NCBI RefSeq assembly: GCF_902498745.1
Contig: NZ_LR701479.1
Location: 376,292-440,291 of the forward strand
Source: Erythrobacter sp. EC-HK427
GTDB taxonomy: Bacteria; Pseudomonadota; Alphaproteobacteria; Sphingomonadales; Sphingomonadaceae
DNA length: 64,000 nucleotides
Direction of reading: 5' to 3'
Both the position numbers and the translations under genes were made by a program. Positions within the stretch are counted from its first letter, which is position 1. Each line of letters opens with the position of its first letter. Positions 1 to 64,000 of the stretch are shown here, piece by piece. The notes beneath the pieces were generated by a model that was not told where the DNA came from, made no database searches, and saw only the letters and a list, made by a program, of their open reading frames with translations.

Positions 1-1
1 C

Positions 2-1057
2 CTGCTTTCCGGACTGGTGATCGGCGTGGCACTTTTCGCGCTGCGGGAACCGCTGTTCGTGCTGATGCAGGCCGATGCCGCGATCCTGCCGCTGATCGAT
101 GAATTCATGGCGCCCTTCGCGCTCGGTTTTCCGCTGATGATGACGATGATGGGCATGACCGGGGTGATGCGCGGGCAAGGCGCGGCCAAGAGCAATACGG
201 CGGTGCTGATCCTTTATTCGGCGGCGAACTGGGTGCTCGATCCGCTGCTGATTACCGGAGCGTTCGGGATTGCGGGATACGGCGTGGCGGGCGCGGCCTA
301 CGCCACGATTGGCGGCTGGCTGATCGCCATCGGTTTCGCCTTCTGGCTGCTCGGGCGGCTCGATTTGCCCTTTGCGCCGGGGTCGGTTCGCAATTGCCAA
401 TGGGGCAAGCAGCTCGCCGCGATCAGCCGCGTGGCCGCGCCTGCCGCCTTTACCAATTCGATCAATCCGGCGGGGCTTGCCGTGCTGACCGCCCTGCTCG
501 CCGCAGAGGGCCAAGCAGCGGTTGCAGGCTTTGGCACAGGCGGGCGCTTGCAGAGTTTTGCCGTGGTGCCGCTTCTGGCGCTGTCAGGCTCGATCGGCTC
601 TATCGTCGGGCAGAACTGGGGCGCGGCGGAATATGGCCGGGCGCGTAGCGCGCTGCTCCAAGCGTGTATCTGGGCGGCAGGCTATGCGCTGGTTGCCGCG
701 GCCGGCCTGTTCCTGTTCGCCGACTGGTTCGCGCGGGCTTTCACCGACGATCCGGAGGTGAGCGCCGCCACGGTGCAATATCTCGCAATATCGGTGTGGG
801 GCTATGCCGGCTTCGGCGTGCTGATCGTGGTCAACGGCGCGTTGAACGCCATCGACCGTGCGTCGAGCGCGATGGCGCTGTCGCTTTCCCGCGTGCTGCT
901 GGTGATGATCCCCATCGCCTGGCTCGCCCGCGCCGCTTTGGGCACCGAGGCGATTTATTATGCAGAGCTCGCCGCCAATCTGCTGGGCGGACTGGCGGCG
1001 GCGGCCATCGCGTGGTGGGCGCTGTGGCACAAGGCACCGCGCCCGCAACCGGCCTAA
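2..1057 (+). CDS. MATE family efflux transporter, 5' end cut by window edge
   Basis: This is the C-terminal part (about 351 residues) of a multidrug and toxin extrusion (MATE) transporter, an inner-membrane antiporter that exports drugs or metabolites using an ion gradient. The reading frame is open to the first base, so the true start lies outside the window; the GTG at 17 is only an internal codon. Visible features are repeated hydrophobic segments and the MATE-like stretch MRGQGAAKSNTAVLI, followed by a loop and the second six-helix half. The stop overlaps that of the convergent phyR gene by two bases. The family assignment is firm; the substrate cannot be told. Confidence 0.85.
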   Translation: MLSGLVIGVALFALREPLFVLMQADAAILPLIDEFMAPFALGFPLMMTMMGMTGVMRGQGAAKSNTAVLILYSAANWVLDPLLITGAFGIAGYGVAGAAYATIGGWLIAIGFAFWLLGRLDLPFAPGSVRNCQWGKQLAAISRVAAPAAFTNSINPAGLAVLTALLAAEGQAAVAGFGTGGRLQSFAVVPLLALSGSIGSIVGQNWGAAEYGRARSALLQACIWAAGYALVAAAGLFLFADWFARAFTDDPEVSAATVQYLAISVWGYAGFGVLIVVNGALNAIDRASSAMALSLSRVLLVMIPIAWLARAALGTEAIYYAELAANLLGGLAAAAIAWWALWHKAPRPQPA

Positions 1058-1845
1058 AGCGGACGCGTGCTCCCGAAGAACAGCGCCTGGCTGATCGCCG
1101 CGCGCACCGCATCTTCTTGGAACGGCTTCGTAATCAGATAGGTCGGCTCGGGCCGGTCTCCGGTGAGCAGCCGTTCGGGATAGGCGGTGATGAAAATCAC
1201 CGGCACGCTGCCCTGCGCAAGGATATCGTCCACCGCATCAAGGCCGGAAGACCCGTCCGCCAGCTGGATATCCGCCAGCACCAGACCCGGCGTTTGCCCG
1301 GCGATAACGTCCTGCACCTGTGTGCGGGTGGCGGCGGTGCCGCAAATCTCGTGGCCGAGCGCGCGCACCAGATCTTCGAGCTGCATCGAAATGAGCGCCT
1401 CATCCTCGATTATCAGCACGCTGGTGGTCGATTCGCGATCAATCTCGGCCACCGCCTCGCGCACCAAAGTCTCGATTTCTGCAGGCTCCATGCCCATGAT
1501 CGTGGCTGCGTCGGCGGCGCTGAAATCTTCCACCGTGGTGAGTAACAAGGCCTGCCGGTTGAGCGGGGTGATCCGCCGCAACTGGCCCTGTGCGGCGATT
1601 TCGTGCACGCTGCCCGAGGCCTGCGCATCAGCGACTTCGAGATAGGCGCTCGACCACACGCGCGAGAACGCGGCGTAGAGCGGCACGCGCCCACCGCGCA
1701 GCGATCCTGCCAGTTCCTCATCGGCCAAGGCCGCTTCCAGGGTCGCCTGCACAAAGGCATCGCCGGTCGACTGCGAGCCCGTCAGCGCGCGGGCATAGCG
1801 GCGCAGGAACGGAAGATGAGCCGCAACTTCGGCACCGATGGACAT
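1054..1845 (-). CDS. phyR: General stress response regulator PhyR (sigma-like domain plus receiver)
   Basis: PhyR is the anti-anti-sigma factor of the alphaproteobacterial general stress response: when phosphorylated it binds NepR and frees EcfG. The 263-residue product has an N-terminal ECF-sigma-like domain (about residues 8-138) and a C-terminal receiver (142-260). The receiver has the acidic pair E147-D148, the phosphorylatable D192 in LADIQLADG, the FITAYPE variant of the FATGUY motif, and the ITKPF lysine. I chose the ATG at 1845, which has GAGGGG just upstream, over an ATG further out. An exact EcfG promoter lies 35 bases before it. Unusually, nepR and ecfG are not adjacent but 27 kb away. 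Confidence 0.95.
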   Translation of the reverse strand: MSIGAEVAAHLPFLRRYARALTGSQSTGDAFVQATLEAALADEELAGSLRGGRVPLYAAFSRVWSSAYLEVADAQASGSVHEIAAQGQLRRITPLNRQALLLTTVEDFSAADAATIMGMEPAEIETLVREAVAEIDRESTTSVLIIEDEALISMQLEDLVRALGHEICGTAATRTQVQDVIAGQTPGLVLADIQLADGSSGLDAVDDILAQGSVPVIFITAYPERLLTGDRPEPTYLITKPFQEDAVRAAISQALFFGSTRPL

Positions 1846-1879
1846 AGAAAACCCCTCACGGAATGGATGATGCAGAGTG

Positions 1880-1904
1880 AACGCCCGGTGCGACTGGCGG
1901 TTCC
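1880..1904 (-). promoter_or_regulatory. EcfG-type promoter of phyR
   Basis: Read on the minus strand the site is GGAAC (1904-1900), a 16-base spacer, then CGTT (1883-1880). This is an exact match to the general-stress sigma factor consensus GGAAC-N16/17-CGTT. The -10 end is 35 bases before the phyR ATG at 1845, a normal leader length. It implies positive feedback of EcfG on phyR. Confidence 0.85.
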
Positions 1905-2055
1905 GGCCTTGCGTGCGCACCGTATCCGGCAGCTTTTCGGAAGGATGCAAAAAATTTCACGCCGCCGGGGAACCCCTCGCCGGAATGCGCATTTCATTAC
2001 CATCACCGCCGAAGACCCCCCCTCCCGTCCAAATCGGCAGGTGATACGATCCCGG

Positions 2056-2088
2056 AAGGCCCTCGCTCCCATGCGGAGCGGGGGCCTT
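2056..2088 (-). terminator. Terminator-like hairpin after the GNAT-fold gene
   Basis: Arms of 14 bases with one G-T wobble (2056-2069 and 2075-2088) enclose a five-base loop, 20 bases beyond the stop of the gene ending at 2108. The T-run is weak in both directions, so this is a probable, not certain, intrinsic terminator. Confidence 0.5.
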
Positions 2089-2107
2089 TCAAATTTCGGG
2101 CCGCGCC

Positions 2108-3319
2108 TCACAGATCCTTCTGGTAAATCCGGTATTCGCGGTTGATCTTGGATTCGATCGCATCGGCGATGGCGACCATCCCTTGATTGTCTTCCAGAAT
2201 CCAGCCAACCTCCGCCCGCTGTGCCCCGTGCTCGGCCACGGCATAGCGGCGGATATATTCGATCATCATAAAGGCAAGCTGGCTGGCGAGCCGCGAGTTC
2301 TGGTATTCCGGCACCACCCCCATCAGTGGCACGCGCCAGTTCACCGCGTCCGGCTTGCGCAGCCACCAAAGCAGCTTCGCCCAGTTGAAGGGGAAGAGCT
2401 TGCCGTCAAAATCCTTGAGCTTCAGATTGATGTCAGGCCATGCGAGCATGAAAGCAGCAGGCTTGCCATCGACTTCGGCAATCATATTCGCGCCCGACTG
2501 GATCAGCGGTTTCAGCTTCTTGCCGCCATAAGCCTTCTCGCGTTCGGTAAAGGGCACAAAGCCCCAATTCTTCGACCATGCGGAATTGAGAATGTCGAGG
2601 ATGATATCCGCCTCCTCGGCAAAGCGCGATGTATCCACGGGCCGCACCTTGATCTTGCTGCTGCGCTCGCCCGAGGCGACGATGCGGTTCACCAGTTCGG
2701 GGAAACCGTCGCGCACATTGTGCAGATCATAGGTGTAAAGCCGCTTGGCCACGGCATAGCCTTGGGCCTCCACCCAGCCTTCATAAGCGGCATTGTGGTG
2801 CCCCATTAGCAGCATAGGCGGGTGATCGTGGCCTTTGACCAGCAGCCCCGGCTCTTCCCACACCGACAGGCTGATCGGCGCGAGCACGCGGGTCATGCCT
2901 TCCTCGCGCAGCCACTGTTCGGCACGGGCAATGAGCGCGGCCATCACCGCGTCGTCCGTGGCTTCCATCAGCCCCCAATTGCCCGTTCCCGGCCCCATGC
3001 CCTGTTCGGGCGGCTGGGCGAGCGCGAGTTCGTCATAATGCGCGGAAATCCGCCCGACGACCGCTCCGCCGCGCTTGGCGAGGAACAATTGCATCCGCGC
3101 GTGATCGTGAAACGGGTTCTTCCCCGGCGTCAGCAGTTCCACCATATCGGCGCGCAAGGGCGGCACCCAATTCGGGTCATTGGCATTCAGTCGATAAGCG
3201 CAATCGATAAATGCATTGAGGTCGGACTTGCCCGCAACGGGCACAATCTCTATTTCAGCGGCCAATTCCGGCGTCCTTCGTTCAGCTGCGAGCAGCACTT
3301 TTTGTGTCAGGGGCGTCAT
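2108..3319 (-). CDS. GNAT-fold N-acetyltransferase-like protein
   Basis: This 403-residue protein resembles a conserved alphaproteobacterial family with an acetyltransferase (GNAT) fold; its substrate is unknown to me. The N-terminal half has NANDPNWVPPLR and KNPFHDHARMQLFLAKR, typical of the family, and the C-terminal half has MGVVPEYQNSRLASQL, which looks like the acyl-CoA-binding segment. I start it at the ATG at 3319 (MTPLTQKVLL) because the longer version adds a non-homologous-looking arginine-rich leader. It is divergent from the desaturase gene at 3400. The fold is a moderate-confidence call; a biochemical function is not claimed. Confidence 0.6.
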   Translation of the reverse strand: MTPLTQKVLLAAERRTPELAAEIEIVPVAGKSDLNAFIDCAYRLNANDPNWVPPLRADMVELLTPGKNPFHDHARMQLFLAKRGGAVVGRISAHYDELALAQPPEQGMGPGTGNWGLMEATDDAVMAALIARAEQWLREEGMTRVLAPISLSVWEEPGLLVKGHDHPPMLLMGHHNAAYEGWVEAQGYAVAKRLYTYDLHNVRDGFPELVNRIVASGERSSKIKVRPVDTSRFAEEADIILDILNSAWSKNWGFVPFTEREKAYGGKKLKPLIQSGANMIAEVDGKPAAFMLAWPDINLKLKDFDGKLFPFNWAKLLWWLRKPDAVNWRVPLMGVVPEYQNSRLASQLAFMMIEYIRRYAVAEHGAQRAEVGWILEDNQGMVAIADAIESKINREYRIYQKDL

Positions 3320-3399
3320 AACAAGCGTGCGCCGCGCCGCAACGGTTTGAAGCCAAGCGCTGTGGAACACTTGGAAAGCGTAAAGAGCAGACCATCGTC

Positions 3400-4485
3400 A
3401 TGAACCCGGCGACATCACCCGATAATGTGCATACCGGCCCCGCCGTAGAGCGCCGCCGCGTGCACGCCGATATTCCCGATGACAAGGCGATGCTGAAAGC
3501 CGCAGCGCAATTGACGCGCGATATCGACAAGGCCCGCCCCGAAATCTACTGGCCCGATATGCTGGTGAGCGCCTTTGCGGGATATGCCCTGCTGGCGGGC
3601 GCTATTCTGCTGGAGCCGACATGGCTTGCCGTGCTGAGCGGTGTGTTGGCGATTTACCCGCTCTATCGCGCGCTGCTGTTTATTCACGAAATCAGCCATC
3701 TGCACCGTGACGCGCTGCCCGGTTTCCGCACCGCGTGGAATCTGGTGGTGGGCATTCCGATGCTTACGCCAAGCCTGATGTATGACAGCCCGCACCGCAT
3801 CCACCATTCGCGCCAGCGTTATGGCACGGCGGAAGACCCCGAATATATGCCGCTCGCGCTGATGAAGCCGTGGAGCCTGCCGTTTTTCGTCCTGGTCGCC
3901 GCGCTTGCGCCGATTGCACTGGTGGTACGCTGGGGCGTTCTTGCGCCCATTGGCGTGGTGATCCCCGCCGTGCGCCGTTTCGCGTGGGAGCGGTTCTCCA
4001 CCCTCGCCATCAATCCCGATTTCCGCCGCCGTCCGGCGGACGAGAAAGACCGGAACTGGTTCCTCTTCCAGCAGGCGGGATGCAGCCTCTGGGCGCTGTT
4101 CCTGATGAGCACGCCGTTCTGGCTCGGCTGGAAGCCGTTGCTGGTCGCCATGGCGGTGACGGGCGCGGTGGCGACGTTCAACCAGCTGCGCACGCTCGTC
4201 GCCCATTTGTGGGAGAATGACGGCGAGGCGATGACGGTGACCGCGCAATATCTCGACAGCGTCAACGTGCCGCACTGGATCGCGGGCCTGTGGGCGCCCG
4301 TAGGCCTACGCTATCACGCGACGCACCACCTGATGCCCTCGCTCCCTTACCACTCGCTGCACGAGGCGCACAAACGCATCAGCGCGCATCTGGGCGCAGG
4401 CTCGACCTTTGACGAGGCCAGCCACAAGGGAATGTGGCCGCTGGTGGGCCGGATCGCGAAAAGCACGATGGGGCGGCGGGGTTAG
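3400..4485 (+). CDS. Fatty acid desaturase family protein
   Basis: This 361-residue integral membrane protein carries the three histidine boxes of membrane di-iron desaturases/hydroxylases: HEISHLH (about residue 92), HRIHH (about 130) and HATHH (about 308). Hydrophobic segments lie between the boxes. These enzymes insert double bonds or hydroxyl groups in acyl chains or carotenoid-like lipids using O2. The residues needed for metal binding are present. It is divergent from the GNAT-fold gene and convergent with lptG, with a GC-rich repeat acting as a terminator between. The lipid substrate cannot be deduced. Confidence 0.8.
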   Translation: MNPATSPDNVHTGPAVERRRVHADIPDDKAMLKAAAQLTRDIDKARPEIYWPDMLVSAFAGYALLAGAILLEPTWLAVLSGVLAIYPLYRALLFIHEISHLHRDALPGFRTAWNLVVGIPMLTPSLMYDSPHRIHHSRQRYGTAEDPEYMPLALMKPWSLPFFVLVAALAPIALVVRWGVLAPIGVVIPAVRRFAWERFSTLAINPDFRRRPADEKDRNWFLFQQAGCSLWALFLMSTPFWLGWKPLLVAMAVTGAVATFNQLRTLVAHLWENDGEAMTVTAQYLDSVNVPHWIAGLWAPVGLRYHATHHLMPSLPYHSLHEAHKRISAHLGAGSTFDEASHKGMWPLVGRIAKSTMGRRG

Positions 4486-4491
4486 CCGAAG

Positions 4492-4613
4492 CTCCCCTCC
4501 CCTTGGGGAGGGGCTGGGGGTGGGGGTTCCACGCCAATTTGATGCCGTACCCCCATCCCAACCGTAGGCGCTTCGCACCGTCTGCGACTCCCCCAAGGGG
4601 AGGGCTCTTTTTT
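4492..4613. repeat. GC-rich inverted repeat element with intrinsic terminator
   Basis: The element begins with a self-complementary CTCCCCTCCCC-TT-GGGGAGGGG (4492-4515) followed by a G-run, and ends with an inverted, diverged copy (about 4585-4605). The inner flanks also pair (the GGCTGGGGGTGGGG side with the CCCCATCCCAACC side). The right hairpin CTCCCC-CAA-GGGGAG runs into GGCTCTTTTTT, which would terminate the desaturase transcript on the plus strand. Elements of this form are common between genes in alphaproteobacterial genomes. Confidence 0.65.
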
Positions 4614-4637
4614 CGCGCGAGCTTTCTTGGAGGCGCG

Positions 4638-5735
4638 CTACTCCTCTGTCCGCACAAGCACCGCCTCGCCGACGAACAGGAACAGGAAGAAAGGCGCCCA
4701 TGCCGCGAGCAGGGGCGAGTATCCGCCGAAGCTGCCCATGGCGAGCGCGGCGTTGTCGACGACGAAATAGGCAAAGCCCAGCGCCATCCCGATCACCGCG
4801 CGCAGGAACAGATTGCCCGAGCGGGCAAGCCCAAAGCCCGCCACCGCGCCCAGAAGCGGCATCAGGATGGCGGACAAAGGCCCTGCGATCTTGTGCCACC
4901 ATTTGGCTTCGAGCTCGTCCGTCCGGCGGCCTGCCGATTGCAGCGCTTCGATGCTATTGCCCAATTGCATCAGCGTCTCGCCATCGGGATCGACGCGGCC
5001 GAGTTCGACCTGCCCGATGGTCACGCCTTCGGCCAGCACCATAGTGCCCAGATCGGTTGCCTCGGCGGTGGCGACGACAAAGCCCGTCGCGTCCTCCATC
5101 TGCCAGCCGGGATTGGCGAAGGTGGCGCGGTCGGCGCGCACCTGCCGCACGATCATGCCATTGCCGTCGCGGCTGTAATAGGTGACGTCGGTCAGCACCG
5201 TCGCCTCGCCCCGCCCGCTCGCGCTGCGCGCCATCAGCACGCTCGATCCGTCGCTGAAATAGACATTGCCGCGCGTGTCGGGCGTTGCCGGAACCGCGGC
5301 ATATTCCACGTCCTCCCACGCTTTCAGCGTCGCGGTGGCGCGGGTGACGATGCGCTCGTTAAAGGCGAACGAAACCCCGGCAATCACCACGCCCAGCAGC
5401 AGCAGCGGCGCGAGGATCTGGTGTGCGGAAAGCCCCGCCGCTTTCATCGCGATCACTTCGGAATTCTGGTTCAGCCCCGCCAGTGTGATGATCGTTGCCA
5501 GCAGCACCGAATAGGGCAGGAAACGCGCGACCAGCTGCGGCACGCGGAGCGAGACATATGTCCACAGCTCGGCATTGCCATTGCCCTCGACGGCAAGAAT
5601 GTCCCCCGTCTTGCCCAGCAGATCGAGCGACATCAGCACCAGCACCAGCATCGCCAGCACCGCGACAATGCGCACCGCGAACATCTTCGTCAGATAGATC
5701 GTCAGCCGCCGCGAGGGGAAGAAATCAAGCAGCAC
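4638..5735 (-). CDS. lptG: LPS export ABC transporter permease LptG
   Basis: LptG is one of the two permease subunits of the LptB2FG transporter that extracts lipopolysaccharide from the inner membrane and pushes it across the periplasm. The 365-residue product has the YjgP/YjgQ layout: N-terminal helices (RIVAVLAMLVLVLMSLDLL), a large periplasmic beta-rich domain (about residues 110-270), and three C-terminal helices. I chose the GTG at 5735 because AGGAGGG sits five bases upstream; it overlaps the end of lptF by 11 bases, so the two are translationally coupled. lptB is not in the window. Confidence 0.9.
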   Translation of the reverse strand: MLLDFFPSRRLTIYLTKMFAVRIVAVLAMLVLVLMSLDLLGKTGDILAVEGNGNAELWTYVSLRVPQLVARFLPYSVLLATIITLAGLNQNSEVIAMKAAGLSAHQILAPLLLLGVVIAGVSFAFNERIVTRATATLKAWEDVEYAAVPATPDTRGNVYFSDGSSVLMARSASGRGEATVLTDVTYYSRDGNGMIVRQVRADRATFANPGWQMEDATGFVVATAEATDLGTMVLAEGVTIGQVELGRVDPDGETLMQLGNSIEALQSAGRRTDELEAKWWHKIAGPLSAILMPLLGAVAGFGLARSGNLFLRAVIGMALGFAYFVVDNAALAMGSFGGYSPLLAAWAPFFLFLFVGEAVLVRTEE

Positions 5736-7056
5736 CGCGGCCCTCCTGCAACGCGCCGCGTTCGGCCAGTTCGGCCTGCTGCATCGCCAGATCGTCCTCC
5801 GTACCAAACTCGCCTTCGGGCACCACGCCTTTCAGCCGGTTGCGCCCGAACAGCTTGCTAAGCGCGCGGCCGATTTTCGAGTAGGCCTTTTCGAGGAAGC
5901 CGATGGGCCGCCCGCCCGGCACGAAGGCGACTTGATAATACATCCAGAAAATCATCGCCGCGAGCACCGCAAACGGTCCCCACAGCGCAAGGAAGGGGTC
6001 AAGCTGGCCGATGGCGGCGACTTCCGATCCGTACTGGTTGATCTTGTGATACGCGACGACGATGATGATCGAGAGGAAGACGCCCAGCGCGCTGGTCGAC
6101 CGTTTAGGCGGGATGGCGAGCGACACCGCGAGCAGCGGCAGCATCAGCATCATCACCACTTCGACCATGCGGTAATTGAACACTGCTTGGCTGGCGACGC
6201 GTGCCTCCGCACTGCTTTCCTCGCTCCAGCCGATTTCGAGCAATTCGGGCAGCAGATATTCGCGTTCGCTCTCCCCGCGTTCGCGGAACTGTTCGAGCGC
6301 GGGCAGATCAATCGGCAGATCGTGCTGGGTGAAGCTGAGGACGCGCGGCGGGCCTTCTGGCACTTCGTGCACAATCGTCCCGTCCACCAGCCGCAGGATG
6401 ATCGTGTTGCGGTCTTCCCGATTGGCGAGGAAGCGTCCGTGGCGGGCCGAGATCGACAGCACCTGCCCGTCATCATCCGCCAGCCGCGCGAAGATGCCGT
6501 CGAGCTGGCGGCCTTCATCCTGACTGCCTTCGATCCGCAGCGCCATCCGGTCTTGAATGACGTTGAACTCGCCGACCTTGATCGACGCACCCAAGGCGCC
6601 CGAGCGCAATTCGAATTGCAGTTCCTGATAATCGAAATGGGCGCGCGGCTGGATATAGCCGACAATCGCGAAATTGAGCGCCACCAGCCCGAACGTCAGC
6701 AGATAGGGCACCCGCAGCAGCCGCGTATACGACCAGCCGACCGCGCGCATCACATCCAGCTCGCTGGACGTCGCCAGCTTGCGGAACGCCAGCAGCACGC
6801 CCAGCAACAGCCCCAGCGGGATCGACAATCCGGCATATTCCGGAATGAGGTTCATCAGCATCCGGAAGACGACATTGATCGGCCCGCCTTCGGCGCTCAC
6901 GAATTCGAACAGGCGCAGCATCTGCTCCAGCATCAACAGGCTCGCCGCGAGCACGAACACGCCGACCATAGGCACAATCGTGAGCCGGAAAATGTAGCGG
7001 TCGGCAGCGGTGATGAAGCGGGACAACAGGTTCACTCGATTATGCAGCGATTGCAC
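5725..7056 (-). CDS. lptF: LPS export ABC transporter permease LptF
   Basis: LptF pairs with LptG in the lipopolysaccharide export complex of the inner membrane. The 443-residue product starts with ITAADRYIFRLTIVPM, typical of the YjgP/YjgQ family, then has transmembrane helices, a periplasmic jellyroll domain in the middle and three helices before a long charged cytoplasmic tail (about 60 residues). The start is a GTG at 7056; an in-frame GTG at 7035 is an alternative. It is the first gene of the lptF-lptG pair. Confidence 0.9.
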   Translation of the reverse strand: MQSLHNRVNLLSRFITAADRYIFRLTIVPMVGVFVLAASLLMLEQMLRLFEFVSAEGGPINVVFRMLMNLIPEYAGLSIPLGLLLGVLLAFRKLATSSELDVMRAVGWSYTRLLRVPYLLTFGLVALNFAIVGYIQPRAHFDYQELQFELRSGALGASIKVGEFNVIQDRMALRIEGSQDEGRQLDGIFARLADDDGQVLSISARHGRFLANREDRNTIILRLVDGTIVHEVPEGPPRVLSFTQHDLPIDLPALEQFRERGESEREYLLPELLEIGWSEESSAEARVASQAVFNYRMVEVVMMLMLPLLAVSLAIPPKRSTSALGVFLSIIIVVAYHKINQYGSEVAAIGQLDPFLALWGPFAVLAAMIFWMYYQVAFVPGGRPIGFLEKAYSKIGRALSKLFGRNRLKGVVPEGEFGTEDDLAMQQAELAERGALQEGRGAA

Positions 7057-7117
7057 CCTGCCCTAGCGCCATTTTTGCAGGAGGTCAGCCCCCGCTCGAG
7101 GCCCGTGGCCCGCGCGC

Positions 7118-7504
7118 TTAGGCCTTCTCCAGCGTGCATTGCAGCGGATGCTGGTTCTGGCGGGCGAAATCCATCACTTGGTTCACTTTGGTTTCGGCGA
7201 CTTCGTAAGGAAAAATGCCGCACACGCCGACACCGCGCTGGTGAACGTGCAGCATGACGCGGGTCGCCTGTTCCAGATCCATGCGGAAGAACCGCTTGAG
7301 TACCAGCACGACGAATTCCATCGGCGTATAGTCGTCATTGAGCATCAGCACCTTGTACTGGCTCGGCTTTTTGGACTTGGCGCGGGTTTTGGTGGCGACG
7401 CCGACCTGCCCTTCTCCGCCGCTCACGCCGGTATCATCGCCATCCTCGTCGGCGGCGGTCACGGCCCAGTCGGGGCGAGGCGAAGGAAGGGGAAGTGCAT
7501 TCAT
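7118..7504 (-). CDS. clpS: ATP-dependent Clp protease adaptor ClpS
   Basis: ClpS binds the N-domain of ClpA and delivers N-end-rule substrates to ClpAP. The 128-residue product has a disordered N-terminal tail of about 45 residues, then the conserved core: [17 protein letters not shown], the [14 protein letters not shown] stretch and the [10 protein letters not shown] segment. The substrate-binding [10 protein letters not shown] residues are intact. The ATG at 7504 fits the family. clpA is not adjacent. The gene stands alone between lptF and the phasin. Confidence 0.95.
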
Positions 7505-7644
7505 TGAAGAGCCAAATATCGTATCGCGGGCCCCGGCTGCAAGAGGGCTAAGGCACTATATCTCACAAGCCCGCAGGATAGACCGTGCGGGTTTACGAAT
7601 TTCCTACCCGCTCCAGCGGCGCGAGACTGGCGCAAAACGCAAAC

Positions 7645-7672
7645 GGGCCGGACAGCCAAAGCTGCCCGGCCC
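7645..7672 (-). terminator. Intrinsic terminator after the phasin gene
   Basis: A 12-base hairpin with one mismatch (GGGCCGGACAGC at 7645-7656 and GCTGCCCGGCCC at 7661-7672) with a CAAA loop lies 58 bases past the phasin stop. On the minus strand it is followed by a TTTGCGTTTTGCG stretch. Confidence 0.7.
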
Positions 7673-7729
7673 GAATTCTACCGTCCGCCGGAGGGAGAGG
7701 AGAGTGGCGGAGCGGTGGAATGCGGAGGT

Positions 7730-8500
7730 TTACGCGACCTTCGAGAGCTTCTCGGCGGCAACGTTCACGCGGCCCGAAATCGGGGCGGCAACGTCGTTCG
7801 CCAGCTTCACGGCAGCGTCGGTGTTCTTCGAGGTGGCCGCAACCATCGCATCGAAGTTGCGACGCAGGATCTTGCCCTGCAGCTGGAACAACTCGGTCGG
7901 GCTCTTGATCGCAGCCATTTCCTTGAGATCAGCGGTCATGGTTTCGTAGACCGTCTTGGCTTCGTCGGCATAGGCCTGGCCCATGGTCTGCACGCCTTCG
8001 GCAAGGATCTTGCCGCTTTCGACGACAGCTTCGACATTGCCCTTGGCGAATTCGGTCATTTCGGTGACAGCTTCGGTGCCCTTGTCGTAAGCCGACTGCG
8101 CACGGTCCTGCATTTCCTTCATGGCGCCGGTCATGGTGTCGGTGACGACGGCGGTGTAATCGGTAGCTTTGGTAGCCATAATCTTTTCCTTGAGCTGGGT
8201 AACAGTGGGTTGGGTTTTGGCTGCGGGCGCCTTCTTTGCAGCAGGCGTCTTCTTCGCAGCGGCTTTCTTGGTTACGGTCTTCGGCGCGATGGCCTTTGCG
8301 GGAGCGGCGGCGGTTTTGGCCGGAGCCTTGGCAGCGACCTTCTTCGCCGGAGTCTTCTTCGCGGGAGCCGGTTTGGCAGCCGACGCCTTAGCCGGAGCCG
8401 CCTTTTCAGCCGTCACCGCAGCCGAAGCATCGGCGTACGCCTGGTCAGCATTGTCTTCGGTTTTCACCGGAGCCTTGGTGGTTGCCTTCGTGGTGGCCAT
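7730..8500 (-). CDS. phaP: Phasin family protein with histone H1-like N-terminal extension
   Basis: Phasins coat polyhydroxyalkanoate (PHA) granules. Residues 108-256 form a typical phasin (MATKATDYTAVVTDTMTGAM and a helical, amphipathic remainder). It is preceded by about 107 extra residues dominated by Ala, Lys and Pro with AKKTPAKK- and AAKKAPAAK-type repeats, like histone H1 or the DNA-binding tail of PhaF/PhaM-type granule proteins. The ATG at 8500 has GAGGA upstream. A second ATG at 8179, with AGGAAA upstream, would give a short phasin without the tail. It lies just downstream of phaC on the same strand, with its own repeat-rich promoter region. Confidence 0.85.
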   Translation of the reverse strand: MATTKATTKAPVKTEDNADQAYADASAAVTAEKAAPAKASAAKPAPAKKTPAKKVAAKAPAKTAAAPAKAIAPKTVTKKAAAKKTPAAKKAPAAKTQPTVTQLKEKIMATKATDYTAVVTDTMTGAMKEMQDRAQSAYDKGTEAVTEMTEFAKGNVEAVVESGKILAEGVQTMGQAYADEAKTVYETMTADLKEMAAIKSPTELFQLQGKILRRNFDAMVAATSKNTDAAVKLANDVAAPISGRVNVAAEKLSKVA

Positions 8501-8536
8501 ACAATCCTCGCTTCCGGGACGCTCCATTGCGATCCC

Positions 8537-8600
8537 TTGTTGCAGTGCACAATATATGTTTGTGCAACTGCGAAGTCAAGGATTATTGTGCACTGCACAA
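8537..8600 (-). promoter_or_regulatory. Inverted TGTGCA-type repeats upstream of phaP (candidate PhaR-like operator)
   Basis: TTGTTGCAGTGCACAATA (8537-8554) and TATTGTGCACTGCACAA (8584-8600) are inverted copies of each other with one indel. A further TGTGCAACTGC lies between them. They sit 37-100 bases before the phaP start. Related TGTGCAGC repeats precede phaC, so a shared PHA regulator such as PhaR is plausible, but no regulator gene is in the window. Confidence 0.55.
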
Positions 8601-8639
8601 AAGTCGTAGAAATGGCGGAAAACCGGGCCTCCGGACGGG

Positions 8640-10520
8640 CTAGCGCGCCTTGACGTAGCGCCCGGGAGCGTCCTCGATCACTGTGTCGCCGCGCCCTCCG
8701 GGCTTGCGCTTTCCGGCGGGTTTGATGCGCTTCGCATCGTGGCTTTCGATCCATGCGAACCAGTCTGGCCACCAGCTTCCGGGCGTTTCGCTCGCGCCGT
8801 CAAGAAAGCTCTCGAGCGAATCGAACGCGCCCTCATTGGTCCAATACTGGTATTTGCCCGCCGCCGGAGGATTGACCACGCCCGCAATATGTCCGCTGCC
8901 CGCCAGCACGAAGCGGATGGGGCCGGAAAAATGCTCGGTCAGCTTCCACACGCTGGAAGGCGGCGCGATGTGATCCTCGCGCCCCGCCTGCACATAGCTG
9001 GGCGTTTGCACCTTGGTGAGATCTATCGGCATTCCCGCGACGCCCAGCGCATCGGGCTGCACCAGCAGATTGTCGCGGTAGAGATCGCGCAAGTAAGCCG
9101 CGTGCCACTTGGCCGGCAGATTGGTGACATCGCCGTTCCAGTAGAGCAGATCGAAAGCCGGATAATCCTCACCCAGCAGATAGTGGTTCACCACGTAATT
9201 CCAGATCAGGTCTGATCCGCGCAGCATATTGAACGTCGCCGCGAGATAGCGCCCGTCGAGATAGCCGCCCTTGCTCGCCTGCCGGATGAATTCGAGCTTC
9301 CCGTCATCGACGAACAGTTTCAAATCGCCCGCATGGGTGAAATCGACCTGCGCGGTAAAGAATGTCGCGCTTGCCACCTTCTCCGCCTCGCCCTGCCGCG
9401 CCAAAACGGCGAGCGTGCCCGCCAACGTCGTGCCTGCCACGCAATAGCCGATGGTGTGGACGCCCGGCACCTTCAGCCGCTCGCGCACCACGTCGATGGC
9501 TTCCATCTGCGCGAGAAAATAGTCGTCCCAGTCGATATGCGCCAAGCTGTCATCGGCGCTTTTCCAGCTGACCATGAACACCGTCAGCCCCTGATCGACC
9601 GCCCATTTAACGAAGCTCTTCTTCGCATTGAGATCGAGGATGTAGAAGCGGTTGATCCATGGCGGGAAGATCAGCAGCGGGGTTTCGATCACCGTCTCGG
9701 TGGCGGGCGCATACTGGATCAACTGGAACAAATGCGATTCATGCACCACCTTGCCCGGCGTCGTGGCGATGTTGCCGCCGACTTCGAACTGGCTGGTGTC
9801 GGTGTGGGTCAGCTGGCCCTTCTCCAGATCGCCCGTCAGCCGCTGCAGCCCGCGCACGATATTCTCGCCGCCCGTCTCCATCGTGCGTTCAAGCACCACC
9901 GGGTTCATCAGCGGGAAGTTGGCGGGGCTCATTGCGTCGAGCACATTTTGCGTGGCGAAGCGCAGATTTGTGCGATCCTCCTCGCTCAGCCCTTCGGCGC
10001 TTTCGACCCCGGCATTGAGCTTTTCGGCGATCAGCAGATAGGTCTGGTGGATCAGTGCGAAGACCGGCTGTTCGCGCCACGCCTTGTCCGAAAAGCGCCG
10101 GTCGCGGCGCGGCAATTGCGGGTCGGACGGTTCGCCCTCGCTCTGGCCGGAATATTGCGCCAGCACGTTCTGCCACAGCTCGAAACTCTCTGCCCACAAT
10201 TGCTGTTGCGCCATCGGGCTAAGCGCGGGCATGGCGGCCGTCCATTTGCGCATTGCCTCCATCCAGTTGGCTGGGCTGGAAAGCATCGGGGCAGGCTGCT
10301 GTTCCTTGGGCAGCCAGAATTGCAGCCAGGTTGCCTGAAACTCCATCATCGCCGCGCCCATGGCGTCGATGGCGGCAGTGTCGGGCAAATGGTCTTCCGC
10401 GCCCGGAGCAACCGTCTGCATCATCTGCCGCGCCGCCTCACCTTGCATCCGCAGCATCTCGGTAAAGATATCGGCGGCGTCCTGCGCGCCTTCATTGCCG
10501 GGCTTGCTCGTGTCACTCAT
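8640..10520 (-). CDS. phaC: Class I poly(3-hydroxyalkanoate) synthase PhaC
   Basis: PhaC polymerises (R)-3-hydroxyacyl-CoA into PHA at the granule surface. The 626-residue length fits class I synthases. The lipase-like box GYCVAG holds the catalytic Cys360; the partner Asp is in AGREDHIAP and the His in GSGHIAGVVNPP. The N-terminal 250 residues are the usual variable domain with FQATWLQFWL. I start it at the ATG at 10520 (MSDTSKPG) and not at the upstream ATG, whose extra 40 residues are unlike the family. phaA and phaB are not adjacent; phaP follows. Confidence 0.95.
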   Translation of the reverse strand: MSDTSKPGNEGAQDAADIFTEMLRMQGEAARQMMQTVAPGAEDHLPDTAAIDAMGAAMMEFQATWLQFWLPKEQQPAPMLSSPANWMEAMRKWTAAMPALSPMAQQQLWAESFELWQNVLAQYSGQSEGEPSDPQLPRRDRRFSDKAWREQPVFALIHQTYLLIAEKLNAGVESAEGLSEEDRTNLRFATQNVLDAMSPANFPLMNPVVLERTMETGGENIVRGLQRLTGDLEKGQLTHTDTSQFEVGGNIATTPGKVVHESHLFQLIQYAPATETVIETPLLIFPPWINRFYILDLNAKKSFVKWAVDQGLTVFMVSWKSADDSLAHIDWDDYFLAQMEAIDVVRERLKVPGVHTIGYCVAGTTLAGTLAVLARQGEAEKVASATFFTAQVDFTHAGDLKLFVDDGKLEFIRQASKGGYLDGRYLAATFNMLRGSDLIWNYVVNHYLLGEDYPAFDLLYWNGDVTNLPAKWHAAYLRDLYRDNLLVQPDALGVAGMPIDLTKVQTPSYVQAGREDHIAPPSSVWKLTEHFSGPIRFVLAGSGHIAGVVNPPAAGKYQYWTNEGAFDSLESFLDGASETPGSWWPDWFAWIESHDAKRIKPAGKRKPGGRGDTVIEDAPGRYVKAR

Positions 10521-10550
10521 GGCCGCCACCCTTAGCCGGTTTTGCGCGCC

Positions 10551-10569
10551 TGTGCAGCTATTGTGCAGC
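10551..10569. promoter_or_regulatory. Direct TGTGCAGC repeats upstream of phaC
   Basis: TGTGCAGC occurs twice (10551-10558 and 10562-10569), 31 bases before the phaC start. The segment TATTGTGCA is shared with the repeats upstream of phaP, suggesting a common regulator. The divergent alaC gene starts about 140 bases on the other side. Confidence 0.45.
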
Positions 10570-10710
10570 GATAGCGGGCGCGCATAGCATTGCGCTGCTA
10601 CGCGCCCGCTCGCGGTCAGGCAAACGCTCCGTTGCGCCAAGCGAAACTTTCGTTCATTTGAGGCCGCATCCGCGTCATATTCAACGCCTCAACCAAGGAT
10701 CGCGACCCCA

Positions 10711-11913
10711 ATGATGGAACAAGAGTTCTACCGCATCAAGCGCCTGCCCCCCTATGTCATCGCCGAAGTGAACGCGATGCGGGCGGCCGCGCGGGCGGAA
10801 GGGCGCGACATTATTGACCTTGGCATGGGCAATCCCGACCAGCCGCCGCCGCAGCACGTGATCGACAAGCTGTGCGAAGTCGCGGCCAAGCCCGATGCGC
10901 ATGGCTATTCGCAATCCAAGGGCATTCCCGGCCTGCGTCGCGCGCAGTCGGATTACTACGCCCGCCGCTTTGGCGTCGATCTCGACCCCGAAAGCGAAGT
11001 GATCGTGACGCTGGGCTCGAAAGAAGGGCTCGCCAGCCTCGCCACCGCGATCACCGCGCCGGGGGACACCATCCTCGCGCCCAATCCCAGCTATCCGATC
11101 CATACGTTCGGCTTCATCATTGCCGGGGCCTCGATCCGCAGCGTGCCAACCACGCCGGACGAGAATTATTGGAAGGCGCTGGAACAGGCGATGACCTTCA
11201 CCGTCCCGCGCCCCACCATTCTGGTGGTCAATTTCCCGTCCAACCCCACTGCCGAAACGGTCGATCTGGAATTCTACGAGCGGCTGGTGGACTGGGCGCG
11301 GTTCCACAAGATATGGGTGCTGTCCGATCTCGCCTATTCGGAGCTGTATTACGACGGCAAGCCGACCGTCTCGATCCTGCAAGCCAAGGGCGCGAAGGAT
11401 GTGGCGATCGAGTTTACCAGCCTTTCCAAAACCTACGGGATGGCGGGCTGGCGTATGGGCTTTGCCGTGGGCAACCGCACGCTGATTTCCGCGCTCACCC
11501 GCGTCAAAAGCTATATCGATTACGGTGCTTTTACCCCGATCCAGGCCGCTGCCTGCGCCGCGCTCAATGGGCCGCAGGATTATGTCGAGCAGAACCGGCA
11601 GATGTATCACCGGCGGCGCGATGTGATGGTGGAGGCGTTTGGCCGCGCCGGATGGGACATTCCCCCGCCGCCCGCCAGTATGTTCGCGTGGGCTCCGCTG
11701 CCTGCCGCGCTGAAGGACATGGGAAGCTTGGAATTTTCCAAACAATTGCTCACCGAAGCGCAGGTCGCGGTGGCTCCCGGTGTCGGCTATGGCGAGGATG
11801 GCGAAGGCTTCGTCCGCATCGCCATGGTCGAAAACGAGCAGCGGCTGCGGCAGGCGGCGCGCAATGTGAAACGTTATTTGCAAAGCAAGGGCGTCAACAC
11901 GCCGGGCGGGTAA
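10711..11913 (+). CDS. alaC: AlaC-type aminotransferase (class I/II, PLP-dependent)
   Basis: This is a 400-residue fold-type I PLP aminotransferase whose N-terminus (FYRIKRLPPYVIAEVN and IIDLGMGNPDQP) matches the AlaC branch, which forms alanine from pyruvate with glutamate as donor. The PLP-binding lysine is in SLSKTYGMAGWRMGF; the substrate-binding arginine is in FVRIAMVENEQR. Length is normal. It is divergent from phaC. Annotators sometimes call this family LL-diaminopimelate aminotransferase, so the exact substrate is less certain than the family. Confidence 0.85.
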   Translation: MMEQEFYRIKRLPPYVIAEVNAMRAAARAEGRDIIDLGMGNPDQPPPQHVIDKLCEVAAKPDAHGYSQSKGIPGLRRAQSDYYARRFGVDLDPESEVIVTLGSKEGLASLATAITAPGDTILAPNPSYPIHTFGFIIAGASIRSVPTTPDENYWKALEQAMTFTVPRPTILVVNFPSNPTAETVDLEFYERLVDWARFHKIWVLSDLAYSELYYDGKPTVSILQAKGAKDVAIEFTSLSKTYGMAGWRMGFAVGNRTLISALTRVKSYIDYGAFTPIQAAACAALNGPQDYVEQNRQMYHRRRDVMVEAFGRAGWDIPPPPASMFAWAPLPAALKDMGSLEFSKQLLTEAQVAVAPGVGYGEDGEGFVRIAMVENEQRLRQAARNVKRYLQSKGVNTPGG

Positions 11914-12012
11914 TGCTCGCGGGGCGCAACTGGCGGGGGCAAATCTACGCAGCTTTGCGCAGAAGGTGAGTTGGCCATGGGCAGGCCGCTTTCCCGGTGG
12001 CATGGATAGGGC

Positions 12013-12762
12013 ATGGTTACGCGCAAGCCTTCCCCACAATTCTTCGGCTGGATCGCCCCGCAAGCGCAGCCGCCCGCGCGTTGGAACCTGGCGGCGCTCG
12101 ATTGGGAATTGTGCGGCGGCAAGGGCGGATGCCGCGCCGAATGCCGCCATGTGCTGATCTGCGACACCAGCGCGCTTGGCCCGGCCGAGCGGCTGGCGCT
12201 CGCCGAATCGGACCGCCCCGCATGGCGGCTTATCCTGCTCGGCGTGGAAGACCCGAAGGAGCGGGCCGAGCTGATCAATCGCGGCTGCGCCGAGGCGCTT
12301 CCGGCGGCAACCGGCCTCCACGAATTGCAAGCCCGCGCGCGGCGCGTCGCCGATATGTTCGGGATGCTGCCGCGCTGGCGCGATACCGGCCCGCTGACGC
12401 TCGACCTGTTCCACCGCGATGCGCGGCTGGGCGCACGCTGGCTCAGCCTCCACCCGCGCGAATTCGGCGTGCTGTGGCGGCTCGCCGATACGCCGGGCGA
12501 GCGGGTGACGCGCAAGCAATTGCTCGAAGATGTTTGGCGGCTGAGCCACGAGCCCGAGACCAACAGCGTCGAAGTGCATATCTCGCGCCTGCGCTCCAAG
12601 CTGGCGCTGGCCGGGTGCGAGGGGCTGGTGGAGACGGTGCCGCAAGGGGGCTATCGCCTCGCCGATGCTGGCCGCTTCCTGCGCGCCGACCGTCCGGCCG
12701 AAGGCGACGCGCTCGACCGTTACCTGCGCGAACTGGGCTGGGCTGGAGTGGAAGCGGAATAG
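12013..12762 (+). CDS. OmpR-type winged-helix regulator with degenerate, Cys-rich receiver-like domain
   Basis: The C-terminal part (about residues 130-220) is an OmpR/PhoB winged-helix DNA-binding domain: LHPREFGVLWRLADTPGERV, then TNSVEVHISRLRSKL and VPQGGYRLA. The N-terminal 120 residues look like a receiver without its first strand and acidic pair; VLICDTSAL may correspond to strand 3, but a working phosphorylation pocket is not evident. Four cysteines (34, 40, 44, 50) cluster there. No sensor kinase is adjacent. It may be an orphan regulator that senses something other than phosphorylation; targets are unknown. Confidence 0.7.
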   Translation: MVTRKPSPQFFGWIAPQAQPPARWNLAALDWELCGGKGGCRAECRHVLICDTSALGPAERLALAESDRPAWRLILLGVEDPKERAELINRGCAEALPAATGLHELQARARRVADMFGMLPRWRDTGPLTLDLFHRDARLGARWLSLHPREFGVLWRLADTPGERVTRKQLLEDVWRLSHEPETNSVEVHISRLRSKLALAGCEGLVETVPQGGYRLADAGRFLRADRPAEGDALDRYLRELGWAGVEAE

Positions 12763-12771
12763 CGGCGCGGT

Positions 12772-13062
12772 TCAACCCGCCCGCAGCATTCCGGCAAACC
12801 GGTCGAACACCGTTTCGTGCAGTGGCTGCTCAAAGGCGAGGCCCGCGCGCCCGTCCTCGCGCCACACCAGCTCGGCTGGCTGCGCGCTGAGCCCGGGCAG
12901 CGTTATCAGCACGCGATCACCCGCTTCGCCCGTCCAGCCGCGCGCCTCCACCATCGCTCCGCCGATCGACAGGTCGAGCACTTGCAAATCGGCACTCATC
13001 CCGCGCCGCGAGCGACACTTGATGCGCAAGACCTGCTGTTCCCCGACTGCCAGCGAAACCAT
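12772..13062 (-). CDS. PilZ domain protein
   Basis: This is a 96-residue, single-domain PilZ-like protein. PilZ domains bind cyclic di-GMP through an RxxxR motif and a D/NxSxxG motif. Here the second is clear (DLSIGGAMVE) and the arginine-rich stretch RIKCRSRRG may supply the first. I prefer the ATG at 13062 because GAAAGG lies upstream; a GTG at 13083 would add seven residues. It is convergent with the winged-helix gene. An EAL protein that could degrade c-di-GMP is encoded at 52793. Confidence 0.7.
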   Translation of the reverse strand: MVSLAVGEQQVLRIKCRSRRGMSADLQVLDLSIGGAMVEARGWTGEAGDRVLITLPGLSAQPAELVWREDGRAGLAFEQPLHETVFDRFAGMLRAG

Positions 13063-13273
13063 GGATTGCCTTTCTATAACCACCCCGCCGTGGCGGGAGG
13101 TGATGGGAAGAATATGCCTCGCACAGGTTGCAAAGCCGTTTACCCCGTCTTCACCAGAACCGCTAAGCGATTGCTCAAAAGATGCGTTAAGGCGGTGCTA
13201 GGGATGTTTCTGCGGCGCGGCGCACGAAGGGCATTGCACCTTCGCCCCGCCTGCGTTAGGTGGCGCGCCTTCC

Positions 13274-13347
13274 GGCCCGATGGCGGAGTGGTGACGCAGC
13301 GGATTGCAAATCCGTGCACGCCGGTTCGATTCCGGCTCGGGCCTCCA
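13274..13347 (+). tRNA. tRNA-Cys (GCA)
   Basis: The acceptor arms GGCCCGA and TCGGGCC pair perfectly, followed by T and an encoded CCA. The anticodon loop reads TTGCAAA with GCA in the centre. The T arm contains GGTTCGATTCC. Length is 74 bases including CCA. Confidence 0.93.
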
Positions 13348-13368
13348 CCTTCCCACACATGGGAATGT

Positions 13369-13444
13369 GCCGCTTTAGCTCAGTTGGTAGAGCACATCAT
13401 TCGTAATGATGGGGTCAACGGTTCGAGTCCGTTAAGCGGCACCA
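13369..13444 (+). tRNA. tRNA-Thr (CGT)
   Basis: The acceptor arms GCCGCTT and AAGCGGC pair perfectly, followed by A and CCA. The D arm is AGCTCAGTTGGTAGAGC, the anticodon loop has CGT and the T arm has GGTTCGAGTCC. It lies 21 bases after tRNA-Cys, so the two may share a transcript. Confidence 0.95.
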
Positions 13445-13494
13445 TTTGGCCTGTGCGCGGCGCTCTTTTCATCGGCATGCCCCGGAATGGCGGG

Positions 13495-13629
13495 TCAGGC
13501 CTTCAGCCAGAACCTGATGATCCACGCGACCGTGCCGAGCACAGCCACGCTTCCTGCCCAGATCGCTGCCATCCATGCCAGCTGTCGCCATAAGGGGGCT
13601 TCCGGCTCGTTGTCCTGCGCATGGCGCAT
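13495..13629 (-). CDS. DUF2474 small membrane protein of the bd oxidase operon
   Basis: This is a 44-residue protein with one hydrophobic helix (WMAAIWAGSVAVLGTVAW). Position and sequence match DUF2474 peptides encoded at the end of cyanide-insensitive oxidase operons, which are thought to help assembly or stability of the oxidase, as CydX does. Its ATG overlaps the cydB stop by one base (TAATG), so it is translationally coupled. It is easily missed by gene callers because of its size. Confidence 0.8.
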   Translation of the reverse strand: MRHAQDNEPEAPLWRQLAWMAAIWAGSVAVLGTVAWIIRFWLKA

Positions 13630-14624
13630 TAGTGATACCCCTCGTCACCCACCTTGCCGCGGAACACCCAATAGGCCCAGGCGGTGTAGCCGATGATGAG
13701 CGGCATGGTGATCGCGACGCCCACCAGCATGAATATCTGGCTGCGCTCGGGCGCGGCGGCGTCCCAGATCGTTAGCCCCGGCGGCACCACATAGGGCCAC
13801 ATCGTCACGCCCAGCCCCGCCATGCCGAAGAAGAACAGCGCCAATGCGAGCCAGAAGGGCTTGCTGTTGCGCTCCTTGCGGATCGCGCCGATCATCGACA
13901 GGGCGATAATGCCGGTGAGCACCGGCACCGGCGCAACGAAATAGATCTCGGGTGCGCTCAGCCAGCGGGCGGCATATTCGCTGTTGAGCGTGATGTTGTA
14001 GAGGCTGACCGCGCCCATCAGGGCAATCGTCGCCAGCGCCGCGCGCAGGGCCAGCTTGCGCGCGTGCGCCTGCCCTTCCCCGTCGAGCTTCCAGATCAGC
14101 CAGGTGCTGCCCAGCAGAGCATAGCCTGCCACCGTGCCCAGCCCGCACAACAGCGTGTAAGGCGTGAGCCAATCGAACCAGCTTCCGGCATAGGCGCGGT
14201 CGACCACATCGATCCCCTGTAGCAGCGCGCCCAGCGTCATCCCCTGCGCCATCGCCGCCACCAGCGATCCGCCTGAGAATGCGGCATCCCAGAAACGCCG
14301 ATGCGCCGGATCGCGCCAGCGGTACTCGAAGGCGACTCCGCGGAAAACAAGGCCAAGCAGCATGGCGATAATCAGCGGATAGGTGGCCGGCAGCACCACC
14401 GCATAGGCCAGCGGAAAGGCGGCAAACAACCCGCCGCCGCCCAGCACCAGCCAGGTCTCGTTCCCGTCCCACACAGGCGCGATGGAATTCATCGCCCGAT
14501 CCCTTTCGCGCCCCACTTCGAAGGTAGGGAAGAGAATGCCGATGCCCAGATCGAACCCGTCCATCACCACATAGGCGAACACGGCGAAGGCGATGATGAA
14601 AGCCCAGATGACGGTGAGATCCAT
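13629..14624 (-). CDS. cydB: Cytochrome bd-type ubiquinol oxidase subunit II
   Basis: CydB/CioB is the second membrane subunit of the bd-type quinol oxidase, which reduces O2 to water. The 331-residue product starts with DLTVIWAFIIAFAVFAYVVMDGFDLGIGILFP, shows eight or more hydrophobic helices, and contains MNSIAPVWDGNETWLVLGGG, characteristic of the family. The ATG at 14624 overlaps the cydA stop (TGATG) and has GGAGGA seven bases upstream. Confidence 0.95.
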   Translation of the reverse strand: MDLTVIWAFIIAFAVFAYVVMDGFDLGIGILFPTFEVGRERDRAMNSIAPVWDGNETWLVLGGGGLFAAFPLAYAVVLPATYPLIIAMLLGLVFRGVAFEYRWRDPAHRRFWDAAFSGGSLVAAMAQGMTLGALLQGIDVVDRAYAGSWFDWLTPYTLLCGLGTVAGYALLGSTWLIWKLDGEGQAHARKLALRAALATIALMGAVSLYNITLNSEYAARWLSAPEIYFVAPVPVLTGIIALSMIGAIRKERNSKPFWLALALFFFGMAGLGVTMWPYVVPPGLTIWDAAAPERSQIFMLVGVAITMPLIIGYTAWAYWVFRGKVGDEGYH

Positions 14625-16066
14625 CACACATCCTCCTTTTGCGTAGGCAGGGTTTCGGCATGGCCGGGATTCTGCGTCGGCCCCGGGGTGATCCCGGCGG
14701 TGCGGATCGGCCCGCTATCGCCGCGCTTCGCACCAAGCTCGCCGGTGTGCGGAGGCTTGGCCATCAGGCGCAGGATGTACCACACGCCAATCCCGAACAC
14801 GGTGAAGTAGACGAGGATAAAGGCCAGCAGCGACGCCGCAACCGCGGGCGCATCGAGCGGACTGGCCGCATCGGCGGTGCGCAGCAGGCCGTAAATGACA
14901 TAGGGCTGGCGGCCGACCTCGGTGGTGATCCATCCCGCCAGCACGGCGATAAAGCCCGAAGGTGCCATCAGAACGGCGGCGCGGTGCAGCCATGGCATAT
15001 CATACAGACGCTTGCGGAACCTTCCGTAGAGGCTCCACAGCCCGATCCCCAGCATCGCAAAGCCGATGCCCACCATGATGCGGAACGACCAGAAAACCAT
15101 ACCGACAGGAGGCTCCTCGTCATCGGGAATGGTATCGAGCCCGTCGAGCGGCGCATTCCAGTCATGCTTGAGGATCAGCGAGGAGAGCTTGGGAATTTCG
15201 ATGGCGTAATGCACCGTGCGTTCCTCGCTATCGGGAATACCGAACAGGATCAGCGGCGCGCCATCGGGGTGGCTTTCGAAATGGCCTTCCATCGCCATCA
15301 CCTTGGCGGGCTGGTGCTCCAGCGTGTTGAGGCCATGCATATCGCCGGCAAAGATTTGCAATGGCGTGACAATCGCCGCCATCCACATCGCCATGGAGAA
15401 CATCTTGCGCGCGTGCAGGTTCGCCTTGTCCTTCAGCAAATGCCACGCGCCCACTCCGCCGACGACAAAGGCGGTGGTGAGATAAGCCGCCATCACCGTG
15501 TGCACGAGGCGGTAAGGGAAGCTGGGATTGAAGACGATGTCCCACCAGCTCGGCCCCGGCAGGAACTGGCCGTTGGCGGCAATTTCAAAACCGGTCGGCG
15601 TCTGCATCCAGCTGTTGACCGAAAGGATCCAGAAGGCTGACACAAATGTGCCGAAGGCGACCATGCAAGTGGCAAAAAAGTGCAACTTCTTGCCCACCTT
15701 GTTCATGCCGAACAGCATCACGCCAAGAAAGCCCGCTTCGAGGAAGAAAGCGGTGAGCACTTCATAGGCCATCAGCGGCCCGATCACCGGCCCCGCCACG
15801 TCCGAAAACACCGACCAATTGGTGCCGAACTGGTAACTCATGACGATGCCGGAGACGACGCCCATGGCAAAAGCGATGGCAAAGATCTTGATCCAGTATT
15901 TGAACAGATCGAGATAAAGCTGGTTGCCGGTTTTGAGCCACAGCCCTTCAAGCACCATCAGATAACTCGCCAGCCCAATGGAAAAGGCCGGGAAGAAGAA
16001 ATGGAAGCTGACCGTAAACGCGAACTGGATGCGTGCGAGTAACAGGGCATCGAAGATCTCAAACAT
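14624..16066 (-). CDS. cydA: Cytochrome bd-type (CIO) ubiquinol oxidase subunit I
   Basis: CydA/CioA carries haems b558, b595 and d and oxidises ubiquinol. At 480 residues it has the short quinol loop of the cyanide-insensitive (CIO) class. Visible features are the N-terminal FDALLLARIQFAFTVSFHFF with His22, the GRQPYVIYGLLRT version of the GRQPW motif, and about nine helices. bd oxidases resist sulfide and cyanide, which fits the sulfide genes nearby. There is only a short gap, filled mainly by a hairpin, to the upstream peroxiredoxin gene, so read-through from it is possible. Confidence 0.95.
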   Translation of the reverse strand: MFEIFDALLLARIQFAFTVSFHFFFPAFSIGLASYLMVLEGLWLKTGNQLYLDLFKYWIKIFAIAFAMGVVSGIVMSYQFGTNWSVFSDVAGPVIGPLMAYEVLTAFFLEAGFLGVMLFGMNKVGKKLHFFATCMVAFGTFVSAFWILSVNSWMQTPTGFEIAANGQFLPGPSWWDIVFNPSFPYRLVHTVMAAYLTTAFVVGGVGAWHLLKDKANLHARKMFSMAMWMAAIVTPLQIFAGDMHGLNTLEHQPAKVMAMEGHFESHPDGAPLILFGIPDSEERTVHYAIEIPKLSSLILKHDWNAPLDGLDTIPDDEEPPVGMVFWSFRIMVGIGFAMLGIGLWSLYGRFRKRLYDMPWLHRAAVLMAPSGFIAVLAGWITTEVGRQPYVIYGLLRTADAASPLDAPAVAASLLAFILVYFTVFGIGVWYILRLMAKPPHTGELGAKRGDSGPIRTAGITPGPTQNPGHAETLPTQKEDV

Positions 16067-16104
16067 GGGCCAGCCTCGTCAAAAGGGTTGGGTTGCAAAG
16101 GTTA

Positions 16105-16146
16105 GGATGCGCCCGCCGGGGGGATGGGGGATTGGCGGGCGCATCC
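16105..16146 (-). terminator. Perfect 13-bp hairpin between peroxiredoxin and cydA
   Basis: GGATGCGCCCGCC (16105-16117) and GGCGGGCGCATCC (16134-16146) are perfect inverse complements with a 16-base loop. It lies 10 bases past the peroxiredoxin stop. The T-run beyond it is poor, so it may attenuate rather than end transcription into cydAB, or protect the upstream mRNA. Confidence 0.6.
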
Positions 16147-16155
16147 ATGCGCCTC

Positions 16156-16785
16156 TCAGTCGACCCGAGTAGTGCGCAAATAGGGCTTTATCGTGGTGAA
16201 GCCTTGCGGAAATTTCGCCTTGGCATCTTCGTCAGAGACCGAAGGCGGAATGATGACCTCGTCACCCGGGCGCCAGTTGGCGGGCGTTGCAATCCCGGCG
16301 CGGTCGCCGGTTTGCAGACTGTCGATCACGCGCAAAATTTCGTCGAAATTGCGCCCGACGCTCATCGGATAGGTCATGATAAGCCGGATCTTGTCGGCAG
16401 GATCGATGATGAAGACCGATCGCACCGCAGCGGTCTCGCTCTGGTCCGGGTGGATCATGTCATACAGTTTCGCGATTTCCAGATCGGGATCGGCGACAAT
16501 CGGGAATTGCAGCGTGACACCCTGCGTTTCATCGACGTCCTTCACCCATTCAAGATGCTCTTCCACCGTGTCGGTCGAAAGACCGAGCGGCTTACAATTG
16601 CGCCTTTCGAACTCGGCAGCGAGCTTGGCGGTCATGCCCATTTCGGTGGTGCAAACCGGAGTGAAATCAGCCGGGTGGCTGAAGAAGAAAACCCAGCTGT
16701 CTCCCGACCATTCGTGGAGCGTGATCTCCCCGGTGGTGGTGGCAACGGTGAAGTTGGGGGCGGTATCGCCGATATGTAGTGACAT
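16156..16785 (-). CDS. Prx6-type peroxiredoxin
   Basis: This 209-residue thiol peroxidase reduces H2O2, organic peroxides or peroxynitrite. The peroxidatic Cys45 is in FTPVCTTEMG, preceded by FSHPADFTP; the long C-terminal extension and NWRPGDEVIIPP are typical of the 1-Cys Prx6 group. GGAAA lies upstream of the ATG at 16785. A motif upstream (16846-16857) is identical to one in the divergent promoter of the persulfide operon at 22.26 kb, where a second peroxiredoxin is encoded. Confidence 0.92.
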   Translation of the reverse strand: MSLHIGDTAPNFTVATTTGEITLHEWSGDSWVFFFSHPADFTPVCTTEMGMTAKLAAEFERRNCKPLGLSTDTVEEHLEWVKDVDETQGVTLQFPIVADPDLEIAKLYDMIHPDQSETAAVRSVFIIDPADKIRLIMTYPMSVGRNFDEILRVIDSLQTGDRAGIATPANWRPGDEVIIPPSVSDEDAKAKFPQGFTTIKPYLRTTRVD

Positions 16786-16845
16786 GATGTTTTCCTTTCG
16801 CAGCCGGGATAGCTGCCCGCCCCGATTCGCGCAATTTCAATATAT

Positions 16846-16857
16846 CACTTTATGTAA
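16846..16857 (-). promoter_or_regulatory. Shared operator-like motif upstream of peroxiredoxin/cydAB
   Basis: On the minus strand this reads TTACATAAAGTG, followed by ATATATTGAAA. The same 12 bases occur at 22260-22271. It lies in an AT-rich stretch about 60 bases before the peroxiredoxin start. A role as operator for the locally encoded ArsR protein is inference. Confidence 0.55.
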
Positions 16858-17016
16858 TCGATTTTTTATTTCGGTCATTAGAGGCAAAATATCAGCGTAA
16901 ATTGGCCAAAATCATAGCTGGACTTAGGGCTTAATTTCAATTGTCTGCAAGTGTTTGCGCTCTGCGCGCGCCGGGATGCCGCGCTGTGACGGTCTGCCGG
17001 CGAAAAACTTACGCCC

Positions 17017-18774
17017 TCAGATCAGCCCGCGCGCCATGTAGTGGTCCACCGCTTCGGGCGGCTCGCCTGTGTCGAGCGAAACCTCGGCAAAGGCGCGGTC
17101 TTGCGAGAGGAAGACTTTGCCGTTCAGCTCCTCCACGAAATGGGTGCGTTGCAGGCGGTCCATCACCGGGCCTTTGACTTCGGAGAGGTGCAGCCCGATG
17201 CCGCCATCGCCCAGCCGATGGTTGATCGCTTCGAGGCTTTCGAGCCCCGATGCGTCCACTTCGTTCACCGCGCTGCACATGAGGATCACATGGCGCACGG
17301 CGGGACGGTCGGCGACTTGCTCCAGCACATATTCCTCCAGCCAGCGGGCGTTGAGATAGGTCAGCGCCTCGTCAATCCGGATCGATAGGACGTGCGGGAC
17401 GGTAATCACCGCGTGCCGTTCGACATTGCGGAAATGCTCGGTTTCGGGAACGCGCCCGACAATCGCCGCGTGCGGGCGGCTGGCGCGCCAGAGATAGAGC
17501 AGCAGGCCAACCGCCACCCCGGCGATCACGCCCAGCTCCACGCCTGCCAGCAGGGTGATGCCGATGGTCGCCATATGCGCGGCGAAATCCGCCTTGGAAT
17601 AGCGCCACAGCCGCCCCGGCGTCTTGAGGTCGACCAGGCTCAGCACCGCCACGATGATCGTCGCGGCCAATGTCGCAATCGGCAGGCTGTAGAGCAGCGG
17701 GGTAAGGAACAGCGTGGCGAGCGCGATCCCGACAGCGGTGTAGGCTCCGGCGGCAGGCGTCTGCGCGCCCGCGTCGAAATTCACCGCCGAACGGGCAAAG
17801 CCGCCGGTCACCGGATAGCCACCCGAAAACGCGCTGGCGATGTTCGCCGCGCCCAATCCGATCAGCTCCTGATCGGGCGCAATGCGCTGGCGGCGCTTGG
17901 CGGCGAGCGTTTGCGCGACCGAGACGCTTTCGACAAAGCCGATGATAGAGATGAGCAGCGCGGGCACCCACAGCTTTTCGATCAGCGACAAGTCGGTGCT
18001 GGGCATGGCGAAAGGCGGCAGACCCTGAGGGATCGCGCCGACGAGGCTGACGCCCCTCTCCTCCAGTCCGAAAGCCTCCACGGCAAGGATCGTCAGCGCC
18101 ACGGCCACGACCGGCCCAGCCTTGGCGGTCATTTCGGCAGCGCGTTCCTTCAGGCCGAGCTTTTGCAGCGCGGGCTTGCCGCCCTTGCGCACCCAGAACA
18201 GGAACAGCGTGGCAGGAACGCCGATGGCGAGCGTCACCGGATTGGTGTCGCCAATCGTGCTGGCGAGCGAGCCGAGCATGGCGGGCCAATTGTCGCCGCC
18301 CGCCTGGATGCCGAGAATATGCTTCACCTGGCTCGTCGCAATCAGCACGCCTGATGCGGTGATGAAGCCGCTGATGACGGGGTGCGAGAGGAGGTTGGCG
18401 AGGAACCCTGCCCGCAGCAGGCCGAGCACCGCCAGCATCACGCCCGACAGCATCGCCAGCGTGATCGCCGCTTCGAGATATTCCGCCGTCCCCTGCGCCG
18501 CGACCGCACCCGCTGCCGAAGCGGTCATCAGCGAAATCACCGCCACCGGCCCGACCGCAAGCGTGCGGCTGGTGCCGAAAATGGCATAGGCAAACAGCGG
18601 CACGATCGAGGCGTAGAGCCCGACCACCGGCGGCAATCCCGCCAACAGCGCATAGGCGAGGCTTTGCGGAATGAGCATGATGGTGACGATCACCGCCGCC
18701 ATCAGATCGTCGGTCAGGACGCCGCGATTATACGTCCGGCCCCAGTCGAGTATCGGGAGGTAGCGGGAGAGCAC
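17017..18774 (-). CDS. SulP family anion transporter with STAS domain
   Basis: SulP proteins move sulfate, bicarbonate or other anions across the inner membrane. The 585-residue product has the family start (DDLMAAVIVTIMLIPQSLAYALLAGLPPVVGLYASI, positions 23-58), about 12 hydrophobic helices and a C-terminal cytoplasmic STAS domain (about residues 440-560, with EVDASGLESLEAIN). It is the last gene of the sulfide oxidation operon, 16 bases after the quinone oxidoreductase. Export of sulfite or sulfate formed by sulfide oxidation is a reasonable guess from context, but the substrate is not shown by sequence. Confidence 0.9.
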   Translation of the reverse strand: MLSRYLPILDWGRTYNRGVLTDDLMAAVIVTIMLIPQSLAYALLAGLPPVVGLYASIVPLFAYAIFGTSRTLAVGPVAVISLMTASAAGAVAAQGTAEYLEAAITLAMLSGVMLAVLGLLRAGFLANLLSHPVISGFITASGVLIATSQVKHILGIQAGGDNWPAMLGSLASTIGDTNPVTLAIGVPATLFLFWVRKGGKPALQKLGLKERAAEMTAKAGPVVAVALTILAVEAFGLEERGVSLVGAIPQGLPPFAMPSTDLSLIEKLWVPALLISIIGFVESVSVAQTLAAKRRQRIAPDQELIGLGAANIASAFSGGYPVTGGFARSAVNFDAGAQTPAAGAYTAVGIALATLFLTPLLYSLPIATLAATIIVAVLSLVDLKTPGRLWRYSKADFAAHMATIGITLLAGVELGVIAGVAVGLLLYLWRASRPHAAIVGRVPETEHFRNVERHAVITVPHVLSIRIDEALTYLNARWLEEYVLEQVADRPAVRHVILMCSAVNEVDASGLESLEAINHRLGDGGIGLHLSEVKGPVMDRLQRTHFVEELNGKVFLSQDRAFAEVSLDTGEPPEAVDHYMARGLI

Positions 18775-18790
18775 GGTTGAGAATCCTCTC

Positions 18791-20014
18791 TTACTGCGCG
18801 ATCAGGCCGCCGGGGCCTGCCAGCCATTCGCGGCCTTTGAGCATCCCGTTCCAGTAAATCCACGGCAGGGCGTCGGCCTTCAACATCCATGACAGGCGCT
18901 GCGGCTTGGTGCCATCGATAATCCATTCGGGGAAACTCGGCATCAGCTTGCCGCCATAGCCGAATTCGGCGAGCACAATCTTGCCGCGCTCCACCGTCAG
19001 CGGGCACGAACCGTAGCCGTCATAGCCTGCGCGCGGTCCGCGTCCGTCCAGCTGTTGCAGCAGGTTCACGGCGACCACCGGTGCCTGCTTGCGCACGGCA
19101 GCGGCGGTCTTTGCATTGGGCATGGAGCCGCCATCACCCAGTCCGAAGACATTGGGATAGCGGACGTGCTGCAACGTATGCTGGTCAACATCGGTGAAGC
19201 CGCTTTCGGAAGCCAGCGGACTGTCGGCCAGGAATTGCGGCGCCACCTGCGGCGGAACGACGTGGAGCATATCGAAACTGCGGGTAATTTCGCCCGCCTC
19301 GGTCTGGAACACCGCCTGCCGCGCGGGGCCGTCCACCGCGACCAGCGTGTTGCCGAGCTGAAGATTGATGCCGTATTTCTCGACATAGGTCATCAGCGCA
19401 GGCACGTAATCGGCCACCCCGAACAGCACGCCGCCGGCATTGCAGAAATCGACTTCGATCTTGTCCAGCACGCCGGAACGGTTCCAGTGGTCGCAGGAAA
19501 GATACATCGCCTTTTGTGGCGCGCCTGCGCATTTGATCGGCATGGGCGGCTGGGTGAAAATCGCGCGGCCCGATCTGACCGCCTGCACCAGTTCCCACGT
19601 ATAGGGCGCCAGATCATAGCGGTAGTTGGAGGTGACGCCGTTCTCGCCCAGCGTCTCTTCCAGTCCGGCGATCTTTTCCCAAGCCAGCCGGATTCCGGGC
19701 GCGACGACCAGCGCCTTGTAGGTCAGCACCGATCCGTCTTCCAGCGTCACACCGTTGGTGTCGGGCGCGAAGCTCTTGGCGGCAGCCTTGATCCATTTCA
19801 CCCCGTGGGGGATCACACTCGCCATCGTGCGACGCGTTATCTCCGGTTCGAAAATGCCGCCGCCAACCATCGTCCAGCCGGGTTGATAGGCGTGCATATC
19901 GGCCGGATCGACAATCGCAATGTCGAGGGTTTTGCGGCGCTTGAGCAGCGAGGCGGCAGTGGCAATCCCGGCAGCACCGCCGCCGATAATCACCACGTCA
20001 TGGGATGCGTGCAT
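18791..20014 (-). CDS. sqr: Sulfide:quinone oxidoreductase, type II (SQOR-like)
   Basis: SQR is a membrane-associated flavoenzyme that oxidises sulfide to sulfane sulfur and reduces quinone. The 407-residue protein has the FAD-binding VVIIGGGAAGIATA at residues 7-20. The key cysteines of the eukaryotic-like type II class are present: Cys162 in IKCAGAPQKAMYL and Cys337 in YDGYGSCPLTV, equivalent to the catalytic pair of human SQOR. Further cysteines are at 174 and 191. It belongs to a minus-strand operon with a TIGR01244 protein, two YeeE/YedE proteins and an ETHE1-like dioxygenase, which together give a complete sulfide-to-sulfite route. Confidence 0.92.
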   Translation of the reverse strand: MHASHDVVIIGGGAAGIATAASLLKRRKTLDIAIVDPADMHAYQPGWTMVGGGIFEPEITRRTMASVIPHGVKWIKAAAKSFAPDTNGVTLEDGSVLTYKALVVAPGIRLAWEKIAGLEETLGENGVTSNYRYDLAPYTWELVQAVRSGRAIFTQPPMPIKCAGAPQKAMYLSCDHWNRSGVLDKIEVDFCNAGGVLFGVADYVPALMTYVEKYGINLQLGNTLVAVDGPARQAVFQTEAGEITRSFDMLHVVPPQVAPQFLADSPLASESGFTDVDQHTLQHVRYPNVFGLGDGGSMPNAKTAAAVRKQAPVVAVNLLQQLDGRGPRAGYDGYGSCPLTVERGKIVLAEFGYGGKLMPSFPEWIIDGTKPQRLSWMLKADALPWIYWNGMLKGREWLAGPGGLIAQ

Positions 20015-20036
20015 TGTGGTTCCCCTCTCCGGGATG

Positions 20037-20447
20037 TCAGGCGAGTGCGTCCCGCCATGGTGTCAAATCGTATCCGGCAGCCTCCGCCCGGTGCAGGCGC
20101 TCTTCGACCGACAAGCCGTCAGGATTGGCCAGCGTATCGAGCGTGATCGAGCGCGTACCGGTGCGGCAGAAAGCGAGCACGGGGCCGTCCGCGCCTTGCC
20201 GCGCGGTGCGGAAGGCGGCGATAGCATCATCGCTGAAAGCGCCGCCCGCAACGGGGATATGATGGAACACCAGACCCGCCGCATCGGCAGCCGATTGCAG
20301 CTCCGCCACGGGAGGCTGGCCGGCCTCCTCGCCATCGGGGCGATTGCAGATCAGCGCGGTAAAGCCGAGCGCCTTGATCGCAGCCATGTCGGACGGAGCG
20401 ATTTGCGGCGCGACCGCGAAATCGGCGGAGACTGTGCGGATGTCCAT
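20037..20447 (-). CDS. TIGR01244 family (DUF442) sulfurtransferase/phosphatase-like protein
   Basis: This 136-residue protein has the dual-specificity-phosphatase-like fold of DUF442, the same domain fused to the N-terminus of the beta-lactamase-like hydrolase (Blh) in other bacteria. The active-site loop is FCRTGTRS (Cys-x5-Arg). In Blh this domain is linked to sulfur transfer in sulfide detoxification. Its ATG overlaps the upstream stop by one base (TGATG). Here the domain is separate from the dioxygenase, which is encoded three genes upstream. Confidence 0.85.
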   Translation of the reverse strand: MDIRTVSADFAVAPQIAPSDMAAIKALGFTALICNRPDGEEAGQPPVAELQSAADAAGLVFHHIPVAGGAFSDDAIAAFRTARQGADGPVLAFCRTGTRSITLDTLANPDGLSVEERLHRAEAAGYDLTPWRDALA

Positions 20448-20866
20448 CACGCGTCCTTTTCCACCAGGCGAACCAGCAGCATTCCTGCGAGCATAGCGGC
20501 CACGAAAATCGCTGCCGAGACCGGCTCGATCACCAGCGCAGTGATCGCCGGCCCCGGGCACAGGCCGGCAACACCCCAGCCGATCCCGAACAGCGCCGAT
20601 CCGCCGATCAGCTTGGGCGTCAGATCGCTGCGGTCGGGGATGGCGAATTTCAGGCCGAAGAGCGGCTGCGCCATGCGCGGCTGGATGCGCCAGGCAATCG
20701 CCATCACCAACACCGCACCGCCCATGACGAAGGCGAGCGTCGGATCCCAATTGCCGAACAGGTCAAGGAAGCCGCGCACGCGCGCCGGATCGGTCATCCC
20801 GCCCAGCGCAAGGCCCGCGCCGAACAGCCCGCCCGAAAGCAGCGGGGGAAGATATTGCTTCATCAT
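20447..20866 (-). CDS. YeeE/YedE family half-transporter (second)
   Basis: This 139-residue membrane protein has four hydrophobic segments and the GLCPGPA motif of YeeE/YedE proteins, which in other bacteria import thiosulfate or handle sulfur compounds. It starts at the ATG at 20866, overlapping the previous stop by four bases (ATGA). With the preceding gene it makes a complete two-part YeeE/YedE unit, as is usual in sulfide detoxification operons. Confidence 0.88.
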
Positions 20867-21312
20867 GGCAGCACCTCGATGCCTGCGGCATTCATCACCG
20901 CGACGGTGGCGATCCCGGTCGCCATGAACGTGAGCGTGGCGACAAGCGAGCGCGCCGACAGGCGGCTCACCCCGCACACGCCGTGGCCGCTGGTGCAGCC
21001 GCTGCCCAGCCGCGTGCCGATGCCGACCAGCAGGCCCGCAATGGCGAGCACGAGCGGGCTGGCGAAATCTGCCTCCAGCTCACCGCCCAGCATGGCAACG
21101 ACCACAGCGCCGAGCGGCAGGCCGATGAGGAACATCCACGCGCTGGAAAGCGACATTCCGCTGTTGCTGTTGCCGGTCGCGCGGGCGGCGATGCCGGAAA
21201 CACCGGCAATCCGTCCCGCGCCGAGCAGCATCAGCGCAGCCGCGCCGCCAATCAGCACACCGCCCGCCAACCCTGCAAGCGGAGCCGCGTCAGGAAATCC
21301 GGGGAGCATCAT
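20863..21312 (-). CDS. YeeE/YedE family half-transporter (first)
   Basis: This 149-residue membrane protein carries [12 protein letters not shown], the cysteine motif of YeeE/YedE transporters, with four or five hydrophobic helices. The conserved cysteines are thought to relay sulfur through the pore. The ATG at 21312 overlaps the stop of the dioxygenase gene by four bases. Together with the next gene it probably moves sulfur-containing anions across the inner membrane. Confidence 0.9.
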
Positions 21313-22241
21313 ACGGCGTTCACCGGAATCTTGATGTAGCTGATGCCGTTATCCTCGGGCTCGGGCAGATGCCCGCCGCGGATATTCACCTGCACCGAAG
21401 GCATGATGAGCGTCGGCATGGCCAAAGTCGCGTCGCGCGCGGTGCGCATCGCAACAAATTCGTCCTCGCTCACCCCGTCGCGCACATGGACATTGCCTTC
21501 GCGCTGCGCCTTGACCGTGGTTTCCCACGCATAGGTGTCGCGGCCGGGCGCCTTGTAATCGTGACACATGAACAGCCGCGTATCGTCCGGCAATTCGAGC
21601 AGACGGTGGATCGAGCGGAAAAGCTGGCGCGCGTCACCGCCGGGGAAATCGGCGCGTGCCGTGCCGTAATCGGGCATGAACATCGTATCGCCAACAAAGG
21701 CGGCATCGCCGATGATGAAGGCCATATCGGCAGGCGTATGGCCGGGCACGTGCAGGGCAATGCCTTCGATCGCACCAATGCGGAACGTATCGCCGTCGCC
21801 GAACAGGTGATCGAATTGCGAGCCGTCGCGTTCGAACTCGGTGCCGGCGTTGAACAATTTGCCGAACACTTCCTGCACCCGCACGATCTGCGCCCCGATG
21901 GCCAGATTGCCACCGAGCTTTTCCTGCAGATAGGGCGCTGCTGACAGGTGATCGGCATGGGCGTGCGTCTCGATCAGCCAAGTCACTTTCAGATTATTCG
22001 AAGTAACATAAGCAATGATCGCATCCGCCGAAGCGTGCGAGGTGCGGCCCGCTGCCGGTTCGTAATCGAGCACCGAGTCGATAATCGCCGCCTCCAGCGT
22101 CGCCGGATCGTGCACGACGTAGCTGACAGTAAAGGTCGCCTCGTCAAAAAACGCTTCAACAACGGGGCGTAGCGCGGGATCACCCATAGCGCGCGCAACC
22201 TGCTGCGACGCGGCTTCGAGCATAGAATCACCTTCAATCAT
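21309..22241 (-). CDS. ETHE1-like persulfide dioxygenase (MBL fold)
   Basis: Persulfide dioxygenases oxidise glutathione persulfide to sulfite using iron and O2. The 310-residue protein has the metallo-beta-lactamase motif THAHADH (residues 92-98), the second histidine in HVPGHTPAD, the aspartate in [14 protein letters not shown] and the last histidine in FMCHDY, as in the ETHE1/Blh group. It is the first gene of the six-gene sulfide operon. The ATG at 22241 has GGAG upstream. The promoter region is shared with the divergent peroxiredoxin-arsR pair. Confidence 0.92.
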
Positions 22242-22259
22242 GTGATATCTCCAATTAAC

Positions 22260-22281
22260 TTACATAAAGTGTGTATATGTA
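22260..22281. promoter_or_regulatory. Operator-like palindrome in the divergent sulfide promoter
   Basis: TTACATAAAGTG (22260-22271) is identical to the motif at 16846-16857. It is part of an inverted repeat TACATA-N9-TATGTA (22261-22281). It sits between the dioxygenase operon and the peroxiredoxin-arsR pair, where binding could repress both. The adjacent ArsR protein is the obvious candidate ligand, by inference. Confidence 0.6.
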
Positions 22282-22309
22282 TTGCAATTGCAGAGTCAAG
22301 TGCTATGAT
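22282..22309 (+). promoter_or_regulatory. Candidate sigma-70 promoter for peroxiredoxin-arsR
   Basis: TTGCAA (22282-22287), a 16-base spacer, then TATGAT (22304-22309). Transcription would begin near 22316, at or just before the ATG at 22317, so the mRNA may be leaderless. The -35 element abuts the palindrome ending at 22281, a suitable position for repression. Confidence 0.45.
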
Positions 22310-22316
22310 TGGCCAT

Positions 22317-22976
22317 ATGGAAGACACGCCACCCTGTTCGCCTGCACCCTGCGCCGGATTGCGCATTGGTGACGCCCTGCCCGATTTCGAGGCGCGCAGC
22401 ACGATGGGGCCGGTCAAGCTGTCGGCCTATCGCGGGCGCTGGCTAATCCTGTTTTCGCACCCCGCCGATTTCACGCCGGTCTGCACCACCGAATTTGTCG
22501 CGCTGGCCCGCGAAGCACACAGCTTCGAAGCGCGCGACTGCGGGTTGATGGCGCTCTCGGTCGACAGCCTGTTTTCGCATTTCGCTTGGCTGCGGCTGAT
22601 CAAGCAGCGGTTCGATATCGAAGTGCGCTTCCCTATCGTGGAAGACCCGACGCTGGTGATCGGGCGCGCTTTCGGCATGGTCGCCCCGCAAGACAATGAC
22701 AGCGCGACCGTGCGCACCACCTTCTTTATCGATCCCGCAGGGGTGATCCGCGCGATGACGTGCTATCCCGCGAATGTCGGGCGCTCGATCCCCGAAATGC
22801 TGCGGACGCTCGACGCCTTGCAAGCGATTGATGCGCAAGCGGGTCTGGCCCCGGCCAATTGGCAAGCAGGCGATGCGCTGCTGCAATCGCCCTCGCACGA
22901 TCTCGACGATGTGTTTGCCGCCGACAGCGAAACCGCATGGTTCCTGCGCGAAATGCCGCGGAAAGGCGCGAAATGA
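22317..22976 (+). CDS. Peroxiredoxin (AhpC/TSA family), sulfide operon paralogue
   Basis: This 219-residue thioredoxin-fold peroxidase is related to the Prx6-type protein at 16156. The peroxidatic Cys56 is in FTPVCTTEFV and a peroxidase-type FSHPADFTP precedes it. I start it at the ATG at 22317 (MEDTPPCSP) because the promoter elements lie just upstream; an in-frame ATG at 22305 would fall inside the -10 box. It is divergent from the persulfide dioxygenase and overlaps the arsR gene by four bases. It may remove peroxides or persulfides formed during sulfide oxidation. Confidence 0.88.
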   Translation: MEDTPPCSPAPCAGLRIGDALPDFEARSTMGPVKLSAYRGRWLILFSHPADFTPVCTTEFVALAREAHSFEARDCGLMALSVDSLFSHFAWLRLIKQRFDIEVRFPIVEDPTLVIGRAFGMVAPQDNDSATVRTTFFIDPAGVIRAMTCYPANVGRSIPEMLRTLDALQAIDAQAGLAPANWQAGDALLQSPSHDLDDVFAADSETAWFLREMPRKGAK

Positions 22977-23308
22977 GCGACGACGTGATCGAAGAACTGA
23001 AAGCCCTCGCCCACCCCCTGCGCCTGCGCATTCTGGAAGTGCTGCGCGACGGTGAGCGCAATGTTGGCGAGATCGAGGAAGCGGCACAGATCACCCAGCC
23101 CGCGCTCTCCCAGCAATTGGGCGTGCTGCGCAAGGCGGGGCTGGTGGACACCCGCAAGCAGGCAAAGCTCGTCTATTACCGGCTGGAAGAAGCGCCCATC
23201 GCCGCGCTGGCGAAGCGGTTCGAGAGCCTGCTCGGCCCCGGCCGCCAACCCGACGCGGCAGTCCGCACGCCCTCGCCCGGCGCGGCCAATTTCGCACGGC
23301 TTACCTGA
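22973..23308 (+). CDS. ArsR family regulator of the sulfide region (cysteine-free)
   Basis: This 111-residue winged-helix repressor has the ArsR core HPLRLRILEVLRDGERNVGE, the recognition helix region TQPALSQQLGVLRKAGLV and the wing VYYRLEE. Context and sequence are like BigR/SqrR, which control sulfide detoxification through a pair of cysteines that form a polysulfide bridge. This protein has no cysteine at all; the position after VGE that is usually Cys appears as Ile/Glu. So the known sensing chemistry cannot operate. It overlaps the peroxiredoxin stop (ATGA) and probably controls both divergent units. Confidence 0.88.
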   Translation: MSDDVIEELKALAHPLRLRILEVLRDGERNVGEIEEAAQITQPALSQQLGVLRKAGLVDTRKQAKLVYYRLEEAPIAALAKRFESLLGPGRQPDAAVRTPSPGAANFARLT

Positions 23309-23315
23309 AGGCAGT

Positions 23316-24821
23316 TTAGCGGCTGGCGAACCAGTCGCGCACGCGCTGCTGCGCGGCGACATCAAGATGCAGGCCCAGCTTGCTGCGCCGCCAGAGGACA
23401 TCATCGGGACTGCGCACAAACTCTTCGGCCACCAGATAGTCCAGCTCTGCCGCATACAGATCGCCGCCCATATGCTGGCCGAGATCGTTCAAACCTTGCG
23501 CTTTGCCCAGAATGCGATCCATGCGCGTGCCATAAGCCCGCGCCAGCCGCAGCACGCCCGCCTCGGGGAACCACGGGAAGGCCGCGCACATATCACCCAC
23601 GAAGGTATCGAAATGCGCCGGATCGATATCGCCGCCGGGTAGCGGACGGCTGGCAGTCCAACTGTCACCGCCTGACAGACCCATCTTCTCCAGCGCGTGT
23701 TCGGCCAGCTTGCGATAGGTCGTAATCTTGCCGCCGAAGATCGACAGGATCGGCGCGCCGCCATCCTCGTCCAGCGCGAAGACATAGTCGCGGGTGACGG
23801 TCGAATTGTCGGCAGACTTGTCGTCATAGAGCGGGCGCACGCCCGAATAGCTCCACGCCGCCTGATCGGGCGTCACATCCACCGCCAGATATTCGTTGAT
23901 CGCATCGCAGATATAGCGCGCTTCCTCGTCGGAAATCGTGATGCCCGCCGGGTCGCCTTCAAAGCCGACATCGGTCGTGCCAACCAGCGTGTAATCGCGC
24001 TCGTAGGGAATGGCGAAGATGATGCGGTTGTCGCTGTTCTGGAAGATGAAGGCGTGCTCGCCTTCGTAAAGGCGCGGGAAGACGAGGTGGCTGCCTTTCA
24101 CTAGCCGCACATTGTCGGCGGGCGTCGCGCGCCCTGACGTGCCGAGCACCACATCGACCCATGGCCCCGCCGCATTCACCACCTTGCGCGCCTGCACTTT
24201 TTCCTCGCCGCCAGCACTCTCCAGCGTCGCTGTCCAGTGATCGGCATGGCGCTCCAACCCGGTGCATTTGGTGCGCGGGCGGATCTGCGCGCCACGTTCC
24301 TTGGCGTCCATGCAATTGAGCACGACCAGCCGCGCATCCTCCACCCAGCAATCCGAATATTCGAAGCCCTTGGTCAGCCGCGCTTCGAGCACGTCGCGGT
24401 GCGGCGGGGCGCGCAGATTGACCGAGCGGGTCGGCGGCAGCAGCTTGCGACCACCCAGATTGTCATACAGGAACAGACCCAGCCGCAGCATCCATTTGGG
24501 CCGCAGCCCCGCATCATGCGGCAGCACAAAGCGCAGCGGCCAGATGATATGCGGCGCCATAGCGAGCAGCCGCTCACGCTCGATCAGGCTCTCGCGCACC
24601 AGGCGGAATTCGTAATGTTCGAGATAGCGCAAACCGCCATGCACCAGCTTGGTGCTGGATGAAGAGGTGTGCTGCGCCAGATCGTCTTTCTCGACCAGCA
24701 TCACGCTCAGCCCGCGCCCCGCAGCATCGCGGGCAATGCCCGAACCGTTGATCCCGCCGCCGATAATCAGCAGGTCATAGAGCGGAGTGTCTTGCGGCGA
24801 TTCTGCCGGTGGCGTGGTCAT
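23316..24821 (-). CDS. glpD: Glycerol-3-phosphate dehydrogenase, aerobic
   Basis: GlpD oxidises sn-glycerol-3-phosphate to dihydroxyacetone phosphate and passes electrons to quinone. The 501-residue protein has the FAD motif DLLIIGGGINGSGIARDAAG at residues 16-35, the SSSTKLVHGGLRYLE signature and the FGGKITTYRKLAE C-terminal motif. I start it at the ATG at 24821 (MTTPPAESPQ); a longer arginine-rich leader has no support. It is convergent with arsR, seven bases apart, and unrelated to the sulfide genes. Confidence 0.95.
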   Translation of the reverse strand: MTTPPAESPQDTPLYDLLIIGGGINGSGIARDAAGRGLSVMLVEKDDLAQHTSSSSTKLVHGGLRYLEHYEFRLVRESLIERERLLAMAPHIIWPLRFVLPHDAGLRPKWMLRLGLFLYDNLGGRKLLPPTRSVNLRAPPHRDVLEARLTKGFEYSDCWVEDARLVVLNCMDAKERGAQIRPRTKCTGLERHADHWTATLESAGGEEKVQARKVVNAAGPWVDVVLGTSGRATPADNVRLVKGSHLVFPRLYEGEHAFIFQNSDNRIIFAIPYERDYTLVGTTDVGFEGDPAGITISDEEARYICDAINEYLAVDVTPDQAAWSYSGVRPLYDDKSADNSTVTRDYVFALDEDGGAPILSIFGGKITTYRKLAEHALEKMGLSGGDSWTASRPLPGGDIDPAHFDTFVGDMCAAFPWFPEAGVLRLARAYGTRMDRILGKAQGLNDLGQHMGGDLYAAELDYLVAEEFVRSPDDVLWRRSKLGLHLDVAAQQRVRDWFASR

Positions 24822-24849
24822 GGATTGCGCGGTGCCAAGTCGCCGCGCA

Positions 24850-25497
24850 TTACGCAAGCGCCGTATGCGGGTGCAGTTCCACAACCTGCCCCGCCAGCCG
24901 CGCAACTTCCGCCGCCGAGTGGCTCACCAGCAGGATCGGGATGTCCAATTCGTCGCGAATACGCTCGATCAAACCGGTCAGCGCCTCGGCGCGCAGCGGG
25001 TCAAGCGCGGCAAAGGGCTCGTCGAGCAACAGGAAGCGCGGGGCGCTCAGCAAGGCGCGGCCAATCGCCACTCTCCGCGCCTCGCCGCCCGACAGATTGG
25101 CAGGCCAGCGCGCCAGCAGATCGCCGATCTCCAGCAAGGCAACGACCTCGTCCTGACCGATCCAGCGATCCTCCGGCGCGGCAAAGCGCGTGCCATAGGC
25201 CAGATTGGCAGCAACGCGATGATGCGGGAACAGGCGGGTATCCTGAAAGACATAGCCCGTCCGGCGGCGTTCGGGCGGAAGGTTCACGCCCGCCGCCGCG
25301 TCGAACAGCGTCGTCCCCGCCACACGAATGTGTCCGGCAAGCGGCGTGGCCAGCCCCGCAACGGCATTGAGCACGCTCGTTTTGCCCGCCCCCGACGGGC
25401 CGACCAACGCGGTGAGCTTCGCATCAGAGGCAATGCGGCAGGCGATCTCGCGCCCGCCCGGCGCAAGGGTGATGTCGATATCGATGCGATGGGTCAT
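24850..25497 (-). CDS. modC: Molybdate ABC transporter ATP-binding protein (short form, no Mop domain)
   Basis: ModC powers molybdate import. The 215-residue protein has Walker A GPSGAGKTS, signature LSGGEARRVAIGRALL, Walker B FLLLDEPFAAL and the switch histidine in LLVSHSAAE. Typical ModC proteins are about 350 residues and end with a Mop/TOBE molybdate-binding domain; this one stops after the ATPase domain. The ATG at 25497 overlaps the modB stop by four bases. It is the last gene of modA-modB-modC. Confidence 0.88.
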   Translation of the reverse strand: MTHRIDIDITLAPGGREIACRIASDAKLTALVGPSGAGKTSVLNAVAGLATPLAGHIRVAGTTLFDAAAGVNLPPERRRTGYVFQDTRLFPHHRVAANLAYGTRFAAPEDRWIGQDEVVALLEIGDLLARWPANLSGGEARRVAIGRALLSAPRFLLLDEPFAALDPLRAEALTGLIERIRDELDIPILLVSHSAAEVARLAGQVVELHPHTALA

Positions 25498-26186
25498 AGC
25501 ACGTGTGCATCCTTGCCCTGCGCGCGCCGCACCAGCCATTCGGACAGCACCAGCGCGCCCATCGACAGGATGATCGACATCACCGCCAGCCGCGCCACTG
25601 CGTCCTCGTTGCCCGGCACTTGCAGGCCGGAATAAATCGCCAGTGGCAGCGTGCGCGTTTGCCCTTCGATATTGGCGGCAAAGGTGATCGTCGCACCAAA
25701 TTCGCCCAAGGAGCGGGCAAAGCCGAGCATCGCGCCCGCCGCGATCCCCGGCACAGTGAGCGGCAGCGTAACAGTGCAAAACGCCTGCCAGCGTGTTGCC
25801 CCCAGCGTCCGCGCTGCGCCGACCAGCCTGCGGTCGACCGCTTCGATGCTGAGCCGCATGGCGCGCACCATCAGCGGCAGGGCCATCACCGCCGCGGCGA
25901 GCGCCGCTCCGCTCCAGTGAAACACCAGAGCCACGCCAAATGTCTCGTAAAGCCAGCCCCCAACAGCGCCATTGCGGCCGAACACGATCAGCAACAGCCA
26001 GCCGGTGACCACCGGCGGCAAAACCAGCGGCAAATGCACCGCCGCATCGAGCAGCACGCGCCCCGGAAAGCGCCGCCGTACCAGCAGATAGGCCAGCGCG
26101 TAGGCGAGCGGCAAAGTCACCAGCATGGCGACGAGGCTGACCCGCAGCGAGAGCGCGATCACCGCCCATTCGGCTTCGCTCAGCAC
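25494..26186 (-). CDS. modB: Molybdate ABC transporter permease
   Basis: ModB forms the membrane channel of the molybdate importer. The 230-residue protein has five or six hydrophobic helices and the EAA-type loop GAARTLGATRWQAFCTVTLP followed by the ARSLGEFGATI segment. I prefer the GTG at 26186 (MLSEAEWAVIALSLRVS), which overlaps the modA stop by seven bases and gives the usual N-terminus; an ATG at 26225 would add 13 residues. Confidence 0.9.
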   Translation of the reverse strand: MLSEAEWAVIALSLRVSLVAMLVTLPLAYALAYLLVRRRFPGRVLLDAAVHLPLVLPPVVTGWLLLIVFGRNGAVGGWLYETFGVALVFHWSGAALAAAVMALPLMVRAMRLSIEAVDRRLVGAARTLGATRWQAFCTVTLPLTVPGIAAGAMLGFARSLGEFGATITFAANIEGQTRTLPLAIYSGLQVPGNEDAVARLAVMSIILSMGALVLSEWLVRRAQGKDAHVL

Positions 26187-26962
26187 AGCGTTTCGTCCGA
26201 GGGAGCGGTGAAACCATGCGCACACAAGATGACGGCTCCCTCCGGCGCAGAAAGGAAGTCGAGGAGCCCAGCCGCATCGGGATGGGTAGAGGCTGCGGCC
26301 AAGGCCGCCGGATAGCGTACAGTGACGCTTTCACCGCCCGGCAGCGGTGCAGACAGAAGCGAAGCGACAGCACGCACATCGCTGGCATAGACGACGCCCA
26401 GATCGACTTCCCCCCGCTCCACCAGCCGGAGCGCGGCACGCACATCTTCGGTCGGTACGATGCGTCCACTAATCCCGTCCCACAGCCCCGCAGATTCCAA
26501 AGCGCGGCGAGCGTAGCGGCCCGCCGGAACGGTGTCGGGATCGGCCATAGCGATGTGGCGTGGCGCGAAGTCGACTTCTGCAACAGTCGGGCGACCCGGC
26601 ACGGCCAGATGCATATCGCTCCATACGAAGACGAGGCTGTTCCCCGCCACCACCCGCCTGCTGGCAGGGCTGGTGTGCCCGCGTTCCTCCAGCCAGTCCA
26701 TCCATTCGCTATCGGCGGTAACGATGAGGTCGGCGGGCGCGCCCTCTGCCGCTTGCCGCGCTATCGCGGGCGTACCGGCGATGCTGAGAACGGGGCGCGG
26801 ATGGCCTTGCGCTTCCCATGCGTCAGCCAGCGCCTCCATCGCTTCCTGCATACTGGCGGGCGCGAGGATCACCGGGCCGCGCTCTGCGACAGGGGCGCAG
26901 GACGCCAGCAGAGCGGCAGCGCACACGCATAGCATCCGCCAGATAGAAAGGTTCGCCGCCAT
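26180..26962 (-). CDS. modA: Molybdate ABC transporter substrate-binding lipoprotein
   Basis: ModA captures molybdate in the periplasm. The 260-residue protein has a lipoprotein signal (MLCVCAAALLASC, cysteine at 22), then the ModA fold with LAPASMQEAMEALADAW, FVWSDMHLAV and YASDVRAV. It heads the modABC operon. No ModE site was evident upstream, and the gap to the upstream sensor kinase is 43 bases on the same strand. Confidence 0.88.
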   Translation of the reverse strand: MAANLSIWRMLCVCAAALLASCAPVAERGPVILAPASMQEAMEALADAWEAQGHPRPVLSIAGTPAIARQAAEGAPADLIVTADSEWMDWLEERGHTSPASRRVVAGNSLVFVWSDMHLAVPGRPTVAEVDFAPRHIAMADPDTVPAGRYARRALESAGLWDGISGRIVPTEDVRAALRLVERGEVDLGVVYASDVRAVASLLSAPLPGGESVTVRYPAALAAASTHPDAAGLLDFLSAPEGAVILCAHGFTAPSDETLC

Positions 26963-27005
26963 ATCGCAGGCGGTCTAATCCGCGCCGCGCCACGCGTCCA
27001 GCGGG

Positions 27006-28679
27006 TCAGCTTTGCGGGGTGTTCGCCTTGCCCGCACGGATCGCGAATTCGCCGCGCTGGCGCACCGGAATGCGCAACACGCAGCGCACGCCGGCAGGAT
27101 CGAAATCGAGCTCGACCGGATGGCGCAATTCATGCGCAACGATCCGCTCGATCAGATCGGTGCCGAAGCCCCGGCCGCGCTCTTGCGGAACCGGCGGCCC
27201 GCCGCGCTCGCACCATTCCACCTGCACCAGATTGTCCGCCAGCGCGCGCCATGTGACAGTGACCTTGCCTTCGGGCGTGCTGAGCGCGCCATACTTCGCA
27301 GCATTGGTCGCCAGTTCGTGCACCGCAAGGCCGAGCGAGAGCGCATCATTGGGGGCCAGATCAAGCTCCGGCCCTGCCATTTCCACCTTCTGGTCTTCGC
27401 CAAAAGTGTAAGGGAGCAGTTCGGCCCGCACCACCGCGCCGAGCGGCGTCGCGCCCCAGTCCGACTGGGTGAGCAAATCATGCGTGGCCGAAAGCGCGCG
27501 GATGCGCCCGTCGAGCCCGGTGGCAAATTCCTCCAAACTCGTCGCGCGCCGCCTCGTCAGCGCGATGATCGAAAGGACATTGGCCAGCGTGTTCTTCACC
27601 CGGTGATTGAGTTCGCGCGTCAGCGTGTTGCGGATCGAGGCCTGCTCCTCGAACCGTTGCAGCGATGCCTCGTCTTCCTGCGCCTGCTGGATCAGCATCC
27701 GCAGCAACAGCATCAACAGCATCGCCACCAGCAGCCCGAACAGCAGCGTGACCATGCTGAGCCCGGTGAGCGCGGTCTGCCCGCGCGCGCTCAGCACCAG
27801 CACCGATGGGTTGTTGGCGATCGTCACCGTGTGGCGCACTTCGCGCAGCACCGGCCCGTCGTCCAGCAAAGTGCTGGCAAGCAGCGTCGCTTCGCCGGGA
27901 TTGCCATCATACAGCCGCACGCCGAAAGCGCCTGCATCCTCCAGCTCCAGCGCGTTTTGCAGGAAGGCATCGGCGTTGAACGGGCTGTAGATAAAGCCCC
28001 GGAGCACACGCCCTTCGGGGCTGCTGGCAAAGACCGGCATATAGATCAGGAAACCGGGCGCTTCTTCGCCGCCTTCCTGCAACAGCACGATTTTCTCCGA
28101 AGCGGTTGGGCGGGAGGTGCGCCAGGCTTCATCCATCGCCGCGCGGCGCACCGGTTCGGAATACATATCGAATCCGAGCGCGCGCCGGTTGCGCTCTGTA
28201 TCGGGCTGCAAATAGGTGACGGGCGCTGAAAACGGCGCATCGCCGCGCGGCTGCGGATACAGCGTGAAGGGCACCGGCCCCGTCCGCGCGGCAAAGGCGT
28301 TGTACTCCGCCACCTCGTCGGGGCGAACGACCGGCGCCCAGCCGATCCCCTCGGCCCCGCGATAATCGGCATCCAGCCGCAACTCGGAAACAAAGCGGCG
28401 GAAATCATCCGCCGGAACATCCTCCATCGTCGCCAGCAGCGCCGCGCCCGCGCGCAAATAGGCGCTGCTGGCATTGGCGCGGCGTTCCAGCGCGGCGGTG
28501 ATGGCGGTCGCGCGGGCGGAAAGCTGCGTCATATCGCGCTGCGCCTGGCCAAGCTCGATGGCGTAGATGCTGACCAGCGTGATAAGCGAAATCAGGCTGA
28601 AAATGGCCAGCGGCAAGGCGCGTGGCCAGCGCAGCAGCCAGCGCCGTGTCCTGCTCCGTTTCGCGCCCAGCTGTTGCAA
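27006..28679 (-). CDS. CHASE-domain sensor kinase, HWE/HisKA_2 type (probable PhyR kinase)
   Basis: This membrane sensor kinase has an N-terminal helix (LPLAIFSLISLITLVSIYAI), an extracellular CHASE domain (ADYRGAEGIGWAPVV, AVTYLQPDTERNRRALGFDM at about residues 110-170), a second helix and an HWE/HisKA_2 kinase core: phospho-acceptor His in ELNHRVKNTLANVLS and ATPase box AVHELATNAAKYGALS. This kinase class phosphorylates FATGUY receivers such as PhyR. I choose the TTG at 28679 (GGAAAGG six bases upstream), giving 557 residues; an ATG at 28847 would run through an EcfG promoter. It is divergent from nepR-ecfG, so it is the likely stress kinase. Confidence 0.85.
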   Translation of the reverse strand: MQQLGAKRSRTRRWLLRWPRALPLAIFSLISLITLVSIYAIELGQAQRDMTQLSARATAITAALERRANASSAYLRAGAALLATMEDVPADDFRRFVSELRLDADYRGAEGIGWAPVVRPDEVAEYNAFAARTGPVPFTLYPQPRGDAPFSAPVTYLQPDTERNRRALGFDMYSEPVRRAAMDEAWRTSRPTASEKIVLLQEGGEEAPGFLIYMPVFASSPEGRVLRGFIYSPFNADAFLQNALELEDAGAFGVRLYDGNPGEATLLASTLLDDGPVLREVRHTVTIANNPSVLVLSARGQTALTGLSMVTLLFGLLVAMLLMLLLRMLIQQAQEDEASLQRFEEQASIRNTLTRELNHRVKNTLANVLSIIALTRRRATSLEEFATGLDGRIRALSATHDLLTQSDWGATPLGAVVRAELLPYTFGEDQKVEMAGPELDLAPNDALSLGLAVHELATNAAKYGALSTPEGKVTVTWRALADNLVQVEWCERGGPPVPQERGRGFGTDLIERIVAHELRHPVELDFDPAGVRCVLRIPVRQRGEFAIRAGKANTPQS

Positions 28680-28770
28680 AATGGCCCTTTCCTTTAGCCC
28701 GCCGATCAGGCACCTACGCGCCGCAACGCGCTTGTCCAGCCCCGCCGCGCTGCGGCGCGACAATAAGCGG

Positions 28771-28795
28771 GGAACCGTAGGCCAGCCTTTTCGTT
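28771..28795 (+). promoter_or_regulatory. EcfG-type promoter of nepR-ecfG
   Basis: GGAAC (28771-28775), a 16-base spacer, then CGTT (28792-28795): an exact match to the general stress consensus. It lies 93 bases before the nepR ATG and shows EcfG autoregulation. The overlapping complementary strand holds GGAAC (28797-28793) and GGTT (28776-28773) at the same spacing, a one-mismatch EcfG promoter pointing into the kinase gene. Confidence 0.85.
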
Positions 28796-28888
28796 CCTCC
28801 TGCACACAGTATTGCAAACGCATAAGCACCGTCGGGATCCGGTCCAATCCCCTCTCTCGGCGGCTTTGGTAGAAAAGCTAACGACGCC

Positions 28889-29071
28889 ATGGGATCTTCC
28901 GATCACAAACAGCCTGTTACAGGATCATCCGGTAGGGCACACACTGCCAGACCGGACGAACCGCAATGGACGGCCGGTTTGAAGCGTCTGTACGACAGCG
29001 TGGTTGAAGAGCCCCTGCCCGACAGCTTCAGAGACCTGCTCTCCAAGCTGGATAGCGGCGAGGGCAAATGA
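28889..29071 (+). CDS. nepR: Anti-sigma factor NepR
   Basis: NepR holds EcfG inactive and is itself captured by phosphorylated PhyR. The 60-residue protein has the family core GLKRLYDSVVEEPLPDSFRD followed by LLSKLD; the disordered N-terminus is normal. It precedes ecfG and overlaps it by four bases (ATGA), which ties the levels of sigma and anti-sigma. It is small enough to be missed by automated calling. Confidence 0.95.
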   Translation: MGSSDHKQPVTGSSGRAHTARPDEPQWTAGLKRLYDSVVEEPLPDSFRDLLSKLDSGEGK

Positions 29072-29706
29072 GCAACGACCAGCCGGAGAGACAACTGCCC
29101 AAGCGCAGTGCCGAGGACAAGCGTGCCTTCAAGCGCGAATTGACCGAGGTGGTGCCGCATCTGCGCGCCTTCGCCCGCGGCCTGTGCGGCCGCCCCGATA
29201 TGGCGGACGATCTGGTGCAGGAAGCGCTGCTGAAAGCATGGGCCGCGCAAGACCGGTTCGAACCCGGCACATCAATGCGCGCATGGACATTCGTGATCCT
29301 GCGCAACGCCTATCTTACCGATATGCGCCGCAACCGGTTTCGCGGTGAGTATGATGAAGGTGTGGCGGAACGCATCCTGACCGCTCCGGCAGGGCAGGAA
29401 GAACCGATCCACCTGTCCGATTTGCACCGCGCCTTGCTGACCTTGCCCGCCGAACGGCGCGAGGCGCTGCTGCTGGTGGGTGCAGGCGGCTTCTCCTACG
29501 AGGAAGCGGCCAATATCTGCGGCTGCGCGGTGGGCACGATCAAGAGCCGCGTGGGCCGCGCGCGCGCTGCTTTAACCAGCATGATAGAAGATGGCGACAT
29601 CCCCGACCGCTCGGTCGACGACCCCGTCGCGCATCGCGCGATCCTGCAAGAGCTGGACGAAGTTGCTGCTGGCCGGGGCGTTACCGTCGCCATACCGCAA
29701 GACTGA
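29068..29706 (+). CDS. ecfG: General stress ECF sigma factor EcfG
   Basis: EcfG directs RNA polymerase to GGAAC-N16/17-CGTT promoters. The 212-residue protein has sigma region 2 (ADDLVQEALLKAWAAQDRFE, then MRAWTFVILRNAYLTDMRRN) and region 4 (LPAERREALLLVGAGGFSYE and CAVGTIKSRVGRARAAL), with a C-terminal tail of about 35 residues. It forms an operon with nepR under an EcfG promoter. The partner phyR is 27 kb away at 1054, with the same promoter type. Confidence 0.95.
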   Translation: MSNDQPERQLPKRSAEDKRAFKRELTEVVPHLRAFARGLCGRPDMADDLVQEALLKAWAAQDRFEPGTSMRAWTFVILRNAYLTDMRRNRFRGEYDEGVAERILTAPAGQEEPIHLSDLHRALLTLPAERREALLLVGAGGFSYEEAANICGCAVGTIKSRVGRARAALTSMIEDGDIPDRSVDDPVAHRAILQELDEVAAGRGVTVAIPQD

Positions 29707-29733
29707 TCGCGCCCAAACCGACCACGCATAAGA

Positions 29734-29766
29734 AAGGCCCGCGCCGTTGTGGGCAACGCGGGCCTT
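29734..29766. terminator. Bidirectional terminator between ecfG and sodB
   Basis: AAGGCCCGCG (29734-29743) and CGCGGGCCTT (29757-29766) are perfect inverse complements around a 13-base loop. The outer A and T residues give weak U-tracts in both directions. It separates two convergent genes. Confidence 0.75.
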
Positions 29767-29791
29767 ACCTTCGCGCAAAAAGCGGTCTGGC

Positions 29792-30403
29792 TTAGGCAGG
29801 GTAAACCCAAGTTGTGCCGCGCGCCAGATTGTCGGCCGCAAAATCCCAATTTAAGTGGCCATCAACCACCGCATCAAGATAGCTCGGGCGGGCGTTCTGG
29901 TGGTCGAGATAATAGGCGTGCTCCCACAGATCGATCACCAGCAGCGGGTTCATTTCCTGATCGGCGGCGGTGTCGGCATCATGCGTGTCGACGACTGCGA
30001 GCTTGCCGTCCTGCTCGACCAGCCATACCCAGCCGCTGGCAAAGTGGCCCGCGCCCTTGGCCTTCAGCTGGCTCTTCAGCTCTTCGAGCGAGCCGAAACT
30101 TTCCTCGATCTTGTCGGCCAGATCGCCGCTCGGCCCGGTGCTGGTGGGGGTCAGCGAGTGCCAGAAGAAGCCGTGGTTCCATACCTGCGCGGAGTTGTTG
30201 AACAGCCCGGCACTGGTGCCGCGCGAGGCGGCGATAATCTCTTCCAGCGACTTGTCAGCATGATCGGTGCCGGCAATCGCGTCGTTCGTCTTGGTGACAT
30301 AGGCCTGGTGGTGCTTGCCATGGTGATAGCTGAAGGTTTCCGCGGTGATCGCAGGCGCAATCGCTTCGGCATCATAGGGCAGCGGCATAAGAGTGAAAGC
30401 CAT
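29792..30403 (-). CDS. sodB: Superoxide dismutase, Fe/Mn family
   Basis: The enzyme converts superoxide to O2 and H2O2. The 203-residue protein has the metal ligands His27 (SYHHGKHHQAYV), His in VWNHGFFW, and Asp and His in DLWEHAYYLDH. GHFASGWVWLV with the QDGKLAVVDTHDADT region favours an iron enzyme but does not decide. The ATG at 30403 follows AGGAAGGAC. Neighbouring stress genes (nepR-ecfG, peroxiredoxins) fit, although no EcfG site precedes it. Confidence 0.95.
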   Translation of the reverse strand: MAFTLMPLPYDAEAIAPAITAETFSYHHGKHHQAYVTKTNDAIAGTDHADKSLEEIIAASRGTSAGLFNNSAQVWNHGFFWHSLTPTSTGPSGDLADKIEESFGSLEELKSQLKAKGAGHFASGWVWLVEQDGKLAVVDTHDADTAADQEMNPLLVIDLWEHAYYLDHQNARPSYLDAVVDGHLNWDFAADNLARGTTWVYPA

Positions 30404-30585
30404 GGGGTTTCGTCCTTCCTGAGTGTTCGGATTTACGGTCTTGCCCCTCCAACGCGTGAAGCCGCGCAGGGTTGCAAGGCCATGCAGATTTCCGCCCGCC
30501 CCTTTGCCCGCCCGCTTCGCAGGTGACAAGTCGGCTTGGACGCGGCAAAGACGGGCCACAGCAGCAAAAACCATCAGGGACAGAC

Positions 30586-31923
30586 ATGGGACGCACCTAT
30601 TTCGGCACGGACGGCATCAGGGGCCGCGCTAACGGCACCAAGCTGAACGCCGCCACCGCGATGCGAGTCGGCCAGGCCGCAGGGCGCCACTTCCTGCGCG
30701 GCGATCACAAGCACCGCGTGGTGATCGGCAAGGATACGCGGCTGTCGGGCTATATGATGGAAAACGCACTGGTGGCAGGCTTCACCAGCGTGGGAATGGA
30801 CTGCATCATGACCGGCCCGCTGCCCACCCCCGCCGTGGCGCTGCTGACGCGCGAAATGCGCGCCGATATCGGCGTGATGATCTCCGCCAGCCACAACGCC
30901 TATGGCGATAACGGCATCAAGCTGTTCGGGCCGGACGGCTTCAAACTGTCCGACGCGGACGAGGAAGCAATCGAAGCGGCGATGGATGCAGAACCCGTGC
31001 TGGCCGAGGGCGACCATATCGGCCGCGCGCGGCGGATCGAGGATGCGCGCGGGCGCTATATCCACGCGGTGAAGCGCGCTTTGCCGTCCGATCTGCGGTT
31101 GGACGGGATGAAGATCGTGGTCGATTGCGCCAATGGTGCAGCCTACAACGTCACTCCCACCGCGATCTGGGAACTGGGCGCGGAAGTGATCGCCATGGGC
31201 GTGTCGCCCAACGGCACCAATATCAATGACGGCGTCGGCTCCACCGCATTGGACGCGATCAAGGCCCGCGTGGTGGCCGAAGGCGCGGATATCGGCATTG
31301 CGCTGGACGGCGATGCCGACCGGCTGATCGTGATCGACGAGAAGGGGCAGGAAGTCGATGGCGACCAGATCATGGGCCTCATCGGCAGCCGCTGGAAGCT
31401 GAAAGGCCTGCTGAAAGGCGACGGGATCGTCGCCACCGTCATGTCCAATCTAGGGTTGGAGCGGTTCCTCGCCGGCGAAGGCCTCAAGCTGGTGCGCGCC
31501 AAGGTGGGTGACCGCTACGTGCTCGAAGCGATGAAGGCGGGCGGCTACAATGTCGGCGGCGAGCAATCGGGGCACATGATCCTGCTCGATCATGCCACCA
31601 CCGGCGACGGGACGATTGCCGCGATGCAAGTGCTCGCCGCGATGGTGCGCACCGGCAAGCGCGCGAGCGAGCTGCTGCACCTGTTCGATCCCGTCCCCCA
31701 ACTGCTCAAAAATGTCCGCTTCGAACACGGCGATCCGCTGGCGGATGCCAAGGTGCAGCAGGCGATTGCCTCCGCCGAGGCCGAACTGGCGGGCAGCGGG
31801 CGGCTGGTGATCCGCAAATCGGGCACCGAACCGCTGATCCGGGTGATGGCCGAAGGCGATAACGGGCAGCAGGTCGAGCGCGTGGTCGACAGCATTTGCA
31901 ACGCGGTGCAGGGGGCGGTTTGA
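30586..31923 (+). CDS. glmM: Phosphoglucosamine mutase
   Basis: GlmM converts glucosamine-6-phosphate to glucosamine-1-phosphate for peptidoglycan and LPS. The 445-residue protein begins [11 protein letters not shown], has the phosphoserine Ser102 in [12 protein letters not shown], the Mg-binding DGDADR loop and the C-terminal phosphate-binding [14 protein letters not shown]. The ATG at 30586 gives the standard N-terminus. It is followed 24 bases later by thiD on the same strand. Confidence 0.96.
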
Positions 31924-31947
31924 TCTCGCTCCATCACATATAGACGG

Positions 31948-32703
31948 ATGACCAATCTCCGCCCTCCCCGCATTCTCGTGATCGCCGGATCGGACAGCTC
32001 CGGTGGCGCCGGGATTCAGGCGGATATCAAGACCATCACCATGCTCAGCGGCTATGCCATGACCGCGATCACCGCGCTCACCGCGCAGAACACGCGCGGC
32101 GTGCGCGCGGTGGAGGCGTGCGATCCCGATTTTGTCGCCGCGCAGATGGATGCCTGCATGGAGGATATCGGCGTCGATGCGGTGAAAATCGGGATGCTCG
32201 GCAGCGCGGACATCGCCGAAGTCGTGGCAGACCGGCTGGAAGACCTGCCCTGCCCCATCGTCTTCGATCCCGTGATGGTCGCCACCAGCGGCAGCGTGCT
32301 GGCGGATGCGGCAACAATCGAGGTGTTCGAATGGCTGATGGAGCTGGCGACGCTCACCACGCCCAATGTCCCCGAATTGGAGGCGCTGGGCGGCGCCAGT
32401 GCGATGGCGGAACGCGGCGTGGCCTATCTCGCCAAAGGCGGCGATGCCGACGGGCCGATGGTGGAAGACCGGCTGGTCCGGCCGGGCGTAGAAGATGTAG
32501 TGTGGAGCGAAGCGCGCATCGTCACCAAACACACCCACGGCACCGGCTGCACGCTCTCCTCAGCGATTGCGACCCACCTCGCACACGGCTTGCTGCTGGA
32601 AGAAGCAGTGAGCAAAGCCCGCCGCTTTGTCCGCGAGGCGCTAATGCACGCGCCGGGCTTCGGGCTAGGCAATGGCCCGCTGGGACATCAGGCGGTGCGG
32701 TGA
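31948..32703 (+). CDS. thiD: Hydroxymethylpyrimidine/phosphomethylpyrimidine kinase
   Basis: ThiD phosphorylates HMP and HMP-phosphate in thiamine synthesis. The 251-residue protein has the ribokinase-like start VIAGSDSSGGAGIQADIKT, the DPVMVATSG segment and the anion-hole/catalytic THGTGCTLSSAIATHLA. Length is normal. It appears to be co-transcribed with glmM; no THI-box riboswitch was seen upstream. Confidence 0.95.
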   Translation: MTNLRPPRILVIAGSDSSGGAGIQADIKTITMLSGYAMTAITALTAQNTRGVRAVEACDPDFVAAQMDACMEDIGVDAVKIGMLGSADIAEVVADRLEDLPCPIVFDPVMVATSGSVLADAATIEVFEWLMELATLTTPNVPELEALGGASAMAERGVAYLAKGGDADGPMVEDRLVRPGVEDVVWSEARIVTKHTHGTGCTLSSAIATHLAHGLLLEEAVSKARRFVREALMHAPGFGLGNGPLGHQAVR

Positions 32704-32734
32704 TACTGGAATAGGGTGTGGCACCCAGATCCGG

Positions 32735-32941
32735 TCACTTCCGCGACAGCCGCTCAAGCTGCGCCATTGCGTCTTCAAGCCGGGAATAGGAATATGGCCC
32801 GACGCGATATTGGACTGTGGTGACAGCCAGGATCGCTTCGGGAACGGGGATTGGCATACCTGGCTTCAGAGCACCGCCTTCGCTTTCCCATTGGCCGGTT
32901 CCAGGCTGGGCGGGAATTGCTGCGGTTGGCACGGCGCTCAT
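32735..32941 (-). CDS. Small hypothetical protein
   Basis: This 68-residue protein ends with VQYRVGPYSYSRLEDAMAQL, a compact segment of mixed hydrophobic and polar residues that looks folded, and starts with a Pro/Ala-rich stretch. I recognise no family. I choose the ATG at 32941, which has AAGGA eight bases upstream; an ATG at 32950 would overlap the upstream gene. It seems coupled to the small gene ending at 32943. Confidence 0.55.
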   Translation of the reverse strand: MSAVPTAAIPAQPGTGQWESEGGALKPGMPIPVPEAILAVTTVQYRVGPYSYSRLEDAMAQLERLSRK

Positions 32942-32942
32942 C

Positions 32943-33143
32943 TCAGCCATCCTTGTCCGGGGCCGCACGTTCGTCATGCGGCCAGCCCAAATTGGACAGC
33001 CCACGCGCTTTACGCCACTCCGCAATCCGCTTCGCTCGCCCTCCTAACAGTTCCACGGCCTGCGCGCGTTCATCGGCAGAGCTCGAGCGGTCGACCTTGA
33101 TGGCTGCAAGCTGGTGATCGAAGAGAAACTGGTTCATCGGCAT
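32943..33143 (-). CDS. Small hypothetical protein
   Basis: This 66-residue, charged protein contains an amphipathic helix (ADERAQAVELLGGRAKRIAE) and lacks a signal peptide or cysteines. No family recognised. Its stop is one base before the start of the next small gene, which suggests a two-gene unit. Support is by codon use and the tight spacing only, so function is not claimed. Confidence 0.5.
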   Translation of the reverse strand: MPMNQFLFDHQLAAIKVDRSSSADERAQAVELLGGRAKRIAEWRKARGLSNLGWPHDERAAPDKDG

Positions 33144-33220
33144 CGCGGAAGGCCTTTTGTGACGGAGCGGAGAAGTGCAGAGGCCGGGAGCGGTTAACTC
33201 CCGGCCCCCTGCGGTCGAGG

Positions 33221-33469
33221 TCAGCCCTGCTGGTTGCTGGCCTGTTCCGCTTGGCTCTCGCCCTGCTGGTGCTGCAGGTTCACGGCAAACTTCTTGCCGC
33301 CATCAGCCTCGCTGGTTTCATAGCTGAAGCGCTGATCGACCTTCGGGGTCTGGCCTTCCTGCTGCAGATCCGCCTTCTTGAACCGAAGCGCGTCGCCGCC
33401 GCCTTCAGGGGAGATTGAGCCGGTGCCCGAGCTGCCGTCATAGCTCTTGATCTTGCCAAAGTTCTGCAT
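33221..33469 (-). CDS. Cold-shock-domain-like protein with degenerate RNP motifs
   Basis: This 82-residue protein follows the CspA pattern: FGKIKSYDGSSGTGSI replaces the usual K-G-x-x-K-x-F-x-x-x-x-G-F-G-F-I, and ADLQQEGQTPKVDQRFSYE and the final KKFAVNL fit the OB-fold strands. The aromatic RNP1 residues (FGFI) are lost, so nucleic-acid binding is doubtful. A Gln-rich tail follows. The ATG at 33469 has GAGGA upstream. Relatives with this layout are found as short Csp-like proteins in sphingomonads. Confidence 0.7.
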   Translation of the reverse strand: MQNFGKIKSYDGSSGTGSISPEGGGDALRFKKADLQQEGQTPKVDQRFSYETSEADGGKKFAVNLQHQQGESQAEQASNQQG

Positions 33470-33571
33470 GGTAAATCCTCTCGTTTTGACGCAGGCGATC
33501 AGTATCAATCGCTTATGCGCAGGCTAAGAGGCGAAAAAGAAAGTAGGGAGGGTCGAATATCGGCCCTCAGG

Positions 33572-33596
33572 ACCGTCGATTGCGACTGGTAGCTGA
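33572..33596 (+). repeat. Left copy of 25-bp direct repeat
   Basis: This copy differs from the one at 33833-33857 at two positions. The shared core is ATTGCGAC-x-GGTAGCTG. The pair encloses 236 bases of AT-rich sequence. This could be a target-site or recombination duplication left by an element, or a simple duplication. Confidence 0.65.
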
Positions 33597-33692
33597 TAAT
33601 TAAATGGGAATTGCAGGTCGAATTAACAACCCACAACCGATCAATTGAACGGATAAAGATTTACGAATATACCAATTGCCATCCCAACATAG

Positions 33693-33718
33693 GTGATCGA
33701 AATCACAAAAATTGTGAT
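33693..33718. promoter_or_regulatory. Overlapping dyads, Crp/Fnr-like
   Basis: GTGAT-CGAA-ATCAC (33693-33706) resembles a Crp/Fnr-family box, and its right half also forms ATCACAA-AAA-TTGTGAT (33702-33718). Two alternative perfect palindromes share one arm. No promoter or gene start is obvious next to it. Confidence 0.35.
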
Positions 33719-33832
33719 GCGCCTTTGTATAGTCATGTCTTTCCCTTCACGCGAGTGCAGCGCGCCATGATTGGCGCGGCTGCAACTAAGTGGCGGAACT
33801 GAAGGAAAGAGCCTCCGAATGGCGGATGCGGT

Positions 33833-33857
33833 GACCGTCTATTGCGACAGGTAGCTG
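33833..33857 (+). repeat. Right copy of 25-bp direct repeat
   Basis: Second copy of the repeat at 33572-33596 in the same orientation, 23 of 25 bases identical. Sequences beyond each copy are unrelated. Confidence 0.65.
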
Positions 33858-33966
33858 GCCACGAGGTGGCCATGCCGGACCATCATTACAACCGCAGCTT
33901 GCGGTGAAGGTTTCGAACCAGGCCAAAGTTCGCACATCGGATCGCAATCAGAAGGGGCAGCTCACC

Positions 33967-34851
33967 TCACAGCCCGTAAAACGCCGCAATCGCCGCCCAG
34001 CCTTCCTCGGCAGTCTCGCACCAGGTAATGAGTTCGAGATCCTTGGGCGAGATGGTACCTTCTTCCGCAAGCGCGTCGAAATCGATCACCCGCGTCCAGA
34101 AATCCTTGCCATAGAGGAGAACCGGAATGGGCTTCATCTTGCCCGTCTGCACCAGCGTCAGCAGTTCGAAAAACTCGTCAAACGTGCCGAAGCCGCCGGG
34201 GAACACCGCCACCGCGCGGGCGCGCATCAGGAAGTGCATTTTGCGCAGCGCGAAATAGTGGAAGTTGAGCGACAGGTAAGGTGTTACATACTGGTTGGGC
34301 GCCTGCTCGTGCGGCAGGATGATGTTGAGGCCGATGCTTTCCGCCCCCGCATCGCTCGCGCCGCGATTGGCCGCTTCCATGATCGACGGGCCGCCACCCG
34401 AGCACACGACAAACTGCCGCTGCCCTTCCTCGATGATCGACATTTCGCTCACCATCTTGGCGAAGCGATAGGCCTCTTGGTAATATTTGGCCTTGGCGGC
34501 GAGATTGGCGGCAACTTTCTGGTCGTATTCGCTGCCGTCTTTGGCCGCGTCGATTTTCGCCTGCGCCTCTTCGGGCGAGGGAATGCGCGCCGAGCCGTAC
34601 ATCACCAGCGTCGAGCCGACACCAGCTTCTTCGAGCAGCATTTCGGGCTTCAGCAGCTCCAGCTGGAAGCGCACGGGGCGCAATTCCTCGCGCAGCAGGA
34701 AATCGGTGTCGCGGAAGGCCAGCTTGTATGCCGGGTGCCGCGTTTGCGGCGTGGATTGCGGAATGGAATCGGCGAACTTGGCTTCGCGGTCCGCGTGGTA
34801 AAAGCGATGATCTTTCAATTCGCTGTCTTTCTGGGATGATTCGTCGCTCAC
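33967..34851 (-). CDS. LOG family protein (TIGR00730-like)
   Basis: LOG proteins are Rossmann-fold phosphoribohydrolases that release a base from a nucleoside 5'-monophosphate. The 294-residue protein has the lysine-decarboxylase-like signature GGGPSIMEAANRGA and FPGGFGTFDEFFE (PGGxGTxxE), with the active-site Arg/Glu. An N-terminal extension of about 75 residues is longer than in the minimal family. The ATG at 34851 is preceded by a purine-rich stretch. The physiological nucleotide is not known. Confidence 0.85.
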   Translation of the reverse strand: MSDESSQKDSELKDHRFYHADREAKFADSIPQSTPQTRHPAYKLAFRDTDFLLREELRPVRFQLELLKPEMLLEEAGVGSTLVMYGSARIPSPEEAQAKIDAAKDGSEYDQKVAANLAAKAKYYQEAYRFAKMVSEMSIIEEGQRQFVVCSGGGPSIMEAANRGASDAGAESIGLNIILPHEQAPNQYVTPYLSLNFHYFALRKMHFLMRARAVAVFPGGFGTFDEFFELLTLVQTGKMKPIPVLLYGKDFWTRVIDFDALAEEGTISPKDLELITWCETAEEGWAAIAAFYGL

Positions 34852-34910
34852 GCGGGTCTCCTCAAAGGCAATAGCTAAGCCCTAGAGTGCCGCGGCGATA
34901 TTGGGAAGGA

Positions 34911-34984
34911 TGGATGCCCCGCAAGGACTCGAACCTTGATTGACGGAGTCAGAGTCCGCTCTCTTACCATTAGAGGACAGGGCA
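34911..34984 (-). tRNA. tRNA-Gln (CTG)
   Basis: On the minus strand the acceptor arms TGCCCTG and CGGGGCA pair with one G-T wobble, followed by T and encoded CCA. The anticodon loop is CTCTGAC with anticodon CTG. The T arm has GGTTCGAGTCC. Length is 74 bases. Confidence 0.93.
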
Positions 34985-35044
34985 ATACCAATGGAGGGCG
35001 CGCCATTATCTTGCACACCGGATTCGGTCAAGGGCGGATAGTGG

Positions 35045-35464
35045 CTAGCGCGCCGGCCATGTTACCGTCCGGCAGAGCACCGTCACGCAGCCCTGCACGC
35101 TGAGCGCGCCGTTGCGGCCCGGACGCACGACCGCGCGGTAGGTGCCGCCATCCTCGGGATTATACACCTGCCCGCGCCACGCACCATCGTCCCAGCGCAG
35201 ATTGCTGAGCACGCGGATGCCGGTGATCGGGCGATCCCGCAAGGCAGGGTCATCATTGTGCCGGTCGCGATTGGTTTCGCCCGGCTTGTTGCGGATGATC
35301 CGCGTGATCGTGCCGCAGCGGGCATTGCCGCAGGGGGCAACGCGGATTTCGACGTAGCCGCCCTGGTCGGTATAAGTGCCGTCAATCGCGGTTTGCGCCG
35401 CGGCTGTGGCCGGAAAGGCGAGAGGCAGCGCAAGCGCGGCGGCGGTGAGGAATGTGCGGATCAT
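35045..35464 (-). CDS. DUF2147 domain secreted protein
   Basis: This 139-residue protein has a clear Sec signal peptide (MIRTFLTAAALALPLAFPATAAA) and a DUF2147 domain: IDGTYTDQGGYVEIRV, CGTITRIIR and the Trp-containing WRGQVYNPEDGGTY. Such proteins are periplasmic lipocalin-like beta proteins of unknown role. Four cysteines could form disulfides. It is followed by the organo-arsenic genes but is probably independent. Confidence 0.85.
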   Translation of the reverse strand: MIRTFLTAAALALPLAFPATAAAQTAIDGTYTDQGGYVEIRVAPCGNARCGTITRIIRNKPGETNRDRHNDDPALRDRPITGIRVLSNLRWDDGAWRGQVYNPEDGGTYRAVVRPGRNGALSVQGCVTVLCRTVTWPAR

Positions 35465-35521
35465 GAGATAAGCTACGCCCGATGCCGCACAATGGTTGCA
35501 GTGGCCAGCAAAATTATAGGC

Positions 35522-36520
35522 TTACGCCGAGCAGCTTGCTCCGCCCAGCACGCAGAAGCGCGCGCAATGCGGGTGGTTGAGCATCACCTCGCGGTCGGCC
35601 TCCGCCACGGTGCCGCCCATGTCGAATTGCGGGTCATACGGCAGCAGCGTGCAGGCGACGACGCGCGCGGTGTCCTCCCCCTTGCGGTGGACGACCATGC
35701 GGCTGCTCGCGCACATCTGCGCATCGGGCGAAGTGCCGAGAATGTCCCAGCAGGCGGTGGTGATTTCGGGCACATCCGCCTTGGCGTCCATCTCCGGAAA
35801 AAGCACCAGTTGCGCGGGGTTCGCGGTGTCGATGGCGATCCCTTCTCGCTTGAACAAAGCGCCATAGGCCAACCGCGCCTGCTCCTGCGTTTCGCCCGCG
35901 AGCGAGCGCCCGGCGGCGGCGATGGAGAAGCCGTTTGCCGAGAGCCAGCGCAAGCCCTCCAGCATTGGCGTCCAGCTGTTCGGCCCGCGCTCTGCCTCGT
36001 GAAAGGCTTGCGTGTAATGGTCGATACTCACGCGGATCGTCAGCGCCTCGCCATAGGCCTCGCGCAGCCGCAGCAGCGCCGCCTCGTGCCGCCGCATCGG
36101 CTTCAACGCATTGCTCAGGACAAGCACATCAAAGCCCCGCTTCACAGCATCCTCGACCATCGCAATGATGTCCGGATTCATAAACGGCTCGCCACCGGTG
36201 AAGCCGATTTCGCGGGGGCGCAAACGTGGTGGCCCGGCATCCACTTCGTCAAGGAAACGGGAAACTTCGTCAGCCGAAAGGTATACTAGCGCGTCATTGG
36301 TCGGGCTGCTCTCGATATAGCAATTGGCGCAGGCGAGATTGCACAGCGTGCCGGTGGCGAACCACAGCGTCTCCATCTGCCGCAAAGCGACGCTGGCGCG
36401 CGGCTCTCCCTTGGCGGTGACGAAGGGATCGGCGAATTTCTCGCGCGCCAAGGGCTGCGCTGCCACGGCGAAGGGGGATGCGCCAGCGGGCGCGTTGCGG
36501 GACAGGGAACGGGTAGCCAT
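35522..36520 (-). CDS. Radical SAM protein of the arsM cluster (SPASM-like C-terminus)
   Basis: Radical SAM enzymes use a [4Fe-4S] cluster and S-adenosylmethionine to create radicals. The 332-residue protein has C60-x3-C64-x2-C67 in TLCNLACANCYIE, the GFTGGEPF SAM-binding motif, and extra cysteines near the C-terminus (C319, C323, C330 in HCARFCVLGGASCS) that could hold an auxiliary cluster. It is not the ArsS type known from arsenosugar clusters, whose CxxxCxxC context differs. The ATG at 36520 overlaps the stop of the disulfide oxidoreductase gene (TGATG). Context suggests a C-As or sugar-arsenic step, by inference only. Confidence 0.8.
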   Translation of the reverse strand: MATRSLSRNAPAGASPFAVAAQPLAREKFADPFVTAKGEPRASVALRQMETLWFATGTLCNLACANCYIESSPTNDALVYLSADEVSRFLDEVDAGPPRLRPREIGFTGGEPFMNPDIIAMVEDAVKRGFDVLVLSNALKPMRRHEAALLRLREAYGEALTIRVSIDHYTQAFHEAERGPNSWTPMLEGLRWLSANGFSIAAAGRSLAGETQEQARLAYGALFKREGIAIDTANPAQLVLFPEMDAKADVPEITTACWDILGTSPDAQMCASSRMVVHRKGEDTARVVACTLLPYDPQFDMGGTVAEADREVMLNHPHCARFCVLGGASCSA

Positions 36521-37938
36521 CAGAACATCCGGCGGATTTTCGCCAGAAAAGCAACCCAGCGTTTGGGCCATTTGCCGAACACGGTCGGCTCCCACGCCTT
36601 GAACGCGGCGGCCTTGGTGATTTCCGAGCGGGTGGGATAGGCGATGATCGCCCCGCCCACATCGAACGTGCCCGCTTTGCCGGTAATCATCTGGCTGAAC
36701 GGCAGCAGCAATTCCCCCGCATTCGGCCCACAAATGCTCGCGCCGACGACCGACTTGCCTTTCAGCATCACTTTCAAATGCCCTTCGGTATCCCCTTCAG
36801 CGATGGCGCGTTCATTGTGGTCGAAGCCTTCCTTCACCACGGTGAGCGCGTCGCCATATTTCGCCCGCGCCTCCGCTTCGGTCAGGCCGATCTGCGCGAC
36901 TTCGGGCTCGGTATAGGTGCACCAGGGCAGCGCGCGGTAATCGACCTTGCTCGGCAGGCCGAGCGCGATTTCGAGCACCACGCGGCTGCCTTCATAGCCC
37001 GAAACGTGCGTCAGGCGCGGCCCGTCGCGGCAGTCGCCGATAGCGTAGATATGCTTCAGATTGGTGCGGCGGCGTTCGTCCACGATGATGCCGCCCCGGC
37101 CCGTTTTGACGCCAATCTCTTCCAGCCCGTAATCGGTGATGCGCGGGGAGCGTCCCACGGCGACGAGCAGATGCGATCCGGCGATCTCTACTCCGCCATC
37201 CACGGTAACAACCACGCCGCCATCAGCCGTTTGCGCGACCTTTTCCGCCTTGCCTTTGACAAAGCGCACGCCCTCGCGCGTCATCCGGTCCACCACCAGC
37301 GCCACCGATTCCGGATCGTCCCGCCCCATCGGCGTGCCCGGCTCGATCACGGTAACTTGGCTGCCCAAGCGGCAGAAGCTCTGCGCCATTTCCATGCCGA
37401 TCACCCCGCCGCCGATAATGGCGAGTTGTTCGGGCTGCTCCGCCAGATCGAAGATATTCTCGTTGGTGAGATAAGGCACATCACCGATGCCGGGGATCGG
37501 CGGCACAAACGGCCCGCTGCCCGTGGCGATCACTATGCGTGGCGCGGTGAGCGTGCGCCCGCCGACTTCGACCGAATGCCGCCCGGTAAACTTCGCCCAA
37601 TCCTGAATGACCTCGCAGCCCATCCCCTCAAACGTCTCGACCGAATCATGCGGGGCGATATCGGCGATCGCCTTGTGCACATGGGCGTGGACCCCACCCC
37701 ATTCGATCACCGGCGCGGCCAACTGCACCCCTGCGCGCTTCTCCTCGCGGGCTTCAGCAGCGCGGCGGGCGCTGGCGATCAGCGCCTTTGACGGCACGCA
37801 GCCATTATTGAGGCACTCGCCGCCCATCTTGTGGCCTTCAATCAGCGCCACTTTCAGCCCGAACAGCGCGCAGCCGCCGCCTGCGGTCAGCCCCGCGGCA
37901 CCGCCGCCGATTACGATAACATCATGCGTATATTCCAT
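36520..37938 (-). CDS. MerA/Lpd-like FAD disulfide oxidoreductase
   Basis: This 472-residue flavoprotein belongs to the pyridine nucleotide-disulfide oxidoreductases: VIVIGGGAAGLTAG (FAD), redox pair C42 and C47 in GGECLNNGCVPSK, an NAD(P) site IIGGGVIGMEMAQ, and GDCRDGPRLTH. The C-terminal catalytic His of lipoamide dehydrogenase is replaced (IAYPTRSE), as in MerA-like proteins, but the C-terminal vicinal cysteines of true mercuric reductase are missing. So the substrate is unlikely to be mercury. It lies upstream of the radical SAM gene and is divergent from arsM. Confidence 0.82.
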   Translation of the reverse strand: MEYTHDVIVIGGGAAGLTAGGGCALFGLKVALIEGHKMGGECLNNGCVPSKALIASARRAAEAREEKRAGVQLAAPVIEWGGVHAHVHKAIADIAPHDSVETFEGMGCEVIQDWAKFTGRHSVEVGGRTLTAPRIVIATGSGPFVPPIPGIGDVPYLTNENIFDLAEQPEQLAIIGGGVIGMEMAQSFCRLGSQVTVIEPGTPMGRDDPESVALVVDRMTREGVRFVKGKAEKVAQTADGGVVVTVDGGVEIAGSHLLVAVGRSPRITDYGLEEIGVKTGRGGIIVDERRRTNLKHIYAIGDCRDGPRLTHVSGYEGSRVVLEIALGLPSKVDYRALPWCTYTEPEVAQIGLTEAEARAKYGDALTVVKEGFDHNERAIAEGDTEGHLKVMLKGKSVVGASICGPNAGELLLPFSQMITGKAGTFDVGGAIIAYPTRSEITKAAAFKAWEPTVFGKWPKRWVAFLAKIRRMF

Positions 37939-38028
37939 GGTCGTTCCCCACGTAACTTAGTCTTGCTGGGAAACGAAACGCTTCCTGTCTATGGCCAGCA
38001 CATTCGCAGTGAAGGGACGAACAGTTTC

Positions 38029-39078
38029 ATGAATCTCCAGAATTCCCAGAATTATTACGGCAAGGTGCTGGGGGGATCATCCGATCTGCGCACCGATGCC
38101 TGCTGCACCTTCGAAATGCCCGGAGACGCGGTGCGCAAGGCGCTGAAGAACGTGCATGAGGAGGTGAAGGCCCGCTATTACGGCTGCGGGCTGGTGGTGC
38201 CGCAGGCGCTGGAGGGGTGCCGCGTGCTCGATCTGGGATCGGGCAGCGGGCAGGATGCCTATCTGCTGGCGCAACTGGTCGGCCCGAATGGCAGCGTGAT
38301 GGGTGTGGACGCGACGCCCGAACAGCTGGCCGTCGCGCGCGAATACCAGGAATGGCACGCCGAACGCTTCGGCTTTGCCAATGTCCAATTCGTCGAAGGC
38401 GATATCGAGAAGCTGGGCGAACTTGGCCTGGAAGAGGGCAGCTTCGACGTCATCGTCTCCAACTGCGTCATCAATCTGGTGGCGGACAAGGAAGCCGTGT
38501 TCCGCGCCGCCCACAAGCTGCTGAAACCCGGCGGGGAACTGTATTTCTCCGACGTCTATGCCGACCGCCGCGTGCCCGCACACCTGCTGAGCGACCCCGT
38601 GCTGCATGGCGAGTGCCTGTCGGGCGCGCTCTATTGGGGCGATTTTGAGCGGATCGCCAAGGCCGCCGGATTCGCCGATCCGCGCCTCGTCACCGACCGG
38701 CCGATGGGCATCAACGATGCGGAAATCGCCGCCAAGCTGGACGGGATCAACTTTGTCTCCGCCACCTATCGCCTGTTCAAGCTGGCGGGGCTGGAACCGC
38801 AATGCGAAGATTACGGGCAGGCGGTCCGCTACAAGGGCAGCGTGCCGGGCGAAGAACGGATGTTCCTCCTCGATGCGCATCATGCCATCGAGAAAGGGCG
38901 GATCTTCCCCGTTTGCGGCAATAGCTGGCTGATGCTGGCGGAAACGCGGTTTGCGGAGCATTTCGAGTTTATCGGCGATTTCGCGCATCATTACGGCGTG
39001 TTCCCCGGCTGCGGCACGGCGGTGCCGTTCGGCCAATCGGACGCGAATCCCACGAAATCTGACGCGCCCTGCTGCTGA
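38029..39078 (+). CDS. arsM: Arsenite S-adenosylmethionine methyltransferase ArsM
   Basis: ArsM methylates arsenite to mono-, di- and trimethylated forms. The 349-residue protein has the SAM motif VLDLGSGSGQDAYLLA (residues 66-81), an N-terminal FEMPG region with C25-C26, and the two cysteines that bind arsenic in the family, C146 (SNCVINL) and C196 (GECLSGALYW). The product ends with CC. The start is the ATG at 38029. The one-base overlap of its stop with the next gene couples it to the SDR protein. It is divergent from the oxidoreductase/radical SAM pair, with 90 bases between. Confidence 0.93.
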   Translation: MNLQNSQNYYGKVLGGSSDLRTDACCTFEMPGDAVRKALKNVHEEVKARYYGCGLVVPQALEGCRVLDLGSGSGQDAYLLAQLVGPNGSVMGVDATPEQLAVAREYQEWHAERFGFANVQFVEGDIEKLGELGLEEGSFDVIVSNCVINLVADKEAVFRAAHKLLKPGGELYFSDVYADRRVPAHLLSDPVLHGECLSGALYWGDFERIAKAAGFADPRLVTDRPMGINDAEIAAKLDGINFVSATYRLFKLAGLEPQCEDYGQAVRYKGSVPGEERMFLLDAHHAIEKGRIFPVCGNSWLMLAETRFAEHFEFIGDFAHHYGVFPGCGTAVPFGQSDANPTKSDAPCC

Positions 39079-40088
39079 TGCGGGTGCTGGTGACGGGAGC
39101 CGCCGGGCTGATCGGCGGCGAAGTATGCGCGCGGCTGGCAGCGCGTGGGCACGCGGTCGCGGGACTGGTGCGGCGCAATCCGGAAATTCGCGGCAATGAT
39201 GGTGCGCTGGTGGACGGCGCGCGGGCGCTGGCGGGCGATGTTACGCAGCCGCTGATGGGGCTGGCGGCGGAACCGTTCGATCTGGTGATCCACTGCGCCG
39301 CCAGCCTTGAATTCGACGCGCCCGAGGAAGAACTGCGCGCAGTGAATGTGGAGGGCACACGCAACGCGCTGGCCTTCGCCGCAGCAGCAGGCGCGGGCTT
39401 TCTCCATGTCAGCACAGCCTATGTCTGCGGCGCGCGCGATGGGGTGATTGCCGAGGGGCCGGTGCCCGAAGGCACGGCGTTCACCAATCGTTACGAAGCG
39501 AGCAAGGCGGAGGGCGAGGCGGTCGTCGCGGCAAGCGGCGTGCCCTTCGCCATTGCCCGCCCCTCGATCGTGCTGGGAGACAGCGCGAGCGGCGAAATCC
39601 GCGACTTCCCCTCGCTCTGCAATGTCTTCCGCCTGATGGCGCGCGGCAAGGTGACGCAATTTCCCTGCGTGCCTGGATCAACGCTGGATCTGGTGCCGCT
39701 CGACCATGTGGCGGCGGGAATCGTCGTGCTCGCGGAGAGGTTTGAACAGGCGCAGGGCGGCTATTTCCACGTCGTCGCGCGTGATGCCCTGCCAGCTGCG
39801 GCGCTGGCGCATGGGGTGCAGCGCGTGGCGCATTTCCCCGATCCGGCGGTGGTCGCGCCGGAGGATTACGACATGGAAGCGCTATCCCCCGCCGAGCGGC
39901 TGCTGGCCGGGCGGATGCTGGCGACGTTCGGCGCGTATTTCACCCGCTCGCCGGAGTTTGACGATGCGAAGTTTCGCGGCGTGACGGGGCTGGAATGCCC
40001 GGCGACAGAGGACGCATGGCTCGACCGGTTGATCGCTTACGGGATTGCGCGGGGGTATTTGCCGGGGCCCACCACCCGTTCGTCCTGA
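39078..40088 (+). CDS. Extended SDR (NAD(P)-dependent epimerase/reductase) coupled to arsM
   Basis: This 336-residue Rossmann-fold protein begins VLVTGAAGLIGGEVCARLAARG (residues 3-24), has the HVSTAYVCG segment and the active-site YEASKAEGE (Tyr-x3-Lys). It belongs to extended SDRs, which reduce, dehydrate or epimerise sugars or reduce thioesters. It directly follows arsM. The last residues and the stop codon lie inside a repeat element (40075 onwards), so the C-terminus has been shaped by the repeat. Its role in arsenic chemistry is inferred from position. Confidence 0.75.
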   Translation: MRVLVTGAAGLIGGEVCARLAARGHAVAGLVRRNPEIRGNDGALVDGARALAGDVTQPLMGLAAEPFDLVIHCAASLEFDAPEEELRAVNVEGTRNALAFAAAAGAGFLHVSTAYVCGARDGVIAEGPVPEGTAFTNRYEASKAEGEAVVAASGVPFAIARPSIVLGDSASGEIRDFPSLCNVFRLMARGKVTQFPCVPGSTLDLVPLDHVAAGIVVLAERFEQAQGGYFHVVARDALPAAALAHGVQRVAHFPDPAVVAPEDYDMEALSPAERLLAGRMLATFGAYFTRSPEFDDAKFRGVTGLECPATEDAWLDRLIAYGIARGYLPGPTTRSS

Positions 40089-40172
40089 GCCTGTCGAAGG
40101 ACTGCTTTTCTTCTGACTAGCGCCAAGTTTCGAAAGGAAAGTGCAGCCCTTCGACAAGCTCAGGGTGAGCGG
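40075..40172. repeat. Inverted repeat element over the 3' end of the SDR gene
   Basis: The left arm (40075-40104) and the right arm (40144-40172) are inverted copies with about five differences; cores are CTGAGCCTGTCGAAGG and CCTTCGACAAGCTCAGG. The type is common in sphingomonad genomes. It lies between two convergent genes and may end transcription from both sides. Confidence 0.75.
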
Positions 40173-40190
40173 ATGTGGGTTAGGATAAGC

Positions 40191-40221
40191 TACTGCCTAA
40201 TGCCTACTGCCTACTGCCTAC
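40191..40221. repeat. Short tandem repeat at glycosyltransferase 3' end
   Basis: A unit close to TGCCTACT is repeated about four times. The stop codon of the glycosyltransferase (40218-40220) lies within it. Such short arrays may vary in copy number by slippage. Confidence 0.6.
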
Positions 40222-40940
40222 CGCACATCCGGATAATACCGCTCCAGCCGCTCCCGCGCGCCCAGTCCCCACAGGAACCCCACCTTCAGGTAAATCCAGT
40301 TCGCCTTCAGCGCCCCCCATTCGGCAATGCGCCTGTCCGAGGTTTCGATAAAACGCGGCACCAGTTTCACCCGGCCAAAGCGGGTCAGGCGGATGCAGAG
40401 GTCGGCCTCTTCCATCACCTTGGCCTCGGGATCGCAGCCACCGCATTCGAGAAATTGCGCGCGGCGGAAGAACATCGCGTGGTCGCCGAAGAGGAGGCGG
40501 CATCCTTTGACGAACAGCAACGGGCGGAAGAGCAGCGGCGCGTAATAGGTCTTTGCCCAATTGTGCAGCGTGGTACCCCAGCGCGTTTTCTCCGGCCCGC
40601 GCAGGATCGGAGTGAACCCCGCGAGCGAAATGGCCGGGTTCGATAGCGTCTCTTCGATCACCGCGACCATATCAGCAGGCGGGACGGTATCGGCGTGGAG
40701 CACGACCACATTTGCGCCCTTTGCTGCTTCGGCCCCCGCATTAATCTGCCGCCCGCGCCCTGCCGGCGTTTCGATAACCCGCCAGCCAGCCTCGCGCGCC
40801 AGATCGACCGAACGGTCTGCGCTCCCACCATCGACAGCCACCACTTCCAGCGGCGGCGGATCGAGCGCGGCGATGTGGCGGATCAGCGCGGGCAGTGCCT
40901 TTGCTTCGTTGAGCATGGGGATGACGATGCTCGTGCTCAT
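40218..40940 (-). CDS. TIGR04283-like glycosyltransferase, arsenosugar type
   Basis: This 240-residue family 2 glycosyltransferase starts SIVIPMLNEAKALPALI, has the donor-binding VVAVDGGSADRS and the metal-binding HADTVPP, with FLECGGCDPEAKVMEEADL later, a pattern I associate with TIGR04283 (arsenosugar cluster glycosyltransferases). It may attach a sugar to an arsenical or lipid precursor. The ATG at 40940 overlaps the stop of the other glycosyltransferase by four bases. The cluster role is inferred from the nearby arsM. Confidence 0.78.
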   Translation of the reverse strand: MSTSIVIPMLNEAKALPALIRHIAALDPPPLEVVAVDGGSADRSVDLAREAGWRVIETPAGRGRQINAGAEAAKGANVVVLHADTVPPADMVAVIEETLSNPAISLAGFTPILRGPEKTRWGTTLHNWAKTYYAPLLFRPLLFVKGCRLLFGDHAMFFRRAQFLECGGCDPEAKVMEEADLCIRLTRFGRVKLVPRFIETSDRRIAEWGALKANWIYLKVGFLWGLGARERLERYYPDVR

Positions 40941-41521
40941 CGCAGAAGCTCCGGCCATTTGGCCAGGTCTTCGGGCCGGTCGCAATCATCGAGTGTTTGA
41001 AGCAGACGATAAGAGATGCCGCGCGCTTCCAGCCGCGCTTCGGTCAACGCGCGCACCTGTTCTGTGCCCCATGGCATATCGTCGAAAAGAAACGGCACAG
41101 GATCACGAAAGCCGAGCAGATAGTATCCGCCATCGCTCGCAGGGCCGATCACCACCGGCACTTCCTCCAGCGCTTTCGCCGCTGCCAGCAAGTGCTCCGC
41201 CGTCACATCGGGAATATCCGCGCCCAGCAAAATCGCCGGAGCAGGCACCCGCGCAAGCCTTGCCCCAAGGTCGCCCTCGCCTTGCGCGATCATCGGCACA
41301 TCCTCGCCCGGCCACTGCGCGAAGGCGGCGTGCTCTTCGCCCGTCGTCCACACCGCGAACGGCAAGCCCGACGCGCGCATCGTCGACAGCGTCCGCTCCA
41401 CCAGCAGCCGGTGCAATTCCGCTGCACCTTCTGCCCCCAGCGCGGGGATCAGCCGGGTCTTCGCTTTGCCCGCGACAGGGTATCGGGCGAAGAGGGCAAT
41501 CGTGGGGAGCGGGTTGGCCAT
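40937..41521 (-). CDS. TIGR04282-like glycosyltransferase/nucleotidyltransferase, arsenosugar type
   Basis: This 194-residue protein has the GT-A-like pattern of TIGR04282: ALFARYPVAGKAKTRLIPAL (a CofC/nucleotidyltransferase-like basic loop), ILLGADIPDVTAEHL and VVIGPASDGGYYLLG. It is found paired with TIGR04283 proteins in arsenosugar gene clusters. GGGAG lies upstream of the ATG at 41521. It starts a two-gene operon. Enzymatic substrate not established by sequence. Confidence 0.8.
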   Translation of the reverse strand: MANPLPTIALFARYPVAGKAKTRLIPALGAEGAAELHRLLVERTLSTMRASGLPFAVWTTGEEHAAFAQWPGEDVPMIAQGEGDLGARLARVPAPAILLGADIPDVTAEHLLAAAKALEEVPVVIGPASDGGYYLLGFRDPVPFLFDDMPWGTEQVRALTEARLEARGISYRLLQTLDDCDRPEDLAKWPELLR

Positions 41522-41648
41522 CTCCCTGCCCTAACCTCTCTCAAGAGCACTCGCTACAGCTTAACTTGTATCGAACCCGCCTCTGGTATAGCTTCGCGTC
41601 AGGTTCCGCTCGAATGTGGCGGGTTTTTACGATTAGCGAGTTTTCACT

Positions 41649-42851
41649 ATGGCGGAATATTCTCCGCCGGATGGACGCGCCAAGCCCGAAGGAAAAGCGG
41701 GCGGCAATAAGCAGGGCAAATCCGCCCACCGCCGCGACGCAAAACAGGGCCGAACGCGCGCTCCCGGCACCAACGGGGCAGAGAGCCCGGCACAAGTCCC
41801 GACTCCGGCGAGCAACTGGCGGCGTCCTCCGCACAAATCCTACAAGCAGTCCTATGCCGCGATCGATCTGGGCACCAACAATTGCCGCCTGCTAATCGCG
41901 CGTCCGGCGGGGGAGAATTTCGTGGTGATCGACGCTTTCAGCCGCGTTGTCCGGCTGGGCGAAGGGCTGGCGCAAACGGGCCGCCTGTCCGACAAGGCGA
42001 TGGAGCGCGGGCTGGGTGCGCTGAAAATCTGTGCGGACAAGTTGAAAAAGCGCAATGTCCACCTCGCCCGCTCGGTCGCCACCGAGGCCTGCCGCCGCGC
42101 GAGCAATGGCGCGGCATTTATCGAGCGGGTGCGCCAAGAGACCGGCATCGTGCTCGATATTATCAGCGCGCAGGAAGAGGCGCGGCTGGCCGTGCTCGGC
42201 TGTCACATCCTGCTGGAGGACGGGCGCGGCCCGGCGGTGATTTTCGACATTGGCGGCGGCTCGACCGAGCTGGTGCTGATTGAACCCGGCGCACCGGTGC
42301 CGCGCATTATCGACTGGCAGAGCGTGCCGTGGGGCGTTGTCTCGTTATCGGAAACCGTCGGCCATGAAGGTGGTGACGAAGCCGCGCGGCTGGCCCGCTA
42401 TGCCGAAATGAAGCGGCTGGTGCGCGAAAGTTTTGCCGAATTTGCCAAGCGGATCGCGCCGCATCAGGCCGAGGACCAGCGCCTGCTCGGCACCAGCGGC
42501 ACGGTGACGACGCTCGCCAGCGTGCATCTTGGGTTGGTACAATATGACCGGCGCGAAGTGGACGGGCTGATCGTGCGCAGCGACGATATGCTCGCCGTGT
42601 CGGAACGCCTTTCGGCCATGTCGCCCGAGCAGCGCGGCGACATTGGCTGCATCGGCAAGGAACGCGCTGAACTGGTGGTGGCAGGCTGCGCCATTCTGGA
42701 AGCGATTCTCGAAATCTGGCCCGCCCCGCGTCTTGGCGTTGCCGACAGGGGCATCCGCGAAGGGATTTTGCGCAGCCTGATGGCCGCCGATGCCGAAGGA
42801 ATGCAGACGCAGGCCGCCTTGCGCCGCGACCGGGCGGAGAATGTGCGATGA
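41649..42851 (+). CDS. ppx: Exopolyphosphatase/pppGpp phosphohydrolase (Ppx/GppA)
   Basis: This enzyme removes phosphate from polyphosphate or converts pppGpp to ppGpp. The 400-residue protein has a basic, disordered N-terminal tail of about 65 residues, then the ASKHA-fold motifs AAIDLGTNNCRLLIARP, VATEACRRASNG and IFDIGGGSTELVLI, and LLGTSGTVTTLASVH. The long basic tail is unusual and could bind RNA or polyphosphate. It overlaps rlmE by four bases (ATGA). Confidence 0.92.
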   Translation: MAEYSPPDGRAKPEGKAGGNKQGKSAHRRDAKQGRTRAPGTNGAESPAQVPTPASNWRRPPHKSYKQSYAAIDLGTNNCRLLIARPAGENFVVIDAFSRVVRLGEGLAQTGRLSDKAMERGLGALKICADKLKKRNVHLARSVATEACRRASNGAAFIERVRQETGIVLDIISAQEEARLAVLGCHILLEDGRGPAVIFDIGGGSTELVLIEPGAPVPRIIDWQSVPWGVVSLSETVGHEGGDEAARLARYAEMKRLVRESFAEFAKRIAPHQAEDQRLLGTSGTVTTLASVHLGLVQYDRREVDGLIVRSDDMLAVSERLSAMSPEQRGDIGCIGKERAELVVAGCAILEAILEIWPAPRLGVADRGIREGILRSLMAADAEGMQTQAALRRDRAENVR

Positions 42852-43513
42852 GCCGTGCAGGGCCGGATACACACCGCCGCCTTACCAGCGGCAAGAAACG
42901 CAAGCCGTCGAGCCAGCGTTGGCTCGAACGCCAGCTCAACGATCCTTACGTCAAAAAGGCCAAGGACGAAGGCTGGCGCAGCCGCGCGGCGTTCAAGCTG
43001 ATCGAACTGGATGACCGGTTCGGCCTCGTCAAAGGCAGCACCCGCGTGGTCGATCTGGGCATTGCGCCGGGCGGCTGGAGCCAGGTGGTGCGCAAACGCG
43101 CGCCCAAGGCAGCGATTGTCGGGATCGATCTGCTCGAAACCGAACCGATCGAAGGCGTGACCATCCTGCAAATGGACTTTATGGACGAAAGCGCACCTGC
43201 CGCGTTGGAAGCGGCGCTGGGCGGCCCGGCCGATCTGGTCTTGTCGGACATGGCGGCGAACACTGTCGGCCACAAACAGACCGACCATTTGCGCACCATG
43301 GGTCTGGTCGAGGCCGCCGCGTGGTTCGCGGTCGAGATTCTGGCCGAAGGCGGCGCGTTTCTGGCGAAGGGGTTCGCCGGCGGAACCGACAGGGACTTGC
43401 TCGACCTGCTGAAAAAGCACTTCAAAACGGTCAAACACGCCAAGCCGCCCGCCAGCCGCAAGGGGTCGAGCGAATGGTATGTCGTGGCGCAGGGCTTCAA
43501 GGGGCGCACCTAG
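42848..43513 (+). CDS. rlmE: 23S rRNA (uridine2552-2'-O)-methyltransferase RlmE
   Basis: RlmE (FtsJ/RrmJ) methylates the ribose of U2552 in 23S rRNA late in 50S assembly. The 221-residue protein has a basic N-terminus, SRAAFKLIELDDRFGLVK, the SAM-binding VVDLGIAPGGWSQV, the catalytic aspartate in VLSDMAAN, and the final lysine/glutamate region KPPASRKGSSEWYVVA. The K-D-K-E tetrad seems complete. It is the second gene of the ppx-rlmE pair. Confidence 0.95.
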   Translation: MSRAGPDTHRRLTSGKKRKPSSQRWLERQLNDPYVKKAKDEGWRSRAAFKLIELDDRFGLVKGSTRVVDLGIAPGGWSQVVRKRAPKAAIVGIDLLETEPIEGVTILQMDFMDESAPAALEAALGGPADLVLSDMAANTVGHKQTDHLRTMGLVEAAAWFAVEILAEGGAFLAKGFAGGTDRDLLDLLKKHFKTVKHAKPPASRKGSSEWYVVAQGFKGRT

Positions 43514-43528
43514 CGCTACGCAGAAACG

Positions 43529-43560
43529 AAAAAGGCCCCGGCGCGAACCGGAGCCCTTTT
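43529..43560. terminator. Bidirectional terminator between rlmE and cytochrome c
   Basis: GGCCCCGG and CCGGAGCC form the stem core (one mismatch), flanked by an A-run on the left and CTTTT on the right, which gives U-tracts for both convergent genes. Confidence 0.8.
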
Positions 43561-43582
43561 GCATTCGGCTTTGACGCGCCGC

Positions 43583-44224
43583 TTATTCGGCAGTCGCAGC
43601 AGCCTCGACTTCGGCTTCTGCCGCTGCGGGCGCAGCTTCGTCAGCACCGGCTTCAGCGCCTTCGCCTTCAGTCACAGCGTCCTCACCTTCGGGAGCCGCT
43701 TCGGCAGCCGTCACTTCGGGCAGCGGCAGATTGCTGCCCATCGAATTGAGATAGGCCATCAGATTGGCGCGGTCTTCGGGATTGCCGAGACCGGCAAAGC
43801 TCATCGACGTGCCGTCGGCAAAACCGCGCGGGCTCGTGAGCCAGGCGTCCATGTTTTCCCACGTCCAGTTGCCGCCATGGCCCGAAAGCGCGGCGGAATA
43901 TCCAAAGCCCGGCGCGTGGTTGCCGATGGGCAGGCCCATGATGCCATAGAGGTTCGGGCCGATGCCATTGGCGCCGCCCTGTTCTACCGTGTGGCAGGTG
44001 GAGCAACGAGCAAAGACCTGCTCACCCGCAGCCGGATCGGCGACAGCGAGCAGTTCTGCAAGCGAGGGGCCGCTATCGGCAACAGCGCCTTCTTCCTCGG
44101 CCACGATAACATAGCCCACGCCTTCGATCGGTGTGAAGACCTTGCCGGCGATGATCGACCCGCCGAGAGCGATGCCGAGGCTGGCGAGAACCCAGCCGAA
44201 AATCGTGTTCATCTGATCGTTCAT
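43583..44224 (-). CDS. Membrane-anchored cytochrome c (CycM/cytochrome cy-like) with acidic tail
   Basis: This 213-residue electron carrier has an N-terminal membrane anchor (about residues 8-27), the haem motif C74-S-T-C77-H78 and a distal methionine in GTSMSFAGLG, the arrangement of class I cytochromes such as CycM/cytochrome cy. The last 55 residues are an Ala/Glu-rich acidic tail (AAPEGEDAVTEGEGAEAG), not part of the haem domain. It probably links the bc1 complex to a terminal oxidase at the periplasmic face. Confidence 0.88.
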   Translation of the reverse strand: MNDQMNTIFGWVLASLGIALGGSIIAGKVFTPIEGVGYVIVAEEEGAVADSGPSLAELLAVADPAAGEQVFARCSTCHTVEQGGANGIGPNLYGIMGLPIGNHAPGFGYSAALSGHGGNWTWENMDAWLTSPRGFADGTSMSFAGLGNPEDRANLMAYLNSMGSNLPLPEVTAAEAAPEGEDAVTEGEGAEAGADEAAPAAAEAEVEAAATAE

Positions 44225-44385
44225 GATGGACCATTACTTGCTATTGGAAGTGTTGCGCCGCGCTCTAGTGGCCAGCGGCGGATGGTGCAAGGGGACTTTC
44301 GTCGCGTGTTCGCGACTATCGCCGCCCATCCGCGCTTTGCTGGCGCTTGTCGGCGGCGCGCGGGGCGGCTAGGCGCTCCAGCCTG

Positions 44386-45285
44386 ATGCAGAGTTTCCCC
44401 GCCCCCGCGCTCGCCATGGTCGAGCAGATGCAGGCCGCCGCCGCTGCCGACCCTGAGCGCGCGATTGCGTTTCAGGGCGCACCGGGTGCCAATTCGCACC
44501 GTGCCGCGAACGAATGGGCCCCCGAAGCCCTGCCATTGCCGTGCTTCAGTTTCGCCGACGCGATTGACGCGGTGAAGGATGGCCGCGCAGGCTGCGCGAT
44601 GATCCCCATCGAAAACTCGCAAGCCGGGCGCGTCGCGGATATCCATTTCCTGCTGCCCGAAAGCGGGCTCTCGATTGTGGGCGAGCATTTCCTGCGCATC
44701 AGCCACGCGCTCATGGCGATTCGCGGAGCGACTGGGCCGTTCCAGGCCGCCTACAGCCACCCGCACGCGCTGGCGCAGAGCCGCCATTTCCTGCGCGAAC
44801 GGGGCATGGTGCCGCTGAGCTTTGCCGATACGGCAGGCGCCGCGGCTTATGTGGCCGAGATGGGAGATCCCTCGGTCGCTGCAATCTCGCCCGCGCTGGC
44901 GGCCGACCTCTACGGTCTCGACATCGTCGAGGAGGCGGTCGAGGACGCGCAGGACAACACCACGCGCTTCGTCATTCTGGCACGCGAGGCGCTCGACCCT
45001 GCGCAGCTCGCCGGGCAGGAAGCGATGACGACCTTCGTGTTCGAAGTGAAGAATATCCCCGCCGCGCTCTACAAGGCGCTGGGCGGCTTTGCCACCAATG
45101 GCGTCAATATGACCAAGCTGGAAAGCTACCAGCAAGGCACCAGCTTTGCCGCCAGCCTGTTCTATGCCGACATCATCGGCGCGCCGGGCGATCCGGCGGT
45201 CGACCGGGCAATGGAGGAACTGGCCTTCCACTGCACGCAGGTGTCGATGTTCGGCACCTATCCGCTGGCGCGCAAGCGGGGGTAG
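44386..45285 (+). CDS. pheA: Prephenate dehydratase
   Basis: This enzyme converts prephenate to phenylpyruvate for phenylalanine synthesis. The 299-residue protein has the PDT domain (IAFQGAPGANSHRAA, CAMIPIENSQAGRVADIHFLL at about residues 65-85, DNTTRFVILA with the catalytic Thr-Arg) and a C-terminal ACT domain (FEVKNIPAALYKALGGFA, NMTKLESYQ) for feedback by phenylalanine. I use the ATG at 44386; an upstream frame is arginine-rich and unlikely. It is a monofunctional enzyme without a chorismate mutase domain. Confidence 0.94.
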   Translation: MQSFPAPALAMVEQMQAAAAADPERAIAFQGAPGANSHRAANEWAPEALPLPCFSFADAIDAVKDGRAGCAMIPIENSQAGRVADIHFLLPESGLSIVGEHFLRISHALMAIRGATGPFQAAYSHPHALAQSRHFLRERGMVPLSFADTAGAAAYVAEMGDPSVAAISPALAADLYGLDIVEEAVEDAQDNTTRFVILAREALDPAQLAGQEAMTTFVFEVKNIPAALYKALGGFATNGVNMTKLESYQQGTSFAASLFYADIIGAPGDPAVDRAMEELAFHCTQVSMFGTYPLARKRG

Positions 45286-45287
45286 GC

Positions 45288-45785
45288 ATGGCGGAACATC
45301 CGGTATTTGTGATCGCTGAAGAGCCGCCCACCACGCCGGACATTCTCGCATTGCTGGACGCGCATCTGGCAGAGATGCACCGCTGCTCGCCAGCGTGCAA
45401 AGTCAACGCCCTTCCTGCTCGCAGACTGGCTGATCCCGATGTGACCTTCTTTGCCGCCCGGTCGCAGGGCGCGCTCGCAGCCATCGGTGCGCTGCGCTGG
45501 CTGGACGAAGCACGATGCGAAATCAAATCGATGCGCGCTGCGCAGGAGTGGCGCGGCAAGGGGGCAGGCCAGGCCATGCTCCAGCATCTGCTTCGCACCG
45601 CCAGCGATAATGGCCGGCTATGGGTTGGCCTCGAAACGGGTCGCCATCCGGTGTTCGCACCGGCGACAAGGCTTTACGCAGCGGCAGGCTTTGCGGAGTG
45701 CGAACCGTTTGACGATTACGTGTCGGACGATTTCAGTATGTGCATGGCCATGCGGCTCGACCCCGCCAATTTCCTGTTATCCTGA
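45288..45785 (+). CDS. GNAT family N-acetyltransferase
   Basis: This 165-residue acetyltransferase has the acyl-CoA binding loop EWRGKGAGQAMLQHLL (Q/R-x2-G-x-G/A) and the C-terminal RLYAAAGFAECEPF, as in the PanZ/phosphinothricin-type GNAT group. It follows pheA by two bases and is probably co-transcribed with it. The substrate is unknown. Confidence 0.85.
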   Translation: MAEHPVFVIAEEPPTTPDILALLDAHLAEMHRCSPACKVNALPARRLADPDVTFFAARSQGALAAIGALRWLDEARCEIKSMRAAQEWRGKGAGQAMLQHLLRTASDNGRLWVGLETGRHPVFAPATRLYAAAGFAECEPFDDYVSDDFSMCMAMRLDPANFLLS

Positions 45786-45815
45786 ACAAAAGCCTAGCGG
45801 AACACCAGCAAGCCG

Positions 45816-46526
45816 TTGCGTCGCGCGCTACGCCGTGTAACTCTCCCTTGTGTGACAGCCGCTCAGGGGATTCCGGTCGATTATAACGACGCGCCGCCAG
45901 CGCCGGGCGATAGCTTCGCCGAGGCTTGGGAGGATGTGCGCAGCGACGAATCGATCCAGTTTGCCGAAGTCGAAATGCCCGAGGCGGAGCCGCCGCCCGA
46001 CTGGCTGACCGACTTTATGGAATGGCTGGGCTCCGCCTTCTTGCCCGTCACCAATTTTCTGGTCGGTGCCTGGCCGGTGCTCAAATGGGTGCTGCTGGCG
46101 TTGGCGATTGCGGGCGCGCTGTATGCCCTCATCCGCATCCTCGCCCCTGATCTGCTCGCCCGCCGCCGCCGTGTGACGAGCGAAGGCGAATGGGTGCCCG
46201 AACAGAGCGAAGCGCTGGCCCTGCTCGAAGAGGCTGACAGGCTGGCAGCGGAAGGCAAATATGACGCTGCGACGCATTTGCTGCTCAAACGCTCGGTCGG
46301 CCAGATTGCAGCCGCACGGCCCGAGATTGTCGAGCCGTCGAGCACAGCGCGCGAATTGTCCGCCGAACCGCGCATTCCCGAAAAGGCGCGCACCGCTTTC
46401 GGCATTATCGCCACGCGGGTGGAGCGCAGCCTGTTCGCGCTCAGCGCGCTCAATCGCGAGGATTGGCAGGTCGCGCGCGATGCCTATGCCGAATTTGCCC
46501 TCCAACAGCGGGCGCTCGCCGGATGA
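45816..46526 (+). CDS. DUF4129 domain membrane protein
   Basis: This 236-residue protein has an N-terminal acidic region (about residues 20-70), one transmembrane helix (PVLKWVLLALAIAGALYALIRI) and a cytoplasmic DUF4129-type helical domain (EALALLEEADRLAAEGKYDAA and AFGIIATRVERSLFAL). DUF4129 proteins are regularly encoded with MoxR/DUF58 genes. The start is uncertain: a TTG at 45816 is used here, while a GTG at 45852 would give 224 residues; neither has a good ribosome site. It is the first gene of the operon and overlaps the next by four bases. Confidence 0.75.
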   Translation: MRRALRRVTLPCVTAAQGIPVDYNDAPPAPGDSFAEAWEDVRSDESIQFAEVEMPEAEPPPDWLTDFMEWLGSAFLPVTNFLVGAWPVLKWVLLALAIAGALYALIRILAPDLLARRRRVTSEGEWVPEQSEALALLEEADRLAAEGKYDAATHLLLKRSVGQIAAARPEIVEPSSTARELSAEPRIPEKARTAFGIIATRVERSLFALSALNREDWQVARDAYAEFALQQRALAG

Positions 46527-47827
46527 GCGCCGCCGCCCCCGTGGTGCAGACGCGCCGCCGCAATCCGTTCCGGGCGGGAACCGTGCTGGCGGTGCTTGCG
46601 ATTGGCGCGGCAGCATTCTTGCTGATGCTTTACGCCATCGGGCAGGGCTGGACGGGCAATGACGAACGCAATGGCGGCGAGCACGCGGGCTCCACCGCCA
46701 TACCTGGGTTCAAGGGCCTGCACGATCTGCTGGAAAACCAGGGCTATGATGTGCAGCTTTCGCGCAGCGAAGCGGGCTATGACGAATATGGCCTGCTGGT
46801 GCTCACCCCGCCCCAATTCTCCAGCCCCGACCAGATTGCCGACCTGCTCGAACAAAGGCTCGAATCGGGCATGGGGCCGACGCTGCTGATCCTGCCCAAA
46901 TGGTCAGCCTTTGCGGTCCCACCGCAATTGCAGGAGCAATCTGGCGCGCAGGATGGCTGGGTCTTCCTCGGCGATGCCTCTCCCGCCAACTGGTACGACG
47001 AACTGCCCTTTGCCGAAGGGGCAGAGCTGGTGGTGGGGCGCACCGGCGGCTGGAGCGGGATGGAGCGGCGCGGCAGCCTGCCCGCACCCGAGCAGGTGCA
47101 AGCCTTGCAGAGCCAGCCGGGCGAAGCAAAACTCACCCCGCTCGTGACAGACCGCGAAGGTGATATGCTGGCGGGCGCGTTCGGCGACCCTTCCTCGCTG
47201 TTTGACACCGGATATGGCTATTATGACGGGCAATATCCCTTCATCGTGGTTTTCGAGCCTGACCTGATGAACAATTACGGGATGGAAGACCGCGCCCGCG
47301 CTGAACTGGCGATGGCGATTATCGACAGCGCGATGGTGGGCGATCCCGCAATGCCGGTGCTGTTCGACATGACGCTGCCCGGCCTCGGATCGAGCGAGAA
47401 CCTGCTGACGCTCGCCTTCAGCCCGCCCTTCCTTGCCGCGACCTTGTGCCTGCTGTTTGCCGCGCTCGTCATCGCGTGGCGCGGGTTCAACCGTTTCGGC
47501 GCGCCGGTGGCAGAGGCGCCCACCCGCGCACAGGGCAAGCGCGAGCTGGCGCGCAACGGTGCGGCGCTGGTGGCGCGGGTGAAGCGGTTCCACCTGCTCG
47601 CCGATCCCTATGCGGCGCTGATGGGCAAACGCATCGCGGCGCAATTGGGCATAAAGGACACCCATCCCGAAGCGCGCGCCAAGGCCATTGACCGCGCATT
47701 GTCGCGGCGCGGTCTTGAACCCGCCTTCACCGCGCGCGCCAATGAATTGCGCAATGCGGGCAATCCCAAAGACATCATACGCGCGGCAAGCGCGCTCAAG
47801 GACATCGAAAGGATGCTGAAACGATGA
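46523..47827 (+). CDS. DUF4350 domain membrane protein
   Basis: This 434-residue protein has an N-terminal helix (LAVLAIGAAAFLLMLYAIG), a periplasmic DUF4350 domain (HDLLENQGYDVQLSRSEA and LLVLTPPQFSSPDQIADLLE), a second helix near residue 310 (LLTLAFSPPFLAATLCLLFA) and a cytoplasmic helical tail. The domain resembles a class I glutamine amidotransferase-like fold used to bind ligands. Both overlaps with neighbours are ATGA. Function is not known. Confidence 0.8.
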   Translation: MSAAAPVVQTRRRNPFRAGTVLAVLAIGAAAFLLMLYAIGQGWTGNDERNGGEHAGSTAIPGFKGLHDLLENQGYDVQLSRSEAGYDEYGLLVLTPPQFSSPDQIADLLEQRLESGMGPTLLILPKWSAFAVPPQLQEQSGAQDGWVFLGDASPANWYDELPFAEGAELVVGRTGGWSGMERRGSLPAPEQVQALQSQPGEAKLTPLVTDREGDMLAGAFGDPSSLFDTGYGYYDGQYPFIVVFEPDLMNNYGMEDRARAELAMAIIDSAMVGDPAMPVLFDMTLPGLGSSENLLTLAFSPPFLAATLCLLFAALVIAWRGFNRFGAPVAEAPTRAQGKRELARNGAALVARVKRFHLLADPYAALMGKRIAAQLGIKDTHPEARAKAIDRALSRRGLEPAFTARANELRNAGNPKDIIRAASALKDIERMLKR

Positions 47828-48786
47828 GCATGACGCTGGAACAGACGGCCGAACTGGCGGGCGCGATCCGCACTGAAGTTGGCAAGGCGATTGTCGGCAT
47901 GGACGAGACGGTGGAGCATTTGCTCATCGCGCTGGTGGCACAGGGGCACGTGCTACTGGAAGGCCCGCCCGGCACCGCGAAAACCTTTCTCGCCAATTGC
48001 TTCGCCTACGCAACCGGCCTCGATTTCGGGCGCATCCAGTTTACGCCCGATCTGCTCCCCGGCGATATTCTCGGCTCCAACCTGTTCAACTTCCAGACCA
48101 GCCAGTTTACCCTGACGCGCGGGCCGATTTTCTGCGAGCTGCTGCTGGGGGACGAGATCAACCGCACCCCGCCCAAAACGCAGGCCGCGCTGCTCGAAGC
48201 CATGCAGGAACGCAAGGTGACGCTGGATGGCGAGACGCACCAGCTCAGCGAGCAATTCATGGTGGTGGCCACGCAGAACCCGATCGAGAACCAGGGCGTC
48301 TACCCGCTGCCCGAAGCGCAGCTTGACCGGTTCGCCTTCAAGCTGCTCGTGCCTTACCCCAGCGCGGAGGAAGAAGCGCAGATCGTCCGGCGGTTCGGTG
48401 ATCGCAGCGGGCCGCAAAAGCCGGCCGATTTCGGCATCGCGCAAGTCGCCTCGCCCGAAACCATCGGTGCCGCGCAGGCAGCGGTGAAAAGCGTGACCTT
48501 GGCGCCCGAAGTGATCGACTACGCCGTGTCGCTGGTGCGCGCGACCCGCGAAAGCGCCGATCTGGCGAGCGGGGCGAGCCCGCGTGCCGCCGTGCTGCTC
48601 GCCAACGCCGCCCGCGCCCGCGCCGCGCTGCAAGGCCGGCATTACGTGATCCCCGACGATGTGAAGGCGCTCGCCACCGCCGTACTGCGCCACCGCCTGC
48701 TGCTGTCTCCGGCCGCCGAAATCGAAGGCAAGCTGGTGGAAGATCTGGTCGCCGGACTGATCGAACAGACCGAGGCACCGCGGTAA
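47824..48786 (+). CDS. MoxR family AAA+ ATPase
   Basis: MoxR proteins are chaperone-like ATPases that mature other protein complexes, often with a vWA protein. The 320-residue protein has Walker A GPPGTAKT, Walker B LLLGDEIN, the sensor motif VVATQNPIENQGVYPLPEAQ and the C-terminal lid LANAARARAALQGR. It is encoded immediately before the DUF58 vWA protein, its usual partner. Confidence 0.93.
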   Translation: MSMTLEQTAELAGAIRTEVGKAIVGMDETVEHLLIALVAQGHVLLEGPPGTAKTFLANCFAYATGLDFGRIQFTPDLLPGDILGSNLFNFQTSQFTLTRGPIFCELLLGDEINRTPPKTQAALLEAMQERKVTLDGETHQLSEQFMVVATQNPIENQGVYPLPEAQLDRFAFKLLVPYPSAEEEAQIVRRFGDRSGPQKPADFGIAQVASPETIGAAQAAVKSVTLAPEVIDYAVSLVRATRESADLASGASPRAAVLLANAARARAALQGRHYVIPDDVKALATAVLRHRLLLSPAAEIEGKLVEDLVAGLIEQTEAPR

Positions 48787-48796
48787 TCACAAGAGT

Positions 48797-50152
48797 ATGA
48801 AGTTCCTCCGCCGCCTCAAACCTCCGGCATCGCCGATTGTCCCCACCGGGTTGACGCTGGGGCTGCTCGTGTTGCTCGCGCCGCTGGCAGTGGTGGTCGC
48901 GGCAACCGCGCCGCAAGCGTGGATCATCGCTCCGGCAGCGGCAGCGGCACTACTGCTGGTCGCGCTAATCGATGGCTGGCTGGCGGGCAGCATGCGGCAT
49001 TTTGAATATACGGTGCCGGGCGATGTCGAGGTCGGCCAGCCTGCGCATATCCGTGTCACCGCGCAGATCGAACGCGATAGCGATGCCAGCCTGCCCGAAG
49101 CCTCGCTCGGCTTCGATCCGCGGCTGGGCAAGGACGGCAAGGCCGATTTCACGCTCCAGCCGACGGGCACGGCCAACAGCTTCTCCGGCATGGGCGAGGC
49201 GGTGCCGGTGCGGCGCGGGACGGGTGAACTGCACGATCTGTGGCTGCGCTGGCGCGGCCCGCTGGGGCTGGCGGTGCGGCAGAAGCACATCCCGCTCGCG
49301 GCCCAAATCCGCGTCTGGCCCGATCTCTCGCCGGTGCGCTCCCCGGTGCTGCAAGCCTTTATGCGGGACGCGCAGTTCGGCATCGTCGCACGGCGCATTC
49401 GCGGCGAAGGCACCCAGTTCGAAGCGCTGAGCGAGTACGAGCCGGGCATGGACCGCCGCCGGATCGACTGGAAAGCCAGCGCGCGCCACACCGCGCTCTA
49501 CGCCCGCGAGAATGAAAGCGAGCGCGACAATCAGGTCGTGCTCGCCTTCGATTGCGGCCAGTCGATGTGCGAGCCGGTGGACGGCCTGCCACGGATCGAC
49601 CGCGCCGTATCCGCCGCGCTGACCGCCGCCTATGTCGCGCTCAAAGGCGGCGACCGGGTGAGCCTGTTCGGCTTTGCCGATCACCCGCAGGTGATGACGC
49701 CGTTCATCACCGACACCCGTGCTTTCCACCGCCTGCAAAGCGCGGCGGCGGAGCTGGATTACACCCCGCGCGAGCCCAATTTCACGCTGGCACTGGCGAC
49801 GCTGACCGCGCGGCTGAAGCGGCGGTCGCTCATCATCCTGTTTTCCGACTTTACCGATCCGACTTCGGCGGAACTGATGGTCGAAAGCGTCGAGCGGCTG
49901 GTGCGGCACCACCTCGTGATTTTCGTCACCATGGTCGATACCGAGCTGGAAGAACTGACCTCGGGCGAGGCGGACAATATCGGCGATATCGCGATTGCCG
50001 TCAGCGCCGATTCGCTCGCCACCCAGCGCGCGCTGGTGCTGCAACGGCTGCGGCGGCTCGGCGTCAATGTGATTGAGGCACCGCATGATGCCATCGGCTA
50101 CCAGCTGATCGACCTCTATCTGCAAACCAAACGGGCGGAGGCCATCGGGTGA
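48797..50152 (+). CDS. DUF58 domain (vWA-like) membrane protein
   Basis: This 451-residue protein has two N-terminal helices (LTLGLLVLLAPLAVVVAATA, then WIIAPAAAAALLLVALIDGW), a beta domain, the DUF58 motif YEPGMDRRRIDWKASARH and a vWA/MIDAS-like part with AFDCGQSMCEPV (DxGxS variant). DUF58 proteins are partners of MoxR ATPases and may bind metal-dependent ligands. It precedes the SpoIIM-type gene, separated by a repeat element. Confidence 0.9.
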   Translation: MKFLRRLKPPASPIVPTGLTLGLLVLLAPLAVVVAATAPQAWIIAPAAAAALLLVALIDGWLAGSMRHFEYTVPGDVEVGQPAHIRVTAQIERDSDASLPEASLGFDPRLGKDGKADFTLQPTGTANSFSGMGEAVPVRRGTGELHDLWLRWRGPLGLAVRQKHIPLAAQIRVWPDLSPVRSPVLQAFMRDAQFGIVARRIRGEGTQFEALSEYEPGMDRRRIDWKASARHTALYARENESERDNQVVLAFDCGQSMCEPVDGLPRIDRAVSAALTAAYVALKGGDRVSLFGFADHPQVMTPFITDTRAFHRLQSAAAELDYTPREPNFTLALATLTARLKRRSLIILFSDFTDPTSAELMVESVERLVRHHLVIFVTMVDTELEELTSGEADNIGDIAIAVSADSLATQRALVLQRLRRLGVNVIEAPHDAIGYQLIDLYLQTKRAEAIG

Positions 50153-50164
50153 TGACTGGTATTT

Positions 50165-50252
50165 GTCATTGCGAGGAGCCGAAGGCGACGCGGCAATCCA
50201 GTCCCGACGGCAGGACTGGATTTCCGCGCTCCCTGCCGTCGCTCGCAATGAC
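50165..50252. repeat. Inverted repeat element inserted in the MoxR operon
   Basis: The outer arms GTCATTGCGAG (50165-50175) and CTCGCAATGAC (50242-50252) are perfect inverse complements. Inner arms ATCCAGTCC (50196-50204) and GGACTGGAT (50213-50221) are also perfect. The element is of a widespread GTCATTGCGAG type. It fills the only non-overlapping gap of the operon. Confidence 0.8.
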
Positions 50253-50273
50253 GGTGCGGGAGGAGCAAAGCTG

Positions 50274-51323
50274 ATGCCGTTCGCTTTCCTCAAATCCGCC
50301 GAAATCACTCCGCCCGCCGATATCGAAGCGGCAAGCCTGCGGTCCGACCGCTTCCGGCTGGAACGCGAAGTCGATTGGCAGCGGTTGGAACAAATTGTCA
50401 CCGCACTCGAAAAAGGGCGACCCGGACGGATCAATGATGATGATCTGCTCGAACTCCCCGTGCTCTATCGCAAGACCGCCTCCAGCTTAGCCGTCGCACG
50501 CGAAACCTCGCTCGATGCGGCAACACTCGACTATCTCGAAGCGCTGGTGAGGCGCGCCTGGTTCCAGATTTACGGCCCGCGCATCGGCCTGTTCGGCTGG
50601 CTGCGGCGGTTTTTCGCCGGTGGTTGGAGCGCGGCGATCCGCGATATCTGGCTCGATATCTGCATTTCTTTCGCGGTGATGGTGGCGGGCGCGCTGGTCG
50701 GCTGGTTGCTGGTCGCGCGCGATAGCGACTGGTTCTTCGCGCTCGTCCCCGGCGAAATGGCGGGCGGGCGCGTGCCCGGCGCAGACCGCGCGCTGCTCGA
50801 AGAAACGCTGGCGCATCAGGGCGGGACGGAGGGGCTGACCGCTTTTGCTGCCTCGCTGTTTTCCAACAATAGCGGTGTTGCCATCATGGCCTTTGCACTG
50901 GGCTTTGCCTTCGGCGTGCCGACCGTGCTGCTGCTCGTCTACAACATGGCGCTGCTGGGCGCGATGATGTGGGTGTTTGCCGATGCCGGGCTGGGCTGGG
51001 AATTTGCCGCGTGGCTTTCGGTTCACGGCACAACCGAGATCGGCGCGATCATGCTGGCAGGCGCGGCGGGGCTGCATATCGGGCGGCAGATGGCGTTCCC
51101 CGGCCAGCGCGCGATTATCGCCGCAATGCAGGATGCCGGGGTGCGCGTGGCGGTGGTGATGGTGGGCGTGACGGTGATGATGATCATCGCCGGCCTGCTC
51201 GAAGGCTATGCCCGCCAGCTGGTGGACGATACTGGCGCGCGCTTTGCCATTGGCGGCACGATGCTGGCTTTCTGGATCGTCTATTTCGCGGCGATGAGGC
51301 GCCCGCGGGAGAGCGATACATGA
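50274..51323 (+). CDS. SpoIIM-like (stage II sporulation protein M family) membrane protein
   Basis: This 349-residue protein has an N-terminal soluble part (about 110 residues) and five to six helices in the C-terminal half (ISFAVMVAGALVGWLLVA, GVAIMAFALGFAFGVPTVLL, TTEIGAIMLAGAAGLHIG), as in SpoIIM/DUF95 proteins. The ATG at 50274 has GGAGGAGC upstream, just outside the repeat element. It overlaps the RDD gene by four bases. In non-sporulating bacteria it belongs to MoxR-DUF58 gene clusters; its role is unknown. Confidence 0.85.
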   Translation: MPFAFLKSAEITPPADIEAASLRSDRFRLEREVDWQRLEQIVTALEKGRPGRINDDDLLELPVLYRKTASSLAVARETSLDAATLDYLEALVRRAWFQIYGPRIGLFGWLRRFFAGGWSAAIRDIWLDICISFAVMVAGALVGWLLVARDSDWFFALVPGEMAGGRVPGADRALLEETLAHQGGTEGLTAFAASLFSNNSGVAIMAFALGFAFGVPTVLLLVYNMALLGAMMWVFADAGLGWEFAAWLSVHGTTEIGAIMLAGAAGLHIGRQMAFPGQRAIIAAMQDAGVRVAVVMVGVTVMMIIAGLLEGYARQLVDDTGARFAIGGTMLAFWIVYFAAMRRPRESDT

Positions 51324-52207
51324 GCCTTTCTGACGCTCTGGCGCGGGACGCCAACACCAAGCGTGATCGCGTGCTGGTGACGCCCGAGGGCCTTGCGCTG
51401 CCGCTGCGCGTCGGCAGCAAGGGCGCGCGGGCGGGCGCGCTGCTGCTCGATCTGACGATCTGGTTTGTCGGCCTGATCCTCTTCTTCCTCGCCATGGGTG
51501 CGATCGGCTGGGGCCTGCTCGATCTCGAATCCTCCCCCGAGAACAATCCCGTTCTGGAAGCGGTGATCGTGTTTGTGGTGCTGGTCCTGTTTCTGGCCCG
51601 CTACGGCTATTTCATGATTTTCGAACTCGGCCCGCGCGGCGCGACGCCGGGCAAGCGCGTGCTCGGCCTGCGCGTGGCGGCGCGCGACGGCGGGCGGCTA
51701 ACGGCGGAAATGGTGATCGCGCGCAATCTGATGCGCGATGTCGAGGTGTTCATCCCGATGTTCTTCCTTCTCGGCGGTTCGCAAGAGGCAGGCGTTGCGG
51801 GCATTGCCGCCTTCTTCTGGCTGGCGGTGTTTGTGCTCTTCCCCTTCTTCAACAAGGATGCCCTGCGCGCGGGCGATCTGGTGGCGGGGACGTGGGTGGT
51901 CGAAGCCAAACAGGCCAAGTTGAAAGAGGCGATGTCGCTCGCCCCAGACCGCAGCCGCGAATACCGCTTCGGCGACGAAGAACTCTCCGTCTATGGCGAG
52001 CACGAGCTGCAAGTGCTCGAAAATGTGCTGCGGCAGAGCAATCCCGATGCGCTGCGCGATGTGGCGGAGGCGATTACCAGAAAGATCGGCTGGCAATTGG
52101 GCAGCGGCGACGAACGCGAATTCCTCGAAGCCTTCTACGCCGCTTTGCGCGGACACCTGGAAAGCGGAATGCGCTTCGGCAAGCGCAAGAAGAACAAGTT
52201 TTCCTGA
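51320..52207 (+). CDS. RDD family membrane protein
   Basis: This 295-residue protein has the RDD domain with R-A-G-A-LLLDLTIWFVGLILF, a second helix LEAVIVFVVLVLFLARYGYF and the conserved RGATPGKRVLGLRV and KDALRAGDLVAGTWVV. RDD proteins may move ions or assist other membrane complexes. A C-terminal helical soluble part of about 100 residues follows. It is the last gene of the MoxR operon. Confidence 0.85.
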   Translation: MSLSDALARDANTKRDRVLVTPEGLALPLRVGSKGARAGALLLDLTIWFVGLILFFLAMGAIGWGLLDLESSPENNPVLEAVIVFVVLVLFLARYGYFMIFELGPRGATPGKRVLGLRVAARDGGRLTAEMVIARNLMRDVEVFIPMFFLLGGSQEAGVAGIAAFFWLAVFVLFPFFNKDALRAGDLVAGTWVVEAKQAKLKEAMSLAPDRSREYRFGDEELSVYGEHELQVLENVLRQSNPDALRDVAEAITRKIGWQLGSGDEREFLEAFYAALRGHLESGMRFGKRKKNKFS

Positions 52208-52209
52208 CG

Positions 52210-52728
52210 ATGCTGCTGCGCGCTGCTGTTCCCGAAGATGCCGAAGCCCTCGCCCGGCTGGGCCGCGAGAGCTTTTGCACCGCGTTTGCGCATCTGTATC
52301 GTGCGGAAGACCTCGAAGCGTTCCTCCAGCAGGCCTATTCGGTGGAGGCCGTCGCGGGCGAAATTGCCGATCCGGCGATCACCCATCGGCTGGCGCAGGG
52401 CGCAGAAGGCGGGCCGCTCACCGGCTTTATCAAGGTTAAGCAGCCGAGCGGGTATGAGGATTATTCCGACGCTGCCAATCCGCTCGGGCTCGGCCAGCTT
52501 TATTGCGACCCCGCGCATACCGGGAAAGGCATCGGTGCGCTGCTGATGGACTGGGCGCTGGCCGAAGCGCGGGCGCGCGGCTGCGATGCGATCCAGCTGT
52601 CGGTCTTTGCGGAAAACTTCGGCGCGCAGCGGTTCTACCAGCGGTACGGCTTTGCCAAGATCGCCGATATCGGCTTCTGGGTCGGCGAACAGCGCGACGA
52701 TGAATTCCTTTACGAGTTGCGCCTCTGA
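52210..52728 (+). CDS. GNAT family N-acetyltransferase
   Basis: This 172-residue protein has the acyl-CoA binding loop PAHTGKGIGALLMDWAL and the final RFYQRYGFAKIADIGFWVG of a GNAT enzyme, similar to spermidine/protein N-acetyltransferases. Its ATG at 52210 is two bases after the RDD stop, so it is likely co-transcribed. Substrate unknown. Confidence 0.85.
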   Translation: MLLRAAVPEDAEALARLGRESFCTAFAHLYRAEDLEAFLQQAYSVEAVAGEIADPAITHRLAQGAEGGPLTGFIKVKQPSGYEDYSDAANPLGLGQLYCDPAHTGKGIGALLMDWALAEARARGCDAIQLSVFAENFGAQRFYQRYGFAKIADIGFWVGEQRDDEFLYELRL

Positions 52729-52792
52729 CCGGCAGTCTGCGCAGCGGTAAAGTTAAGTCCGCCTTAGGGGTTTTCTGGCACTCAAGTCCCCT

Positions 52793-54043
52793 ATGGCTAC
52801 TGCCCCCATCCTGCTGCCCGAATTCGAGGCACCTGCCGCCCCGCTCGCCGACGAGCTGGTGAACGATCCCGCAATCGAGCGGGTGCTCGCATCGGTGCGC
52901 GGCCACCTTGGCGTCGAAATCGCCTTCGTCTCGCGCTATGTCGAAAACGAACAGCGCGAGCTGACCCATGTCAGCAGCGATCTCGATCTGCCCTTGGGGC
53001 CGGGCTTCCGCGAGGACCGCGAGGATTCCTATTGCTGGCACATCCTGCAAGGGCGCTTGCCCGAGCTGATCCAGGACCCGTCGGATCACCCGATCACCGG
53101 CAAGATGAAAATCACCGAAATGCTGCCCGTTGGCTGCCACATCAACACCCCGCTGCGGCTGTCGGACGGCACAGTGTGGGGCAGCTTCTGCGCATTGGGC
53201 CGCCAGCCCGACCGGACCTTGACCGAACGCGATTTGAACGTGCTCAAAAGCTTTGCTGGCCTCGCCGCCGAACGCATCGAAAGCTCGCTCGAAAACACAA
53301 TGAAGCTGGAAGCGGCGCGGTCGCGGGTCAAATCCATGCTCGACGGGCATGGCGTCTCGACCTTCCAGCAACCGATCGTCTCGCTGGAAACGGGCAAGCC
53401 GGTGGGCGTCGAATGCCTCAGCCGCTTTCCCGATGTGACCAAGCGCGGCCCCGATGCGTGGTTCGAGGATGCCGAACTGGTGGGTCTGGGCAAAGAGCTG
53501 GAAATGACCGCGGTGCGCGTGGCGCTGGAAACGCTGGGGCATATTCCCGAGGGAATGTATGCGACGATCAACGTCTCCCCGCAAACCGTAGTGTCGGGCG
53601 TGCTGCGCGAACTGCTCGCGCAGTCGGAGCCCGCCAATCTGGTGGTCGAGATCACCGAAAATTGCCAGGTCGATGATTTTGACGCGCTGGCGCAGGAAAT
53701 CGCGGCGCTGAAGGCCTTTGCCCGCATCGCCATCGACGATGTTGGCACCGGCTATTCGGGGCTTCGGCACATTGTCGATCTGCAACCCGATATCCTCAAG
53801 ATGGATATGGTGCTCACGCGCGGCATCGAAGCCGATCCGGCACGCCAAGCCATGACCAGCGCACTGGTGCGACTGGCGAGTGAAATCGGCTGCATCGTCG
53901 TTGCCGAGGGGATCGAGACCAAGGACGAAGCGCGCACGATGAAGCGGCTCGGCGTCCAGTGCGGGCAAGGCTATCTCTATTCGCGGCCGCTGCCGGTGGT
54001 CGCGGCGCAGCAATTCCTGCTGAGCGGCGGGAACGCGGTTTAG
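52793..54043 (+). CDS. GAF-EAL domain cyclic di-GMP phosphodiesterase
   Basis: This 416-residue cytoplasmic protein has an N-terminal GAF domain (about residues 25-165; FVSRYVENEQRELTHV, GCHINTPLRLSDGTVWGSFC) and a C-terminal EAL domain (185-410). The EAL catalytic residues are visible: Glu in GVECLSRF, Asn in INVSP, Glu in VVEITEN, Asp pair in AIDDVGTGYSGL, Lys in ILKMDM, Glu in AEGIET, Gln in QGYLYSRP. So c-di-GMP hydrolysis is likely, regulated by the GAF domain. A PilZ protein encoded at 12772 could be a downstream effector. Confidence 0.92.
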   Translation: MATAPILLPEFEAPAAPLADELVNDPAIERVLASVRGHLGVEIAFVSRYVENEQRELTHVSSDLDLPLGPGFREDREDSYCWHILQGRLPELIQDPSDHPITGKMKITEMLPVGCHINTPLRLSDGTVWGSFCALGRQPDRTLTERDLNVLKSFAGLAAERIESSLENTMKLEAARSRVKSMLDGHGVSTFQQPIVSLETGKPVGVECLSRFPDVTKRGPDAWFEDAELVGLGKELEMTAVRVALETLGHIPEGMYATINVSPQTVVSGVLRELLAQSEPANLVVEITENCQVDDFDALAQEIAALKAFARIAIDDVGTGYSGLRHIVDLQPDILKMDMVLTRGIEADPARQAMTSALVRLASEIGCIVVAEGIETKDEARTMKRLGVQCGQGYLYSRPLPVVAAQQFLLSGGNAV

Positions 54044-54052
54044 TCCTCGCTC

Positions 54053-55810
54053 CTATTCCTCACTTTGCATTGCGCGCTGCTGTTCGCGGGTCATATCCTG
54101 CGCCGCGTAAATGTCGCCGCCTTCGATCTGCACCTGCATCCGTTCGGCATCGAAACTGCGGAACTTGGCTTCGGCGGCGTCGATCTGCTGTTCCCCCACC
54201 TCCAGCTTTTCGAGCGCCATGCGCGCCATCCGGACGGCGGATTCGAACACTTCGCGCATCACATATTCGGCAGGGCTTTGCGCAAGATCGATCACCGAGC
54301 GCCGGTCAAACCCGCGCACATAGATCGCGGCTTTGGGGAAGGCGTCTTTCACCGATTCGATCAGCTGCGCATCGGGCGCTTCATCGATGCAGAACATGAT
54401 GAGCTGCGCATCCCCGCCGCCTGCCTGCCGCAGCAGATCGAGCCGCGTGCCGTCGCCGTAATAGACCTTGCTGCCGAATTCCTCGGCAATGTCGATTTGC
54501 GAGGCCTTCTTGTCGATGGCGGTAACCGACAAGCCGGCCATCCGCAGCGTTTGCGAGACGCTTTGCCCGAAGCGGCCATAGCCGACCACCACCGCGCTGG
54601 CGGACTGGTTGTCGGGCGCTTCGCGTTCCTCCGCCGCGCCATCGGGCTCCCGGCGGATGCGTGCGGTCGCCATCATCAGGAACGGGGTGGCGGCCATGGA
54701 GAGGGTGACAATAGCCCCGAAAATGCTCGCCGATTCCGCCTCGATCAGCAGCGCGGATTGCGCCTGCGTGTAGAGCACGAAGGCAAATTCCCCGCCTTGG
54801 CTCAGCAGCAGACCGAGCGCGAGCGCCGCGCGCCAGGTCATTTTCATCAGCAAGCCAAGCCCGAAAATGATCGCGGCTTTGATGGCAATCAGCAGCACGG
54901 CAAAGCCGACCACAAACAAAGGCCGCTCCGCCACCGCGCCCAGATCGAGCAGCATCCCGACCGAGACGAAAAACAGGCCGAGCAGGATCGAGCGGAACGG
55001 CTCGATATCCGCCTCCAGCTCGTGCCGGTAGGGCGTATCGGCCAGCATCACGCCCGCGATAAAGGCGCCCAAAGCCGCCGAAAGGCCCAAGGATTGCATC
55101 ACGAAAGCGCTGGCGATCACGGTGAACAACGCGGCGACGACGAACAGCTCGCGCTCCCCCAGCCCGCCGATCAGGCGGAAAAGCGGGCGGATCAGCAGCC
55201 GTCCGGCAAGGATCAGCCCGATAATCGCTCCCGCTGCCATCAGCGCCAGCACCCAGCCCGCCGGGCCTTCGCCTGCATCGGGACTGCGGCTCATCGCGGC
55301 GATGATGGTGATGAGCGGAATGATCGAGAGATCCTGGAACAGCAGGATCGAGAACGCCTTTTCGCCGAACGGTGTCTTCAGGCGGCCCGCCGATTGCAGC
55401 ATCGGCAGCACCTGCGCGGTGGATGACAGGCCCAGCGGCAGACCAATCGCCAGCGCGGCTTCCAGCGTGTAGCCGGTGAGCGCCAGAATGGTCGCGGTGA
55501 CCGCCAGCCCGCAGGCAGTCACCTGCGCCAGACCCAGTCCGAAAATCGCCGATTTCATCCGCCACAGCCGCGCCGGGCTGAGTTCAAGGCCCACGACGAA
55601 CAGCAGCATCACAATGCCCAGTTCGGCCACCACCGCCATCTGCTCGGCCCCGCTTACCAGCGCAAAGACCTGCGGCCCGAGCAGCGCGCCGGCCACCAGA
55701 TAGCCCAAGGTCGCCCCGAGCCCGGCGCGGCGGAAAGCGAGCACCGCGAAGAGCGCAAAGCCCAGAATCAGCAGCGCATCGCGCAGCATCAGGCCGTGTC
55801 CGTGTTCCAT
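54053..55810 (-). CDS. Kef-type monovalent cation:proton antiporter with RCK domain
   Basis: This 585-residue protein has an N-terminal CPA2 antiporter domain of about 12 helices ([52 protein letters not shown]) and a cytoplasmic RCK/TrkA-N domain ([20 protein letters not shown], then [16 protein letters not shown]). Such KefB/C proteins expel K+ in exchange for H+ under gating by glutathione adducts or nucleotides. The ATG at 55810 ([11 protein letters not shown]) is supported by GAGGG upstream. It is divergent from ispG. Confidence 0.93.
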
Positions 55811-55916
55811 CTGGCGGTTCCCTCTTTCGATGTGGCGGGCGATGCCGCTGCGCCTTTGCAGCAAACAGGCGCGACTGTCATTGTCCCTTCGCGCAAGCGT
55901 GTCTATATGCCAAGCC

Positions 55917-57083
55917 ATGGCAGCAGACGCTATTTCCCAAATCCGCCCGTGGCGCATGATCGAGCGCCGCCAATGTCGTCAGATCATGGTCGGCAATGTG
56001 CCCGTGGGCGGCGACGCGCCGATCACGGTGCAGACGATGACCAACACCCCGACCGAGGATGTGGGCGCGACCATCGACCAGATCCGGCGGTGCGAGGATG
56101 CAGGCGCGGATATCATCCGCGTCTCCTGCCCCACGCCCGAATCGACCGAACACTTCGACCAGATCACGCGCGCGTCCAACATCCCGATCGTGGCCGACAT
56201 CCATTTCCACTACAAACGCGCATTGGAAGCCGCCGACAAGGGCGCGGCGTGCCTGCGCATCAATCCGGGCAATATCGGCTCGTCAGAGCGGGTGGCAGAG
56301 GTTGTGCGCGCGGCCAAGGCCAATGGCTGCGCGATCCGCATCGGCGTGAATGCCGGCAGTCTGGAAAAAGACCTGCTCGAAAAATATGGCGAGCCTTGCC
56401 CCGAGGCGCTGATCGAAAGCGCATTGGATCATATCAAGCTGTTGCAGGATCACGATTTCCACGAATTCAAAGTGGCGGTGAAGGCCAGCGACGTATTCTT
56501 GGCCGTCGCCGCCTATCATGGCTTGGCCGAAACGGTCGATTGCCCGCTGCATCTCGGCATTACCGAAGCGGGCGGAATTATCGGCGGCACGGTGAAGTCC
56601 TCCATCGGCATCGGCTCGCTGCTGTGGGCAGGGATCGGCGATACGATCCGCGTCTCGCTCTCGGCAGAGCCCGAGCAGGAAGTCAAAGTCGGCTTCGAAA
56701 TGCTCAAGGCACTGGGCCTGCGCACCCGCGGCGTGCGGGTTGTCTCCTGCCCCAGCTGCTCGCGGCAGGGGTTTGACGTGATCCGCACGGTGGAGGCGCT
56801 GGAAGCCCGCCTCGAACACATCAAAACGCCGATGAGCCTGTCTGTCCTTGGCTGCGTCGTGAACGGGCCGGGCGAAGCGCGCGAAACCGATATCGGAATT
56901 ACCGGTGGCGGCGCGGGCAAACATATGGTTTACCTATCGGGTGTCACCGACCACCACGTGGAGTCGGAACATATGCTCGACCATATTGTCGCTTTGGTCG
57001 AGAAGAAGGCGGCGGAGATCGAAGCGGGCACGGCCACAGCGTTCGATCCCCATGCTGCCAAAACACAAGCGGCGGCAGAATAA
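55917..57083 (+). CDS. ispG: 4-hydroxy-3-methylbut-2-enyl-diphosphate synthase IspG
   Basis: IspG (GcpE) catalyses the penultimate step of the non-mevalonate isoprenoid pathway using a [4Fe-4S] cluster. The 388-residue protein has [19 protein letters not shown], the TIM-barrel motif [10 protein letters not shown], and the cluster cysteines in [13 protein letters not shown] and [11 protein letters not shown]. The ATG at 55917 gives the standard N-terminus. A small 34-residue gene follows 17 bases later. Confidence 0.96.
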
Positions 57084-57100
57084 GCGAAGGGGGAAATACC

Positions 57101-57205
57101 ATGAGCGAAGACAAGAAGACCACACAGCTTTCGCCTGAAGAAGAAAAGCGCATCATCGCGGAAAAGAACGCGAAGGCTGCATCTGACAAAGGCGCAAAGA
57201 AGTAA
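57101..57205 (+). CDS. 34-residue charged small protein
   Basis: A short frame encoding MSEDKKTTQLSPEEEKRIIA and a Lys/Ala-rich tail, ending TAA at 57205. GGGGGAAAT sits just before the ATG. It is highly charged and probably helical, with no membrane segment. It is too short for routine calling, but the strong ribosome site and its position between ispG and a lipoprotein gene support it. No family recognised. Confidence 0.6.
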   Translation: MSEDKKTTQLSPEEEKRIIAEKNAKAASDKGAKK

Positions 57206-57209
57206 GCGA

Positions 57210-57818
57210 ATGGCGGGTGCAGGCTTGGCGGGCAGACGCTCCGCGCGAAAACTGGCTGCACCCGCCCTCGCACTCGCGCTGGCTAGCGCGCTGGCAGGCT
57301 GCGTCAGTGTTACCTCTGTATCGACTGCAGCGCCGATATCCGCGCGACCCGCTGCTGATCACCCCGAAGCAGCGCTCTTCACAGTAGGCGCCAATCCCGT
57401 GGCCGAAGTCGATGCCGCGCTGGCTCTCGCCGCTGCGCGCGATGCGCGCGTGCTGCTGGTGATGGGCGCGAACTGGTGCCACGATAGCCGTGCGCTCGCC
57501 GGATGGCTGGAGACAGAACGCTTTGCCGCGCTGGTCGCCGACCATTACGAGCTGGTCTATGTCAATATCGGCATGCCGCAGACGGGCGACGGCCATAATC
57601 TCGCCATCGCGGCCCAGTTCGGCTTGGACGAACTGCCCGGCACACCCAATGTGCTCGTCGTCACCCCCGAAGGCCTGCTGGTGAACCCCGACACCGCCAC
57701 AAGCTGGCGCAACGCCGCCAGCCGCAGCGACGACGCGATTTACGAAGAATTGCACCGGCTGGCGCATGAGCCTGTGGGGATGATTGCACCCACACCGGGC
57801 GTTGAAATCGCGCAGTGA
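57210..57818 (+). CDS. Thioredoxin-fold lipoprotein with single active-site cysteine
   Basis: This 202-residue protein has a lipoprotein signal (ALALASALAGC, Cys31) and a thioredoxin-like domain with GANWCHDSRALAGWL, a WCxxS version of the CxxC motif, so only one active-site cysteine remains, followed by LGLDELPGTPN-like cis-proline region (DELPGTPNVLVV). It could act as a monothiol reductase or a peroxide/chaperone-type protein in the periplasm. The exact role is unknown. Confidence 0.8.
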   Translation: MAGAGLAGRRSARKLAAPALALALASALAGCVSVTSVSTAAPISARPAADHPEAALFTVGANPVAEVDAALALAAARDARVLLVMGANWCHDSRALAGWLETERFAALVADHYELVYVNIGMPQTGDGHNLAIAAQFGLDELPGTPNVLVVTPEGLLVNPDTATSWRNAASRSDDAIYEELHRLAHEPVGMIAPTPGVEIAQ

Positions 57819-57826
57819 TTGCCGCC

Positions 57827-57845
57827 GGTAGCAAAATTTGCTACC
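57827..57845. promoter_or_regulatory. Operator palindrome of the parDE unit
   Basis: GGTAGCAAA (57827-57835) and TTTGCTACC (57837-57845) form a perfect 9-bp palindrome with one central base, ten bases before the parD start. Antitoxins of this fold bind such palindromes to repress their own operon. Confidence 0.75.
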
Positions 57846-57854
57846 AAACCGCTT

Positions 57855-58121
57855 ATGGGAAAAGCTGAAAAAATCTCCGTCTCGCTCAATGGCGAATTGC
57901 TGGCCGAATTGCACGCAGCGGTCGCCAGCGGGGACTATAACTCGACCAGCGAAGTCATCCGCGAGGCATTGCGCGAATGGCGCAAGAACCGCGAACGGGA
58001 AGCCGCTATCGATGAAGTCCGCCGGCTCGTCGCTGAAGCTGATGCGAGCGGGTACCGCCCCTACAGCGGGGTGGACGCCCTGATTTCGCGCAAGAAGGCT
58101 GAGGCAGCTTCCAAAGCATGA
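57855..58121 (+). CDS. parD: ParD-like ribbon-helix-helix antitoxin
   Basis: This 88-residue protein has the ParD/CopG N-terminal RHH segment KISVSLNGELLAELHAAVAS and SEVIREALREWRKNRERE, then a disordered C-terminal tail that would wrap the toxin. It is the first gene of a toxin-antitoxin pair, overlaps parE by four bases (ATGA), and is preceded by a perfect palindrome. The assignment is based on pattern and gene order. Confidence 0.88.
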   Translation: MGKAEKISVSLNGELLAELHAAVASGDYNSTSEVIREALREWRKNREREAAIDEVRRLVAEADASGYRPYSGVDALISRKKAEAASKA

Positions 58122-58417
58122 ATTGCCATATCGACTGGTCGGATGCGGCGGAGCGTGACCTTGAAGACATCTGGGACTGGATTGCCAAACAAAATATCGC
58201 TGCGGCCCAGCGGACAGTTGAAGCGATTGACGGTCACATCCGTCTGCTTGGTCGGACGCCGCAAATCGGCAGGATTCGCGCGGAGATAGCTCCTGATCTG
58301 CGCGCCCTTGTGGAAGGAAATTACCTCATCCTCTACAGGTTCGACGAGAGTGACAAGCGCGTAGAGATCGTCCGCATCATCCACCAACGCCGCAACCTCT
58401 CCGCCCTTTTCGACTAG
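58118..58417 (+). CDS. parE: ParE-family toxin (RelE/ParE superfamily)
   Basis: This 99-residue protein has the ParE pattern IDWSDAAERDLEDIWDWIAK, then RLLGRTPQIGRIRAEI and a strand pair ending LILYRFDESDKRVEIVRIIH. ParE toxins poison DNA gyrase, although other members cut RNA; the sequence alone does not decide. It forms a type II pair with parD. The unit lies between a lipoprotein gene and an HDAC-like gene, with GC content like its neighbours. Confidence 0.9.
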   Translation: MNCHIDWSDAAERDLEDIWDWIAKQNIAAAQRTVEAIDGHIRLLGRTPQIGRIRAEIAPDLRALVEGNYLILYRFDESDKRVEIVRIIHQRRNLSALFD

Positions 58418-58429
58418 CGCCAGAAAGCT

Positions 58430-59365
58430 GTGCTCCACGTCGTCCACCATGCCGATTACATGGCACCACGCCCCGAGGGCGGGACTTTCCGGTTCGACAA
58501 ATATTACCTCGTCATGGAGGCCGTGCGCGCCAGCGGCTTTGCGCTCACCGAGCACGCGCCCGATCCGATGCCGCGCGAATGGCTGGAGGCGGTGCATGAT
58601 CCGGAATATGTCGAGCAGGTCTTCCGCGCCGCAGTTCCGCGCGAGAAGGAACGACGCATCGGCTTTCCCGTAACCCCGCATATCGCCAGCCGCGTGCGGC
58701 ACACCAATGGCGGGACGTGGTTCGCCGCGAAACTCGCGCTGGAGCACGGCTATGCCGCCAACAGTGCTGCCGGAAGCCACCACGCGCTGCACCATACCGG
58801 CGCGGGCTATTGCGTGTTCAACGATCTCGCCGTCGCGGCCAACCGCTTGCTGGCCGAGGGTGATGCGCGGCGCATCCTCATTATCGACCTCGATGTGCAT
58901 CAGGGCGACGGCACCGCAAGCCTGCTGGCAGGGCGCGAGGATGTGTTCACCTTCTCCGCCCATGCGGCGAAGAACTTTCCCGCCCGCAAGGCCCGCTCCA
59001 GCTGCGATGTGGAATTGCCCGACGGGATGGGCGACGATGATTATCTGGCGGTACTCGACCGCTATCTGCCTGCTATCATGGCCGATTTCGCCCCCGATCT
59101 CGTGCTCTACCAAGCGGGGGTCGATCCGCATGAGGGCGACAGACTGGGTCGTCTCGCGCTTTCTGATGCAGGGCTGGTGCGGCGTGACCGCTATGTGCTC
59201 GATCTGGCGCGCCGCCGCAGCCTGCCGATCGCCAGTGCGCTGGGTGGCGGCTATGGCGAGGATCAGCGCATCGTCGCTGAACGCCACGCCCGCTCGATGC
59301 TCGCAATGGCATTCCCGCAAGCTAATCTCGACGAAATTTACCGGGGTTTAAGGCCGCCGCGCTAA
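58430..59365 (+). CDS. Histone deacetylase family (acetoin utilization-like) hydrolase
   Basis: This 311-residue protein belongs to the class of zinc hydrolases that remove acetyl groups from lysines, polyamines or small molecules. The metal and proton-relay residues are visible: HHALHHTGAGYCVFND, IIDLDVHQGDGT and LYQAGVDPHEGDRLG, and GGGYGEDQ. The start is a GTG at 58430, 12 bases after parE. The substrate is unknown. Confidence 0.9.
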   Translation: MLHVVHHADYMAPRPEGGTFRFDKYYLVMEAVRASGFALTEHAPDPMPREWLEAVHDPEYVEQVFRAAVPREKERRIGFPVTPHIASRVRHTNGGTWFAAKLALEHGYAANSAAGSHHALHHTGAGYCVFNDLAVAANRLLAEGDARRILIIDLDVHQGDGTASLLAGREDVFTFSAHAAKNFPARKARSSCDVELPDGMGDDDYLAVLDRYLPAIMADFAPDLVLYQAGVDPHEGDRLGRLALSDAGLVRRDRYVLDLARRRSLPIASALGGGYGEDQRIVAERHARSMLAMAFPQANLDEIYRGLRPPR

Positions 59366-59376
59366 GCCTGCGGGCG

Positions 59377-59916
59377 ATGGATATGCGCATTCCCCTTGCC
59401 GGCGTGCTGGTGGCAGGCGGCCTTGTCGGCCTTGCCTGGCCGCTTTTCGCGCCAGAGCCAGGTCGAACCGAGGCAGATGCGGCTCAGGCCGAAACGCTCG
59501 ACACCGCGCTGCCGGTGATCGCCAACAACACCGAGCCTGCGACATGGAGCGAGGATGTGACGCTCACCCGCGAGGGCGACGGGCATTTCTATGCCGATGT
59601 CACCATCGGCGGAACGACATCGCGGATGCTGGTGGATACCGGCGCCAGCGTGATCGCGCTGACCGGCTCCGATGCGGTCGCGATGGGGCTGCACTGGAAC
59701 CCGAATGATGTCGCCCCCGTGGCGCAAGGAGCCAGCGGCACGGTTTACGGCGTCAACACCACGCTCGCCAATGTCCGCCTCGGCAATTTCGAAGCCACCA
59801 ACGTGCCTGCCATGATTATTCCCGAAGGTCTGCCGATCTCGCTGCTCGGCCAGTCCTTCCTCTCCACCATCCGCAGCACGCGGATCGAAGGGGAACAGAT
59901 GGTGCTGGAGAATTGA
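59377..59916 (+). CDS. Retropepsin-like aspartic protease, TIGR02281 family
   Basis: This 179-residue protein has an N-terminal membrane/signal segment (IPLAGVLVAGGLVGLAWPLF) and a single retropepsin-like domain with the active-site MLVDTGASVIAL. Members of this clan AA family are periplasmic and poorly understood. It is 11 bases after the HDAC-like gene. One catalytic Asp suggests dimerisation, as in viral enzymes. Confidence 0.85.
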   Translation: MDMRIPLAGVLVAGGLVGLAWPLFAPEPGRTEADAAQAETLDTALPVIANNTEPATWSEDVTLTREGDGHFYADVTIGGTTSRMLVDTGASVIALTGSDAVAMGLHWNPNDVAPVAQGASGTVYGVNTTLANVRLGNFEATNVPAMIIPEGLPISLLGQSFLSTIRSTRIEGEQMVLEN

Positions 59917-59921
59917 CCGCG

Positions 59922-60866
59922 ATGAATATGACCTCGTTCCTCCCGCATCGCTGGCGCGCCAAGCGCGAAGCCACGCGCCATGCCGAGGCGATTGCGGGCA
60001 TTCTCGACACCGCGCCGATCCGGCCGAAGCAGGACGGGTTGGTGCTATTCTCGATGATCGGCACCGCCGTGCTGCTGCCCTATCTGGTGGCGGTGAAAAG
60101 CCTGTGGAACGAGCTGGAACGCGGGCGCGTCGCGATCCTCGACGATGGCACGCTGACCGCGCAGGACCGCGCCATTCTCGCCCACCATTGCGGCGATCCC
60201 GAAATCATGCGGATCAGCGATGTCGTGCTGAACGAATTTCCGGCGGGCGGAACGTGGGAGCGACTGCTCACCATTCTCGACCGGCGGCAGAGCGAATACT
60301 GGATGCAATTGGACAGCGATACCGTTGTGATCGGCCCCGTCCCCGAAGTCGAGGAAGCGATTGCGCGTAACCGCAGCTTCATCCTGCTGGGCGAGGAAGC
60401 GGCCGAAGGGCCGAAGGCGCTCCCCGACTTCGTGCAGCATTTCTACCCCGGTGGCGAAGAGGCTGTGGGCCACGTGCAGGGGCGCATCGAATCCCGCATG
60501 GGTCGCATCGATCCCGCACGCGGCTGGCGCTATGTACGCGGTTGTTCGGGCTTTGCCGGTTTCGCCGCGATGGGCGCGGGCCGCCCGCTCGCCTCCGCCT
60601 TCCTCACCGAGATGAAAAGCATGATCGGCGAGGCGGATGTGACGATCTGGGGCACCGAGCAGGTGACATCCAATTTCGTGCTCGCCAACGAAACCGCGCC
60701 GGTCGTGCTGCCCTATGACCGCTATCTCAATTACTGGGCGCAAGGCTGGGGCGAGGATGCGCGTTTCCTGCATTTCGTCGGCACGCACAGGCATCATGGC
60801 GGTGCCTATATCGATGCGAGCCTGACAGCGATTGAGCGGATCAGAGCCAAGTCCCAAGCGCGCTGA
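59922..60866 (+). CDS. Glycosyltransferase-like protein of unknown family
   Basis: This 314-residue protein has no clear signal peptide. The segment EYWMQLDSDTVVIGPVPEVE has a DxD pattern typical of nucleotide-sugar-dependent glycosyltransferases (GT-A), flanked by a Rossmann-like region (DGLVLFSMIGTAVLLPYLVA). The ending IWGTEQVTSNFVLAN would fit an acceptor-binding part. I chose the ATG at 59922 over a TTG at 59913. The sugar and acceptor are unknown. Confidence 0.55.
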   Translation: MNMTSFLPHRWRAKREATRHAEAIAGILDTAPIRPKQDGLVLFSMIGTAVLLPYLVAVKSLWNELERGRVAILDDGTLTAQDRAILAHHCGDPEIMRISDVVLNEFPAGGTWERLLTILDRRQSEYWMQLDSDTVVIGPVPEVEEAIARNRSFILLGEEAAEGPKALPDFVQHFYPGGEEAVGHVQGRIESRMGRIDPARGWRYVRGCSGFAGFAAMGAGRPLASAFLTEMKSMIGEADVTIWGTEQVTSNFVLANETAPVVLPYDRYLNYWAQGWGEDARFLHFVGTHRHHGGAYIDASLTAIERIRAKSQAR

Positions 60867-60914
60867 AACAAGCGTATGGACAAGGTTCATCCGCCGCGTG
60901 CATTATCGCCCGTG

Positions 60915-61682
60915 ATGAATCGCAGAGACCTTCTTGCAGGCGGACTGGCCACCGGCGCTGCCCTTGCCGCTCCGGCACGGGTGTTCGCGCGTCCGGCCCC
61001 CGGCGCCCGCGACCGGCGGCTGCTGGAGATTGCCGCGCGCGAGATCGAGCGCAACACTGCTGCATTGTGGCACCGCGATGTGGTGGGGATTTGCGATTTC
61101 GGCCTGCATTCCAGCCAGCCGCGCTTCCATTTTGTCGATATGCTGTCGGGCCAGGTAAACAGCGCGCTGGTGGCGCATGGCAGCGGGTCTGATCCCGAAC
61201 ATGATGGCTGGCTCAACGATTATTCCAACCTGCCCGATAGCTGGGCGACCAGCCGCGGGGCCTATATCACATGGGAATGGTATGAAGGCCGCTATGGCAC
61301 CTCGGTGCGGCTGGGCGGGCTCGACGAGACCAATTCCAACGCTTTCCCGCGCGCCATCGTGATGCATCAGGCGAATTACGCCGCACCCGACCATGTCGCG
61401 CGGTGGGGGCGTCTGGGGCGGTCAAACGGCTGCCCCGCTTTCGGGCCGGAGACGTTTCCTGACGTGCTCTATCGCCTACGCGGCGGGCGGCTGATCTTTG
61501 CCGACACGCTGGGCATTGGCGCGGACGGCTCGGATGTGGCGATGCCGCCGCAAGCGCCGGTCGATTTCGAAGCCGCGATTGCCGAACGGCGCGCGGCCAA
61601 TATGGCCGAACCCGAGCCCGCCGAGGACGAGCTGGAGCGGATTTACCGCGAGGCCAATCCGTCGCTCATTCCCGGCCAGTAA
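60915..61682 (+). CDS. Murein L,D-transpeptidase catalytic-domain (YkuD_2) protein
   Basis: This 255-residue protein has a Tat-like signal (MNRRDLLAGGLATGAALAAP) and a YkuD_2-type catalytic domain with GRLGRSNGCPAFGPE, where the cysteine is the nucleophile. It matches the family of exported L,D-transpeptidase-like proteins that act on peptidoglycan. The ATG at 60915 fits the twin-arginine signal best; an ATG at 60876 would add 13 residues. It is convergent with a different L,D-transpeptidase gene 15 bases away. Confidence 0.85.
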   Translation: MNRRDLLAGGLATGAALAAPARVFARPAPGARDRRLLEIAAREIERNTAALWHRDVVGICDFGLHSSQPRFHFVDMLSGQVNSALVAHGSGSDPEHDGWLNDYSNLPDSWATSRGAYITWEWYEGRYGTSVRLGGLDETNSNAFPRAIVMHQANYAAPDHVARWGRLGRSNGCPAFGPETFPDVLYRLRGGRLIFADTLGIGADGSDVAMPPQAPVDFEAAIAERRAANMAEPEPAEDELERIYREANPSLIPGQ

Positions 61683-61697
61683 GCCAGCCGCTCTGGA

Positions 61698-63053
61698 TCA
61701 GCTCGCCGTGGTGCGGATATCGTCGATGATTTCGACCGCTTCCTCGCTTGTGGCGCGGGCGCGGTTGCCCTGGCGCGGCGCATCGAGCGCGGCCAGCACA
61801 GGCGCGTCGCGGCCATAAATATCCTCGAAGCTGCGCAGATTGCCGTCAATATCCACACCCATGGTGAAATAGGTGATGTAGACCGGCATCGTGCGTTCCA
61901 CCGGCACGCGCGTATATTCACCGCTGGTTGAAATCTCCACCGCCTCGTCCCGTGTCGCGCCGCGCCCGAGGATCGCCACTGTCATTGCCAGTTCCAGCGC
62001 CCGCTCGACGCGGATACAGCCGTGGCTGCGCGCGCGGTTGGCGGAATCGAACAGGTGGCGCTGCGGCGTGTCATGCAGGAAAATCGCGTGCGGATTGGGC
62101 ATATCGAGCTTCATCCGGCCCAGCGAATTGTTCGGCCCGGGCTGCTGCACCACGGTCACCCAGCCATTCGCGCCGCGCGTGGCGGAATAGCCGTTGGCGC
62201 GCGCCCAGGCAGGATTGTTGAGCACCCGTGCGCCAAGCCCTTCCCCGCGCACGATGCTTTGCGGCACCGTCCATGTGGGGTTGAAGACCACCCCTTCCAC
62301 GGTTTCCGCCAGCTGCGGCGTCGCGGAGCGGCCCGGCGCGCCGACAATCGTGCGGTAGGTGCGGATGATCTGGTTGTTCACCGTCAGACGCAGCTGGTAT
62401 TCGGGGACATTGGTGATGAGATACTGCCCGCCCAGATCGCGCGCGAGCCAGCGCCAGCGATCCATATTCGCGCGCAGCATCCGGATGCGGCGTGTATCGC
62501 TGGCAGGGGTTTCCGCCAAGGCCGTGCGCAAGGCGGCGTAATCGGGATGGGTGGGGTTGAGTTCGGAGAGGACGCGGGCGATTTCGCCGGTTGCCAACGC
62601 TTCCATCATCACTTCGCCGGTGGGCAGCAGATCGGCATCGGGATCGACCACGAACCACTGGCGGCGCGCTTCCATCGGGGTGCGGCCATCGCGCAAATCT
62701 TCCACCAGCCACGCAAACACACCGCTGGCGCGGCGGTTGAGCGCATCCCGATCGCCCGCGGCAATCGCCTCGCGCAGCAGATCAGGGCGGTAATCGGCGG
62801 GGTCCAGCCCCTCTGCGCCAATGCCTTCGATAAAGGCGAGCAGCGCGTTGGCATTGTCGATCGACCAATGCGCCACGGCGGGATTGGCGGCGATATCCTG
62901 CACCACTTCACCGGTGGGCGAGCCGGGAGTCGCGGTGACTGGCGCTGCATCCTCGTTCCCGAGGATGTCCTGAGCATACAGGGTCTGCGCCATGCCCGGC
63001 GCGGTCAGCATAGCGGTGGTGGCGAGCACGCCGAAAAGCCCGACGAAACGCAT
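61698..63053 (-). CDS. L,D-transpeptidase, YcbB/LdtD-like
   Basis: This 451-residue protein forms 3-3 crosslinks in peptidoglycan. It has a signal peptide (MRFVGLFGVLATTAMLTAPG), a long N-terminal domain with a scaffold region (EGLDPADYRPDLLREAIAAG) and the C-terminal YkuD motif HDTPQRHLFDSANRARSHGC, in which Cys is the nucleophile. The architecture is that of YcbB. The ATG at 63053 gives the best signal; an upstream ATG would add leader residues. Confidence 0.88.
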   Translation of the reverse strand: MRFVGLFGVLATTAMLTAPGMAQTLYAQDILGNEDAAPVTATPGSPTGEVVQDIAANPAVAHWSIDNANALLAFIEGIGAEGLDPADYRPDLLREAIAAGDRDALNRRASGVFAWLVEDLRDGRTPMEARRQWFVVDPDADLLPTGEVMMEALATGEIARVLSELNPTHPDYAALRTALAETPASDTRRIRMLRANMDRWRWLARDLGGQYLITNVPEYQLRLTVNNQIIRTYRTIVGAPGRSATPQLAETVEGVVFNPTWTVPQSIVRGEGLGARVLNNPAWARANGYSATRGANGWVTVVQQPGPNNSLGRMKLDMPNPHAIFLHDTPQRHLFDSANRARSHGCIRVERALELAMTVAILGRGATRDEAVEISTSGEYTRVPVERTMPVYITYFTMGVDIDGNLRSFEDIYGRDAPVLAALDAPRQGNRARATSEEAVEIIDDIRTTAS

Positions 63054-63199
63054 CAGAATCAGTTCCCTGTTAACCATCAACATATGGCGATATTGCCGCC
63101 CTTCGGCCTTTCTATCAAGCAGATGCGCTTTCACAGACCTGAACCGCGGTTTTACCGCTTTTTTGCAAGCATCGGGTGACGCCGCAAACCGCCCGCTTT

Positions 63200-64000
63200 A
63201 TGCCGCGCCGCATGGAGCCGAACCCTCGCCTGATCCTGCCGTTTCTGGCCGCGATTGCGGGCGTTGCCTTCCTGTCGCTGATGGACGCGCTGATGAAGGA
63301 TGCATCGCTGGCGACGGGGGTTTACACCGCATCGCTGCTGCGTTCGCTGATTGCCGCAGCAATGGTCGCGCCATTCTGGCTGGCAAGCGGATTTGTCTGG
63401 CCGCGCGGGCGGGTTATGCGCCTGCATATCGAGCGCGGCTGCGTGTCAGCGGCGATGGCGCTGAGCTTCTTCTATGCGCTGACCAAACTGCCGATTGCCG
63501 AAGCAATCGCCATCAGCTTCGTCGCCCCGCTGTTGGCGCTGTATCTGGCGCATTGGCTGCTGGGAGAACGCATCGCGCGCAAAGCAATCTGGGCGAGCGT
63601 GATGGGATTTGCCGGAACGCTGGTCATCATCAGCGGGCGGCTGGGGCGCAGCGATTTTGACGAAGGGGTGGCATGGGGGCTCGCCGCTCTGCTGGTGTCG
63701 GCCTTGCTCTATGCCTATAATTTCGTCGTCATCCGCAAACAGTCGCAAGCCGCCGGGCCACTGGAAGTGGCGACCTTTCATTCGGGCGTCGCAGGACTGG
63801 TGCAATTGCTCGCCGCGCCGTTCTTCTTCGTCATGCCCGATAGCGCGGCGCTGCAATTGATTACGGGTTCGGCACTGCTGACGGTGATCGCCTCTATGGG
63901 CCTGGCATGGGCCTATGCGCGGGCAGAGGCGCAGGTGCTGGTGCCGGTGGAATATACCGGGTTTCTCTGGGCCGCCCTGTTCGGCTGGCTGATGTTCGGC
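63200..64000 (+). CDS. EamA/DMT family transporter, 3' end cut by window edge
   Basis: This frame is open to the last base (267 codons visible). It shows about eight hydrophobic helices with the EamA pattern: FLSLMDALMKDASLATGVYT, ALTKLPIAEAIAISFVAPLL and ALYLAHWLLGERI, plus the second-half GLAALLVSALLYAYNFVVIR and VLVPVEYTGFLWAALFGWL. The start is ATG at 63200 or 63212. The substrate may be a metabolite, S-adenosylmethionine or drug; sequence alone does not say. Confidence 0.85.
   Translation, partial: MPRRMEPNPRLILPFLAAIAGVAFLSLMDALMKDASLATGVYTASLLRSLIAAAMVAPFWLASGFVWPRGRVMRLHIERGCVSAAMALSFFYALTKLPIAEAIAISFVAPLLALYLAHWLLGERIARKAIWASVMGFAGTLVIISGRLGRSDFDEGVAWGLAALLVSALLYAYNFVVIRKQSQAAGPLEVATFHSGVAGLVQLLAAPFFFVMPDSAALQLITGSALLTVIASMGLAWAYARAEAQVLVPVEYTGFLWAALFGWLMFG

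Follow-up and report, generated by a model that had tools for sequence, protein, structure and literature searches.

Where marine and soil arsenosugars originate has long been asked. The locus described here raises the question in a specific form, namely whether a gene cluster that combines ArsM and arsenosugar-type glycosyltransferases with a radical SAM protein unlike ArsS may encode an arsenosugar-type pathway. The window, that is, the whole stretch of DNA analyzed, comprises 64,000 nt of Erythrobacter sp. EC-HK427 (assembly GCF_902498745.1, contig NZ_LR701479.1, positions 376,292-440,291 of the forward strand).

According to the available excerpts of the respective papers, ArsS adenosylates arsenic (PMC12159101) and works with ArsM in arsenosugar synthesis (PMC8552651); these excerpts name no other arsenic-adenosylating enzyme. 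Excerpts of PMC12608789, PMC11237643, and PMC8801600 contain nothing on the mechanism, and among the open-access matches listed no title connects the radical SAM family of the window, here designated rSAM-A, with arsenosugars.

Gene Content and Organization of the Locus

The first-pass annotation described six genes at positions 35522-41521 in three back-to-back units, and the open reading frames of the window bear this out: the genes form three overlapping pairs in the strand order (- -)(+ +)(- -). The starts of three genes were corrected (rSAM-A, ATG at 36520; ArsM, ATG at 38029; the TIGR04283-type protein, ATG at 40940). The features of the locus are as follows:

35522..36520, minus strand: radical SAM protein rSAM-A of an unnamed family, 332 aa (PF04055, motifs, structure model)
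36522-36518, minus strand: TGATG overlap at the junction of the MerA-like and rSAM-A genes
36520..37938, minus strand: MerA-like FAD/NAD(P) disulfide oxidoreductase (profile scores, redox pair CLNNGC, C42/C47)
37939..38028, no strand: intergenic spacer separating the divergently transcribed MerA-like and arsM genes (alignment of 12 sequences)
38029..39078, plus strand: ArsM, arsenite S-adenosylmethionine methyltransferase, 349 aa (NF008823, Cys motifs)
39076-39080, plus strand: TGATG overlap of the ArsM stop and the SDR start
39078..40088, plus strand: extended SDR, NAD-binding, epimerase/thioester-reductase-like (profile matches)
40084..40164, no strand: two exact copies of CCTTCGACARGCTCAGG in inverted orientation, where the SDR and TIGR04283-type genes converge with their 3' ends
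40218..40940, minus strand: GT2 family protein, TIGR04283-type (174.6 bits, cut-off 182)
40940-40937, minus strand: ATGA overlap at the junction of the TIGR04282 and TIGR04283-type genes
40937..41521, minus strand: TIGR04282/DUF2064 (CofC-like) transferase (182.6 bits, cut-off 134)

The coupling of the ArsM and SDR genes pointed out earlier is real, as their overlap attests, but it does not distinguish this pair, since a stop/start overlap is present in all three. Between the convergent units, two copies of the CCTTCGACARGCTCAGG repeat are observed vs. 0.02 expected. A clear palindromic or conserved operator between the divergent units was not found by eye in the 12 aligned sequences of the intergenic region, and no MTA phosphorylase is encoded within the window. 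The synteny check suggested by the first-pass annotation finds the six-gene arrangement again in relatives, and the radical SAM gene tracks TIGR04282 across genomes; thus, the arrangement is beyond chance.

The ArsM protein has NF008823 as its top-scoring NCBIfam model (172.2 bits, 1.5e-50; under the cut-off of 263) and carries a CC end and the motifs YYGCG (C53), SNC (C146), and GEC (C196), which we take to be those of the arsenic-binding cysteines of ArsM. The oxidoreductase scores 307.8 bits against the MerA model TIGR02053 (cut-off 454.45) and has no C-terminal CC; an assignment as MerA was ruled out by the score, and the protein is termed MerA-like only. The TIGR04282 protein exceeds its family cut-off, and the TIGR04283-type protein just misses its own in a full-length match, a cut-off that is passed in 9 of the 99 relatives. 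The TIGR04283 counts take in low-scoring general GT2 proteins and were left out of the co-occurrence evidence.

Relation of the Radical SAM Protein to ArsS

The earlier remark that the radical SAM protein does not look like ArsS agrees with its score of 52.5 bits against the ArsS model TIGR04167 (cut-off 300), and in none of the 99 relatives is this cut-off exceeded. Among NCBIfam models, TIGR04167 nevertheless ranks second for the window protein. The highest-scoring named family is Rv1681 (NF049973), which gives 81.5 bits over residues 50-228, far short of its cut-off of 380. All 61 rSAM-A members match TIGR04167 (best E 1.8e-22), and an hhalign comparison of the two families (2e-12, 26% over 176 columns) shows similarity in the radical SAM core only. 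The two tails resemble each other (HC..C..G.(A/S)SC); however, a C-terminal homology was rejected and the tail likeness set aside as evidence, because the profile comparison of this part is not significant. The C-terminal domain of ArsS, DUF3641 (PF12345), is present in the ArsS of locus L173, whereas none is reported in the window protein and none was seen in L118. The notion that rSAM-A is ArsS by another name is therefore ruled out by the profile score and the absent DUF3641.

The rSAM-A motif CNLACANC contains the CxxxCxxC core, and its C60, C64, and C67 are invariant in 61 sequences. The tail, characterized earlier as Cys-rich and SPASM-like, is indeed Cys-rich, with six cysteines (257, 270, 290, 319, 323, and 330) conserved in at least 90% of the 61 sequences; it cannot be called SPASM-like in the sense of Pfam, whose only matches to the window protein at E <= 0.01 are PF04055 and PF13353, with no SPASM domain. 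The core-only match and the six-cysteine tail thus set rSAM-A apart from the ArsS pathway. The structure model (pLDDT 92.1) shows moderate fold similarity (TM about 0.5) to radical SAM enzymes, BlsE and SuiB among them, and RiPP maturases are found among the predicted structural neighbors.

Gene Neighborhoods Shared with ArsS Loci

In its gene context, rSAM-A resembles the ArsS pathway (TIGR04167, DUF3641; Synechocystis ArsM/ArsS), with which it also shares the radical SAM core. Partners common to the ArsS loci L175, L205, and L208 and to rSAM-A loci are TIGR04282, TIGR04283, MTA phosphorylase, metallophosphoesterase, and a VTT + FAD oxidoreductase (VTT-flavoprotein), and L206 and L175 each encode a PhnD/E-type (phosphonate-type ABC) transporter, next to rSAM-A in the former and near ArsS in the latter. 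A radical SAM protein of 459-465 aa with DUF547 occurs in two ArsS loci and one rSAM-A locus, and a 339-aa protein in one ArsS locus and two rSAM-A loci. In L155 and L162, a single open frame encodes a fusion of rSAM-A with the metallophosphoesterase. One MTA-phosphorylase clade (100/100) unites six proteins, four encoded next to rSAM-A and two next to ArsS; the MTA phosphorylase of the B. glumae ArsS locus falls outside it. In the transferase tree, the TIGR04282 and TIGR04283 pairs of two ArsS loci fall at two places among the pairs of rSAM-A genomes (labeled rA when the genome has rSAM-A, linked or not). This tree covers 57 of 72 loci, with 15 omitted for thinning, mostly near-copies but including L074 from a genome without rSAM-A; two ArsS loci are represented, since L205 has an incomplete TIGR04282 gene. 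The arsenosugar-type glycosyltransferase context recognized in the first-pass annotation is thus upheld: genes that surround ArsS elsewhere also surround the rSAM-A family. Because of these shared neighbors, rSAM-A looks like a stand-in for ArsS, and the genes in common favor a product of the same kind, made via a different radical SAM protein.

In L146, a single stretch encodes rSAM-A, an ArsC-like reductase, TIGR04282, TIGR04283, MTA phosphorylase, ArsM, and a MerA-like protein. Outside the taxonomic order of the window genome, ArsM lies near rSAM-A in L146, L176, and L177. ArsM adjoins the two transferases in L075 and is about 3 kb away from them in L078, with rSAM-A elsewhere in the genome. 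A match on a Marinobacter plasmid has no annotated gene beneath it.

The neighborhoods also bear on the least probable of the accounts that we considered, in which a radical SAM/SPASM enzyme with a housekeeping or peptide-modifying role lies beside ArsM in Erythrobacteraceae by chance. The RiPP maturases among the structural neighbors would fit it, as would the 11 of 20 loci in which rSAM-A is apart from ArsM and both transferases; nine of these 11 have metZ/apaG/folE-type (6) or GDPD-type (3) neighbors, named from one member per group. However, the co-occurrence of rSAM with TIGR04282 holds even when the genes are unlinked, and the linkage is repeated in unrelated families (57-locus linkage count, 80 loci minus 23 judged sphingomonad-like).

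Proposed Pathway

On balance, we consider it somewhat probable that the cluster encodes an arsenosugar-type pathway with the unnamed rSAM-A family in place of ArsS, a reading built on the observed gene content, conservation, co-occurrence, and shared neighbors. In such a pathway, ArsM would convert arsenite to a trivalent methylarsenical, and the MerA-like flavoprotein might keep arsenic or cellular thiols reduced. Judging by its gene context, rSAM-A most likely adds a 5'-deoxyadenosyl group to methylated arsenic: it would cleave SAM and transfer the 5'-deoxyadenosyl radical onto the arsenic of the methylarsenical, giving 5'-arsino-adenosine. Adenine would then be removed by an MTA-phosphorylase-type phosphorylase, encoded outside the window and adjoining rSAM-A elsewhere; the TIGR04282 and TIGR04283 proteins presumably activate and attach the aglycone, and the SDR may tailor the sugar or the aglycone. 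As suggested earlier, the product may be a different arsenosugar or an arsenolipid.

Another radical SAM enzyme is combined with ArsM in the arsinothricin cluster arsQML, for which the excerpt of PMC8552651 mentions neither a phosphorylase nor transferases; the window ArsM differs from its ArsM, with a score of 142 against the model (cut-off 500). By analogy with ArsL of arsinothricin synthesis, rSAM-A could form another carbon-arsenic bond, e.g., with a different SAM-derived group, yielding a new organoarsenical and no arsenosugar. The family's own conserved tail, together with the lack of the ArsS C-terminal domain in the window protein and L118, would suit such a reaction; we nevertheless regard it as improbable, given that the MTA-phosphorylase clade and both transferases, common to ArsS loci, point to a 5'-deoxyadenosyl intermediate.

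Distribution and Co-occurrence

Two samples were analyzed, an order sample of 99 relatives of the window genome and a class sample of 289 alphaproteobacterial genomes. The radical SAM protein (rSAM-A or its sister branch B) is present in 61/99 and 89/289 genomes, respectively, and ArsS over cut-off in 0/99 and 2/289; both ArsS genomes have TIGR04282 and are devoid of rSAM-A and ArsM. TIGR04282 accompanies the radical SAM gene in 60 of the 99 relatives (60/61 rSAM genomes) and in 86 of the 89 class-sample genomes with rSAM (odds ratio 169), or, by family label, in 45 of 46 rSAM families, where the Fisher test assumes 133 families in total, a number read from the labels. Among the 115 TIGR04282 genomes of the class sample, 29 are without rSAM, and 27 of these are also without ArsS.

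Among the 99 relatives, close ArsM proteins (E <= 1e-40) occur in 50 genomes, each with rSAM, and in none of the 38 rSAM-negative genomes; ArsM was not found in six of the 61 rSAM genomes, including G041 and G066 with weak matches (58 bits). The weak ArsM-model matches in G068 and G074, which were counted as ArsM-less, are ArsR-fused methyltransferases. In the class sample, just 28 of the 89 rSAM genomes encode ArsM, after five matches taken as generic methyltransferases (G101, G151, G179, G229, and G256) were left out; without these, two ArsM models agree, the second matching none of the five. The conserved core is therefore rSAM with the two transferases TIGR04282 and TIGR04283, and the earlier description of the cluster as centered on ArsM does not hold. 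The possibility, also raised earlier, that these glycosyltransferases are widespread apart from ArsM is in part what we see, with clear ArsM absent in 84 of the 115 TIGR04282 genomes.

These data give some weight to a further account, possible but clearly on the unlikely side, in which rSAM-A, TIGR04282, and TIGR04283 (with the phosphorylase) in most bacteria make a nucleoside-derived product devoid of arsenic, and ArsM, the MerA-like protein, and the SDR joined in some lineages only, or arsenic is one of several substrates. The absence of ArsM from 61/89 rSAM genomes by two models, the retention of rSAM-A and TIGR04282 in the 1.2-1.3-Mb genomes G181 and G348, where ArsM was not found, and the phosphonate-type transporter beside rSAM-A and near ArsS, which makes a phosphorus substrate conceivable, are consistent with it. 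However, rSAM is present in 28 of the 35 ArsM genomes vs. 89/289 overall, and ArsM lies near rSAM-A in three loci (L146, L176, and L177), one of them with the ArsC-like gene. Moreover, since the two canonical-ArsS genomes are also without ArsM, and imported dimethylarsinate could serve, absence of ArsM is by itself no argument against arsenic.

Returning to the arsenosugar-type reading, we tentatively propose, at somewhat short of even confidence, that an unrecognized radical SAM family performs carbon-arsenic adenosylation in place of ArsS and that bacterial arsenosugar capacity, or the ArsM-independent building of arsenosugars from dimethylarsenic in the environment, is far more widespread than ArsS-based annotation shows; if so, this would follow from the presence of rSAM in 89/289 vs. 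ArsS in 2/289 genomes. A second family with ArsS-like partners, much wider in Alphaproteobacteria, would then offer a concrete enzyme and a marker gene for metagenomes, and the ArsM-less rSAM genomes would separate arsenosugars made from imported dimethylarsenic from another product.

A Sister Branch of rSAM-A

The radical SAM proteins of L059, L060, and L178 (genomes G071, G080, and G197) form the sister branch B. They are homologous to rSAM-A across almost the entire protein (hhalign 1e-57, 290 columns) and sit in a TIGR04282/TIGR04283/ArsM/rSAM group; however, they are only 35-38% (L059 and L060) and 37% (G197) identical to rSAM-A and have their own motif, CNLAC(P/D)FCLEG, and their own tail, HRCYSCFAYG(A/S)SC. 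Branch B accounts for one of the 89 rSAM genomes in the sample of 289.

Cluster organization and the rSAM-A family

The cluster at 35522-41521 comprises six genes forming three pairs, with a stop/start overlap in each:

minus strand, rSAM (radical SAM protein) and MerA-like flavoprotein oxidoreductase, overlapping pair
plus strand, ArsM (arsenite methyltransferase) and SDR protein, overlapping pair
minus strand, TIGR04283 and TIGR04282 transferase-family proteins, overlapping pair

On one side the cluster borders ppx and rlmE; on the other lie DUF2147 and LOG-type genes. At the convergent gene ends (40084-40164), CCTTCGACARGCTCAGG occurs twice as exact inverted copies (0.02 expected), which may constitute a terminator or a dispersed repeat. 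Elsewhere in the window, a minus-strand run at 13629-22241 resembles by eye the genes for cytochrome bd oxidase, peroxiredoxin, a SulP-type transporter, a sulfide:quinone-reductase-like flavoprotein and YeeE/MBL-fold proteins; from this likeness, the run is perhaps involved in sulfide handling.

The first-pass annotation regarded the radical SAM protein as unlike ArsS, the known arsenosugar enzyme (TIGR04167). It scores 52.5 bits against the ArsS model (cut-off 300), with the match confined to residues 47-204, and 81.5 bits against the Rv1681 model (cut-off 380); of the 25 NCBIfam models listed for it, not one is matched at or above its cut-off. Both the ArsS and Rv1681 models match all 61 aligned members of its family, termed rSAM-A. 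C270, C290, C319, C323 and the radical SAM cysteine triad are invariant in these sequences, and conservation of C257 and C330 is 90% or higher. The nearest PDB structures to the AlphaFold2 model (pLDDT 92.1) are BlsE and RiPP maturases, at a TM of ~0.5. In a profile comparison, rSAM-A aligned with four ArsS sequences over the core (2e-12). Of three other radical SAM proteins used as controls, two aligned over 82-85 columns at 3e-8 and one fell short of significance; the C-terminal thirds of rSAM-A and ArsS gave no significant alignment. A sister branch, class B, with 35-38% identity to rSAM-A and present in three genomes (G071, G080, and G197), is pooled with rSAM-A in all rSAM counts below.

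Co-occurrence of rSAM with TIGR04282

Among 99 relatives from the same order, 61 genomes encode rSAM (59 A, 2 B) and 63 encode TIGR04282; 60 have both and 35 neither, the sole rSAM genome without TIGR04282 (G092) being 64% complete. Among 289 alphaproteobacterial genomes, rSAM is found in 89 (88 A, 1 B), TIGR04282 in 115, and both in 86 (odds ratio 169). As tallied from family labels, TIGR04282 occurs in 45 of 46 rSAM families, and 15 more families have TIGR04282 only; the family-level test presumes a total of 133 families, a figure taken from the labels. Since both samples consist of kin genomes, p-values exaggerate independence, and the family-level tally and the parallel absences within the order are the better guide. 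G016, a 99% complete genome from the window's genus, lacks rSAM, ArsM and TIGR04282 jointly.

ArsS exceeds its cut-off in none of the order-level genomes and in two of the 289, both of which encode TIGR04282 and lack rSAM-A. Another 27 TIGR04282 genomes have neither rSAM nor ArsS and may possess a further radical SAM partner. A pattern search of two of their loci (L193 and L194) picked out one radical-SAM-like gene in each, which may or may not be related.

Gene neighbourhoods shared with ArsS loci

Of 20 order-level loci, six contain all six genes, one lacks ArsM only, 11 have rSAM but neither ArsM nor the transferases, and two combine class B with TIGR04282, TIGR04283 and ArsM. In nine genomes with unlinked rSAM (L061, L064-L071), the transferase pair is located elsewhere, without a relative of the window-type ArsM beside it; in two others, ArsM adjoins the pair (G064, L075) or lies ~3 kb from it (G076, L078). 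For 80 loci chosen on rSAM similarity alone, and for the 57 left after removal of 23 sphingomonad-like loci, neighbour counts are lower bounds because loci end at contig ends.

Neighbours within the fetched stretches (80 loci; 57 loci)
TIGR04282: at least 30; at least 11
TIGR04283: at least 32; at least 12
ArsM: at least 12 (+1 divergent); at least 1 (+1 divergent)
MerA-like: at least 23; at least 4
MTA phosphorylase: at least 10; at least 4

Several of these neighbours recur around ArsS. The ArsS locus of G110 (L175) encodes TIGR04282, a fused VTT-flavoprotein, ArsS, MTA phosphorylase, TIGR04283, a metallophosphoesterase and PhnD/PhnE-type proteins. Burkholderia glumae has TIGR04282, TIGR04283, MTA phosphorylase, arsS, a 339-aa protein and an rSAM with DUF547, and a Cupriavidus locus (L208) has ArsS, a flavoprotein, VTT, both transferases, MTA phosphorylase and the B. 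glumae-type rSAM with DUF547. On a Roseomonas plasmid, TIGR04282, DUF547 and the DUF547-associated rSAM are followed by rSAM-A, PhnDEC-type genes and the metallophosphoesterase. The VTT-flavoprotein is found near both rSAM-A and ArsS, and homologues of the 339-aa protein adjoin rSAM-A in L128 and L134. In 5 of the 80 loci the metallophosphoesterase gene follows rSAM-A, and in two further loci (L155 and L162) the two are fused in a single open frame (606 and 609 residues), which ties their functions together. In the fused frames (L155:1754-3574, L162:9128-10957) the metallophosphoesterase domain comes first.

MTA phosphorylase removes adenine from 5'-modified adenosine, an activity that fits a 5'-deoxyadenosyl adduct. 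In its tree, enzymes from four rSAM-A loci and two ArsS loci form a 100/100 clade, and the other twelve, including that of B. glumae, fall outside. In the tree of transferase pairs (midpoint root, 57 of 72 loci), the two ArsS-locus pairs occupy two separate positions among those of rSAM-A genomes.

Other arrangements were observed in G181, a 1.2-Mb genome: a VTT-domain gene (PF09335) starts at the end of the rSAM-A gene, both on the minus strand (L187:5586-7171), and TIGR04283 and TIGR04282 matches lie within one 441-aa open frame (L188:5762-7087), likely a fusion of both transferases. In G348 the TIGR04282 match sits in a 439-aa frame.

ArsM and the substrate of the pathway

According to two papers, ArsS and ArsM act jointly in arsenosugar synthesis (PMC8552651) and a radical SAM enzyme adenosylates arsenic (PMC12159101). 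Among the matches listed in the open-access literature, no paper joins the rSAM-A family with arsenosugars. The primary papers behind the ArsS statements are reportedly Xue 2019 and Cheng 2021.

In the order sample, all 50 genomes with a close ArsM also encode rSAM, and an ArsM match at E <= 1e-40 is absent from all 38 genomes that lack rSAM. A divergent-ArsM search in seven of these 38 gave one weak match, an ArsR-fused methyltransferase. The other rSAM genomes comprise five with a divergent ArsM, partial in one case, and six in which ArsM was not found. In the class sample, rSAM is present in 28 of the 35 ArsM genomes, as counted with two models that agree once five generic matches are removed. 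However, 61 of the 89 rSAM genomes there lack ArsM, and the main rival explanation is that these make a non-arsenic product. Both ArsS genomes of this sample also lack ArsM, and one rSAM-A locus (L146) contains an ArsC-like gene. We consider it likely that the common pathway acts on methylated arsenic, either ArsM-made or imported, with rSAM-A standing in for ArsS. Six genomes (G262, G274, G176, G333, G260, and G339) contain ArsM-like matches with one in-frame TGA, which are possibly selenoproteins.
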